From contig CM041778.1 of assembly GCA_023374045.1 (NCBI GenBank), positions 285,487,533-285,551,532 of the forward strand: 64,000 bases of DNA, in the 5' to 3' direction. The stretch's first letter is position 1, and each line of letters begins with the position of its first letter. The notes below the pieces were generated by a model, which made no database searches, was not told the DNA's origin, and saw only the letters and a program-made list of their open reading frames with translations. Made by a program: the position numbers and the translations under genes. Positions 1 through 64,000 of this stretch are shown here, in pieces. The stretch is from Limonium bicolor. Its lineage: Eukaryota; Streptophyta; Magnoliopsida; Caryophyllales; Plumbaginaceae.

Positions 1-381
1 TATCCGCTCTGAGAAGGGGTACAAGCTCATGTCTATCTGGTCATCTTCTTCCATCTCTTCTTCGCTAATGATTGAATTGCACTTCCTATCCTTGCTTTCC
101 TCGCCATTACTGCCCTTGGAATCTCTGTTTCTCAACTGTTCAATGGCCTCAGTCATTTCGTCCCATTTTCTCTGATACTCCTCGTCCCTTTGCATTAGTT
201 CCTGCTGCAAAGTCTCATTTCCTTCTACAATTTTTTCGTCGATGGATCTGACTAGCCCCTTTAGAATGTCCTCGAGATCTTTTTTGGAGATGGCTTCTGG
301 CATCTCCGAACTCATTCCTTCTTCAGAGCGATTGTTATCTTCGGTAGCGTTCTTCAGTGTTTTCTTCGATCTTGGAGCCAT
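1..381 (-). CDS. Partial gag N-terminus of TE-A (TAT/Retand-like Ty3/gypsy)
   Basis: Open minus-strand frame from ATG at 381 to the window edge, 127 codons without a stop. The product is hydrophilic and charged, with many E/K/D residues, and has a likely helical stretch in the middle rich in Q, R and E. It ends in the motif PFSERI, which resembles the PFTERI-type motif opening the capsid part of TAT-clade gag proteins. The start was chosen because it is the first ATG after the primer-binding site at 496-515 and LTR at 518-972, the usual order LTR, PBS, gag. Capsid, zinc knuckle and pol lie outside the window. The TAT assignment rests on the short motif and the PBS type, so it is an inference. 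Confidence 0.6.
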   Translation of the reverse strand, partial: MAPRSKKTLKNATEDNNRSEEGMSSEMPEAISKKDLEDILKGLVRSIDEKIVEGNETLQQELMQRDEEYQRKWDEMTEAIEQLRNRDSKGSNGEESKDRKCNSIISEEEMEEDDQIDMSLYPFSERI

Positions 382-495
382 CTTTCGTGTTCCGGTCCTG
401 CAAAAAATGTCATTAGTTATTTTAGAACTTTCGCTACAAATTGTCGCAGATTACTCCCCTGTTTCTAGGTGGTCTCGTGGTTGCTTCTTGCCGTT

Positions 496-515
496 CGTTC
501 CCACAGACGGTGCCA
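496..515 (-). promoter_or_regulatory. Primer-binding site of TE-A
   Basis: On the minus strand this reads TGGCACCGTCTGTGGGAACG, two bases after the LTR end. The TGGCGCCGTCTGTGGGAA-type sequence is the usual signature immediately downstream of 5' LTRs in plant TAT-type gypsy elements. It fixes this LTR as the 5' LTR and the element as minus-oriented. Confidence 0.75.
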
Positions 516-737
516 AATGAAACGAAACAGTATATCAATCCTAGTATCCTTTGATCTGATCCTAGTGAAACAATAGTATATCAATCCTAGCATGGTCCAA
601 CCCGATCTCCTGTCCTGCATTACCTGTCTCAATTACAGAGTCTCACAAGAGTGGAGAGAGAGAAAGAGAGCTTCTATTGGAATTGAATGTAAGTTTGATT
701 GCCAAATGTTGTGTGTATTATTTCATGGGGTACACCC

Positions 738-747
738 CTATTTATAG
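738..747 (-). promoter_or_regulatory. TATA box in TE-A LTR
   Basis: Minus strand CTATAAATAG, a near-consensus plant TATA box placed within the LTR, about 220 bp upstream of the LTR 3' end. Transcription would run leftwards into gag. Confidence 0.6.
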
Positions 748-824
748 TATTTTGGGCCTGGGTTTTATGGTGCCAGCCTGTATTTTACTTGTATAAGTAC
801 GGTTCTACCCTCTCCTAGTATCTT

Positions 825-848
825 CGACTGACCACAGGCGGTCAGTCG
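825..848. repeat. Hairpin in TE-A LTR
   Basis: CGACTGAC (825-832) pairs perfectly with GTCAGTCG (841-848) around an 8-base loop. It lies upstream of the TATA box, next to a diverged repeat of CATCCGGCT (896 and 928). Confidence 0.7.
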
Positions 849-972
849 TACAATTCTTTGCTTTGCCTAAGTCCTATCCCCATCCGGCTGGAGACGGCCG
901 GACGCCCAATGCGTTTCCACTTCCATCCGGCTAAAGCGGCGGATGCTCTATGTATCCCGTTTTGGCTTGACA

Positions 973-1597
973 CCATTTCTTCCTTCTCATTTTTCAAAGC
1001 ATTACCAACACATTTAACACCAATATTAGCACTTTAACCCACCTTAGACCATCTACTAACCCATTACTCATTCTTATGTTAACTTACACAATTCTTTCAT
1101 TTTCATTTCAGCACTTATACTAGTATTGTTTCTTCAATTCTACAGATTTTTGTTCTAACTTCTACAGTCCAATAATTCCTCAACCATTACCATTCTAGCA
1201 TGCAAAATGCATTATCTTCCACCCTAATTCTTCCCACTATTTAGCTCTTACTCAAATCTATTTTCAAGGTGGTTTTCTACCCACAACAAACACCAAACAC
1301 ACCTAGTTACTACCTAGGTTATTCCCTCTTCTTACACATCTAAGTCTTCTAATTTCTAGACCAATTTGATAGAGTTTTCCCTATAATTTTAACTTTTCCC
1401 ACACACCATTTCAGCTCACAACTCCTTTCTACTCCTCATCAATATCCCACACACTACAACACATTAATTTTTCCTGCACAAGCTCAACAACAATCCCATT
1501 GCACCATCATTTAAGTACTTGGCTCTAAGGCCTCTACACATCAACACAACTCACACTAAAATATTCTTTAATAATTTGTTTTACCTTAGTTATAGTT
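973..1597 (-). mobile_element. LTR-E, distal fragment
   Basis: No coding potential. The stretch around 1080-1200 (CAGCACTTATAC, CTACAGATTTT and neighbouring words) is recognisably related to family-B LTR sequence near 14540-14640, but much diverged. It continues LTR-E (3863-5102), from which it is separated by the solo LTR of family C, and it is cut on its left side by TE-A. Oldest layer of the nest. Confidence 0.55.
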
Positions 1598-3862
1598 TGA
1601 AATACCCGTGAATTTTGGCATAGGATTAAATTAGCATATGGTCGGCAATGTTATTAACAGAATTATTAAGGGCCCATAGAAGCAATATACATATATATAT
1701 ATATATATTTACGTTCGTCTCAAACAACTTTATTATGTTTAAGAATACAAATTTGATTTTTCTTCTTTCTAAAATATTTCCTCTTCCTAACTTATTTATT
1801 CAGCTACTATGTATTTATTCTTTTATCTATTTATTTAGATAATTCTTCTCATTCTTTACTAACGATTAGTTAGTCCTTGTTCTATTTTTACTTTAACCAA
1901 ATAATATTTATTTATCTCTCTAATCTTGAATCTAGATCCTTCCATGATTTTTAATGTTATTTGATTACTCAGTTTTCAGACTAATATTATTGTGGTAATT
2001 ATTTTACAAACTACTTCTCAATTCTATCTCCTTTTAAATCAAATGTATATATTAATTTATTTCTACTTTATTATGTTATTTATTCCCTATTTAACTTCAC
2101 GATCTTTACCACGATCTTCTTCATCTTCATTACGCCGTCTCTACGCTCCTCCCTTTCTTCAAGCTTCCAACCCCTCTTAAATTCACGTTCTTGTTTTCCG
2201 TCGCTGTTAGGCGCTTCTCTGGTGCCGGTCTGGTAGAAGGGTAAGGGCAATCCATTGGTAAGGTTAGATAGTTAATTCTTTGGTATTTGAGTAGATCCTG
2301 ATTGTATCTGCTTACAATTCTAGACACCGAATTCCCGACGAACGCTACTGTTGATCTTGCTGAGTAATTCTGTGGCTGTGAGCGTATCTAGGTAAATGTT
2401 GTGCTCAACATTCTCTACCTCTGTGTTTTGTGAAATATCAATGGATTGGATTTACTGTGGTTTTTGATATTGTGGAAGTTTGGGAATTATTTCCCCTGTG
2501 TGTTCTGGTGAGATGTTTTGCAAAAGGGTTTGAATAAATGTTTTGGGAGACTTTCTTTGAATTGGTTACTGGATTGTTGGTACCTCTTGGTGCTCCGTGT
2601 AAATTGTTGGTGCCTTTATGGCGCTCCGTGAAACTATTGGTACTATGTACCCCGTGGATATTCTTATTATTTTGTCTGCAGACATTACTTACAGTTAAGC
2701 TCTAATGATCTACTCCTTGGGTCATAAGTTACCTTCTGGTGGGGGGGTGCACACATAAGGACGTAGAGTGAGGTGGGATTCTTATTATTGTGACCCGATT
2801 TGGGGTCGTCCGTGTGTAAGCCATTGATTTGATTCTTGGAAAGTCTCCCCCCGAAATGTTTATTAATGGTGGTTTGGTGTTGGTGAAACTGGTTAACGAT
2901 GTGGTGTGAGTTAATGTCTTGCAAATGAAAAAGGAGTTTCAAAATGTATTTTACAAGTTAAGGCAATGTTTACTCAGTTTTGCTGATTTGCGCGACCCCT
3001 TCACGTTTTCTATTGTTGTTTTACGGTCGCAGGTACTCATGGCTGAATTGGGGATTGGGACACGCAGCCACATAGCTTAGGATGACTGGATAATTTCTAC
3101 GAGTAATTTCGAGTTGAGTTATATTTTGGAATTGCTATGCTTTACAAGTTTTGGGAACGATTTGGTATTTGAATTGTAGTTTAAAGCCTGAGCACTCTGC
3201 TAGAGTGTGGCGGTAACGCCTTTTGGATTTTGCTGTTCCGCTGTTATTTAGTTGAAGTGTTTTGTTGGAGAATTACTTTCTGTATAAGAGATCTTTCGGG
3301 GGTTTTCTTGTTGTTATTTGAGGTACTAAGTCATGGAAATGATTCTTCTTTGGTTGCTAAGTTATTATGTTATTTTGGTGTTGAATTGGTTTTGTTTTCT
3401 CTTGTAAAGATGTATATCAGGACCTGTCCGAACGTCCGTCCGGACATCCATGTTCGGACAGGCCCCGAGAGTTTATTAAGTTTCCGCTGTTTTGTTGTGT
3501 CCGAACTTCTGTCCGAACTTCAATGTTCGGACAGCATGCGAGGACGAGGCCGACTTACAAGTCTCGAATTATGTCCGAACTTGTAAGCTCGGACCAATGT
3601 TCGGACACGCCGCGTAATAATTTTCGGACTTTGAAACTCGACTTGTGTCCGAACTTAGAAGTCCGGACACAAGTTCGGACGCCTTTGATTTTCGGACTTT
3701 TCAACTCTCGACTTGTGTCCGAGCTTCCCATGTCCGGACACAAGTTCGGACCAGGCTTGTTTTGCACCTTCAGACCTCGTTTGGTCCGTTTTTGAAGCCG
3801 TTTTCACCGTTGGTTTTGTAATTTAATAATATATGTTTTATGGCAAAATCCAGGGTGTTACA
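1598..3862 (+). mobile_element. Solo LTR of family C (Tekay-type)
   Basis: 2,265 bp, begins TGAAATACCC and ends GGGTGTTACA. Flanked by perfect 5-bp duplications TAGTT at 1593-1597 and 3863-3867, and with no PBS or PPT next to it, so it is a true solo LTR left by LTR-LTR recombination. It matches, in the other orientation, the two LTRs of TE-C (31165-33444 and 52342-54599). It carries an AT microsatellite near 1690 and a five-unit hairpin array (3425-3753). Short open frames inside it have no similarity I recognise. Confidence 0.9.
3425..3753. repeat. Five-hairpin array in family-C LTR
   Basis: Five inverted-repeat units built on GTCCGAAC...GTTCGGAC begin near 3425, 3497, 3571, 3646 and 3715, a spacing of about 73 bp. 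Several arms are extended, as in TGTCCG...CGGACA. GC-rich, in contrast with the AT-rich remainder of the LTR. The same array is present in both TE-C LTRs. Confidence 0.85.
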
Positions 3863-5102
3863 TAGTTATTCAATACTAAGCACTAAAATTCTGTTTTTCT
3901 TCTACATACAAGCTAGCTCAAGGGTTAGCTTATTTACCTTGAGTTTGCTAGCTTCTTTCCTTTCCTTTCTTCTTTTCTTCTTTCTTGTTCCTTCACAATT
4001 TCATAAATGCTACAGCCCATACCAAAGAATGATAATGAGCATTAATGAAATCCCTAAACCTCTAAAATTAGCCCTAGAACACAAGGAAGGTTTAGAGCTC
4101 TAAAGAGTTTTACCTTGGAACTTATAGATGAAGTTTTGAGCCTTTAAAACAGCAAGCCACAGAACCTTCTTGGAGGAGCCAAAAATTGGCTGAAGCAAGG
4201 CACAACAAGGAGGTTTAAAAATCTGGAAAATTTCCAAGATGAAAGAGAGGGCTAGAAAGGAAGAACTTTGGGTTCCTTTTTACCTTAAAATGATAAGGGG
4301 ATGAAGGTGCTTCCAATGGTAGTCTTCAAGCTTCAAAATGAGATACACCCATGGAAATGAAAGTGGTGTTTTTTGATTTTTGAAAAGAGAGGAATGTTTC
4401 CCAAGGAGAGAGGAGTTTAGTGGTGTAATTTTCTTTGCATTTGGAGTTGATTTTGGCCAAGAAAAATGAAAGAGCAAGAGGTGGGCTGTGTGAACTCTAC
4501 AAAATAGCCATTAGCAAGCTTGGGGAGGAAGAGAGTTCAGGTGGGGGAGTGCGAACGTGAGAGAGAGCAAGAGAATGGGTAGGAGAGATACTCAAAAGGT
4601 GAGTATTGTACTTATTTACTTTTTCTTTTCTTTTATTGTTTTTATGTGTCTAATAGCAAATAAAGAGAGTGATAGAGGGGGAGGGAACCGGCCACACCAC
4701 ACACACTCTACAGATTTTTAATTTTTATTTGCAAGTGGCACAGAATAGTTTGCTCTTATTACGCTTATCACCCCACAATTTCTTGTTTTACATTACTCAC
4801 TAATCAGAACCCGTTTTCCGGAATTTTCTCATTTAATTAATTTTATTGGTTCTAGACCTTCACTAATGTCTGAATATAGACATTTGATTGACTAAAAATT
4901 ATTACGGGTTTATTTAACCCGCTTAAAGTCGTGTTTTCCCGGTTTCATTGAAAACACGCTTTAGGGTTCGTTTGTGCTTTTAATTCGTTTTAAGGATCTG
5001 TTTTCTTCGAGTGTTGTACCCTCATGTTTATTTAGATGTAATCAAGCCTCTAAAATCATAATTAGTAATTAATCATTATTTTTAATTTCGGGGGGTATTT
5101 CA
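3863..5102 (-). mobile_element. LTR-E, proximal fragment
   Basis: On the minus strand it begins TGAAATACCCCC at 5102 and follows the first 1.2 kb of family-B LTRs at lower identity, including the blocks around CGAAGAAAAC, CCGGGAAAACACG and ATTCCGGAAAACGGG. It is therefore a diverged relative of the family-B LTR. It stops at 3863 because the family-C solo LTR is inserted there. Small open frames in it (for example near 3840-4103) are LTR sequence, not genes. Confidence 0.7.
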
Positions 5103-6252
5103 TTAATGGTCAAAACTTGCTCTTTGGCTACGACCACTTATTGCCGCCAACTTAAGGCATTAATCTCACCTTGTAGCCGGTACCAATATGTATATATATA
5201 TGACACATAGGTAACCTTTTTATAAAATAAGATAACTATCATTTACTAATTAAATTAAGTCAAATCTACCTTATCACCTTGACTCCATGCTTCCGGCCAC
5301 TTAAGAGGATTCCCCTAGCATGAAGAAACCTCCAAAAATATCTTGGATGACTCACCTAACACTATTAGCTAAAGTAATCTTATTTTACTTTTACAAGCCA
5401 AAGTAGAATTCCCTACTTCATTCCTTCTCATTCCAGCCGTTTTTCCTTCAGCTCAAACCCCCTCTTCTTCCTCTTTCAAACCGAGAAGAACAACCACCTC
5501 CATCGATGAGATCTCTTGACATAGGTAAGCTCTTAAGTCTTGTTTATGTCCATCTTCTTCCTCTCTTCTTCCTCTTTACCTTGGGCTCATCTATTCTTAC
5601 CTCCATCCAGCCATTTGGTGTGAGTTTGTGCTGGAAAATGAGTGGCTCTTGGTGGAAAAATCAGAGGAGGAGCATAGCTCATCTAAGAGAATACTAAGGT
5701 AGAAAAATATGCATTAAACATACTCTTTTTTCTTCCTTTAATTACGGGTTTTGTTCTAGACTTTCTCCAGCTCATTTTGCTTCTTTTTGTGTAATCATTC
5801 GGTACACATATGAACTCTCCAAGTGTTGTGTCATGTGGGCTGGGAACTCCATTTTTAAGCCTTATAATAGGTAAAACTTTGACATTTCCTCACCTGGTCA
5901 CTACCGGTTATTATGCTGGTTGTGTGTGGTGTTTTAAAACCCCTCTTAACCAAAATTTCTGGCGAGAAAGGCCAACCCAGCTCTATATATATAGGTAATC
6001 AATGGCATTCTAAGCTCATAAATACCTTGATTGGTTGTTGATGTCACATGAACTAATACATGTGCTTTCCCTTGCATTTATATGGCCGAAGGTGCTGTCA
6101 AATTAGGGAAAATTTTTGCACAAATGGTGGAAATTAAATCCAAGCTTAAACCTATCAAAGTAAGTTAATTACTACCTAAATCATATATTATTAAGGGTAT
6201 ATATGGTTTGATACTCAAAAACTAACCTAAGACTTTTTATTATGCTAGCCGT
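5103..6252. other. Non-TE-like flank between LTR-E and TE-B1
   Basis: About 1.15 kb of AT-rich sequence recurring inverted at 28771-29923. I see no recognisable gene, RNA or repeat. An open frame of 63 codons at 5506-5697 holds a hydrophobic stretch but has no recognisable homology. It is the only candidate for original host DNA in the left half. Confidence 0.5.
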
Positions 6253-9200
6253 TGAAATACCCCGTAATTAAAAACAGTGATTAATTAGGCTAATTGTATT
6301 TTTAAAGGCTTAATTACACTAAAATAAATACGAGGGAACAAATCCCGAAGAAAACGGACCTTTAAAATGGGTTAAAAGCATAAACGAACCTTAAAGCGCG
6401 TTTTCGAGGAAACCGGGAAAACGTGACTTTAAGCGGGTCAAATAGACTCGTAACAATTTTGGTCAACTAAATAGTCACTAATAAATATTAGTGAAGCTTT
6501 AGAGCCAATAAAATTAATTAAACGAGAAAATTCCGGAAAACGGGTACCGGTTAGTAAGAACTGTAACAACCGGTAAGTTGTGGGGTGAGAATGCAATTAA
6601 ACAAACTTAGTGTGTCCACTTTGCAAATAAAAAGCAAAAATCTGATTGTGTGTGTGGTAGGGGGCGGCCAGCACCCTCCCTCTCTCACTCTCATTATTTC
6701 CCTCTTATTAGCTAAAAGACAAGGGAATAAAGAGAGGAAAAATTAACACTCTCTCTCCTAAACCTCACTTTTCCCTCTTCACTCACGTAGCCCTCCTCTC
6801 CTTCCTCTCTTTCTCTATTTTCTGAACTCCCTTCTTGTTCCTGCGCAGCATGGAGAAATGAGAACAACCACAAAACTCCCTCCTTCTCTCTTCTTGTTCT
6901 AGCTCCATACTTGTCCAAAAAATATAAAAACAGCACCATTGGAATCCCCTTGGCAAGGAGAGCATTTCTATCTTTCCAAAAATCGAAAAGGACCATTTTC
7001 GTTTTTGAGGGTATCCACCATTTGGAGATTTGAAACCACCATTAGAAGCACCTTCACCTCCTTATCATCTTGAGGTAAAAAGAAATTCGAAAATCCATCA
7101 TTTCTAGCCCTTGTTTGCATTTTAAGCATTTCAGTTTTTGAATGCTTTCTCCTTTGTTACTCCAGCCGATTTGGCTTCTTTTGTGGGCTAGGAATTTTGT
7201 TCTCTTGCAAGGCAAGAGCTTCATCTACTCATTGGAAGGTAACCTTCTTTCTAAACCCTAAAACTTAAATTCTAGGGTTAGTATAAAATGAAACTAAATG
7301 GTATTGTGTATGTGTATGTGCTGTAGCACTTGTGTGTGTTTGAGTCTCATTGGGACCGAGAACAAAGGAGGAGGAAGGAAGAGGAAAAGAAAGAAAGTAA
7401 CCTAACAAGACAAGGTAAATACTCTTACCTTGTGTTAGTTTGTGCATTGTAATGTAACAGTTTTTGGAGTAATAAAATGAGTAATGAATTGGTAATGAGT
7501 AGCAAGTGTATTGTAGTACAATGAAGAATGATATTGTAACAGTTTTGAAGTTTTTAAATGAGTTTTAAAAGCTTGGGAAAACATTAGGTAGTAAGTGTGT
7601 ATGTGTGCAGGATTTTATGTTGTTGTGGTAGTGTTGGAATTGTGAGAATGATGAATTGTGTAACAGGTTGAGAGGATGAGTATTCGTGGGCTGAAATAAT
7701 GTGTGGAGAATGTTAGAAATATAGGGGAGGCTATGTCAAAATCATTTAGGAATTTGAGGACTTAGGCGCATTTGTAACAGATTTTGAAGAGTGTAAAAAT
7801 GGGTGGTTTAGTAGTCGTAACAGATTTTGAAAGAGGTAAGTTAAGAGATTGGAACTAGGATGTGAGTAATGAATTTGAGATGCCAAGAGTAGCATTAGTT
7901 GAGAGAGTAATGAAGGTTAGAAGTTTGAATGAAAATCTGTAGCAACGAAGAAAGAAAATTGGTATAAGTGCTGGAATGAAGGGAGGAAAAATGGGGTAAG
8001 TGGATTGATGGATTTAACAATGAGTTTGATGGATGAACGAAGGTGAATTAGAGGATTTAAATGTGTTTTAAACATGTAGGAAACATGTGGAAATGAGTAG
8101 GAAAAGATTGGGTGTGAATTGAGTAGAGTTTGGGATTCAAAATAAGTAATTAAAATGAGCACTGGGCTGGACCGACCCTAGGACCGATCCTAGCAGGGTC
8201 GGTCGACCCGAAAATCAGCAATCCCGAAAGCTTCTGCATCCGACCGACCCAGAGAGACCGACTCTCGTGACCGGGTCGGTCGAGTGGGAATCTTTAGGTG
8301 GAAATGTCTCTGCAGCCGACCGACCCAGGGGACCGACCCTGCCTGGGTCGGTCGTCGAGCAGAAATTTTGAGTCGGATTCTTTCTGTAACCGACCGACCC
8401 AGTGGACCGACCCTGGCTGGGTCGGTCGGTCTGAAATTTTCTGTAATCGAGTCTCTGCACCCGACCGACCCAGGGGACCGACCCAGGGTGGGTCGGTCGG
8501 GTCAAACAAAAAAAAAGTTTTAATCATATGACTATAGCAATCATATGTACATATATATATGCCTATATACCCGTATGCATATATATGTAGTAATACACCA
8601 TTGATGGAGTAATAATGGTAAGGAAGTAAGTAATTTTGTAAGAAAACAAGTTTGTGAGGTAGTAAGAAAAGAAAGGTTTATAACCAAGTATGAATGTAAA
8701 GAAGTAGTAAGTATATTGAAAGTATTAATGAGGGAGTAAGTTAGATCAATAATAGATCATTGATCGTACTACTTCATGTATGTATAGGAATCGGATAGTT
8801 GATCCCCAAAGGACCGGTAGAACGTATTCGACGGTGAACGGTATGATTTCCTCATGCCCTGTATCCTAACTTGGTTACCCCGATTTGTGTGCTTATGTGA
8901 TCACCAACAAGATAAATGCATGAATCGGATTTATATTGCACATAAATGTGTTTGAACTATATTGTTCTTGTTGTATTCTTCTTGAACGAATAGTTTGTAT
9001 AATTCATGAGATGTATGTATGAGAATGAAGTGTATGTGTAAGTATGAGTACATGTGTATTGTAAGTATGTATGGAAAGTAAGTATGGACTTCTACTAATT
9101 CCTAACAATCTAACTCCTGACATGAGTAATGAGTAATGGAATGAGTAGAAGCCCGATATAGTTTCGGCCACGCGTGAGGATAAGGAACCACAAGAGGTTG

Positions 9201-10201
9201 GAACCGAATCCTGGCTATGATCTTTTCCTTGGACCAATTCCCTTTGTATGGGTAGCATCCTGGATTAGTGTGCCATCTCAAAGCCCGGTGGTGGGAGAAG
9301 TACTCCCTGCCCGGAGGTCATACCGACTTAACTGGAAGTAAAGTATGTAAGAATGTATAAGTATGTGTTGTATTGGTCTTGACTATTGTAAGTCATTGAC
9401 CCGGAGTAAAAAGTATTGAACACCCGATTAACCGGGTGTGTAATAAGGCTAACAAGACCTTGTATGTATTGGAGAATTGTATCTCCGTGATGCGGTGAGT
9501 ATGGTAATTATGAATGAATGACTTGTATTGTATTCCTTGTATGCATTGTATGTATGTATGCGTGGTAAAATGAATGTATTGTATTGTATTGTATGAAGCA
9601 GTATGTATGTAGTATGAATGAAACGAACCGCATGTACTCGACCAAATAGTTGGCGTACCCTCGCTAGTACGCGGGGTATGCGGTTATCATATGCAGCGTA
9701 AGCTGACCCCCTAGGGGGAATGTTTTTACTCCACAGGTACCCGCGAGGCGTGAAGGTAGAGTAAGGGCAGCATGTAATTCTTTTTGGAGTAGTTAGTAGG
9801 AATTAGAAGAGTGTACCGAGTTGTACACGGCTAGAGCCTTTGAGTAGCCGGTGTACCATGTGGTACACCTTTTTGGACATTGAACTCTTAATTGGATAGT
9901 AAGGAGAGGTTGTACAAACTCTTCATTTTTGGGAAGTAGTCATGGAATGTAATTGCCTAACTCGGATACTCGGTAATCAATTGTAAGTAAGTATTTGGCA
10001 TTGTAAAGTATGTAGTATGTATTTGGTTTATTCTAATCGTCAGACCGATACAGTAAGTAGTAGTAGCCTTGTTGGCCTTGGATGGCTAACGGCGTTGTAT
10101 CACCCGCCGGAGTAAGTAAGTAAGCAGGTATTCCGCTGCGAGTAAGGTAAGTATGGGAACGATTAAAGGATTATGAAAGGATTAGCGGTTGGGGTGTTAC
10201 A
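6253..10201 (+). repeat. 5' LTR of TE-B1
   Basis: 3,949 bp, begins TGAAATACCCCGTAATT and ends GGTTGGGGTGTTACA. Nearly the same length as the two TE-B2 LTRs (3,949 and 3,948 bp) and aligned end to end with them, differing mainly by one-base indels. Contains the hairpin array at 8169-8503 followed by an AT-rich tract with TATATATAT at about 8551. Confidence 0.9.
8169..8503. repeat. Five-hairpin array in TE-B1 LTR
   Basis: Five near-perfect inverted repeats of the type CCGACCGACCCAG...CTGGGTCGGTCGG start near 8169, 8239, 8315, 8389 and 8460, spaced about 73 bp. They are separated by unrelated spacers such as TCTGTAACC and GAAATTTTCTG. Open frames across it (8215-8531, both strands) reflect the repeat only. 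Confidence 0.9.
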
Positions 10202-10206
10202 AAAAG

Positions 10207-10218
10207 TGGTATCAGAGC
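10207..10218 (+). promoter_or_regulatory. Primer-binding site (tRNA-iMet) of TE-B1
   Basis: TGGTATCAGAGC, complementary to the 3' end of plant initiator tRNA-Met, five bases after the LTR. The sequence overlaps a perfect 10-bp stem: ATCAGAGCGA (10211-10220) with TCGCTCTGAT (10225-10234), loop of four bases. Confidence 0.9.
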
Positions 10219-11089
10219 GAAGTATCGCTCTGATGATTAGACTCTTAAGTGTAGTGATTACCGAGTTAGGATTTCAACCGTCATAAGACGGATATTTAGA
10301 AACCTAACTAGGAACTACCGTTGTTAACAACGGATACCCTTAACGTCTGCAAGGACGATACCATTGCTTGAATGAAGACCATGAGGTCATAGTATCACAA
10401 CATCTAATGTAATCCACACTTGTTCAGATGTCAGGACGAGGTCGAGGCCGACCTAGAGGAGAGACATCTGATGGACCGGGCGCGCAGACGATAGCTGAGA
10501 TCGTCGCCGCCACGGTAGCGCAGATGCTACCGCAAGTAATCACGGCTGTACAGCAAACACAGCAAACAAGCAGCAGCAGCAGCAACCCGACCCACCTCAT
10601 CCCCGAGAAACGAATTGGGTGAAAGCTGTCGCCGACCTTCGACCTGCTTGTTTTAGAGGCGAGAGCGACCCCGCCAAGCTCGAGGCCTACCTCTCCGAGA
10701 TGGAGACGGCCTTCGAGACACTTGAGACTCCCGCTGGAGTTCGAGTGAGGATAGCTGCGTACTACCTGAAAGACGCGGCTATGGACTGGTGGAAGCTCGT
10801 TAAGGCCGAGCACATAGCTGATCCTGCATTCGGATGGGAAGCATTCACCTCTCTTCTCCGAACTAAGTACTACCCCGAGCATGTCAAGACCAAGAAAAGG
10901 CTTGAGCTCGATGCACTAAAGATGACCGAGAAGATGACGGTTGATGAGTATTACCGCACCTTCACCTCTCTTCTCCGACTTCTACCCGACCTTGGGTATA
11001 CCGGCCAAGTCTTGGTCGACCGCTTCTACGGCGGATTGAGCCATCGACTCCGGTATGGCATGGGCTTCACTCGGTTTACCTCCCTTCAG

Positions 11090-11176
11090 GTAAACAAGTT
11101 GAACCCTTAAAAAGCCATGAGTAATGTGAATTAGTATTCCCGTATGTAACTGTAACCTAATGCCTAAGTAATTCAG
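11090..11176 (+). other. Intron-like interruption 1 in gag
   Basis: 87 bp, CAG/GTAAAC at the donor and AATTCAG/GAG at the acceptor, AT-rich, with an in-frame stop. Removing it joins the residues TSLQ and ECYHAA in phase 0. Present at the same place in TE-B2 (23937-23852). No transcript data are available here. Confidence 0.65.
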
Positions 11177-11451
11177 GAGTGTTACCACGCTGCATCTCGA
11201 GTTGAGATCACCTGCCAGCTGAGAGATGAGGAACAAGCGCTGAAGCGCAAGGTGAGCGGCAAGGGTAACCCTCCGATGAAAAAACCAATCCAAACCCTGG
11301 AAGAAAAGGAAGGGGAAGCACTCCCACCAGCAGAAGAATACATCCGGAGACGGCGGTGCCCATGCTGAGAAGGGCAAGGCAACTGAGCCTTTACAGATTG
11401 CCTACACCGCACCAGTGGCAGCTAAGCCACTGAGGTCTCAGCCCTACAGGG

Positions 11452-11544
11452 GTAAGAAACCGAAACCGAATTAGTACACTTGTGAAATTGTAAGTATATA
11501 GAGTATTGTAAGTATACCAAACCTTGCTAACTTGAAAGCTATAG
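11452..11544 (+). other. Intron-like interruption 2 in gag
   Basis: 93 bp, donor G/GTAAGA and acceptor GCTATAG/GT, AT-rich. Removing it joins QPYRG to SGFGQGK in phase 1, just ahead of the zinc knuckles. Same position in TE-B2 (21679-21587). Confidence 0.65.
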
Positions 11545-11944
11545 GTTCTGGATTTGGCCAAGGAAAGAACCAATCTGATGGCCGCAGCTACATCTGCCGT
11601 AACTGCAACAAGGATCATCCCGGCACAGATTGCCAAGGAAGGGAGATCCGCTGCTTCAATTGTCAGAAACCGGGCCACCGTGCCAATGCATGCCCGGAGA
11701 ACTCTAAGCCCAAGGGCAACTACCAGGGCTACAAGCAGCGTGAAGGCAAGGAGGTTGCATCTGGCGATGCTCATGCCCAGCACACCTCACAGGGACAGGG
11801 ATCCCGGGGTCCGCAGAAGGGCGCACCGCAGAGGCAGCCGGCCTTACACATCATAGACCGTGACGGGTCCGGGACTAAGTCCGGCCCAGGTAACTACCGT
11901 AACCTTTAATCCTTGAAAAGCATGTCTAAAGTAGTGAAGTAACT

Positions 11945-12317
11945 CCTATGACATTATATGTCACATAAACATTAGGTTAATTCCCCAACATTTTATAAAG
12001 CATTTTAATATATATTTGGTTAAATTTAATCATATAAGCTCTCGGCTTCCATCATCATACCCATATATCTTTATAAATTGTATCTTAACCACTTAAATCA
12101 TTACATGGCATTATAAGCCAACTTAATATATAGTAAGCTAAGCCAAGATGTTAATTTAACATTTACTACATAATTAAGTTTATTTAAACCCATCTCTTGT
12201 CCACAGTTAGTATTATAAGTAACAAAATAATATAGAAACTTTATAATATGCAAGGTTGTATACTTACTTGAATATCTAGCCAATCAAGCAGCCAAACACT
12301 ACTCCAATGTTCACGGC
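11945..12317. other. Unassigned AT-rich segment at the inversion junction
   Basis: 373 bp with no open frame of note and no similarity that I can see elsewhere in the window. Its right end is the target duplication ACGGC (12313-12317) of TE-B2, so it is the original DNA on the 3' side of the family-B insertion site. Its left end is the junction of the inverted duplication. Confidence 0.6.
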
Positions 12318-15300
12318 TGTAACACACCCCAACCGCTAATCCTTTCATAATCCTTTAATTCGTTCCCATACTTACCTTACTCGCAGCGGAATACCTGCTT
12401 ACTTGCTTACTCCCGGCGGGTGATACAACGCCGTTAGCCATCCAAGGCCAACAAGGCTACTACTACTTACTGTATCGGTCTGACGATTAGAATAAACCAA
12501 ATACATACTACATACTTTACAATGCCAAATACTTACTTACAATTGATTACCGAGTATCCGAGTTAGGCAAATTACATTCCATGACTACTTCCCAAAATGA
12601 AGATTTGTACAACCTCTCCTTACTATCCAATTAAGAGTTCAATGTCCAAAAAGGGGTACCACATGGTACACCGGCTACTCAAAAGCTCTAGCCGTGTACA
12701 ACTCGGTACACTCTTCTAATTCCTACTAACTACTCCAAAAAGAATTACATGCTGCCCTTACCCTACCTTCACGCCTCGCGGGTACCTGTGGAGTAAACAC
12801 ATTCCCCTAGGGGGTCAGCTTACGCTGCATATTATAACCGCATACCCCGCGTACTAGCGAGGGTACGCCAACTATTTGGTCGAGTACATGCGGTTCGTTT
12901 CATTCATACATACATACAAATGCTTCATACATCAATACATACATTCATTTTACCACGCATACATACATACAATGCATGCAAGGAATACATACAAGTCATT
13001 CATTCATAATTACCATACTCACCGCATCACGAGATACAATTCTCCAATACATACAGGTCTTGTTACCTTATTACACACCCGGGTTAATCGGGTGTTCAAT
13101 ACTTTTTACTCCGGGTCAATGACTTACAATAGTCAGACAATCACCATACAACCAATACTTACATTCTACATACTTTAACTTCCTTAAGTCGGTATGACCT
13201 CCGGGCAGGGAGTACTATCTCCCACCCCGGGCTTTGAGATGGCACACTAATCCAGGATACTACCCATACAAAGGGAATTAGTCCAAGGAAAAGATCATAG
13301 CCAGGATTCGGTTCCAACCTCTTGTGGTTCCTTATCCTCACGCGTGGCCGAAACTGTATCGGGCTTCTACTCATTCCATTACTCATTACTCATGTCAGGA
13401 GTTAGATTGTTAGGAATTAGTAGAAGTCCATACTTACTTTCCATACATACTTACAATACACATGTACTCATACTTACACATACACTCATTCTGCTCATAC
13501 ATACTCTCCTGAATATACAAACTATTCGTTCAAGAAGAATACAACAAGAACAATATAGTTCAAACACATTTATGTGCAATATAGATCCGATTCATGCATT
13601 TATCTTGTTGGTGATCACATAAGCACACAAATCGGGGTAACCAAGTTAGGATACAGGCATGAGGAATCATACCGTTCACCGTCGAATACGTTCTACCGTT
13701 TCCTTTGGGGATCAACTATCCGATTCCTATACATACATGAAGTAGTACGATCAATGATCTATTATTGATCTAACTTACTCCCTCATTAATACTTTCAATA
13801 TATACTTACTACTTCTTTACATTCATACTTGGTTATAAACCTTTCTTTTCTTTACTACCTACCTCACAACTTGTTTTCTTACAAAATTACTTACTTCCTT
13901 ACCATTATTACTCCATCAATGTGTATTACTACATATATATGCATACGGGTATATAGGAATATATATATGTACATATGATTGCTATAGTCATATGATTAAA
14001 CTTTTTTTTTTGTTTGACCCGACCGACCCACCCTGGGTCGGTCCCCTGGGTCGGTCGGGTGCAGAGACTCGATTACAGAAAATTTCAGACCGACCGACCC
14101 AGCCAGGGTCGGTCCACTGGGTCGGTCGGTTACAGAAAGAATCCGACTCAAAATTTCTGCTCGACCGACCCAGGCAGGGTCGGTCCCCTGGGTCGGTCGG
14201 CTGCAGAGACATTTCCACCTAAAGATTCCCACTCGACCGACCCGGACAGAGTCGGTCTCTGTGGTCGGTCGGCGGATGCGAAGCTTTCGGGATTGCTGAT
14301 TTTCGGGTCGACCGACCCTGCTAGGATCGGTCCTAGGGTCGGTCCAGCCCAGTGCTCATTTTAATTACTTATTTTGAATCCCAAACTCTACTCAATTCAC
14401 ACCCAATCTTTTCTACTCATTTCCACACATTTTTCCTACATGTTTTAAACACCATTTAAATCCTCTAATTCACCTTCGTTCATCCATCAAACTCATTGTT
14501 AAATCCATCAATCCACTTACCCCTTTTTCCTCCCTTCATTCCAGCACTTATACCAATTTTCTTTCTTCGTTGCTACAGATTTTCATTCAAACTTCTAACC
14601 TTCATTACTCTCTCAACTAATGCTACTCTTGGCATCTCAAATCATTACTCACATCCTAGTTCCAATCTCTAACTTACCCTCTTTCAAAATCTGTTACGAC
14701 TACTAAACCACCCATTTTTACACTCTTCTTCAAAATCTGTTACAAATGCGCCTAAGTCCTCAAATTCCTAAATGAATTTTGACATAGCCTCCCCTATATT
14801 TCTAACATTCTCCACACATTATTTCAGCCCACGAATACTCATCCTCTCAACCTGTTACACAATTCATCATTCTCACAATTCCCAACCTACCACAACAACA
14901 TAAAATCCTGCACACATACACACTTACTACCTAATGTTTTCCCAAGCTTTTAAAACTCATTTAAAAACTTCAAAACTGTTACAATATCATTCTTCATTGT
15001 ACTACAATACACTTGCTACTCATTACCCAATTCATTACTCATTTTGTTACTCCCAAAACTGTTACATTACAATGCACAAACTAACAAAGGTAAGAGTATT
15101 TACCTTGTCTTGTTAGGTTACTTTCTTTCTTTTCCTCTTCCTTCCTCCTCCTTTGTTCTCGGTCCCAATGAGACTCAACACACACAAGTGCTACAGCACC
15201 TACACATACACAATACCATTTAGTTTCATTTTATACTACCCTAGAATTTAAGTTTTAGGGTTTAGAAAGAAGGTTACCTTCCAATGAGTAGATGAAGCTC

Positions 15301-16266
15301 TTGCCTTGCAAGAGAACAAAATTCCTAGCCCACAAAAGAAGCCAAATCGGCTGGAGTAACAAAGGAGAAAGCATTCAAAAACTGAAAATGCTTAAAATGC
15401 AAACAAGGGCTAGAAATGATGGATTTTCGAATTTCTTTTTACCTCAAGATGATAAGGAGGTGAAGGTGCTTCTAATGGTGGTTTCAAATCTCCAAATGGT
15501 GGATACCCTCAAAAACGAAAATGGTCCTTTTCGATTTTTGGAAAGATAGAAATGCTCTCCTTGCCAAGGGTTCCATGGTGCTGTTTTTATATTTTTTTGG
15601 ACAAGTATGGAGCTAGAACAAGAAGAGAGAAGGAGGGAGTTTTGTGGTTGTTCTCATTTCTCCATGGCTGCGCAGGAACAAGAAGGGAGTTCAGAAAATA
15701 GAGAAAGAGAGGAAGGAGAGGAGGGCTACGTGAGTGAAGAGGGAAAAGTGAGGTTTAGGAGAGAGAGTGTTAATTTTTCCTCTCTTTATTCCCTTGTCTT
15801 TTAGCTAATAAGAGGGAAATAATGAGAGTGAGAGAGGGAGGGTGCTGGCCGCCCCCTACAACACACACACACAATCAGATTTTTGCTTTTATTTGCAAAG
15901 TGGACACACTAAGTTTGTTTAATTGCATTCTCACCCCCACACTTACCGGTTGTTACAGTTCTTACTAACCGGTACCCGTTTTCCGGAATTTTCTCGTTTA
16001 ATTAATTTTATTGGCTCTAAAGCTTCACTAATATTTATTAGTGACTATTTAGTTGACCAAAATTGTTACGATCTATTTGACCCGCTTAAAGTCACGTTTT
16101 CCCGGTTTCCTCGAAAAACGCGCTTTAAGGTTCGTTTATGCTTTTAACCCATTTTAAAGGTCCGTTTTCTTCGGGATTTGTTCCCTCGTATTTATTTTAG
16201 TGTAATTAAGCCTTTAAAAATACAATTAGCCTAATTAATCACTGTTTTTAATTACGGGGTATTTCA
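12318..16266 (-). repeat. 3' LTR of TE-B2
   Basis: 3,949 bp, TGAAAT at 16266 to TTACA at 12318 on the minus strand. Preceded (in the sense of transcription) by the polypurine tract. The end adjoining the target duplication has a two-base insertion (TGTAACACACCCC on the plus strand). Confidence 0.92.
14016..14345. repeat. Five-hairpin array, TE-B2 3' LTR
   Basis: Same GACCGACCCAG/CTGGGTCGGTC units as at 8169-8503, in reverse orientation, five units. One stem near 14240-14273 has changes in one arm only. Confidence 0.88.
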
Positions 16267-16292
16267 ATCTACCCCCTTAAGAAACTTTGCCC
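16267..16292 (-). promoter_or_regulatory. Polypurine tract of TE-B2
   Basis: Minus strand AAGTTTCTTAAGGGGGTAGA directly before the 3' LTR, the expected plus-strand primer site. The core TTAAGGGGG is shared with TE-C (33445-33468) and TE-F (44768-44785). Confidence 0.8.
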
Positions 16293-16781
16293 TCAAAGTT
16301 GCTCAAGGTTACCGTTTACCATTTTTACTCATTTGGCAATTCAATTGCCACAATACATTCTACTACCACCTTACAAGGTGTTCACAATTCTTACACTACC
16401 AGCATACGCAATTCAGATACCAAGGCACATACTTAGTTCAAATACCATACGCAATACTCAATCCATACATAATACTTCATTCAATTCATACAATCATACC
16501 ATACACATTCGCAATACTTCACAATGTCATTCGTGTCATCTACCGTACGACACTGATGCATTACTCATTACATACATACCATACACATCGTACTACATAC
16601 CAAATACTGCTAGCACTACTTTGTGCCAATACAATACACTTAGCACTACATGTGCCAACCAAAATACAATTACATACATACCTACTATGCAATGCTAATC
16701 CGAAGCAATGCAAAGCAAAAGGCTCTACCCCCTTAAAAGGGGTACGCCCCGTACCCTCCGTGCTATACGGATACTAGACAT

Positions 16782-18228
16782 CTAGTCTACGAATAGATTC
16801 GGGTACTTCGCCTTCATGGCGTCCTCTAATTCCCAAGTCGCTTCCTCGACGTCGTGGTTAGACCACAAGACCTTTACCATTCGTACAGATTTATGGCGAG
16901 TGTCTCTTGTCTTCGTATCAAGGATTCGCAATGGAGTCTCGACATATCTCATCGTCGGCTCTAGGGATAAGTGTTCGGGTTCTAATACATGAGAGGGATC
17001 GGCTATGTATTTCTTGAGTTGTGATACATGAAAGACATCCTGAACACGCCCCAATTCTTCAGGCAATGCTAGCCTGTAAGCTACGGCTCCAATCCTCTCG
17101 GTAATGGCTTACGGGCCTACGAATTTCGGGCTCAGCTTGCCCTTTTGGCCAAATCGAAGACAACCCTTCATAGGTGAGACACGCAAGAACACTTGGTCGC
17201 CCACGCGAACTCAAGGTCGCGTCGTCGCACATCCGCATAGGATTTCTGTCTATCTTGGGCTGCCTTCATATTAGCTCGGATTTGTTGTACCTCAGCTTGT
17301 ACTTGTTCCAAATACTCCGGTCCTATGATGACCGCTTCGCTTGACTCATCCCAACACAACGGGGTACGGCAAGGTCTACCATACAAAGCTTGGAAGGCGA
17401 CATCTTAATCGATGCATGATAGCTATTGTTATACGAAAACTCGATAAGATGAAGCTTCTCTATCCAGCTCCCCTGGAAGTCTAAGGCACATGCCCTTAGC
17501 ATATCCTCTAGTGTTTGGATGGTCCTTTCTGTCTGACCGTCGGTCTGTGGATGGAAGGCGGTGCTAAGCTTCAACTCAGTACCAAGCGCTTCCCGTGTTG
17601 CTCTCCAGTATCTCGAAAGAAATCTGGTGTCGCGGTCAGATACAATGGTTTTAGGGACCCCGTGGTGTCGGATGATCTCCTTGTCGAATAGCTCTGCGAG
17701 CTTCGCCACCTTCCAGGTGTCCTTCATCGGTATGAATCGGGCAACCTTGGTGAGGCGATCGACTACTACCCAGATCATGTTGAGTCCTCCCCTGGCAGGT
17801 GGGAGTCCAACAACAAAATCCATAGAGATATCGTGGAATTTCCACTCCGGAATGGGCATGGATTGCACCATTCCTCCCGGTCTTCGGTGCTCAAACTTCA
17901 CCTTCTGGCATGTGAGACACCTCAGAACATACTCAGTCATGTCTGACTTCATCCCTGACCACCAGAAGTACCTCTTCATGTCTTTGTACATTTTAGAGGC
18001 TCCCGGATGGACGTGCAATGTCGAACAATGTGACTCACGCAGAATGCGATCCCTTAGCTCAGCATTGCTTCGGGGGACGCATAATCTGCCATTCAAGCGG
18101 ATCAGACCATCTTCATTCATGCAGTTTGAAGTCGTACTTCCGGCGCTCGAAGGTACCATCTGTAATTTTCTGTCTGATCTCTGTGAAGTAAGGGTCGCTC
18201 GCTCACTGAGCGTCTCGCACCTCGTCAA
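16782..18228 (-). pseudogene. Integrase and chromodomain of TE-B2 pol
   Basis: Integrates the cDNA into host chromatin. N-terminal zinc-binding part with HVHPGASKMYKD, FWW and a CLTC pair near 17900-18070. The catalytic core shows the D of [10 protein letters not shown], the D of VSDRDTRF and the E of [16 protein letters not shown]. The C-terminal part contains [10 protein letters not shown], then a chromodomain with [19 protein letters not shown] near 16800-16880 and a stop at 16782. Chromodomains of this lineage direct insertion towards marked heterochromatin (family knowledge). The frame changes near 17390, 17180 and 17090, so it is broken as assembled. It follows RNase H directly. Confidence 0.85.
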
Positions 18229-18291
18229 CCAAGCTAGAAGAAGCGAGTAGCGAATGGAGCGAGTGTGCTCGACGACTCAGGGCGTCGGCTA

Positions 18292-19583
18292 CTACGTTTG
18301 CCTTCCCTTCTTTATACTGGAGGTTGATGTCGTAATCCGAGAGGAACTCCATCCACCTCCTCCTCTGCTTAGGTTCAATTCTTTCTGGGTGAATACGTAC
18401 TGTAGACTTTTGTGGTCGGAATAGATGGTGATGCTTACCCCATAGAGATAGTGTCGCCATATCTTCAAGGCGAAGACAATGGCTCCTAACTCTAGATCAT
18501 GTGTCGGGTAATTCTCCTCATGCTTTTTCAGCTGGCGAGAAGCATAGGCTACTACCTTGCCATGCTGCATGAGTACACATCCCATACCCTTGCCTGATGC
18601 ATCACAGTACACCTCAAATCCCTCTGTGCCCTCTGGAAGAGTAAGGACGGGCGCTGAGGTCAGTGAGTCTTTCAGTTTCTGAAATGATAGCTCGCACTCC
18701 TCTGTCCATACAAAGGGTGCATCCTTCTTCATCAATGCCGTCATGGGCTTAGCGACTTTCGAGAAGTCCTTTACAAACCTCCGGTAATAACGGCTAAACC
18801 AAGAAAGCTCCGGATGTCGGTAACAGTCCTAGGTCTAGGCCATGATCGCACTGCTTCAATTTTGGATGGGTCTACTGAAATGCCCGCGCTCGAGATGACA
18901 TGACCGAGGAATGATACCTGATCTAGCCAAAACTCGCATTTGGAGAACTTCGCATACAGCTGTTCTCGCGCAGTGTCTCAAGTACTTTTCTCAAGTGGTT
19001 TTCATGCTCTTCTGGTGACTTCGAATACACAAGAATGTCGTCAATGAATACTACTACCGAAGTGTCCAGCTGATCACTGAATAACCGATTCATTAGGTCC
19101 ATGAATTTGGCTGGTGCATTAGACAAACCGAATGGCATCACCGTGAATTCGTAGTGGCCATATCTTGTTCGGAATGCTGTTTTTTGAATGTCTTGCTCTT
19201 TGACAGCAATTTGGTGGTAACCAGATCGGAGATCAATCTTAGAAAAGACGGATGCTCCCTTCAACTGATCGAACAGGTCGTCGATGCGTGGCAATGGGTA
19301 CTTGTTCTTTACAGTGACCGCATTCAATTCGCGCGTAGTCGATGCAGAGGCGGAGACTACCGTCCTTCTTCTTCACGAAGAGGACAGGTGCTCCCCAGGG
19401 TGATACGCTCGGGCGTATAAACCCTTTGTCGAGAAGATCATGTAACTGTTCCTTGAGTTCTGCCATTTCTGCCGGTGCCATACGGTATGGTGCCCTAGCG
19501 ATGGGACCAGTACCCGGTACAAGATCGATTTCAATTCTACCGCCCTCTGTGGTGGCATACCAGGTAGCTCTTTCGGAATACAT
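18292..19583 (-). pseudogene. Reverse transcriptase and RNase H of TE-B2 pol
   Basis: Copies element RNA into cDNA and degrades the RNA strand. RT motifs in order: [70 protein letters not shown] and the catalytic FIDDILVYS. After a frame change comes RNase H, with [47 protein letters not shown] and [11 protein letters not shown]. All diagnostic catalytic acids are visible. Frame changes near 19310, 18970, 18745 and 18340 mean that no single open frame covers it. Comparison with TE-C pol (34683-36719) shows the same domain order without those changes. Confidence 0.88.
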
Positions 19584-19607
19584 CAGGGAATTCTGAGACT
19601 ACTACTG

Positions 19608-20170
19608 CTACCTCGTCACTGAACTCTGGATCTCTCTCCAGGTCTTGCACGTGACATAAATACACTTCATGCCCTTTTCTGAGCTCCCGATACATTGCCA
19701 TGGCGGAGATGACTGTAGTTGAAGGCTCTCTCTCGGTCTCTGGCGGTATGAAACAGTGACCCCAGATGGACTCTTGAGCAGCAATCGGTGCTCGGCGCAT
19801 AGGATTCTCCCCTTGTGCCGCTCCAACCAGTTCATTCCAATAATTAAGTCGAATCCCAATCCGTTGAATTCGATGAAGGAAATGGGAAACGCTTCACCTT
19901 TGATTTGAATGGTGGCTGATTTGTAATACTTGGTACATTGTACCCGCTCCTTCGATGGGAGAGTAACCAAGAAGTTTGGTAGCTCATCCGCATCTAGCCC
20001 CAACTTCTTCACAAGAGATGGCGATATGAAGGTGTGAGAGGCGCCGGAGTCAAATAATACTGAGGCTTCGATGCCGTTTACTGGGAAGGTTCCCGTTAGA
20101 ATGGTGCCGCTCTTGCCGGCTTGTTCTTCGGTGAGGATACTCAGGTTACCTTCGGTACCGAGTCCACAAC
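19608..20170 (-). pseudogene. Aspartic protease of TE-B2
   Basis: Cleaves the Gag-Pol polyprotein. The frame opens just after a possible acceptor (CAATAG/GTTGTGG, exon from 20170) and reads through an acidic lead to the active site LFDSGASHTFIS near 20045-20075, the DSG triad of retroviral-type proteases. It then has IEFNGLGFDLIIGMNWL, the second conserved region, and SEFPDVF leading to RT. The protein frame has no obvious start ATG near 20170, which fits expression as a fusion with gag after splicing or frameshifting. A frame change lies near 19700-19800. Confidence 0.82.
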
Positions 20171-21240
20171 CTATTGATTCATGAGATTATAAGTAAAGAT
20201 GGTGGAACGCAAGTGGATTTAATAACCAACACTTGCTTTTATTGAATAGCCACCATCATACATACTGTGTCTCTAATACACGTTATACTACTGGATTACA
20301 TGCTACTACAAATTAATACTTTCTAAAGGTAAGGTTGAGGCGTCCTGGTATCATGTGTGTGACATTGATTATTGCCGGTGGTGCCGTATTCAACTTGATC
20401 TTCTGGATCCCGTGATACAGCATCCTTGATTTTCCACCCATGATTAGAACATCTCCTGATCTCAACAACAATTTTTCTGCGAGGTCCACACGCTTCCGCT
20501 CGCTATACAAAAATACGGCGTCATCACCAATGGACCAAGACACTACGGGCACTCCTAGTTCAAGAGATTCCGCTGTCTCGTCCTTGTCTTGGTGTAAGCC
20601 AAGTCGTCCTTCTTTCTCATAGAAGTTGACGATACACAGATCTGCTTCAAGTGCAGGGATTGGTTCATCTTCACATTGTTGTGCAATTTCTACAGCTTGT
20701 GTGACAAGCGTTTGGAATTCTGGGGGTATTGCTGGAGGTGTTGCTCCGTCTCCTGCTCGCGTTGTTTGGTATGTCTTGGTATAAGGGTTCCAGTCCTTTC
20801 CCAAGCACATCATTTTCAGCTTCATTGTAGCTCCACCGGGGAATTCGGGTGTATAAAATCCTCCTGGACCCGTTCCTAACTCGTTGCATCGACGGATGAT
20901 TGAAATTTGTGTGCTCGGTGTCAGTATCCTTTTAATAAGATCATACCTGGGCGGATGACCTGACACTGTTCGTTGTTGAAGTGGTGGTTGGCGATGTCGG
21001 TTCTCTCATAAGGTGAGTTTGAAGGTATTGGGTAACAGATATGGAATTTCCCTAAGGTGGTAAATTCATCTAGAATAAGTTCTAGGCTTACTAATTCATT
21101 TCATGCTCAATGCATACTTCCACGTTACTTATTCATGCTCAATTTCATACTTCAAGTATGTACGCATTCATACATTTACTCATACAGTTACTTCACTACT
21201 TTAGACATGCTTTTCAAGGAGTAAAGGTTACGGTAGTTAC
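20171..21240 (-). other. Intron-like interval 3 containing the AlkB ORF
   Basis: Begins after the gag knuckle with CCCAG/GTAACT (intron base 1 at 21240). A possible acceptor CAATAG at 20171 has a pyrimidine-rich lead. Removing the whole 1,070 bp fuses gag to the protease lead in phase 1. Inner acceptors could instead join gag to AlkB: TTATTCTAG ending at 21070 is in frame with the upstream AlkB-like stretch, and TTATGAG ending at 21005 is in frame with the 20966 ORF. The donor is also present in TE-B1 (11890). The splicing itself is an inference. Confidence 0.5.
20313..20966 (-). CDS. AlkB/ALKBH1-like Fe(II)/2-oxoglutarate dioxygenase carried by TE-B2
   Basis: 217 residues from a GTG to the stop TAA at 20315-20313. 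AlkB enzymes oxidatively remove methyl groups from N1-methyladenine or N6-methyladenine in nucleic acid. Visible in order: CNELGTGPGGFYTPEF and MKLKMMCLGKDWNP (nucleotide-recognition lid, residues 27-60), CIVNFYEKEGRLGLHQDKDE (111-130, iron ligands H125 and D127), SGDVLIMGGKSRMLYHGIQ (160-178, third ligand H175), and PGRLNLTFRKY (197-207, 2-oxoglutarate-binding R199 and R205). All catalytic residues are intact. It has no introns and resembles the plant ALKBH1 type most. Similarity seems to continue upstream of 20966 in the neighbouring frame (CQVIRPGMILLK, 20930-20970), so a one-base loss at the A4 run 20930-20933 may hide the true N-terminus. It lies between the gag zinc knuckle and protease, same strand, and is not found in standard chromoviruses. 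Confidence 0.9.
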   Translation of the reverse strand: MSGHPPRYDLIKRILTPSTQISIIRRCNELGTGPGGFYTPEFPGGATMKLKMMCLGKDWNPYTKTYQTTRAGDGATPPAIPPEFQTLVTQAVEIAQQCEDEPIPALEADLCIVNFYEKEGRLGLHQDKDETAESLELGVPVVSWSIGDDAVFLYSERKRVDLAEKLLLRSGDVLIMGGKSRMLYHGIQKIKLNTAPPAIINVTHMIPGRLNLTFRKY

Positions 21241-21586
21241 CTGGGCCGGACTTAGTCCCGGACCCGTCACGGTCTATGATGTGTAAGGCCGGCTGCCTCT
21301 GCGGTGCGCCTTCTTCTGACCCCCCGGGATCCCTGTCCCTGTGAGGTGTGCTGGGCATGAGCATCGCCAGATGCAACCTCCTTGCCTTCACGCTGCTTGT
21401 AGCCCTGGTAGTTGCCCTTGGGCTTAGAGTTCTCCGGGCATGCATTGGCACGGTGGCCCGGTTTCTGACAATTGAAGCAGCGGATCTCCCTTCCTTGGCA
21501 ATCTGTGCCGGGATGATCCTTGTTGCAGTTACGGCAGATGTAGCTGCGGCCATCAGATTGGTTCTTTCCTTGGCCAAATCCAGAAC
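21241..21586 (-). pseudogene. gag: gag exon 3 of TE-B2 (zinc knuckles)
   Basis: Encodes GSGFGQGKNQSD, CRNC...HPGTDC and CFNCQKPGHRANAC, the RNA-binding knuckles, then a basic and glutamine-rich tail that ends at the donor of interval 3. One frame change in the tail relative to TE-B1 (a G-run near 21320). It is followed by the AlkB ORF. Confidence 0.8.
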
Positions 21587-22648
21587 CTATAGCTTTCAAG
21601 TTAGCAAGGTTTGGTATACTTACAATACTCTATATACTTACAATTTCACAAGTGTACTAATTCGGTTTCGGTTTCTTACCCCTGTAGGGCTGAGACCTCA
21701 GTGGCTTAGCTGCCTGCAAACGATTTATTTGGTGTATTAAAAACTAAGAAATAATCCTAGAATTCAATAGTTCAATATATCGTCAGGTTGCAAAAATCCC
21801 GGTCGAAATAGTGTAGTAATTTAATGAAGCGACCAGGGTGTCAATCCACGGGACTCGATAAGTAAGTCTAGCCTTAGGTATTGGTTAACTTAAAAGGTTT
21901 TTTGTTTTGGTTTGGGTTGCAAATAAATAACAAGAAAGTAAATAGCAGATAAATAAAGTGATAGTCTTGGAGTGTGAACGGTACTCTAGGTTCAGGGAGT
22001 TGTTTCACTAGCTAGGTTCTGCATATTCTCTACCGCTTAAGTGAGACTTGGATCGGCTTGTAATTCTCAATTATCTATTCTGTATTAAGTCTTAATTCCA
22101 GATAGCTCATCTAGACAGGGCAAGTAGTTCTAGTCTAGACCTAGCAAGTATATCTAGATGGCTTTAATGCACAGAATTACTAGTCTGGTTGGTTCAATCC
22201 GGACTAAAGCTCCTAGTGACTAAAGTAATCTATCCGATTGCAATGATCACAGGTAACAGGTTAATAGGACCATCAATGCTAATCACCTTATCTGATCATA
22301 ACATGATTCGAGGGCTTATAATAACTTAGCAACGTTTATTAAAAGCACTTAAAAGCATTAACCTGAACAATCCAAATTGTCTCAACAAGCAGCAAAATAA
22401 TGCAGAGTTTAACTATTACAACATCCCTTCCCCTAGAGTAAATCCTCTTAGCTAGACATAGCAATTATAATCATAAATGAGAGAGAGTTAGAAGAAATCA
22501 TCTGTTATAAGGATCTTCTTGCTCGCTCCGTCCTTTGTCCTTGCGCCGTGCTAGCTTGAAGGTTGATCTTGGTGATAATGGAGTGAACTGGGTGAAATGG
22601 GGCGAAATGGAAGTTTTGGTGAGTTTTGTGAGGTGTCCAGATCAACAG

Positions 22649-22795
22649 GGTCGGACGCGATCCGGACAAGTGTAAATAGGTGTGTCCGGCTCAACAGGGT
22701 CGGACGCGATCCGGACAAGGGTCGGACACGATCCGGACAAGGGTCGGACACGATCCGGACGAGGGTCGGACACGATCCGGACAAGGGTCGGACAC
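22649..22795. repeat. CGGACA tandem repeat in the solo LTR
   Basis: About five copies of a 22-bp unit GGTCGGACACGATCCGGACA with an internal inverted repeat (TCGGA...TCCGA type). A second cluster of TCCGGCC/GGCCGGAC words lies at 23290-23370. Confidence 0.8.
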
Positions 22796-23017
22796 GGCTA
22801 AATGAGGCGTATGAGTACGGGATGTGTGTATGAATGACCGATGAATATTACGGAGGTTTTGGTGAATGAATACGGGATATGTCGTGAGTGAGCGATGCAG
22901 TTTATGGAGGGGAATTGATGAATGGATACGGAGTGTGAATGAGAGGGTATGCAGTGAGGGAGAGATGATCCTTAGACTCTGAAGTCTGGGACAATTTGGA
23001 CTAAAGGCTGTGCTGGG

Positions 23018-23027
23018 TTTATATAGG
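23018..23027 (-). promoter_or_regulatory. TATA box in the solo LTR
   Basis: Minus strand CCTATATAAA, followed downstream by CCCAGCACAG. It is a plausible promoter core that would transcribe leftwards into the remaining TE-B2 gag. Confidence 0.5.
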
Positions 23028-23610
23028 CTTAGAGGGGGGAACAAGGGTTAGTGAAAGTTTGGTATGCTTTGTGAGTGGAGAGTTTGATTGAGCATGGAGC
23101 GTAGATTAATCAATGTTGCAGTGCGCCGCTCCCCTGTCTTCTTATTGCGCCGTCTGATAATTAGCCGAAAGGCTAATTATCTGTGCGTGCCTTTTTATTT
23201 TTCAATTCTGTGTGACGTCTGGATCGTGTCCGGATCCGACGTGACACAGAGTTTTAGATCTGAAACGTGAACTCCGGATCTGGATTTTTTAGTCATGTCC
23301 GGCTTGCGTCCGGCCAAACAGACCCGGACAAGAGATGTCCGGATTTGTGTCCGGCCAAACAGAGCCGGACAAGACCAATTTTTTGTCTCTTCTCCTGATT
23401 TGTTCCCCGTTTGTTGTGTTGTAATCCTTATGATGTATAATCTTTATTTCCTGGGTTTTTTCCTGTATTTAACATATATAACACATCAATTCTTATCAAA
23501 ACATCAATCTTAGGAAAAACCATAATAAGTGGGAAACATTGCCTGAATCGTTACAAATTATAAGGTATTTAAACCCTAAAAAGCCTATATGTTTCACACT
23601 TATCACTGCC

Positions 23611-24598
23611 CACTGGTGCGGTGTAGGCAATCTGTAAAGGCTCAGTTGCCTTGCCCTTCTCAGCATGGGCACCGCCGTCTCCGATGTATTCTTCTGCTGG
23701 TGGGAGTGCTTCCCCTTCCTTTTCTTCCAGGGTTTGGATTGGTTTTGTTCATCGGAGGGTTACCCTTGCCGCTCACCTTGCGCTTCAGCGCTTGTTCCTC
23801 ATCTCTCAGCTGGCAGGTGATCTCAACTCGAGATGCAGCGTGGTAACACTCCTGAATTACTTAGGCATTAGTTACAGTTACATACGGGAATACTAATTCA
23901 CATTACTCATGGCTTTTTAAGGGTTCAACTTGTTTACCTGAAGGGAGGTAAACCGAGTGAAGCCCATGCCATATCGGAGTCGATGGCTCAATCCGCCGTA
24001 GAAGCGGTCGACCAAGACTTGGCCGGTATACCCAAGGTCGGGTAGAAGTCGGAGAAGAGAGGTGAATGCGGTAATACTCATCAACCGTCATCTTCTCGGT
24101 CATCTTAAGTGCATCGAGCTCAAGCCTTTTCTTGGTCTTGACATGCTCGGGGTAGTACTTAGTTCGGAGAAGAGAGGTGAATGCTTCCCATCCGAATGCA
24201 GATCAGCTATGTGCTCGGCCTTGATGAGCTTCCACCAGTCCATAGCCGCGTCTTTCAGGTAGTACGCAGCTATCCTCACTCGAACTCCAGCGGGAGTCTC
24301 AAGTGTCTCGAAGGCCGTCTCCATCTCGGAGAGGTAGGCCTCGAGCTTGGCGGGGTCGCTCTCGCCTCTAAACAAGCAGTCGAAGGTCGGCGACAGCTTT
24401 CACCCAATTCGTTTCTCGGGGATGAGGTGGGTCGGGTTGCTGCTGCTGCGCTGCTGCTGTGTTTGCTGTGTTTGCTGTACACCGTGATTACTTGCGGTAG
24501 CATCTGCGCTACCGTGGCGGCGACGATCTCAGCTATCGTCTGCGAGCCCGTCCATCAGATGTCTCTCCTCTAGGTCGGCCTCGACCTCGTCCTGACAT
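23611..24598 (-). pseudogene. gag: gag exons 1-2 of TE-B2 (capsid)
   Basis: ATG at 24598, same start as TE-B1. The capsid domain has FETLETPAGVRVRIAAYYL and WWKL, then FYGGLSHR-like sequence, interrupted by intron-like stretch 1 at 23937-23852 and by several one-base losses (for example near 24378 and 24030) relative to TE-B1. The remainder of exon 2 continues on the far side of the solo LTR (21709-21680). As assembled it cannot yield capsid protein. Confidence 0.8.
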
Positions 24599-24805
24599 CT
24601 GAACAAGTGTGGATTACATTAGATGTTGTGATACTATGACCTCATGGTCTTCATTCAAGCAATGGTATCGTCCTTGCAGACGTTAAGGGTATCCGTTGTT
24701 AACAACGGTAGTTCCTAGTTAGGTTTCTAAATATCCGTCTTATGACGGTTGAAATCCTAACGGTAATCACTACACTTAAGAGTCTAATCATCAGAGCGAT
24801 ACTTC

Positions 24806-24817
24806 GCTCTGATACCA
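24806..24817 (-). promoter_or_regulatory. Primer-binding site (tRNA-iMet) of TE-B2
   Basis: Minus strand TGGTATCAGAGC, five bases from the LTR. The perfect 10-bp hairpin over the PBS seen in TE-B1 is conserved here. Confidence 0.9.
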
Positions 24818-24822
24818 CTTTT

Positions 24823-27800
24823 TGTAACACCCCAACCGCTAATCCTTTCATAATCCTTTAATCGTTCCCATACTTACCTTACTCGCAGCGGAATACCTGC
24901 TACTTGCTTACTCCCGGCGGGTGATACAACGCCGTTAGCCACCAAGGCCAACAAGGCTACTACTACTTACTGTATCGGTCTGACGATTAGAATAAAGCAA
25001 ATACATACTACATACTTTACAATGCCAAATACTTACTTACAATTGATTACCGAGTATCCGAGTTAGGCAAATTACATTCCATGACTACTTCCCAAAATGA
25101 AGAGTTTGTACAACCTCTCCTTACTATCCAATTAAGAGTTCAATGTCCAAAAAGGTGTACCACATGGTACACCGGCTACTCAAAAGGCTCTAGCCGTGTA
25201 CAACTCGGTACACTCTTCTAATTCCTACTAACTACTCCAAAAAGAATTACATGCTGCCCTTACCCTACCTTCACGCCTCGCGGGTACCTGTGGAGTAAAA
25301 ACATTCCCCCTAGGGGGTCAGCTTACGCTGCATATGATAACCGCATACCCGCGTACTACGAGGGTACGCCAACTATTTGGTCGAGTACATGCGGTCGTTT
25401 CATTCATACATACATACATGCTTCATACAATGCAATACAATACATTCATTTTACCACGCATACATACATACAATGCATGCAAGGAATACAATACAAGTCA
25501 TTCATTCATAATTACCATACTCACCGCATCACGGAGATACAATTCTCCAATACATACAAGGTCTTGTTAGCCTTATTACACACCCGGGTTAATCGGGTGT
25601 TCAATACTTTTACTCCGGGTCAATGACTTACAATAGTCAAGACCAATACAACACAATACTTACATTCTTACATACTTTACTTCCAGTTAAGTCGGTATGA
25701 CCTCCGGGCAGGGAGTACTATCTCCCACCACCGGGGCTTTGAGATGGCACACTAATCCAGGATGCTACCCATACAAAGGGAATTAGTCTAAGGAAAAGAT
25801 CATAGCCAGGATTCGGTTCCAACCTCTTGTGGTTCCTTATCCTCACGCGTGGCCGAAACTGTATCGGGCTTCTACTCATTCCATTACTCATTACTCATGT
25901 CAGGAGTTAGATTGTTAGGAATTAGTAGAAGTCCATACTTACTTTCCATACATACTTACAATACACATGTACTCATATACTTACACATACACTTCATTCT
26001 CATACATACATCTCATGATTATACAAACTATTCGTTCAAGAAGAATACAACAAGAACAATATAGTTCAAACACATTTATGTGCAATATAGATCCGATTCA
26101 TGCATTTATCTTGTTGGTGATCACATAAGCACACAAATCGGGTAACCAAGTTAGGATACAGGGCATGAGGAAATCATACCGTTCACCGTCGAATACGTTC
26201 TACCGGTTCCTTTGGGGATCAACTATCCGATTCCTATACATACATGAAGTAGTACGATCAATGATCTATTATTGATCTAACTTACTCCCTCATTAATACT
26301 TTCAATATATACTTACTACTTCTTTACATTCATACTTGGTTATAAACCTTTCTTTTCTTTACTACCTCACAAACTTGTTTTCTTACAAAATTACTTACTT
26401 CCTTACCATTATTACTCCATCAATGGTGTATTACTACATATATATGCATACGGGTATATAGGCATATATATATGTACATATGATTGCTATAGTCCATATG
26501 ATTAAAACTTTTTTTTTTGTTTGACCCGACCGACCCACCCTGGGTCGGTCCCCTGGGTCGGTCGGGTGCAGAGACTCGATTACAGAAAATTTCAGACCGA
26601 CCGACCCAGCCAGGGTCGGTCCACTGGTCGGTCGGTTACAGAAAGAATCCGACTCAAAATTTCTGCTCGACCGACCCAGGCAGGGTCGGTCCCCTGGGTC
26701 GGTCGGCTGCAGAGACATTTCCACCTAAAGATTCCCACTCGACCGACCCGGACAGAGTCGGTCTCTGGGTCGGTCGGATGCAGAAGCTTTCGGGATTGCT
26801 GATTTTCGGGTCGACCGACCTGCTAGGATCGGTCCTAGGGTCGGTCCAGCCCAGTGCTCATTTTAATTACTTATTTTGAATCCCAAACTCTACTCAATTC
26901 ACACCCAATCTTTTCCTACTCATTTCCACATGTTTCCTACATGTTTAAAACACCATTTAAATCCTCTAATTCACCTTCGTTCATCCATCAACTCATTGTT
27001 AAATCCATCAATCCACTTACCCCATTTTTTCCTCCCTTCATTCCAGCACTTATACCAATTTTCTTTCTTCGTTGCTACAGATTTTCATTCAACTTCTACC
27101 TTCATTACTCTCTCAACTAATGCTACTCTTGGCATCTCAAATTCATTACTCACATCCTAGTTCCAATCTCTTAACTTACCTCTTTCAAAATCTGTTCGAC
27201 TACTAAACCACCCATTTTTACACTCTTCAAAATCTGTTACAAATGCGCCTAAGTCCTCAAATTCCTAAATGAATTTTGACATAGCCTCCCCTATATTTCT
27301 AACATTCTCCACACATTATTTCAGCCACGAATACTCATCCTCTCAACCTGTTACACAATTCAATCATTCTCACAATTCCAACACTACCACAACAACATAA
27401 AATCCTGCACACATACACACTTACTACCTAATGTTTTCCCAAGCTTTTAAAACTCATTTAAAAACTTCAAACTGTTACAATATCATTCTTCATTGTACTA
27501 CAATACATTGCTACTCATTACCCAATTCATTACTCATTTTATTACTCCAAAAACTGTTACATTACAATGCACAAACTAACACAAGGTAAGAGTATTTACC
27601 TTGTCTTGTTAGTTGTTACTTTCTTTCTTTCTTTTCCTCTTCCTTCCTCCTCCTTTGTTCTCGGTCCCAATGAGACTCAAACACACACAAGTGCTACAGC
27701 ACATACACATACACAATACCATTTAGTTTCATTTTATACTAACCCTAGAATTTAAGTTTTAGGGTTTAGAAAGAAGGTTACCTTCCAATGAGTAGATGAA

Positions 27801-28770
27801 GCTCTTGCCTTGCAAGAGAACAAAATTCCTAGCCCCCAAAAGAAGCCAAATCGGCTGGAGTAACAAGGAGAAAGCATTCAAAAACTGAAAATGCTTAAAA
27901 TGCAAACAAGGGCTAGAAATGATGGATTTTCGAATTTCTTTTAACCTCAAGATGATAAGGAGGTGAAGGTGCTTCTAATGGTGGTTTCAAATCTCCAAGG
28001 TGGATACCCTCAAAAACGAAAATGGTCCTTTTCGATTTTTTGGAAAGATAGAAATGCTCTCCTTGCCAAGGGGATTCCAATGGTGCTATTTTTATATTTT
28101 TTGGACAAGTATGGAGCTAGAACAAGAAGAGAGAAGGAGGGAGTTTTGTGGTTGTTCTCATTTCTCCATGGCTGCGCAGGAACAAGAAGGGAGTTCAGAA
28201 AATAGAGAAAGAGAGGAAGGAGAGGAGGGCTACGTGAGTGAAGAGGGAAAAGTGAGGTTTAGGAGAGAGAGTGTTAATTTTTCCTCTCTTATTCCCTTGT
28301 CTTTTAGCTAATAAGAAGGGAAATAATGAGAGTGAGAGAGGGAGGGTGCTGGCCGCCCCCTACACACACACACAATCAGATTTTTGCTTTTTATTTGCAA
28401 AGTGGACACACTAAGTTTGTTTAATTGCATTCTCACCCCACAACTTACCGTTGTTCACAGTTCTTACTAACCGGTACCCGTTTTCCGGAATTTTCTCGTT
28501 TAATTAATTTTATTGGCTCTAAAGCTTCACTAATATTTATTAGTGACTATTTAGTTGACCAAAATTGTTACGAGTCTATTTGACCCGCTTAAAGTCACGT
28601 TTTCCCTGTTTCCTCGAAAAACGCGCTTTAAGGTTCGTTTTATGCTTTTAAAACCCATTTTAAAGGTCCGTTTTCTTCGGGATTTGTTCCCTCGTATTTA
28701 TTTTAGTGTAATTAAGCCTTAAAAATACAATTAGCCTAATTAATCACTGTTTTAATTACGGGGTATTTCA
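24823..28770 (-). repeat. 5' LTR of TE-B2
   Basis: 3,948 bp, matched to the 3' LTR (12318-16266) throughout. The outer end is followed by target duplication ACGGC at 28771-28775. Differences between the LTRs are mostly one-base indels. Confidence 0.92.
26525..26848. repeat. Five-hairpin array, TE-B2 5' LTR
   Basis: Same five-unit GGTCGGTC inverted-repeat array as at 8169-8503 and 14016-14345. Confidence 0.88.
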
Positions 28771-29923
28771 ACGGCTAGCATATAAATAGTCTTAGGTTAG
28801 TTTTTGAGTATCAAACCATATATACCCTTAATTAATATAATTTAGGTAGTAAATTAACTTACTTTGATATTTAAGCTTGGATTTAATTTTCCACCATTTG
28901 TGCAAAATTTTTTCCCTAATTGACAGCACCATTCTGCCATATAAATGCAAGGGAAAGCACATGTATTAGTTCATGTGACATCAACAACCAATCAAGATTT
29001 TATGAGCTTAGAATGTCATGATTTACCTATATATATAGAGCTGGGTAGTGGCCCTTTCCTCGCCAGAAATTTTGGAGTTAAGAGGGTGTTAAAACACCAC
29101 ACAAACCAGCATAATAACCGGTAGTGACCAGGTGAGGAAATGTCAAAGTTTTACCTTATTATAAAGGCTTAAAAATGGAGTTCTCAGGCCACATGACACA
29201 ACACTTGGAGAGGTTCATATGTGTACCGAATGATTACACAAAAAGAAGCAAAATGAGCTGGAGAAAGTCTAGAACAAAACCCGTAATTAAAGGAAGAAAA
29301 AAGAGTATGTTTAATGCATATTTTTCTACCTTAGTATTCTCTTAGATGAGCTATGCTCCTCCTCTGATTTTTCCACCAAGAGCCACTCATTTTCCAGCAC
29401 AAACTCACACCAAATGGCTGGATGGAGGTAAGAATAGATGAGCCCAAGGTAAAGAGGAAGAAGAGAGGAAGAAGATGGACATAAACAAGACTTAAGAGCT
29501 TACCTATGTCAAGAGATCTCATCGATGGAGGTGGGTGTTCTTCTCGGTTTGAAAGAGGAAGAAGAGGGGGTTTGAGCTGAAGGAAAAACGGCTGGAATGA
29601 GAAGGAATGAAGTAGGGAATTCTACTTTGGCTTGTAAAAGTAAAATAAGATTACTTTAGCTAATAGTGTTAGGTGAGTCATCCAAGATATTTTTGGAGGT
29701 TTCTTCATGCTAGGGGAATCCTCTTAAGTGGCCGGAAGCATGGAGTCAAGGTGATAAGGTAGATTTGACTTAATTTAATTAGTAAATGATAGTTATCTTA
29801 TTTTATAAAAAGGTTACCTATGTGTCATATATATACATATTGGTACCGGCTACAAGGTGAGATTAATGCCTTAAGTTGGCGGCAATAAGTGGTCGTAGCC
29901 AAAGAGCAAGTTTTGACCATTAA
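28771..29923. other. Flank segment, inverted copy of 5103-6252
   Basis: AT-rich, with no gene recognised. It matches 5103-6252 in reverse with scattered substitutions and small indels. Confidence 0.55.
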
Positions 29924-31164
29924 TGAAATACCCCGAAATTAAAAATAATGATTAATTACTAATTATGATTTTAGAGGCTTGATTACATCTAAATAAACAT
30001 GAGGGTACAACACTCGAAGAAAACAGATCCTTAAAACGAATTAAAAGCACAAAACCCTAAAGCGTGTTTTCAATGAAACCGGGAAAACACGACTTTAAGC
30101 GGGTTAAATAAACCCGTAATAATTTTAGTCAATCAAATGTCTATATTCAGACATTAGTGAAGGTCTAGAACCAATAAAATTAATTAAATGAGAAAATTCC
30201 GGAAAACGGGTTCTGATTAGTGAGTAATGTAAAACAAGAAATTGTGGGGTGATAAGCGTAATAAGAGCAAACTATTCTGTGCCACTTGCAAATAAAAATT
30301 AAAAATCTGTAGAGTGTGTGTGGTGTGGCCGGTTCCCTCCCCCTCTATCACTCTTTTATTTGCTATTAGACACATAAAGACAAAACAATAAAAGAAAAGA
30401 AAAGTAAATAAGTACAATACTCACCTTTTGAGTATCTCTCCTACCCATTCTCTTGCTCTCTCTCACACGTTCGCACTCCCCCACCTGAACTCTCTTCCTC
30501 CCCAAGCTTGCTAATGGCTATTTTGTAGAGTTCACACAGCCCACCTCTTGCTCTTCATTTTTCTTGGCCAAAATCAACTCCAAATGCAAAGAAAATTACA
30601 CCACTAAACTCCTCTCTCCTTGGGAAACATTCCTCTCTTTTCAAAAATCAAAAAACACCACTTTCATTTCCATGGGTGTATCTCATTTTGAAGCTTGAAG
30701 ACTACCATTGGAAGCACCTTCATCCCCTTATCATTTTAAGGTAAAAAAGGAACCCAAAGTTCTTCCTTTCTAGCCCTCTCTTTCATCTTGGAAATTTTCC
30801 AGATTTTTAAACCTCCTTGTTGTGCCTTGCTTCAGCCAATTTTTGGCTCCTCCAAGAAGGTTCTGTGGCTTGCTGTTTTAAGGCTCAAAACTTCATCTAT
30901 AAGTTCCAAGGTAAAACTCTTTAGAGCTCTAAACCTTCCTTGTGTTCTAGGGCTAATTTTAGAGGTTTAGGGATTTCATTAATGCTCATTATCATTCTTT
31001 GGTATGGGCTGTAGCATTTCTGAAATTGTGAAGGAAGAACAAGAAAGAAGAAAAGAAGAAAGGAAAGGAAAGAAGCTAGCAAACTCAAGGTAAATAAGCT
31101 AACCCTTGAGCTAGCTTGTATGTAGAAGAAAAACAGAATTTTAGTGCTTAGTATTGAATAACTA
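29924..31164 (+). mobile_element. LTR-E fragment, inverted copy
   Basis: Begins TGAAATACCCCGAAATT and matches 5102-3863 in reverse. Interrupted at 31164 by TE-C. The expected continuation of LTR-E is not found on the far side of TE-C at 54600. Confidence 0.7.
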
Positions 31165-31277
31165 TGTAACACCCTGGATTTTGCCATAAAACATATATTA
31201 TTAAATTACAAAACCAACGGTGAAAACGGCTTCGAAAACGGACCCCAAACGAGGTCTGAAGGTGCAAAACAAGCCTG

Positions 31278-31606
31278 GTCCGAACTTGTGTCCGGACATG
31301 GGAAGCTCGGACACAAGTCGAGAGTTGAAAAGTCCGAAAATCAAAGGCGTCCGAACTTGTGTCCGGACTTCTAAGTTCGGACACAAGTCGAGTTTCAAAG
31401 TCCGAAAATTCTTACGCGGCGTGTCCGAACATTGGTCCGAGCTTACAAGTTCGGACATAAGTCGAGACTTGTAAGTCGGCCTCGTCCTCGCATGCTGTCC
31501 AAACATTGAAGTTCGGACAGAAGTTCGGACACAACAAAACAGCGGAAACTCAATAAACTCTCGCGGCCTGTCCGAACATGGATGTCCGGACGGACGTTCG
31601 GACAGG
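31278..31606. repeat. Five-hairpin array, TE-C 3' LTR
   Basis: GTCCGAAC/GTTCGGAC units with about 73-bp spacing, as at 3425-3753 but reversed. Confidence 0.85.
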
Positions 31607-33311
31607 TCCTGATATACATCTTTACAAGAGAAACCAATTCAACACCAAAATAAACATAATAACTTAGCAACCAAAGAAGAATCATTTCCATGACTTAGTA
31701 CCTCAAATAACCAAGAAAACCATCGAAAGATCTCTTATACAGAAAGTAATTCTCCAATAAAACACTTCAACTAAATAACAGCGGAACAACAAAATCCAAA
31801 AGGCGTTACCGCCACACTCTGGCAAAGAGTGCTCAGGCTTTAAACTACAATTCAAATACCAAATCGTTCCCAAACTTGTAAAGCATAGCAATTCCAAAAC
31901 ATAACTCAACTCGAAATTATGCGTAGAAATTATCCAGTCATCCTAAGCTATGTGGCTGCGTGTCCCAATCCCCAATTCAGCCATGAGTACCTGTGACCAT
32001 AAAACAACAATAGAAAACGCGAAGGGGTCGCGCAAATCAGCAAAACTGAGTAAACATTGCCTCAACTTGTAAAATACATTTTGAAACTCCTTTTTCATTT
32101 GCAAGACATTAACTCACACCACATCGTTAACCAGTTTCACCAACACCAAACCACCATTAATAAAACATTTCGGGGGAGAACTTTCCAAGAACCAAATCAA
32201 TGGCTTACACGGACGACCCCCAAATCGGGTCACAATAATAAGAATCCCACCTCACTCTACGTCCTTAAGTGTGCACACCCCCCAGAAGGTAACTTATGAC
32301 CCAAAGGAGTAGATCATTAGAGCTTAACTGCAAGTAATGTCTGCAGGCAAAATAATAAGAATATCCACGGGGTACATAGTACCAATAGTTTCACGGAGCG
32401 CCATAAAGGCACCAACAATTTACACGGAGCACCAAGAGGTACCAACAATCCAGTAACCAATTCAAAAAGTCTCCCAAAACATTTATTCAAACCCTTTTGC
32501 AAAACATCTCACCAGAACACAGGGGAAATAATTCCCAAACTTCCACAATATAAAAAACCACAGTAAATCCAATCCATTGATATTTCACAAAACACAGAGG
32601 TAGAGAATGTTGAGCACAACATTTACCTGGATACGCTCACAGCCACAAAATCACTCAGCAAGATCAGCAATAGCGTTCGTTAGGGAATTCGGTGTCTAGA
32701 ATTGTAAGCAGAAACACAATCAGGAACTACTCAAATACCAAAGAATTAACTATCTAACCTTACCAATGGATTCCCCTTACCCTTCTACCAGAACCGGCAC
32801 CAGAGAAGCGGCCTAACAGCGACGGGAAAACAAGAACGTGAATTTAAGAGGGGTTGGAAGCTTGAAGAAAGAGAGGAGCGTAGAGACGGCGTAATGAAGA
32901 TGAAGAAGATCGTGGTAAAGATCGTGAAGTTAAATAGGGAATAAATAACATAATAAAGTAGAAATAAATTAATATATACATTTGATTTAAAAGGAGAGAG
33001 AATTGAGAAATAGTTTGTAAAATAATTACCACAATAATATTAGTCTGAAAACTGAGTAATCAAATAACGTTAAAAATCATGGAAGGATCTAGATTCAAGA
33101 TTAGAGAGATAAATAAATATTATTTGGTTAAAGTAAAAATAGAAGAAAGACTAACTAATCGTTAGTAAAGAATGAGAAGAATTATCTAAATAAATAGATA
33201 AAAGAATAAATACATAGTAGCTGAATAAATAAGTTAGGAAGAGGAAAATATTTTAGAAGAAGTAAAATCAAATTTGTATTCTTAAACATAATAAAGTTGT
33301 TTGAGACGAAC

Positions 33312-33316
<5 letters not shown>

Positions 33317-33358
<42 letters not shown>
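33317..33358. repeat. AT microsatellite
   Basis: About 20 AT dinucleotides. Shorter at the matching sites in the other two family-C LTRs (about 1686-1709 and 54493-54512). Confidence 0.9.
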
Positions 33359-33360
<2 letters not shown>

Positions 33361-33444
33361 TTCTCTGGGCCCTTAATAATTCTGTTAATAACATTCCCGA
33401 CCATATGCTAATTTAATCCTATGCCAAAATTCACGGATATTTCA

Positions 33445-33468
33445 TCTCATCCCCCTTAAAAGAAAGCT
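33445..33468 (-). promoter_or_regulatory. Polypurine tract of TE-C
   Basis: Minus strand CTTTCTTTTAAGGGGGATGA just before the 3' LTR. Very similar to that of TE-F. Confidence 0.8.
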
Positions 33469-33549
33469 TCGCCCTCGAAGATAAGCCTAGACAATGCTCC
33501 AACCAAAACACATTCTGAAAGCTGAATCCAACTGAACTTGACATTAGTC

Positions 33550-34679
33550 TTAAACGGTTACCTGCTCGAAAAGCTGAGGGTACTTCTTCTTCATTTCCTC
33601 TTCGACCTCCCACGTCGCCTCCTCAGTCCCATGATTCGACCACAACACCTTGACCATTCGGGTGGACATCGATCGGGTCTCTCTGGTCTTGGTGTCCAGT
33701 ACCTTAATGGGGTATTCCTGGTACGATAGGTTCTGCTCCAATTCCAGCACCTCAGGCTGTAGAACGTGGGATGAGTCGGGGACATAACGCTTCAGCTGAG
33801 AGACATGGAAAACATTATGGACTCTCTCCAGCTCACGAGGTAGGGCCAATCTATAGGCCACCTCTCCAATTCTCTCCAGGACCTCGTATGGACCCACGAA
33901 TTTGGGGCTCAATTTCCCCTTCTTCCCAAATCTGGTTACCCCTCTTACAGGAGACACCTTCAGGAAGACTCTATCACCAACTTCAAATTCAACCGGTCTC
34001 CTCTTTAAGTCAGCATAGGACTTCTGCCTGTCCTGGGCCGCTTTCATTCGGCTCTGGATGATTCGGACCTGCTCCATCGTCTCCTCTATCAGCTGGGGTC
34101 CCAATATCACTGTCTCACTGATGTCGCTCCAACATAAAGGGGTTCTGCATTTCCTCCCATACAAGGCTTCATAGGGAGTCATCTTAATGCTAGAGTGGTA
34201 ACTGTTATTATATGAGAACTCCACCAGATGAAGTCTGTCTGCCCAGGTCCCCTGAAAATCCATGACACATGCCCGAAGCATGTCCTCTAAGGTCTGGATG
34301 GTTCTCTCCGTCTGACCATCTGTCGCCGGATGGAAAGCAGTGCTCAACTTCAATTTAGTACCCATAGCCTTCTGAAACCGCTGCCAGAAATGTGCTAAGA
34401 ATCTCGAATCTCGATCAGATACTATCGTCTGGGCACGCCATGGTATCTGACCACATACTTAAGGTATGCATCCACTAGCTGGCTCATAGACCAAGTGCTC
34501 TTCATAGGTATGAATCGAGCGGACTTGGTGAGTCGATCCACGATCACCCATATCTGGTTGACCCCACCCTTCGCCGGCGGTAGTCCGACTACGAAATCCA
34601 TAGAAATAGAGTCCCACTTCCATTTGGGTACTTCCAAAGGCTGCAACAATCCTCCCATCCTCTTATGCTCGAACTTCAC
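33550..34679 (-). pseudogene. Integrase core and chromodomain of TE-C
   Basis: The core has [14 protein letters not shown] and [13 protein letters not shown] in the first part (34679-34422). After a one-base frame change near 34427 there follow [20 protein letters not shown] (catalytic E), [32 protein letters not shown] and a chromodomain with [20 protein letters not shown]. It ends at 33550. The N-terminal zinc-binding part is in the preceding frame (34683-36719), which ends in a TAG after CLTC. So the integrase is broken twice, once by a stop and once by a frame change. Confidence 0.87.
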
Positions 34680-34682
34680 CTT

Positions 34683-36719
34683 CTAACAGGTGAGGCATCT
34701 AGACACGAACTCTGCTACCTCTCGCTTCATCTTTGGCCACCAGAACAGCTTCTTCAGATCCTTGTACAATTTATCTCCGCCTGGGTGGACTGAATAGGGA
34801 GTATTATGAGCCTCCTTCATCAGTCTCTCTTTCACATCTTCACAACTCTGAGGGACGCACCAACGGCCTCTGAATCTAAGACTGCCATCATCGTGGATTT
34901 CGAACCCTTCTGCCTTCCCCTCCTTCAACTTCTCCCTGATTCGCTCCAACTTAACATCGTCAGGCTGCCCTTTGAGTATTTCCCCATAAATGTCGGAAGA
35001 AGCACTCATGTGGTACAGCTTCACCTCGTGCTCTACTCCCCCAGATTCCATCACCTCCAAATTCAACTTCTGAAACTCACGAGCTAGCTCATCAGGAAGG
35101 ACCCACATGGAATTCACTGAATGACTTCTCTTCCTGCTTAATGCATCTGCTACCAAGTTGGACTTCCCTTCATGATACAAAATCTCCAAGTCATAGTCCT
35201 TAATCAGCTCTAACCATCGTCTCTGCCTCATATTCAATTCTTTCTGGGTGAAAATATACTTGAGGCTTTTGTGGTCGGTGAAGATCTTGCACGAGACACC
35301 GTAGAGGTAGTGTCTCCAGATCTTGAGTGCAAAAACCATGGCTGCTAATTCCAGGTCATGCGTCGGATATCTGGTCTCATATTCTTTCAACTGCCTTGAC
35401 GCATAGGCTATGACCTTCCCATGCTGCATCAAGACGCACCCTAAGCCATATTTGGAAGCGTCGCCGAAAACTTCAAACTCGTCCGTCCCTGAAGGCAAGG
35501 TCAGGACTGGAGCTGTGGTCAACCTCTCCTTCAACGTCTGGAACGCCTTCTCACAGTCGCCGTCCCACTGTAATTTGATCACTTTCTTCATAAGGTTGGT
35601 GAGAGGTCTCGCTATCTTCAAAAAGTCCTTCATGAAACGTATGTAATACCCTGCCAAGCCCAGAAAGATACGCACTTCAGTCAAGTTACTAGGCCTTGGC
35701 CATTCTTTTATGGCCTGAATCTTCGACGGATCTACTGAGATGCCTTCTCTGGTGATGACGTGGCCCAGAAATGCCACTCGGTCTAACCAGAAGTCACACT
35801 TGGACAGCTTCGCGTACAACTGCTGCTCCCTCAATGTCTGCAATACTAGTCTCAAATGCTCCTCATGCTCCCGTTCGTCCTTGGAATATATAAGGATGTC
35901 ATCTATGAAAACCACCACGAACCGATCCAAATAGGGGTGGAAGATACGGTTCATGAGGTCCATAAAGACAGCTGGGGCGTTGGTAAGTCCAAAGGGCATC
36001 ACCAAGAATTCAAAGTGCCCATACCTAGTCCGGAAGGCTGTCTTTGGGATGTCTCTCTCTGCTACTCTGAGCTGATGGTACCCTGACCTCAAATCGATCT
36101 TCGAGAAGGTCCCTGCCCCTTGCAGCTGGTCAAAAAGATCGTTTATTCTCGGCAAGGGATATCTGTTCTTTACCGTGATCTGGTTCAGCTCCCTGTAGTC
36201 TATGCATAACCTCATACCCCCGTCTTTCTTCTTCACAAACAAGACCGGGGCTCCCCAAGGCGATACACTAGGGCGAATGTATCCCTTATCCAAAAGATCC
36301 TCCAACTGGGTCTTCAATTCCTTCAATTCCGAGGGTGCCATCCGGTAAGGAGCCTTCGAAATCGGCGCTGAGCCTGGCACAAGTTCGATGCTGAATTCCA
36401 CTTCTCGGTCTGGCGGCATACCCGGAATCTCGTCTGGGAACACGTCTGGGAATTCGCTTACTACTCGGATCTCCTTCTTTTCGTCTGGCTCCTGACTCAG
36501 GTCTTGGACATAGCAAAGGTATGCTTCCTGTCCTTTCTTTACTTGGGAGAGAATTGTCATTGCTGATACGAGCTTCACTCCGGGCTTCTCCTCCACATTT
36601 CTGTACGAGACTCTCCATCTCGACGGTCCCCTGAGAATAATTTTCTGCTCGCTGCAGTCTATCCTTCCCTTGTATTTGCTCAGCCAATCCATCCCCAGGA
36701 TTATATCAAAGTCGGTCAA
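34683..36719 (-). pseudogene. Protease C-terminus, reverse transcriptase, RNase H and integrase N-terminus of TE-C
   Basis: A long open stretch of 678 residues. It starts in the protease end ([20 protein letters not shown]), then [15 protein letters not shown] motifs [58 protein letters not shown] and catalytic FIDDILIYS, followed by the connection region ([17 protein letters not shown]). RNase H has [17 protein letters not shown], where the usual cysteine or serine context is altered, [20 protein letters not shown] and [11 protein letters not shown]. The integrase zinc-binding end is [19 protein letters not shown] and CLTC. A TAA lies just upstream of 36719 and a TAG closes the 3' end. The protease N-terminus lies at 50566-50796, beyond TE-F. 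Confidence 0.9.
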
Positions 36720-36759
36720 GGCAAATTAGATCAAATCTATTACAAATTGCTCCCCTTTG

Positions 36760-36764
36760 ATGTC
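36760..36764. repeat. Target duplication of TE-F, left
   Basis: ATGTC, identical with 50561-50565. The site lies in the TE-C protease region. Confidence 0.95.
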
Positions 36765-36828
36765 TGAAATACCCCTAAATTAATTTAGGGGATTTCTTTT
36801 ATTAAACCTTTAATAATACTATTAAGTA

Positions 36829-36916
36829 TTAAATTATTATATGGAATTATGAATATTAAATTATTATATGGAATTATGAATATTAAATTATTATATGGAA
36901 TTATGAATATTAAATT
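36829..36916. repeat. 27-bp tandem repeat in TE-F LTR
   Basis: Three copies of TTAAATTATTATATGGAATT plus TATGAATA, and a partial fourth. Repeated in the 3' LTR near 44860-44947. Confidence 0.85.
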
Positions 36917-39900
36917 AATATAAGGGGTTGTGAAATTTATTTAGGGGTTTTCTCCTAATTATTATATATTATTGTATAGTATTATGAATTTAATAATAAG
37001 ATTTATAAGTCAATAAATCTTGGGGAAATTTCTAAACACTCCAAATATATTATAAAGATTTTAGGAAGTGTTGGAACATTGTTTTGAAACATAAAAGTCA
37101 ATATAAAATTCTAGAAACCTTAAAGCTTATTAAGCCTTGCTAGAGTTGACTTTTTGAGAATGGTCAAACCAGGCCATGAAACCTATACCAATAAATAGGT
37201 TATGGAAAACCATGAAGATCGATAAAAAGAACGTCAAAAACGGATCATCCTAGCCAAAGTTATGCTAGATTGAAGTTTTGAATCAAAATTTGAAGAAGTG
37301 CCACGTGTCACTCTGTAATGGGTCGCCCACACTTAGCCGATTCCCTTCCCTGATTTTCGTAACCGATTTCACTTCCTAGCCCTAACTTTAGACGGCTATA
37401 ACTTTCACATTACTCAATATTTTTCCATGCCGTCTTCACTACTCTCTTCTCCTACAATTCCTCTTTTCAACCATTACTCACACATACCCTAATTCATTAT
37501 ACATCATCCGGAAATTCGATCCAAAGTAGGCACCTTGCAAAACCGAAACTGCAGATTCCAGTTTTTCCTTTCGAATCAGGTAACTTAGACTAACCATAAC
37601 TTCTTCGTTTCTCATCCAAATTTCGTGTTCTTTAGCTCGTTTTAAAGAGCGCTAATCCCTCTACAACTTTCATGTTGATGACCAAATCTAATTCTTAATC
37701 ATATGGAAGATATAGGCGTCTAAAGTTCCGACCCCGATCTGGTCGCGTTTTGCCCAGAATTTTTCCAGAAACGAGAAGGTAAACTCGTAACTTTCGGGTT
37801 TTATTTCTTCTTGTGTGTTGTGAGTTAGAGTAAGTTCTTGCTATCAATACGTAGATCTAAGTTCGCTCTTTCGAATGAGCCCTTACACATAGCCTAACTC
37901 GATTTGTACTGCTAGTTATAGATCCTCAAAGTTGGCCTCGTGAACTGCTCAAAGTTCGAATTTTTCCAGATTTTTGGATTCGATTTCACTCAATTCGCAC
38001 AACTCCGGTAAGTTTCCGATCAATTGCTCCGTTATTGTCATTCGAAATCAAGTTGCCGGTCTAACCCATGTCTCAATTTAGTCAATTACGTGCTAGATTA
38101 GGAGAATTTGTCAAATTAAGTTTCGATTCGTACTTGGAACCCTAAACCTCGAACAGAATTCGAAATCCTTTGAAAACTGCATTATAATTGGGGAAATCGG
38201 TATCATTAGAACCGAAATTTGATTTTGAAACCATAGAAACAAGAATCACTCGATTTCGTTCTGTGAGTTGAGAGAAATCGAGAGATTAGTACTCGACATG
38301 GCTGAGTTCTGCGCTGATGAACTAGAGGTTCAGGGGCCGTCCGATCTCGCTTTAAAAGATTGGACGGCCGAGATTAGATCGTGCTATTAAATAATTATAA
38401 AATTCCAGTAAAAAGTCCTAACTTGTTGGGTTAATTTAAATACCTTCCCGAATGTACTTTGACTTGAAATTTTAACCATAGATTCCTTATTTAATCTAGT
38501 TTATTTTGATGTAAATTAATATGGTTTTGGAGTTTTTAAACGTAAGTTATGATTTTTTCAAGTTACGGGTTTTCTGGAATTATTTGGCTAAATTTAAAAG
38601 ATATTTTTATGAAATAAAAATTTTATAATATGTCTAAAATGTTATAGTTACTGTATATTAAATTTGGGAATTTTTGGGCAATGGTAAAAGGTTTTAAAAA
38701 TTGTGTTTATGAGTTTTCCATAAGAATAACCAATAATATAAGGTTTTTAATGTAACCAAAAATTAAAGTATGGTTTGTTAATTAACTTTTAAGCTGGGGA
38801 AAATAAAGGAAACTAAATTAACATTTTATAACAGTAAGTTTATAAATGTTTTTTTTTTGTATTAGCTTTTAAGAGAAGTGAAATTATTTACATATATGTA
38901 TATATACTTACTTAAGTAGGAAGTTATATAAATTAAGGAATTTAGTTATCCTACATTTTATTTACTATATTATGGGAGTTGATATTTTTAATTAAACTAA
39001 GGGATAAAATAGTAACTTGGGTTAAATTAAGGAACTAAATTAATCTACATTTATATTAATTATATAATATGGTAGTTAATATACTTAACCGAAACTAAGG
39101 GAAAATACTTTATTTTATTAACCATATTTTGGATGTAGGTGTGTGTAAAAGTTAATATAAATAATTAAATACAATAAAACTACATAAATAATGTTTTGTA
39201 TAAATCCTAGTATATATATGAATATATACACGGTAAACATAATAAAATTAAATACCTTATAGGAAATATAATACGAAGGAATTAATAAGTTAAACTAAAC
39301 CTCTACATAATACAAATAGAAGAATATTATATGAGGTGGTATTAAATTATAGTAATGTATTAGGCTTAAAGAGTTACCTTTAAATTTCTAAGATTCATAT
39401 AAACAGTGTTAAAATACATGTATAATTTAGTCAATGACCCCAATGTAAATCTATAATTGGGTTAAGAAATTAATAAGTTAAAATTTAGGAGTATTTGTAA
39501 TTAGAGTACATAAAGTGTTACACAAATAGATCTTATTATATAATTAATAATAAAATAAATGAAATACTTTTACATTTAAATGTTCTTATTATATAAACAA
39601 TAGTAAAATAAATGAGTTACTTTTACATCTACACGTGAAGAGGATAAATAAGTCTAGATTTAATTATTTCTTAATATTTATAGTATTGAGTAATAACTTA
39701 ATATTTTAAAATAAAATCATTAAAAGGATTATGATATAAAACTATATTAACCTATGATTAGGAGATCAATCTAAATAATAATCCTTAAGTTTCTTGGAAT
39801 TAGTTAAGCCATATAAAATACATTCATTATCAATATTCAGGATGTGAGTTTATAAATAAGTGATGTACATAATAGTTAAAGATTTACAAAAGGTTTGCAA

Positions 39901-41131
39901 ATAGAAATTTGATACTTAAAATCATTGAACCTTTAATTAGATGAAACTAGGTTACATAAGAGATTATATTGATTTACCTTTTGACACTGGAAAAATTAAT
40001 GTGTCATTTGAATATAAGGTATGGGGTTTCTCAGAATATGTTATCTTATTAAATAGTTAACAGTTTCACTTACGATCCATAATTTAATTCTTTGATAAAT
40101 TCTACCTTATGTAGATATATTGTCCATCCTAAATACAATAAAGGAAATTAATTTATTAAAGTTATACCTTTGAAACCTTTAGGTTTTGTAAACAATTTAA
40201 AACGTATTTAAGACTTAAGTTTAGTGAAGTTTAGTATAAAAGGTTTATACATAGCCTATGGAGGGAATGTGTGTAAAAATAGAACATTTAGGAAATTAAA
40301 TGTAAGTAAGGATACATAAAAGGTTATCTTAAAACACCTTATTATATAGTTATGATAAAGTAAATAATATACCCTGTGGATACTAAATGTAAGAGTTCTA
40401 TGAGTCTAAGTTAATTATAATATGGTTATTTCAAGATGAAAAGTAATTTAATATCTTATGACAAGATTTTTAGATGGTTGTAATTAAAGTTATTCTGAAC
40501 TAAAGATAAGATAAATGAGTTTAGTAACTCGATTAAGTTATAATAAAATGCGTCTACAACACGATGATTCCAATATACAAGATGTAGGTCTTAATTAAGT
40601 TAAGGGAAAGACTTAATCATAATGGGTTGTCTAGTAGAAATTGTTTAAATACATAATCTTTACATTGTGAGATAATAGTATAGTATTCTGAGATGAGTCC
40701 ATCATAGGTCATAATACAATGTTTATTTTAAATTAAGAATAGAGGTATTGAGCTTAAGATTATTGTCGAAATTCTTAGATTTAATTATATAACATAAACA
40801 CATTTATGATATAGAGGTCTCAAAAGTCTTGAATGTGAGGATTGTGGTTAAGTATGAATAAAGTGGATAGGAGTGGACAATTAGCCAATGTTGATCGAAT
40901 ACATTCCTTGATCTTACCACCTTGGGCTATACAACGTTCTGAGATAACACAAAGATTATACATAACATTTAAGTGAGGGCTTAAAAGATAATTGAGACTT
41001 TGAAATAAGAGTAAGAGTTTATTTAAGCGTAACATAGGCTACAAGTGATTGATGGTAGATTATCTTTAATATTCTTCAGAGTACTGTGATTGTTTGCGCA
41101 AGTTGATTAGAACTGCTACAGCGTTACCCAG

Positions 41132-41251
41132 GTACGATTTCTCGTACTCAGCTTGACGTGTTTTGGACTCTATGGAATGTTTTGTACGATTTCTCGTACT
41201 CAGCTTGTTATGTTTTGGACCTTATGGAATGTTTTGTACGGTTTCTCGTAC
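41132..41251. repeat. 52-bp tandem repeat with hairpins in TE-F LTR
   Basis: Three units opening with GTACGATTTCTCGTAC, itself an inverted repeat, at 41132, 41184 and 41236. Also at 49151-49271 in the 3' LTR. Confidence 0.8.
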
Positions 41252-41570
41252 TACGTTATTTTGGCTGATTGACTTGTGGAATGTTTTGGAAAACGCTCAC
41301 TGGCTTTAAGAGGAACTTCTAAAAAAGGAAATGGTTGTGTGACTGACCCAGCTTGTGTGACTAACTGAGCCTTGGATGTGGAACTCACTTGGGTATTGGT
41401 TTCTTCTACTTGGTTGCCCGTTAGACATTGGCTGCTTAGGGTTTACGCTTCTGCACTCTGTAGGACTGAGTGTTTTGGTATTGCTCTGGGTAGTTGGTGA
41501 TCTAGCAGGATTTTTGGAAAAGGTCAATCTTGGAAATCTTTCTTTCGACGTGCGCGCGTCTTTAATGTAA

Positions 41571-41890
41571 CAGTAGGGGGCTGTATATCCCTCGCCCATA
41601 GGGGCATTGATATTTGACAGTAGGGGCTGTATATCCCTCGCCCATGGGGCATTGATATTTGACAGTAGGGGCTGTATATCCCTCGCCTAGGGGCATTGAT
41701 ATTTGACAGTGAGGGGCTGTATATCCCCTGTCCTTAGTGGACGTGATGAACAGTGAGGGGCTGTATATCCCCTGTCCTTAGTGGACGTGATGAACAGTGA
41801 GGGGCTGTATATCCCCTGTCCTTAGTGGACGTGATAAACAGTGAGGGGCTGTATATCCCCTGTCCTAAAAGGACGTGATTGGCGGTGGGG
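41571..41890. repeat. About 45-bp tandem array in TE-F LTR
   Basis: Seven units with CAGTRRGGGGCTGTATATCC, starting near 41571, 41618, 41663, 41707, 41751, 41795 and 41840, with a degenerate eighth. The first three share one variant tail (CATTGATATTTGA), the others a second tail (TTAGTGGACGTGAT). The core GGGGCTGTATATCCCC is an imperfect palindrome. Confidence 0.9.
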
Positions 41891-42538
41891 GCCATCTCTC
41901 CCAGTTGAATTATTCCACTCTCGAGTTCTTGGTTCTTGGATCTACTTTATCATTCCTAGTCCTTTGTGGCTATCTGGGTTTTTCTACTCCTAACGGGAAT
42001 TGGTTCTAATATCAACAATGGATGCTTGCTAACTATGTGGTGTGACTACTTAAGTGGATGACTTGGTTTGGAAGTTCTTTATCTCTATCTTTGACTTGTT
42101 TTCTTTTCTCTTTAACTTGATTGTTTTGATGTGCTTTATCTCTGTTTTACTTTTAAGAGTTTGTTTTCATGTTACTGTTTATTTTGAAGAGTTATGTTTT
42201 ATAAGTTTGTTTTGGAGAATTGTACCAGTTCCATTCCAGGGAACTGACTCACCCCTCTCGGGGTGGGCTGCTTGGTTTCATCTTGCAGGTATAAATGGAT
42301 TTACAGGTGGCCACGAAGTGCATGAGTGATTGGGATGGGATTAGGTTTTATGGAGAGTGAATGTATTTATTTATTGTTTTGTTTATATTAAGTTTTCTCG
42401 AAGTTCAGACCGTAACTTAGTTAATTGTAATGGTTGTAATTGGTGAGGTTGGTACCGGGTGTTTGGAGCCCGATGGTCTGTAGCACCTTTAGTTTATTTT
42501 CCGCTGTTGTTTTATTATTATAGGGGTGTTACAGAAAG

Positions 42539-42550
42539 TGGTATCAGAGC
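42539..42550 (+). promoter_or_regulatory. Primer-binding site (tRNA-iMet) of TE-F
   Basis: TGGTATCAGAGC, five bases after the LTR. Overlaps a hairpin, CAGAGCGTA with TACGCTCTG around GT, like the one in family B. Confidence 0.9.
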
Positions 42551-44422
42551 GTAGTTACGCTCTGAACCCGAGAAAACAAGCCGAGTGAAATCCCTAGATT
42601 ATAGGTGCACTTAAAACTGGGGAACTGGGGTAGAATTGGGAAGTGAGGACTCCAGTAAGGCACGACTCCTAACCCTTTTTGGAATTATGAATGATTCCTT
42701 TACACACTTTCCTTTTGTGAATGTCTTTGAGTGTGATGTTTTTATACCGTTCCAACAATAAACTTCAGAAATATATATAATATATAAGTTTGGAACATCC
42801 TATATTAAGTACGATAAGATTTTGGTCGAGATAAACCAAATATTAAGCTATTTTTCAAAAGCATACTCATGGAGGATACATTGCTAAAAATGCAATCCTT
42901 TAAAAGCTAGTACACCAATTCCTAGAATTTTAAAAGAATACTTTTGGTTGAAAACAGTATACAAGTATAACTTTACATAACTAAATTAGTATTGATATTA
43001 TGTGAAAGTACTTCAACTCCTTTAAAGTTTGAAAATAAATCTCATGAACTACTTGGTATCAATTTATTACCTAAAGATAATGTTTGAGATAAATCTTAAG
43101 TCTAGAAAATTATTAAGCTAACAAGAACTAGTAGCGTATTAGAAAAGATCAACATTTGAACTTGTAAAACACATTAAAACTCTATGTTAACTTTAGAAAG
43201 AAGACACATAAACCTAACACCTTACGGGAAGTGCCTGGTGCGACGAACTCTAGGCTGAAAGTAGTGGGGGTGCACACCCACTTCTAGAAGTTTAGGGGCT
43301 AGACAAGCCTTGTCATCTAACCGTATATAATCTTCTACGCATGATGGATTGTGTTGAACTTGAGGGGAAGTGGTGGTAAGACGTTACCATCATGAAATCT
43401 TGAGCTAGGCATATTTCATTGCTAACCACAATGAACAAATCAATATTTGTATCTTAAGATCCGGTATTAAAACTCATAATGTAAAGGGTTTATTGAGTTA
43501 AATCTTTGGTGAAAAACCTATATATGGAGGAAGGGGATTAAGTTTGGGTACTCCAAGATACAACATCTACCCCTGGTTGGATATAAAAAAAATTGAGAGT
43601 TACTTAAAGATTGAAAATCCTCATGTTTACTTGGAAGTTTAACATTATACAGGTATAAAATTTTAAAAGACACACTAAGAGTGATATTTACCAAAAGCCA
43701 CCATTGTCTAAGAGAGTACTAAGATTTAATAATCAGAAGAATACTTACATAGAACAAACCTTAAGGAAAATAATTATCAAGAGTGAGTGAGTTTTCATTA
43801 GACTAATGCATTTGACCTAAAATTTTATACAGGGTCCCTACCTTAAAATATATATATATATATATATATATAATGTATAAATTTTAAGATAAGATCAGAT
43901 TTTGGACGAACTTTCTGAAATTCTGCCTTGGGTGAAGTTATATAATAAGTAAATTTTATAAAGTAAACACTGAATGAATCATCTAAAATACGATAATTAA
44001 TTATAAAAACAATTGAAACTTGAAAAGTCACAGAAAATATTTATCTTATCAAGTTTTAACATATGGTTGGCTATAAACCTTGAAGATAATTTGGAAGATT
44101 ATTAGGATTATTAAATGATCGGAATATTATTTAAACTACTCAAGTACGTTACACCCGAGGTATAGCTTGTATATAAATTGATATGATAAATGATCATATA
44201 TGGACATATAATTTGTATCAGTCATTAAATGAATGGATAATAATCATAAGATAAAATTTTATAACCACCAAGGAAATACAAATACATAACAATCAAGAGA
44301 TACAGATTATATAACGATCATAGATATAATCAACGGTGCAGTAAAATTCAACAAAGCTGGTTAATAAGGTGTTGAATTCTTTGAATGTGCCATTAGTAGC
44401 GGTACGAGGGCGTACCTTAGCT

Positions 44423-44442
44423 CTTTTAAGGGGGATATGCTG
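44423..44442 (+). repeat. Extra copy of the polypurine tract
   Basis: CTTTTAAGGGGGATATGCTG, identical over 20 bases to 44768-44787, including the first two bases of the LTR, but followed by GCATACTCC and not an LTR. Confidence 0.85.
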
Positions 44443-44767
44443 GCATACTCCTTCGTTATCTCATCCGGATTATGCCTCGTTGCATTATTAGCAAAGGGAG
44501 AACAGTATTAGCAGAATGAGAGGTGTTTGTATGTGCTTGGTTTTTGCATTATGACTCAGTATGTGACTTTTGATTTTCATCATGTTATATCTTGGTATAT
44601 CCTGATTCAGTTTGATTTTGAGTAATCTTGAGTGGAATGTTGTTATGGAAGTGGATGGAAATAAAGGATTGGTTTGGTATGGAACTTCATTGGAACTTTA
44701 TTGTCTCAGCACACCCGAAGCGGTGTGAGTGCTTATTAGTTGATTTTTAAACTTCGAGGCGAAGTTT

Positions 44768-44785
44768 CTTTTAAGGGGGATATGC
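44768..44785 (+). promoter_or_regulatory. Polypurine tract of TE-F
   Basis: CTTTTAAGGGGGATATGC immediately before the 3' LTR. The preceding GAGGCGAAGTTT also resembles the sequence at this place in families B and C. Confidence 0.85.
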
Positions 44786-47700
44786 TGAAATACCCCTAAA
44801 TTAATTTAAATTAATTTAGGGGATTTCTTTTATTAAACCTTTAATAATACTATTAAGTATTAAATTATTATATGGAATTATGAATATTAAATTATTATAT
44901 GGAATTATGAATATTAAATTATTATATGGAATTATGAATATTAAATTAATATAAGGGGTTGTGAAATTTATTTAGGGGTTTTCTCCTAATTATTATATAT
45001 TATTGTATAGTATTATGAATTTAATAATAAGATTTATAAGTCAATAAATCTTGGGGAAATTTCTAAACACTCCAAATATATTATAAAGATTTTAGGAAGT
45101 GTTGGAACATTGTTTTGAAACATAAAAGTCAATATAAAATTCTAGAAACCTTAAAGCTTATTAAGCCTTGCTAGAGTTGACTTTTTGAGAATGGTCAAAC
45201 CAGGCCATGAAACCTATACCAATAAATAGGTTATGGAAAACCATGAAGATCGATAAAAAGAACGTCAAAAACGGATCATCCTAGCCAAAGTTATGCTAGA
45301 TTGAAGTTTTGAATCAAAATTTGAAGAAGTGCCACGTGTCACTCTGTAATGGGTCGCCCACACTTAGCCGATTCCCTTCCCTGATTTTCGTAACCGATTT
45401 CACTTCCTAGCCCTAACTTTAGACGGCTATAACTTTCACATTACTCAATATTTTTCCATGCCGTCTTCACTACTCTCTTCTCCTACAATTCCTCTTTTCA
45501 ACCATTACTCACACATACCCTAATTCATTATACATCATCCGGAAATTCGATCCAAAGTAGGCACCTTGCAAAACCGAAACTGCAGATTCCAGTTTTTCCT
45601 TTCGAATCAGGTAACTTAGACTAACCATAACTTCTTCGTTTCTCATCCAAATTTCGTGTTCTTTAGCTCGTTTTAAAGAGCGCTAATCCCTCTACAACTT
45701 TCATGTTGATGACCAAATCTAATTCTTAATCATATGGAAGATATAGGCGTCTAAAGTTCCGACCCCGATCTGGTCGCGTTTTGCCCAGAATTTTTCCAGA
45801 AACGAGAAGGTAAACTCGTAACTTTCGGGTTTTATTTCTTCTTGTGTGTTGTGAGTTAGAGTAAGTTCTTGCTATCAATACGTAGATCTAAGTTCGCTCT
45901 TTCGAATGAGCCCTTACACATAGCCTAACTCGATTTGTACTGCTTATAGATCCTCAAAGTTGGCCTCGTGAACTGCTCAAAGTTCGAATTTTTCCAGATT
46001 TTTGGATTCGATTTCACTCAATTCGCACAACTCCGGTAAGTTTCCGATCAATTGGCTTTTTCGTATTGTCATTCGAATCAAGTTGCCGCCGGTCTAAACC
46101 CATGTCTCAATTTAGTCAATTACGTGCTAGATTAGGAGAATTTGTCAAATTAAGTTTCGATTCGTACTTGGAACCCTAAACCTCGAACAGAATTCGAAAT
46201 CCTTTGAAAACTGCATTATAATTGGGGAAATCGGTATCATTAGAACCGAAATTTGATTTTGAAACCATAGAAACAAGAATCACTCGATTTCGTCTGTGAG
46301 TTGAGAGAAATCGAGAGATTAGTACTCGACATGGCTGAGTTCTGCGCTGATGAACTAGAGGTTCAGGGGCCGTCCGATCTCGCTTTAAAAGATGGACGGC
46401 CGAGATTAGATCGTGCTATTAAATAATTATAAAATTCCAGTAAAAAGTCCTAACTTGTTGGGTTAATTTAAATACCTTCCCGAATGTACTTTGACTTGAA
46501 ATTTTAACCATAGATTCCTTATTTAATCTAGTTATTTGATGTAAATTAATATGGTTTTGGAGTTTTTAAACGTAAGTTATGATTTTTCAAGTTACGGGTT
46601 TTCTGGAATTATTTGGCTAAATTTAAAAGATATTTTTATGAAATAAAAATTTTATAATATGTCTAAAATGTTATAGTTACTGTATATTAAATTTGGGAAT
46701 TTTTGGGCATGGTAAAAGGTTTTAAAAATTGTGTTTATGAGTTTTCCATAAGAATAACCAATAATATAAGGTTTTTAATGTAACCAAAAATTAAAGTATG
46801 GTTTGTTAATTAACTTTTAAGCTGGGGAAAATAAAGGAAACTAAATTAACATTTTATAACAGTAAGTTTATAAATGTTTTTTTTTGTATTAGCTTTTAAG
46901 AGAAGTGAAATTATTTACATATATGTATATATACTTACTTAAGTAGGAAGTTATATAAATTAAGGAATTTAGTTATCCTACATTTTATTTACTATATTAT
47001 GGGAGTTGATATTTTTAATTAAACTAAGGGATAAAATAGTAACTTGGGTTAAATTAAGGAACTAAATTAATCTACATTTATATTAATTATATAATATGGT
47101 AGTTAATATACTTAACCGAAACTAAGGGAAAATACTTTATTTTATTAACCATATTTTGGATGTAGGTGTGTGTAAAAGTTAATATAAATAATTAAATACA
47201 ATAAAACTACATAAATAATGTTTTGTATAAATCCTAGTATATATATGAATATACACGGTAAACATAATAAAATTAAATACCTTATAGGAAATATAATACG
47301 AAGGATTAATAAGTTAAACTAAACCTCTACATAATACAAATAGAAGAATATTATATGAGGTGGTATTAAATTATAGTAATGTATTAGGCTTAAAGAGTTA
47401 CCTTTAAATTTCTAAGATTCATATAAACAGTGTTAAAATACATGTATAATTTAGTCAATGACCCCAATGTAAATCTATAATTGGGTTAAGAAATTAATAA
47501 GTTAAAATTTAGGAGTATTTGTAATTAGAGTACATAAAGTGTTACACAATAGATCTTATTATATAATTAATAATAAAATAAATGAAATACTTTTACATTT
47601 AAATGTTCTTATTATATAAACAATAGTAAAATAAATGAGTTACTTTTACATCTACACGTGAAGAGGATAAATAAGTCTAGATTTAATTATTTCTTAATAT

Positions 47701-50560
47701 TTATGTATTGAGTAATAACTTAATATTTTAAAATAAAATCATTAAAAGGATTATGATATAAAACTATATTAACCTATGATTAGGAGATCAATCTAAATAA
47801 TAATCCTTAAGTTTCTTGGAATTAGTTAAGCCATATAAAATACATTCATTATCAATATTCAGGATGTGAGTTTATAAATAAGTGATGTACATAATAGTTA
47901 AAGATTTACAAAAGGTTTGCAAATAGAAATTTGATACTTAAAATCATTGAACCTTTAATTAGATGAAACTAGGTTACATAAGAGATTATATTGATTTACC
48001 TTTGACACTGGAAAAATTAATGTGTCATTTGAATATAAGGTATGGGGGTTTCTCAGAATATGTTATCTTATTAAATAGTTAACAGTTTCACTTACGATCC
48101 ATAATTTAATTCTTTGATAAATTCTACCTTATGTAGATATATTGTCCATCCTAAATACAATAAAGGAAATTAATTTATTAAAGTTATACCTTTGAAACCT
48201 TTAGGTTTTGTAAACAATTTAAAACGTATTTAAGACTTAAGTTTAGTGAAGTTTAGTATAAAAGGTTTATACATAGCCTATGGAGGGAATGTGTGTAAAA
48301 ATAGAACATTTAGGAAATTAAATGTAAGTAAGGATACATAAAAGGTTATCTTAAAACACCTTATTATATAGTTATGATAAAGTAAATAATTACCCTGTGG
48401 ATACTAAATGTAAGAGTTCTATGAGTCTAAGTTAATTATAATATGGTTATTTCAAGATGAAAAGTAATTTAATATCTTATGACAAGATTTTTAGATGGTT
48501 GTAATTAAAGTTATTCTGAACTAAAGATAAGATAAATGAGTTTAGTAACTCGATTAAGTTATAATAAATGCGTCTACAACACATGATTCCAATATACAAG
48601 ATGTAGGTCTTAATTAAGTTAAGGGAAAGACTTATCATAATGGGTTGTCTAGTAGAAATTGTTTAAATACATAATCTTTACATTGTGAGATAATAGTATA
48701 GTATTCTGAGATGAGTCCATCATAGGTCATAATACAATGTTTATTTTAAATTAAGAATAGAGGTATTGAGCTTAAGATTATTGTCGAAATTCTTAGATTT
48801 AATTATATAACATAAACACATTTATGATATAGAGGTCTCAAAAGTCTTGAATGTGAGGATTGTGGTTAAGTATGAATAAAGTGGATAGGAGTGGACAATT
48901 AGCCAATGTTGATCGAATACATTCCTTGATCTTACCACCTTGGGCTATACAACGTTCTGAGATAACACAAAGATTATACATAACATTTAAGTGAGGGCTT
49001 AAAAGATAATTGAGACTTTGAAATAAGAGTAAGAAGTTTATTTAAGCGTAACATAGGCTACAAGTGATTGATGGTAGATTATCTTTAATATTCTTCAGAG
49101 TACTAATGATTGTTTGCGCAAGTTGATTAGAACTGCTACAGCGTTACCCAGGTACGATTTCTCGTACTCAGCTTGACGTGTTTTGGACTCTATGGAATGT
49201 TTTGTACGATTTCTCGTACTCAGCTTGTTATGTTTTGGACCTTATGGAATGTTTTGTACGGTTTCTCGTACTACGTTATTTTGGCTGATTGACTTGTGGA
49301 ATGTTTTGGAAAACGCTCACTGGCTTTAAGAGGAACTTCTAAAAAAGGAAATGGTTGTGTGACTGACCCAGCTTGTGTGACTAACTGAGCCTTGGATGTG
49401 GAACTCACTTGGGTATTGGTTTCTTCTACTTGGTTGCCCGTTAGACATTGGCTGCTTAGGGTTTACGCTTCTGCACTCTGTAGGACTGAGTGTTTTGGTA
49501 TTGCTCTGGGTAGTTGGTGATCTAGCAGGATTTTTGGAAAAAGGTCAATCTTGGAAATCTTTCTTTCGACGTGCGCGCGTCTTTAATGTGAACAGTAGGG
49601 GGCTGTATATCCCTCGCCCATAGGGGCATTGATATTTGACAGTAGGGGGCTGTATATCCCTCGCCCATAGGGGCATTGATATTTGACAGTAGGGGGCTGT
49701 ATATCCCTCGCCCATAGGGGCATTGATATTTGACAGTGAGGGGCTGTATATCCCCTGTCCTTAGTGGACGTGATGAACAGTGAGGGGCTGTATATCCCCT
49801 GTCCTTAGTGGACGTGATGAACAGTGAGGGGCTGTATATCCCCTGTCCTTAGTGGACGTGATAAACAGTGAGGGGCTGTATATCCCCTGTCCTAAAAGGA
49901 CGTGATTGGCGGTGGGGGCCATCTCTCCCAGTTGAATTATTCCACTCTCGAGTTCTTGGTTCTTGGATCTACTTTATCATTCCTAGTCCTTTGTGGCTAT
50001 CTGGGTTTTTCTACTCCTAACGGGAATTGGTTCTAATATCAACAATGGATGCTTGCTAACTATGTGGTGTGACTACTTAAGTGGATGACTTGGTTTGGAA
50101 GTTCTTTATCTCTATCTTTGACTTGTTTTCTTTTCTCTTTAACTTGATTGTTTTGATGTGCTTTATCTCTGTTTTACTTTTAAGAGTTTGTTTTCATGTT
50201 ACTGTTTATTTTGAAGAGTTATGTTTTATAAGTTTGTTTTGGAGAATTGTACCAGTTCCATTCCAGGGAACTGACTCACCCCTCTCGGGGTGGGCTGCTT
50301 GGTTTCATCTTGCAGGTATAAATGGATTTACAGGTGGCCACGAAGTGCATGAGTGATTGGGATGGGATTAGGTTTATGGAGAGTGAATGTATTTTTATTT
50401 ATGTTTTGTTTATATTAAGTTTTCTCGAAGTTCAGACCGTAACTTAGTTAATTGTAATGGTTGTAATTGGTGAGGTTGGTACCGGGTGTTTGGAGCCCGA
50501 TGGTCTGTAGCACCTTTAGTTTATTTTCCGCTGTTGTTTTATTATTATAGGGGTGTTACA
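44786..50560 (+). repeat. 3' LTR of TE-F
   Basis: 5,775 bp. Matches the 5' LTR end to end. The tip palindrome is extended by 10 bp to 30 bp (44793-44822). Tandem arrays are at 49151-49271 and 49592-49925. Confidence 0.93.
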
Positions 50561-50565
50561 ATGTC
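50561..50565. repeat. Target duplication of TE-F, right
   Basis: ATGTC, matching 36760-36764. Confidence 0.95.
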
Positions 50566-51945
50566 TATACCTACGTCTTTCATTACATTCTTACAGGTAA
50601 TCACCCGTCCCGATGGTATAGATACAACTATAGGAGAAGTCTCACAAATCTCCATCCCCAATTTCCAAACTAGGCTATCAGATATAAAAGAATAAGTAGC
50701 CCTCGTATCAAAAAGAATGCGTGCAGGAGTACCAAGAACAGTAAAGGTACCTGCCAACACGTCTGCCTCGGCCTCGGCTTCCGCCCGACTCATCACATTT
50801 ATCTTCCCTGGAGCCCGCTGCTGGTTGCCTCGGTACTCCCCTTGGCCTCTATTGCCACCATTGCCGCCCTCTCCATTACTACGCTGAGGAGCGTCCCCAC
50901 GCTGACTCTGATTCGGGCCTCTGCCCTGCTAGTCGGACTGCCTGAATGAGCGGTCACCACTGTAGCCTCTCTGCTGACTGCCTCCCTGGGAACTCTGAAA
51001 GCACTCGAACAATCGGTGTCCCCGCCTTCCACAACGAAAGCAGGTGACCAAGTTCCCCTCACAATCTTTCCCTGGGTGATCCTTGTTGCACCTCTTGCAG
51101 TAGAAGTGCCTCTCCTGTCTGGTCTCTCCTCTCTGAGACTGGTGCTGGGGCTGGTTACCTCGTCTCTGATCACCCATTTGATCTCCCCCTTGTCTTGGCC
51201 TCCCGTCTCTGCGGTCCGAGTAAGGCTTCCACCTCTTCTCCTGCTGATGTCTGTGGGACTGATCCTCTCGTCCTCGAGGCTCATCTCCTCCCTCCATCTT
51301 TCTCTTATTACCAGCCAGGACCTCCTTCCTCTTCTGCTGCACCCTGTACAGGTTAGCAGCCTTCCCGTACGCATCTTGGAGCGTCGGGATAGTCAGCACG
51401 CTGAGGGCCTCCTGCAGACTCCAGTTTAGCCCGCCTACAAACCTCTACACCTTCGACGCCTCGTCGGGAACCATCGTAGGCGTGAACCTGGCCAGCTCCA
51501 GGAACTTCGAATGGTACTCCTTGACACTCAAAGATAACTGCTTGAGTTCTGAGAACTCCAAGTACTTCTGCATCCTGACATGCTCGGGGTAGAAGCGCCT
51601 CCTCATGGCCTCCTTCAGGCCATCCCAGCCGAAATCAGGCCCAGCCAATAGCACATCTCTGTTGGCAGACCACCAGATGTCCGCCTCACTCTTGAAATAG
51701 TAAACTGCTGCCTTTACCCTTCGGTCAGCTGGGCAATTGACTGCCTCAAAAATCTTGTCAAATTCTCTTATCCAGTCCTCAAGTAGCACTGGGTCGTCCT
51801 CTCCCTTGAAGGATGTGGGCTTCAGATGGGCAATTCTCTTAGTGTAGTCCTCCGGCACATTATCCCTCTGCGCCTGCCTCTGGACTATCTGTCCCAGGTT
51901 GAGAGCCAACTCCTGCAACTGCCTCATGGGGTCGTTGGCGGCCAT
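50566..51945 (-). pseudogene. gag: gag and protease N-terminus of TE-C
   Basis: ATG at 51945. Capsid domain to about 51445 with TSFKGEDDPVLLEDWIREFD, VKAAVYYFKSEADIWW and RRFYPEHVRMQKYLEF. Then a basic linker and knuckles CKRCNKDHPGKDC and CFRCGRRGHRLFEC (51030-51110). The protease begins with the active site LFDTRATYSFIS near 50700, where the glycine of the D-T-G triad is replaced by R, so the enzyme would be inactive. Two in-frame TAG stops (51444 and 50928 regions) split gag. Unlike family B, gag is otherwise collinear without intron-like gaps. The frame stops at the TE-F insertion. Confidence 0.88.
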
Positions 51946-52326
51946 CTGAGCTCGGCGACTCCTACTTCAGGTGTGGTATGGAAAATTCAGTCTGTCAGCC
52001 AGTCCTGCACTCCCTAGAGCTCTAAGTGAACTCCTGATTACATATACTAAACAAGGTAAGCAACATCCACCCATATCCCCATATATTAAGTCTCTACCCC
52101 ATATTAGGAGTTAACACATCTAATAGCTCCAATACCAGTACGCAACACTCAATCAGTTATGCTAACATCATCACAATCATTGTAATACACCAACGGAGAA
52201 TGAACTTCAATATCCATACAGTATAACATCACATACATAGTATCGCAGGCACTACGATTCCCTAGACGGCTTACCCCACATTTTAGTTCCTTTTTAATCC
52301 AAATTTTATCTTATTTACCAAACACG

Positions 52327-52338
52327 GCTCTGATACCA
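52327..52338 (-). promoter_or_regulatory. Primer-binding site (tRNA-iMet) of TE-C
   Basis: Minus strand TGGTATCAGAGC, three bases after the LTR end. It lacks the PBS hairpin of families B and F. Confidence 0.9.
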
Positions 52339-52341
52339 CCT

Positions 52342-54599
52342 TGTAACACCCTGAATTTTGCCTTAAAACATAGATTATTAAATTACAAAACCAACGGTGA
52401 AAACGGCTTCGAAAACGGACCCCAAACAAGGTCTGAAGGTGCAAAACAAGCCTGATCCGAACTTGTGTCCGGACATGGGAAGCTCGGACACAAGTCGAGA
52501 GTTGAAAAGTCCGAAAATCAAAGGCGTCCGAACTTGTGTCCGGACTTCTAAGTTTGGACACAAGTCGAGTTTCAAAGTCCGAAAATTCTTACGCGGCGTG
52601 TCCGAACATTGGTCCGAGCTTACAAGTTCGGACATAAGTCGAGACTTGTAAGTCGGCCTCGTCCTCGCATGTTGTCCGAACATTGAAGTTCAGACAGAAG
52701 TTCGGACACAACAAAACAGCGGAAACTCAATAAACTCTCGGGGCCTGTCCGAACATGGATGTCCGGACGGACGTTCGGACAGGTCCTGATATACATCTTT
52801 ACAAGAGAAAACAGAACCAATTCAACACCAAAATAAACATAATAACTTAGCAACCAAAGAAGAATCATTTCCATGACTTAGTACCTCAAATAACAACAAG
52901 AAAACCATCGAAAGATCTCTTATACAGAAAGTAATTCTCCAACAAAACACTTCAACTAAATAACAGCGGAACAGCAAAATCCAAAAGGCGTTACCGCCAC
53001 ACTCTGGCAAAGAGTGCTCAGGCTTTAAACTACAATTCAAATACCAAATCGTTCCCAAAACTTGTAAAGCATAGCAATTCCAAAACATAACTCAACTCGA
53101 AATTATGCGTAGAAATTATCCAGTCATCCTAAGCTATGTGGCTGCGTGTCCCAATCCCCAATTCAGCCATGAGTACCTGCGACCATAAAACAACAATAGA
53201 AAACGCGAAGGGGTCGCGCAAATCAGCAAAACTGAGTAAACATTGCCTCAACTTGTAAAATACATTTTGAAACTCCTTTTTCATTTGCAAGACATTAACT
53301 CACACCACATCGTTAACCAGTTTCACCAACACCAAACCACCATTAATAAAACATTTCAGGGGAGAACTTTCCAAGAACCAAATCAATGTCTTACACAGAC
53401 GACCCCCAAATCGGTCGCAATAATAAGAATCCCACCTCACTCTACGTCCTTAAGTGTGCATACCCCCCAGAAGGTAACTTATGACCCAAAGGAGTAGATC
53501 ATTAGAGCTTAACTGCAAGTAATGTCTGCAGGCAAAATAATAAGAATATTCACGGGGTACATAGTACCAATAGTTTCACGGAGCGCCATAAAGGCACCAA
53601 CAATTTACACGGAGCACCAAGAGGTACCAACAATCCAGTAACCAATTCAAAGAAAGTCTCCCAAAACATTTATTCAAACCCTTTTGCAAAACATCTCACC
53701 AGAACACACAGGGGAAATAATTCCCAAACTTCCACAATATCAAAAACCACAGTAAATCCAATCCATTGATATTTCACAAAACACAGAGGTAGAGAATGTT
53801 GAGCACAACATTTACCTGGATACGCTCACAGCCACAGAATCACTCAGCAAGATCAGCAGTAGCGTTCGTTTGGGAATTCGGTGTCTAGAATTGTAAGCAG
53901 AAACACAATCAGGAACTACTCAAATACCAAAGAATTTACTATCTAACCTTACCAATGGATTCCCCTTACCCTTCTACCAGAACCGGCACCAGAGAAGCGG
54001 CCTAACAGCGACGGGAAAACAAGAACGTGAATTTAAGAGGGGTTGAAAGCTTGAAGAAAGAGATGAGCATAGAGACGGCGTAATGAAGATGAAGAAGATC
54101 GTGAAGTTAAATAGGGAATAAATAACATAATAAAGTAGAAATAAATTAATATATACATTTGATTTAAAATGAGAGAGAATTGAGAAGTAGTTTGTAAAAT
54201 AATTACCACAATAATATTAGTCTGAAAACTGAGTAATCAAATAACGTTAAAAATCATGGAAGGATCTAGATTCAAGATTAGAGAGATAAATAAATATTAT
54301 TTGGTTAAAGTAAAAATAGAAGATAGACTAACTAATCGTTAGTAAAGAATGAGAAGAATTATCTAAATAAATAGATAAAAGAATAAATACATAGTAGCTG
54401 AATAAATAAGTTAGAAAGAGGAAAATATTTTAGAATAAGTAAAATCAAATTTGTATTCTTAAACATAATAAAGTTGTTTGAGACGAACGTAAATATATAT
54501 ATATATATATATTGCTTCTCTGGGCCCTTAATAATTCTGTTAATAACATTCCCGACCATATGCTAATTTAATCCTATGCCAAAATTCACGGGTATTTCA
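52342..54599 (-). repeat. 5' LTR of TE-C
   Basis: 2,258 bp, TGAAATACCC...GGGTGTTACA on the minus strand. Nearer to the 3' LTR (31165-33444) than to the solo LTR at 1598-3862 at several variant sites (for example ATTCTTACGCGG against ATTATTACGCGG). Five-hairpin array at about 52455-52782. Confidence 0.92.
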
Positions 54600-54632
54600 G
54601 TAATGTACAATTTTCTTTTACTATATGTACAA

Positions 54633-55469
54633 TAATGGTGGCCACGGTTCCGGTTCCACCGATTCCGGTTCCGGTTTCGGAAAATGTGTATTCGGATTCG
54701 GAACCGGTTCCAGGCGGTTCCGGTTCCGGACTTTGTATTCGCTTCGGATTCGCTCAAATCAACGGTTCCGACCGGTTCCGGAGCGGTTCCGGTTCTGACC
54801 GGTTCCGGGGCGGTTCCAACCGGTTCCGGAAAGATTCGATCGGCTCTAATTTCTTCGTTTTAACTCTGATTTTAGATCCGTTTGCGCGCACACGTTGCTC
54901 TTTTCGTCCACTTTACTCCTAGCTAGGTTATTCCTCAAGTTTATAATCTTAAATGTGTAAGAACCAAAGACTTAAATTTTTGTATTGAATTTGCAAAAAT
55001 TAAAGAGCAAAGCGGATTATATTATATGATTCACTGCCTCGTTAAAACCTTATTAGGTAAAACCCATTAGGAAAAAACCTTAATAAGGAAAAAGAGTACA
55101 ACTACTAATAGGTTACATGATTTCAATTTGGAAGTCTTAAAATATTACATGGAAAGAAAGTAATACTAATACATTCTAAAAGATTACAATACAAAATAGA
55201 TGTCCTAAGTGGTTTTGGCCCGATTCCAACGGTAACTTCGACCGGTTCTGGGGCGGTTCTAGTTCCGGTTCCACGGTTCCGAATCCAGGCAGTTCCGGGC
55301 GGTTCCGGTTCTGATCCCGGTTCGGTCCCGAATCTCAAAACTTGTATTCGGATTTGATTCGCAAGGGGGCGGTTCCGGTTCCGAATCGGTTCCGGCCCGG
55401 TTCCGGTTCCAATCGGTTCCGGGTAGATTCACCAGTTTCGGGTAGATTCGGATTCGGTGGCCACCATTA
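54633..55469. mobile_element. Non-autonomous hAT-like DNA transposon
   Basis: 837 bp with a perfect 8-bp target duplication ATGTACAA (54625-54632 and 55470-55477) and inverted ends TAATGGTGGCCAC. Both subterminal regions are packed with GGTTCCGGTTCC-type repeats, inverted with respect to each other. The middle (about 55035-55085) has TGCCTCGTTAAAACC, a motif seen in many plant hAT elements. No transposase frame. Inserted 33 bp outside the TE-C 5' LTR. Confidence 0.88.
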
Positions 55470-55477
55470 ATGTACAA

Positions 55478-56105
55478 TTAATGTAGCTATCCTTGATGAC
55501 ATGTGGGTCTAGCCAAGACATAATTCGGCTTCTTATGCATGGTTCAACTTAGGATTGGTAAGACTTCAAATACCATGGACCACGCCAAGATATATTTCAG
55601 TCTCGATCGAGGTCAGAATTGTCAAGGACAAAACAGGAACCAAACCTTTTTTTCACATTGTGGAAGTGCTTGGTTATTGAACGAATACAAGAACAAGGGC
55701 ATTCCAAAAAGATAAGACTTTCCAACCTTGCTATTAGGATCTGACCATAAAAAGTTGAACTAATACTAGTTTAGGACCAGTTCAATCTCTGAAAATGTAA
55801 AATTACTCGAGTTAATTTGGGCTGAAAAAACACAATAAGCTTCTCCCTTCTAGTTGCTCTTTTTTCGGCCGGTTTCCGTCTACCTTCATAGTCTTGCATG
55901 CGTGGGTTCCCCGTCAAACCGTAGCTCAAATTTCTTCTCCATGATCCATTCTTCAATCCCTTTCAGTCAAGATAAGTTTCAATTACTTTGCATATTGTCT
56001 TTATCACTTATTTCGTTGGAGCAAACTTTGCTAGGTTGTGACTCCTTTACCTTCCCTTTGTTCTTAGGACTTATTTCCCGGTATTGAGTCCTCTTTTTGC
56101 GCACA
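55478..56105. other. Unassigned segment upstream of the LINE
   Basis: No recognised domain. It may include a decayed LINE leader or ORF1, but no zinc knuckle is visible. Confidence 0.4.
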
Positions 56106-59100
56106 ATGAGCATTTTGAAAATTAATTATCGAGGTCTTGGGCTCCCTTCATCCACCGAATGGGTTGTAGAAGTTATCCAATCCCAATCTCCTGACATCGT
56201 CTTGCTTACTAAAACCAAGAGGTCAAGGGCCGAAGTGGCCTAATTCTGCAGACGTCAAATGGGATTTAAGAGCTTCATTGTTGATAGCACCGAAAGAAGT
56301 GGCAGAATTGCTCTCTTTTGGTGAAACACAATTGAAATCAAAATAAGATCTTTAACTACCCATCATATTGATTGTTGGGTTAAAAGAGGCCTGGGACCGG
56401 GTTGGTGATGTACAGGTATTTATGGATGGCCAAGTTCTAATGATAGAAGGAGAACAGGTCCCTTATCGGTCGTGAACCTGGCTCCATCCATGGCTCGCCT
56501 CCAATGACTTTAATGAAATCATGTTTGATTATGACCAATGAGGTAAATGGGGTCATAATCGTAGTAGAATGGTAGCTTTTAGAAACTGCTTAAGCAGTTA
56601 CAAACTGGTGGACTTGGGTTTTGTGGGTGACTTTTACTTTCATAAACAAACGATGTGGTTAATCCGATACTCGGAGTCATCTAGATCGGTTTGTGGCCAC
56701 TCGTAGTTGGTCAAATATTTCCCCTTCATCTCAAAACGTTCACTTGTGCTGGGGAGGTCCGATCATAGGCCGATTAAGCTCAACCTTCAACCTGTGCTAC
56801 ATAGGGGTCCTCGTTCTTTCTACTTTGCAATTTTTGGGTGAACGATCCAGAGTGTAAACTGATTGTTCAAAATTGCTGAAGGAATCGGAATTGTTGCGGA
56901 AGCTTGTCTAATATTACATTCTCCTACGGAAGCGCTCTTAAAATTTGAGGGAGTCTTAAATTCAAGGACGAAAGCTTGAAGCTTACTGAAATAAAAGAGG
57001 AAATCAATTTTTTCGCCAGTCTTTTGTCTACCCCGTAATCTTTAGCTTACTGAAGACAACTCAGCCGGGAGCAGAATTTGCAACTCCATCGTGAGGAAAT
57101 CCGTTGGGCACAACAAGCTAAGCAGAAGTGGGTGTGAGAAGGGGATCGCAACACTTCTTGCTTCTTCAACAAGGTCCAAGCCAGACATCGTAAGAACACT
57201 ATTATGGAATTGTGTGATAATGCAAGGATAACTGCCTCCGAATGGATTCCCATTAAGAATTTGGCTTGCAATCACTTTCTTAACTTGTTCCGGTCAACCC
57301 AGCCTCAACACAACCCCCATCTGTTGGCCTGTGGTGAGGATCGCATACCGCAGAACCTCTTTAATCTTCGAAGGCAAGACTTCTCTAGGGAGGAAATGAT
57401 CATGGTTGTTAAACAGATGCACCCTAGGAAAGCCCCTGGGCCAGATGGGATTAATGGTGCTTTCATTAACTCTTACTAGGACATTATAGGTGACAATTTT
57501 ATGGATTTGGCCCTGGTGGTTCCTAACACTGATGCGATGCCTATCCGTCTAATCACACACATCGTTCCTCCTCCCAAAGATGACTTGGGGCTACATCCAT
57601 TAGTGACTTCAGACATATCTTCTTGTGTAATACTTTCTACAAGGTTGTTGTGAGGTTCTAGCCAATCGTACCAAGGATGCTATGATTTTTGTCTTTTCGA
57701 ATAATCAAGAAGCTTTTATTCCAAGAAGATTGATCTTCGATAACATCATCACTCTTCTTATAGGCTCATCAATTCCATGAGAAGCTCTAACGCAATCAGG
57801 AGAGGTCATTTTGCTCTTAATCTGGATGGTAAAAGTTTTCGACAGAGTCGAGTGGTCTTTTGTTCTCACAACTCTTCGTAGTATGGGGTTCCACCCAAGA
57901 TGGATCAAGGTCATTGAAAAATGCATTTCCAACGGTTTCCTTCTCGATCTTCATCAATGGTCATCTAGTCTTAGCTTCTTTCCAAAAAGGAGTTTAAGGC
58001 AAGTTGATCCCCTCTCACCCTTCCTCTTCGTGTGTTGTATGGAGGCACTGTCTTCAAGCCTTTGCATCTCAAGCCCTCTCGGTGACGATCAGAGGTTTCT
58101 CTATGTGTGGACTAAACTTTGACATCACCAGTCTCCTCTTTGTCAATGATTGTCTTATCTTTGGCCATGCAAATGTAAAAAATGCTAGAAATATTATACA
58201 AATCTTTGATGAGTTCCGTGAGTCCTCTAGGCAATGCATGAACCCAGTCAAGTCAGGCTTGATGTTTTTTCCAATACGTTGGCATCTAGCGTGAGGGAGA
58301 TCTCCAGCGTCATTGGGGTTAAAGAAGTGAACGAACTTGGTTTATGTCTAGACTTCCCTATTTCCATTGGCAAACATAAGAATTTACATTTTTGCTACAT
58401 CAAAGATAAGGTTTGCAAGAGGGTTTAAAGTTGGGACCGCACCCTCTCTCAGGCAGCTAAAGGCATCCTCATCAAGTCTATTTTACAAGCCATCCCTTCT
58501 TATATTATGAGAGTCATTCGCCTTGCTCAGCCCCTCATTAAGGAAATTCATGGTATCATCATAAAGTTTTGGTGGTGGGGATCATCAAGTAAAAAAAGAA
58601 TCTCGTGGCGTAAGTGGGATTCTCTTTGATAGTCTAGATGAAGGTAGTTTGGGTTTTGTGATTTATAAGCTTTCAATGACACTTTGTTGGCCATACAAGG
58701 TTGGTGCATCTTGCAATATCCTAATCTTCTTATCTCCTAGGTGATCTCAACTAAGTACTCTTCAAGTTTCATCCAATGCTAATATGGGACCAAAGGCTAG
58801 CCTAAGCTGGAGATCCATTTGGGGAACACTTAATCTTCTCAAGCTTGGTGTTAGGAAGGTTATAGGTGATGGATGTACCACTTGTCTCATAGACAGACGA
58901 CTTCTCAACAAGAGGGATGGGAAACCTTGGGATTGGAAGCTCCCCACACTTGCTTGGGATCATGGTAGAGTGGCTTGGTGATTGACGCACAAGAGCAATC
59001 GTGACATATTGAGAGAATTCACAGCTAATTCTCGAATGATGACTGTAAATTTATTCTAAGCATCATTCTCCTCTCCTCCCCAAGACCAGATAGTTGGAGT

Positions 59101-59278
59101 TGGGGGTGGACAAAGAATGGGAAGTTCATAGTTAAGTCAGCCTACTACATGGCAAGGAACCTTTCATCCCATGACGGATTCTTTACCTCTCCGGGCTCCA
59201 TGATTGGCGCAGCCATGAAGTGACTCAAAAAGCGCTTCCAGGGTATCATCTCATGTGGTGCTGCAATTTCGCAACGCT

Positions 59279-59711
59279 TATGGGTGTCCATTTGATTAAC
59301 CAAAAACCAAATTTTGTTGTCGGTTATTTCAGTTATAGCCGGATTATCCAAAATTCAACTCAAAAATCAAATTAATCTAAACTGAATCAACCAAAAACCA
59401 ATTTTTTTCCAGTTAATAACCAAAAACCGGACCGAAAACCTAATTAGTTGCAGTTAACCGTAATAAATTCAGTTAACCGAAATTTATATTAAAAGTTACA
59501 ATTTTTATTAATATTTATATATTTAAATTTCATTTTAAAAATATTTCAATTATTCGGTTAACCAAAATATTCTCTTCAATAACCGAAAACCAAAACTGAA
59601 ATAAATTTTCGTTAACCGTAAACCGAAGTAAAAAAAAGCGGTCATGAAAAACGGTTAAAAACCCAAAAAAAATTGGTTTTCATTTTTAACCGAATCATAT
59701 GGACAACCCTA
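59279..59711. mobile_element. Small hAT-like insertion in the LINE
   Basis: 433 bp with imperfect inverted ends (TATGGGTGTCCAT and TAGGGTTGTCCAT) and many GGTTAACC/AACCGAAAACC words near both ends. Flanking 8-mers GCAACGCT and GCGACATT agree at five positions and differ only by transitions, as expected of an old duplication. It splits the LINE between the RT thumb region and the zinc region. Confidence 0.65.
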
Positions 59712-60046
59712 GCGACATTGCAATATCAATCGTTTGTGTTCATACCCGTGTTGCGGTAAGTATGAAAATCTTTTGCACATATTCATTAAGTGTCAGGTTG
59801 TCAAAGAGTGGTGGTCCTTGGAAGGTATCGCTCGTCCAAAGGCCATTTCTAATGATTGTTGGTTGTTTGATTGGATCGTCTCTTTCTGTGCCCATGATGA
59901 CCTTAATCTTGCTTTGAAGATTATTATGCTTTGTTGAAAACTTTGGTATGCACGATGCCAAGTTGAACATGATAAAGTAAAATCTTTTGCCCATGGCATG
60001 AACCAGACAGATTCCTTCCTCTAGGTTGCCTCCATTTCGAGCCTAG

Positions 60047-60061
60047 CCCCCCCCCCCCCCC
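60047..60061. repeat. Poly-C tract
   Basis: Fifteen C in a row inside the LINE remnant. It may be a true homopolymer or a consensus artefact. Confidence 0.8.
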
Positions 60062-60250
60062 AAGTTTGCCAGACGTGCACCATTTTCCTCAGGGTTTTGT
60101 TCTGATTTTGGTTGACGGTAGTGTTTTTGATGAAGGCACCAGTCTTGGAGCAATATGCAAAGACTTATCTGGAAATGTGTTGGTGGTGGGGTTCCTAACA
60201 TTGATATTCAACATTCTAAAGAGAATGCTCGAGCTACCTTCTCAAAAATA

Positions 60251-60755
60251 AACAAAGTGCTCAAGGGAAATTCTTAACGCTCCTATTTTGCTCGGGAGTG
60301 TCCCGGTAGCCCGGAAATTGAGTTATGAGTTGATATAACCCCATCTAACTCAATGTAAACACCTTATCATATTATTATTGACTATAAACAATTTCAATAA
60401 ACACTTGGAACTCATAGAGACTAATTATTTCTAGAAAATCCTTAAAGCACAAAAACGTACCTTCGGGTGTCACAAAAATGCGTTCTACGCAATTACCTTG
60501 AAGTTTTTGAGGAGCCACGGTTGATAATCTAAAAGGGTATAAATTGACCATCTAAATCAATTAATGCAAGTGCTAAACTCATAGCAACCAGGGCCGATTT
60601 TATCATAAAAAAGGTACCTAAAATCAGCATTTTACCTTAGAACTTTCATCTTTTACCTTAATATAAATGTACCAATTAAATGTTGTGACTTATAACATGT
60701 TATAATATGGTCTTAATACAATATAGTGTGAGAGGAATCAAATTAAAAATCAAAC
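60251..60755. other. AT-rich segment between LINE and TE-D
   Basis: No coding frame, RNA or repeat is recognised. Confidence 0.4.
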
Positions 60756-61035
60756 TGATAAGTGTAAAATATATCTATTCTTAGGACTTTAATTCTTCCT
60801 ATTTTTATAACAATGCATGTCATATTTTACACTTATCATATGATTTTCCTAGATTATATTTTGATATGAATTGATATATTTTTTGTGTTAAATGTAGGAA
60901 AAAGCTATATAAATGGATAGATAATCTCATGAGCTTTCCAACGCAACAAACGGCGAGTAAAACGGACTTATAACAAAGGATCTGGAGCCGGTTGAAGATT
61001 GCAGTAATAATTATAATACACGGCTATATATATAG

Positions 61036-61251
61036 TCCGCCTGGGCGGACAAGCTGTGTGAGGACCGCCTGATAAGTAGCGGACAAGAGAGGCGCAGACA
61101 CAAGAGGTGTCCGCCTGTTTTGGAGCGGACAGCACACAAGGCGCAACCACCAGTTTTCGAGCGGACATGAGAAGACAGAGGAGTCCGCCTCCTTTCGAGC
61201 GGACACGACACAGAGGCAACCGCCTCATTAGAAGCGGACGGCAGGCGGACA
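61036..61251. repeat. GCGGACA hairpin array in TE-D LTR
   Basis: Six inverted pairs such as GTCCGCCTGGGCGGAC and GTCCGCC...GAGCGGAC, beginning near 61036, 61063, 61107, 61140, 61180 and 61218. Confidence 0.8.
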
Positions 61252-61485
61252 AGAGGATCAGCGCAGCGAAAAAATGCGCCGGATCCGAATTTCGACGCGA
61301 ATTTTCCTCCTTCTTCCTTCGCGGCGCCGCACTTCATTAATTGCAGACGTCTGCGCCTACCGCAATTCACTCACGCGTGACCACGCCGCCTCTGCAATCA
61401 ATTGCTGCCCTCTGACTGCGATTTTCACGGATCGACTCACCAACTGCACCGTCTGCTCCGTTGTCTGCTTCCCATTTCTTCTGCC

Positions 61486-61493
61486 TATAAAAA
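61486..61493 (+). promoter_or_regulatory. TATA box in TE-D LTR
   Basis: TATAAAAA in the context CTGCCTATAAAAACCAACGC, typical of a plant core promoter. The RNA start would be about 30 bp downstream. Confidence 0.65.
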
Positions 61494-62504
61494 CCAACGC
61501 CCATCTTCAGTATTTTTCATCCCTTCTTCAAAATCCAAAGTTCACGAACAGATCACCACACTCGCTCACCACATTCACTCACCACGTACAAACCACATCA
61601 ATTTCTATTCTCTCCGTTTTCTCCATTTTTATTTGTCTTTCCACCACACCACATCTCTACCATTTATTAGTATTATTATTACGGACAAACGTCAATGCAG
61701 AGGCGGAGCTAGGATTCAGTCACTTGCTAGCTGGAGTTTTCTCTACCCTTTCTCTTATTTTGTTAAAACGTTGTTTATATATAGTTATGTTTAATTAATA
61801 AACTTAGCCCTCCCAGGTTTGGGATGCGAGCATATTTTATATAATTATGTTATGCTAAGCTTCCACTATGATTTTATCTAAAGTAGTAGTTTAATTCCAG
61901 TTCTTCATCTGCTTTAATTCTCTGATCAATTATTAAAGTTATATTTGTAGTTTTCTAATCAACACGCGAGAGCTGAGATAGTAAACAGACATAGGAATTA
62001 AACCTGATTAACAGCTAGAGCCTGATCCGGCCTATAGGTTAATTAGTCTCAAATGAAAGCTGTTCTTTATGCGATTGGTTTGTCCGGATTAGAGCATTAG
62101 TCGCTGCTAGTTCTAGCAACTGGTTAGGGTTCGTTAGATTTAGTCGTCAACGAATTATTTATAGTTTCTGAGTTTATTACTTAAGTGGTGAAATTTATTA
62201 TATAATTGATAAAATAGGTGAGCAGAACAACCCGGGATGCTTTTCTCAAAAACAAAAAAAGATTTATAATTCCTATTTTATTATTTTGATTTATTATTGT
62301 TTTAGGTTAGGTTTTCTGATTATTTCTTCTCCTAAAAAATGATAAAATCTATTTATTAGAAGTCTCAGTAAATTGAATCCACTATCGGTTATCCACAGCG
62401 AGGTCCCCAAGAGTACGACAACCCCACGAATCCACTATCCCGCAAAACGATTAGGTACACTGCATATGTGGTAGAAGTAGTCACATATTTCTCCAACAAG
62501 TTTT

Positions 62505-62522
62505 TGGCGCCGTTGCCGGGGA
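62505..62522 (+). promoter_or_regulatory. Primer-binding site of TE-D (tRNA-Asp type)
   Basis: TGGCGCCGTTGCCGGGGA, the sequence complementary to the 3' end of plant tRNA-Asp and used by Athila/TAT-type elements. Confidence 0.85.
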
Positions 62523-62759
62523 CCTTCAGCACGGTTAATTGATAGTTTTTAAATTTTATTGGGATTTCTATTTTTATTTATTTACTTTTATTTTATTTTC
62601 GCTTTATTTAACTTTACTTTAAAAAAAAATCTTGTATTTCTATATTATTTCTTATTTGTTTCTCTTTCTAGTTAATTTTGTTTATTATTTTTCTTTTCTG
62701 TTTCTATTTCTTTTCTACTTGGTATTTTTATTTTTGTTTTTATAGGTTAATTACTGATA

Positions 62760-62993
62760 ATGGAGAGCGGATACGATGAGGTGAGAAGATTGTTGATCAA
62801 TTTGGAATGGACGCAAATGCAAGAGGAAATATCCTCATATCGAAGGTTGGTCAAGGATTATCAACCACCTCAACAATCAAATCGAGAGCCGTATTGGTGG
62901 GAAGTCGACCAGGCTAATGCACAGTACAACGAAACTCAGTTGGGGTATTACTACTTCAATCAGAACGAACAACAATCTACACACGGAGGCTAG
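62760..62993 (+). CDS. Short ORF at the start of TE-D
   Basis: 77 residues from ATG at 62760, 237 bp after the primer site, beginning MESGYDEVRRLLINLEW. Hydrophilic, rich in Q, E, Y and N, with PYWWEVDQ and QLGYYYFNQNEQQ. I do not recognise a domain. Position suggests a gag-leader ORF. TAG stop at 62991-62993, after which related charged sequence goes on in broken frames. Confidence 0.45.
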   Translation: MESGYDEVRRLLINLEWTQMQEEISSYRRLVKDYQPPQQSNREPYWWEVDQANAQYNETQLGYYYFNQNEQQSTHGG

Positions 62994-63646
62994 ACGAATT
63001 TCTCCTGAGTCAGGCCGAGCCCAGAAGAGATTCCAGTGGTGACTCCAAGGAGTGAAGACCAATTCGAGCCAAATATTATTGAAGCTACAAGTTCTGATGA
63101 GGAGATAAGAAACTTCTCAGTACATTTTTCTCTGACGCCGAGTTAGAACAAATGTCTGAGAGTTACAATCTCCCTCCATCTCCATCCCAACACAGGAGGA
63201 GCAATTAAAATTCAAAGATATTGTTCTGAGCCGTTCAACCAGCTGGAAAGCCTATCCTGTTGAGCCTCACCAACCGGAAGAGGAAATTTACATCCTCGAA
63301 TCTGAGGAAGGAACACCACTACCACCGGTCTCTCACCACTTCCATCCTGCCTCCATAAGCCTCAACAGCAAGAGGAGGTGTTTCCATCCTCCAATTTGAG
63401 GAAGAAAAGTCATCACCACCTGGTCTCCTGTTACAACTACGTTACCCGGCAGTACCTCCTCAAACACCAGGTTTTGTGGAGTATTCATTTTCCTATTTTA
63501 TTTACCGAAGTAACGTTTGTTTTGATCCAGGTGGTTTGCTTTTCATTACTAGCTTCGTTTTCCTGGCGAAGATATTATCTACTTTTATTTTTGATCCAGG
63601 ATAACGAAGCGATAGTCTAGCCAAAGACTAAAACTACGGGCAGCTT

Positions 63647-63664
63647 ACTGGGAGGCAACCCAGT
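63647..63664. repeat. GGGAGGCAACCC hairpin in TE-D
   Basis: ACTGGG and CCCAGT pair around AGGCAA. I recall this GGGAGGCAACCC motif from plant Athila-like elements. Its role is not known to me. Confidence 0.6.
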
Positions 63665-64000
63665 GGTTAAGTTTTATTATCTTATTATCTTTATTTTATA
63701 TTTTATTTTTCTTAGTATCCTATTTTTGTTTATATTTTATTATTTATACTATCCTATGTGATTTTTCAAAAAAAAAATTTAAATGCAAGAAGGGAGCATA
63801 TGGTTTTATTTTAATTTTGTCTATGATTTTATTTTAATTTTTATTTTTCTTTTTCTCAAGAAGTGACAATGGAATCTGTGCTTTAATGCAACGCTTTTTA
63901 GCGTTTATTTTTGGGTAGTGTGTGCAGGAGAAATTCTTATCATGGTATCTGAAGACCTCCAAGGCTGGACACTTGCTTGAACGCAAGTGTGAGGAACGCT

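Follow-up and report, generated by a model that had tools for sequence, protein, structure and literature searches.

An ALKBH1-type AlkB gene between gag and protease, likely maintained by selection, in a chromodomain LTR retrotransposon family of Limonium bicolor

The stretch of Limonium bicolor DNA analysed here (64 kb, called the window) is plant DNA packed with LTR retrotransposons, and no tRNA and no Rfam family were detected in these 64 kb. The window contains a complete chromodomain Ty3/gypsy element (element A, 16.4 kb including a 1.9-kb insertion) that carries an AlkB gene, and a partial inverted second copy of it (copy B, 1598-11944 (+)). Element A has an LTR pair, a primer binding site, a polypurine tract and a 5-bp target duplication, as expected of a complete LTR retrotransposon, and it has the chromovirus order of gag, protease, reverse transcriptase, RNase H and integrase with a chromodomain behind the integrase; this chromodomain scores below its curated cut-off, and its stretch aligns at 58-59% with P0131 and P0173, both of which bear PF00385. 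We take the primer site TGGTATCAGAGC to be of the tRNA-Met type, which agrees with the label Tekay, a presumed assignment that goes back to the initial annotation. The AlkB frame is flanked on the same strand by the CCHC knuckle upstream and by protease, reverse transcriptase, RNase H, integrase, SH3-like and chromodomain-like stretches downstream (Table 1), and this domain order confirmed the initial annotation, which had placed an AlkB ORF between the gag zinc knuckle and the protease of an element named "TE-B2"; that element is the complete element A with a later 1.9-kb insertion in gag. No second AlkB was found elsewhere within the 64-kb window.

Table 1. Positions of the features of element A and of the predicted gag introns of copy B in the window (a slash in a motif marks a splice-like boundary).
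Feature	Position	Strand	Evidence or remark
Element A, carrying AlkB	12318..28770	-	LTR pair by self-BLAST, TG...CA ends, 5-bp target duplication GCCGT
5' LTR, 3.9 kb	24823..28770	-	97.85% identity with the 3' LTR across aligned bases; 63 gap events
3' LTR	12318..16266	-	self-comparison
Target site duplication GCCGT, 5' side	28771..28775	-	partner at 12313-12317
Primer binding site TGGTATCAGAGC	24806..24817	-	read as tRNA-Met type
Gag capsid region, two frames	23903..24554	-	PF03732 and PF19259, below curated cut-offs in element A
Gag CCHC zinc knuckle (gag exon 3 in the intron model)	21267..21629	-	PF00098, E=1.9e-6
Segment between gag and protease with AlkB inside, predicted as an intron or as alternatively used	20171..21240	-	donor CAG/GTAACT, acceptor AATAG/GTTGTGG
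AlkB N-terminal part in another frame (GKFHICYP...RPGMILLKGY)	20924..21051	-	behind TAG/G, which is present in 68/68 copies
AlkB (2OG-Fe(II) dioxygenase) open frame	20313..21005	-	230 codons between stops; the catalytic core begins near 20924
AATAAA after the AlkB stop codon, a possible poly(A) signal	20238..20243	-	68/68 copies
Protease frame	19608..20186	-	PF08284 (RVP_2), E=8.4e-29; exon would begin at 20170
Reverse transcriptase	18923..19372	-	PF00078, E=3e-29
RNase H	18292..18828	-	PF17919, PF17917
Integrase	17323..18276	-	PF17921, E=1.9e-18; PF00665, E=3.6e-6 (under its cut-off)
Integrase SH3-like end and chromodomain	16782..17108	-	PF24626, E=1.1e-12; PF00385, E=1.7e-4, 21.9 bits against a cut-off of 25.1
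Polypurine tract ahead of the 3' LTR	16268..16278	-	sequence
Predicted gag intron 1 (copy B), 87 nt	11090..11176	+	in-frame GT...AG, 34.5% GC
Predicted gag intron 2 (copy B), 93 nt	11452..11544	+	in-frame ends, 32.3% GC

The gag of element A is split by the insertion at 21715-23605, which has TG...CA ends and a 5-bp duplication of its own (GGCAG), is missing in copy B and is probably a solo LTR. Copy B stops at the gag stop, short of AlkB, and its gag capsid region is clear (10499-11110 (+)). The segment 1598-11944 (+) matches 21186-33444 (-) as an inverted copy of the 5' part of element A plus 4.7 kb past the LTR (about 98-99% identical over aligned bases), and this pair is either an inverted segmental duplication or an assembly artefact. 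Both LTRs of element A contain a 71-bp tandem repeat (14020-14273 and 26527-26785). Another chromodomain Ty3/gypsy element lies at 33550-36725 and 50799-51966 (-), split by a nested insertion; its named pol relatives of highest identity are from Cuscuta (71-76%), its gag runs intron-free in a single frame (two stops), and no AlkB was detected in this element. A 5.8-kb direct repeat at 36776-42533 and 44807-50560 (2.3 kb apart, 99.76% identical over aligned bases, 24 single-base indels vs 14 mismatches) may be a pair of long, very young LTRs that still contain assembly errors.

The open frame of 230 codons matches PF13532 (2OG-Fe(II) dioxygenase) at E=5.1e-42 (144.7 bits, cut-off 31.2), and the domain, the HxD...H and RxxxxxR residues, the asparagine and tyrosine near the iron site (N127 and Y129) and the fold together identify it as an AlkB. 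The initial annotation had described a single ORF at 20313..21069 coding for an apparently catalytically intact enzyme; the frame ends at 21005 instead, and 21051-20924 is read in another frame. P0002 aligned with window positions 21073-20924 at 44% over 50 aa (E=3.7e-9), which marks this stretch as the N-terminal continuation of AlkB, so that a frameshift lies near codon 23-26 of the 230 in the window copy. The cofactor residues named earlier are indeed present; numbered along the 230-codon frame, H138, D140 and H198 are the iron ligands, and R222 and R228 the arginines for 2-oxoglutarate (the earlier H175, R199 and R205 were ten too low relative to H125 and D127). The idea that catalysis was kept while pol decayed had to be given up for the window copy, since about 0.74 kb of AlkB with one frameshift and 3.3 kb of pol with about five frameshifts and at least two stops are broken at similar rates. 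Some of the broken frames of this copy are possibly assembly errors, on mixed evidence, because some repeat pairs of the window show single-base indels that rival or exceed mismatches (49 vs 84 for the LTR pair, 42 vs 37, and 24 vs 14) and others show few of them (26 vs 94, 7 vs 68, and 3 vs 34).

The closest solved structure by sequence was the rice protein 5xeg (E=3e-66), followed by E. coli AlkB and mammalian ALKBH1. An AlphaFold model of the window AlkB (pLDDT 85.6, pTM 0.84) gave the OsALKBH1 entries 5xoi and 5xeg as the best Foldseek matches (TM 0.86-0.90, 48-49% identity). In a search of 5.8 billion proteins, the four closest among the matches listed were P0001 (71%), P0002 (63%), P0003 (71%) and P0004 (61%), and the named relatives among the best 120 matches listed were all from plants, included ALKBH1C/D-like proteins and reached at most 55% identity. 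The initial assignment of the predicted enzyme to the ALKBH1 type of plants is therefore supported. A scan of IMG/VR returned two loci with a 29-residue match only and was dropped.

In a quickly built tree (SH-aLRT support alone, with ALKBH2-10 references left out), the window AlkB and P0001-P0004 formed one clade with support 99 and a long stem, the root of which is unsure because the clade adjoins two long branches, P0069 and P0120. The window AlkB and P0001 differed at 1/58 of the columns conserved in 113 host-like proteins, compared with 51/104 of the other columns; changes inside this clade avoid conserved columns. The element AlkB shares with plant ALKBH1 proteins (OsALKBH1 5xeg/5xoi, ALKBH1C/D-like) the fold, the cofactor residues and an FDIC-like motif before the core, and it differs from them in standing apart as a long-stemmed clade with distinctive residues and in lacking the longer N-terminus that most of the aligned host proteins have. 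The intron-free AlkB frame and the retained host-like FDIC motif suggest that the gene was captured from a host ALKBH1 mRNA.

When the pol domains of element A were compared with 240 proteins, P0139 was the best match in five domains (protease 58%, RT 85%, RNase H 82%, integrase 72%, chromodomain 72%). The AlkB protein P0002 and the pol protein P0139 come from contigs that are both sized 26561, and by this equal size alone they likely share one contig, which would be an AlkB-bearing element in another plant assembly. Among the best 120 matches listed, the P0139 search gave no pol on contigs sized 26621 or 9956.

A search of the 2.92-Gb host genome with the AlkB sequence gave 150 scored matches (85-100% identity) out of 55,828 loose candidates, and an internal stop was present in 12/150. 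We read 68 of these 150 copies, window copy included, and assigned them to a main (n=54) and a divergent subfamily (n=14); L059-L061 and L068 are intermediate and were counted in the main group. The knuckle was found upstream in 65/68 copies, the protease downstream in 67/68, and both on the same strand in 64/68, at distances from the AlkB core match of 354-562 nt and 134-302 nt, respectively, so that the place between gag and protease proposed at first for the window copy belongs to the element family. All seven tested cofactor residues were kept in 65/68 copies, in agreement with the earlier view of kept catalytic residues. An unbroken 210-codon frame from the conserved ATG was present in 24/68 copies (none of the 14 divergent copies and not the window copy), a number that is no estimate for the family because the query was itself frameshifted and favoured frameshifted copies. 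More generally, since the 68 copies were found by AlkB similarity, the intact fractions are biased and dN is somewhat lowered.

Between the main and the divergent subfamilies, the median dN of AlkB was 0.050 and the median dS 0.345 (ratio 0.144, 756 pairs), and the protease of the same copies gave 0.057 and 0.383 (ratio 0.149, 676 pairs from 65 covered copies). The ratio of medians in the main group was 0.304 for AlkB and 0 for protease (median dN 0), and within the divergent group it was 0.155 and 0.189, respectively; these counts include frameshifted copies (59/68 copies were free of frameshifts in the AlkB core and 36/65 in the protease). A second frame-anchored count, with the frame set on another copy, gave pN/pS of 0.179 for AlkB, 0.178 for protease and 0.234 for gag exon 3; at 0.656, the N-terminal stretch of AlkB is weakly constrained. 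The way in which copies were chosen could hardly hide neutrality, because a neutral gene at a dS of 0.35 would show a dN of equal size; the protease, which was not used for choosing copies, shows the same ratio. As the AlkB ratio matches that of the protease in the same copies, selection likely maintains AlkB in the element family, presumably purifying selection for the use of the element, and the dN/dS values support well a function of AlkB in the element. The initial annotation had held that absence of AlkB from the other members, or a dN/dS near 1 with catalytic residues lost, would make this a chance insertion of a host pseudogene; neither was found, and the dN/dS that it had proposed to measure among element-borne copies proved far below 1.

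The ends of the AlkB segment resemble splice sites, and joining them (20171-21240) puts gag and protease in frame. The donor core AG/GTAA, in the variants listed, was present in 48/54 main and 12/14 divergent copies and the acceptor TCAATAG/GTT in 68/68; the flanks of AlkB are AT-rich (34% GC). The donor phase count in gag exon 3 was 19, 16 and 11. The AATAAA behind the AlkB stop arises by base composition alone in 12% of shuffles of the AlkB segment and is thus weak by itself. The TAG/G ahead of the N-terminal stretch would, in the window, join gag to AlkB in frame. An in-frame ATG lies upstream of the conserved ATG in 8/14 divergent and 10/54 main copies, which makes a Gag-AlkB fusion just one possibility and weakens it as the sole route. 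In the divergent group, the N-terminal stretch showed 1 gap event in 14 copies, compared with 35 in 11 in the 5' flank and 41 in 13 in the 3' flank, which speaks for the stretch being coding; the main group showed 21 in 54, compared with 89 in 53 and 13 in 54, respectively, and the gap counts as a whole are mixed.

Two short introns were further predicted in gag (10429-11889 (+), copies L003-L070), and their splice sites are largely kept across the subfamilies; to our knowledge, gag introns are not expected in a chromovirus. In copy B, the GC content of the gag exons is 55.6-59.1%, well above that of the predicted introns (Table 1), and gag exon 2 is itself interrupted by a frame break. Gag proteins of other elements align over the first joined end in 9/11 matches and over the unjoined form in 0/5. 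The donor of intron 1 (CTTCAG/GTAAA) is kept in 59/59 copies covered, and the acceptor of intron 2 (AG/GTTCT) in 14/14 divergent copies, with a less clear donor. Divergence between the groups alone fails to set the introns apart (0.283 and 0.312), because gag exons 2 and 3 are about as diverged (0.288 and 0.258). Given conserved splice-like spacer ends that join gag and protease in frame, we predict that splicing probably yields Gag-Pol, with AlkB coming from another transcript.

Our preferred reading, held with a probability of roughly 0.6, is that this chromodomain LTR family carries between gag and protease an ALKBH1-type AlkB gene with a dN/dS as low as that of the protease, and that the predicted enzyme removes methyl groups from the element's own RNA. 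AlkB would be made from element transcripts, either from an AUG of its own or through splicing from gag, and by analogy with host ALKBH9B, which erases m6A-type marks from the RNA of the Arabidopsis element ONSEN (discussion of PMC9289625; PMC12786077, in excerpt), it may erase such marks from the genomic RNA before packaging. Much more tentatively, AlkB might be an alternative terminal exon within an intron between gag and protease, equipped with a separate acceptor, stop codon and poly(A) signal, such that splicing would pick either Gag-Pol or AlkB/Gag-AlkB and the nucleocapsid zinc knuckle would carry the eraser to the element RNA.

The next choice of substrate would be N6-methyladenine in single-stranded cDNA, and a possible, clearly less probable alternative is that the enzyme works on DNA, taking N6-methyladenine or alkylation damage off single-stranded cDNA or element R-loops in the manner of OsALKBH1, the nearest solved structure, which demethylates 6mA in ssDNA (PMC10469495, in the text available). 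Against a DNA substrate, the related ALKBH1L of tobacco demethylates m6A in RNA (PMC12736721, in excerpt), and the orchid precedent also acts on RNA (PMC9289625). It seems unlikely to us that the target is host RNA or chromatin, with a general relief of silencing, in place of the element's own nucleic acid; OsALKBH1 is nuclear and affects PRC2-mediated repression (same portion of PMC10469495), and a similar alternative is offered for the orchid element in PMC9289625.

We regard as quite improbable an action on the primer tRNA (m1A58 of tRNA-Met) that would shift the start or stop of reverse transcription. Such an action would suit the primer site of element A, presumably of the tRNA-Met type, and mammalian ALKBH1 acts on tRNA m1A. 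Against it, tRNA-Met is the most frequent primer type in plants (39%, PMC6317226), and the site therefore forms no special link to this substrate. Finally, a chance insertion of a host pseudogene, carried along without function, is very improbable and was rejected, since the frameshifted window copy in its broken element and the 44/68 copies without an unbroken frame from the conserved ATG are outweighed by the same position in 64/68 copies, the dN/dS of 0.144 and the cofactor residues kept in 65/68, and differences between the related proteins avoid conserved sites.

Several known systems resemble the present family in part. Ogre elements have an intron between gag-pro and RT, the splicing of which joins the polyprotein parts in some transcripts (excerpt of PMC6317226, citing its refs 68 and 69); the present family differs in clade and place, its segment holds a protein gene, its gag has two further predicted introns, and splicing is a prediction. 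The plant element BARE has separate RNA pools, one of which is spliced (PMC3735527, in excerpt). Additional frames of at least 250 codons before or after the polyprotein were sought in PMC6317226 (same excerpt), and sunflower Tekay elements have conserved additional frames at the 5' side, the Tekay frame matching no known domain; this differs from the AlkB between gag and protease here, and AlkB does not occur in the available portion of that article (PMC11728184). AlkB domains also occur in plant RNA viruses (PMC9289625); those of the Flexiviridae type are likewise mobile elements that bring their own AlkB, a likeness drawn from their description.

The nearest precedent is Gypsy_Pa_2799 of Phalaenopsis (Alvarado-Marchena et al. 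2022, PMC9289625), in which Ogre-type elements carry an ALKBH5/9B-like ORF2 that is active on m6A RNA in vitro; a screen of 121 angiosperm genomes found the AlkB domain only in two Phalaenopsis genomes (PMC9289625), and the case appears in the reference list of PMC11963269 (partial text). AlkB in a plant retrotransposon is thus already known as a kind, from one orchid lineage (PMC9289625). Among the matches listed in the open-licence PMC literature, we found no report of an ALKBH1-type enzyme in such an element or of AlkB in a chromodomain element. Both families are plant Ty3/gypsy elements in which an AlkB-domain gene with its cofactor residues was taken up and spread through the genome. The orchid element belongs to Ogre/Tat, with a second RNase H, a length of 25 kb, gag-pol in one frame and an AlkB of the ALKBH5/9B type in a separate 565-aa ORF2, whereas the present family has a chromodomain-like end, a single stretch of RNase H across the scanned frames, a length of 16.4 kb and an ALKBH1-like AlkB of about 210 aa from the conserved ATG inside the gag-pol region. 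As clade, enzyme type and position all differ, the capture looks independent of the orchid case. A likely second, independent capture (another clade, AlkB subfamily and place in the element) argues that the removal of methyl marks is a recurrent need of plant retrotransposons, and this need is measurable here because many copies exist in one genome, in two subfamilies about 0.35 synonymous substitutions apart. The family offers a natural system for asking if plants use m6A or 6mA to hold retrotransposons in check. If the alternative-terminal-exon arrangement were true, plant retrotransposons, the orchid elements included, would have responded to host RNA methylation repeatedly by capturing a demethylase.
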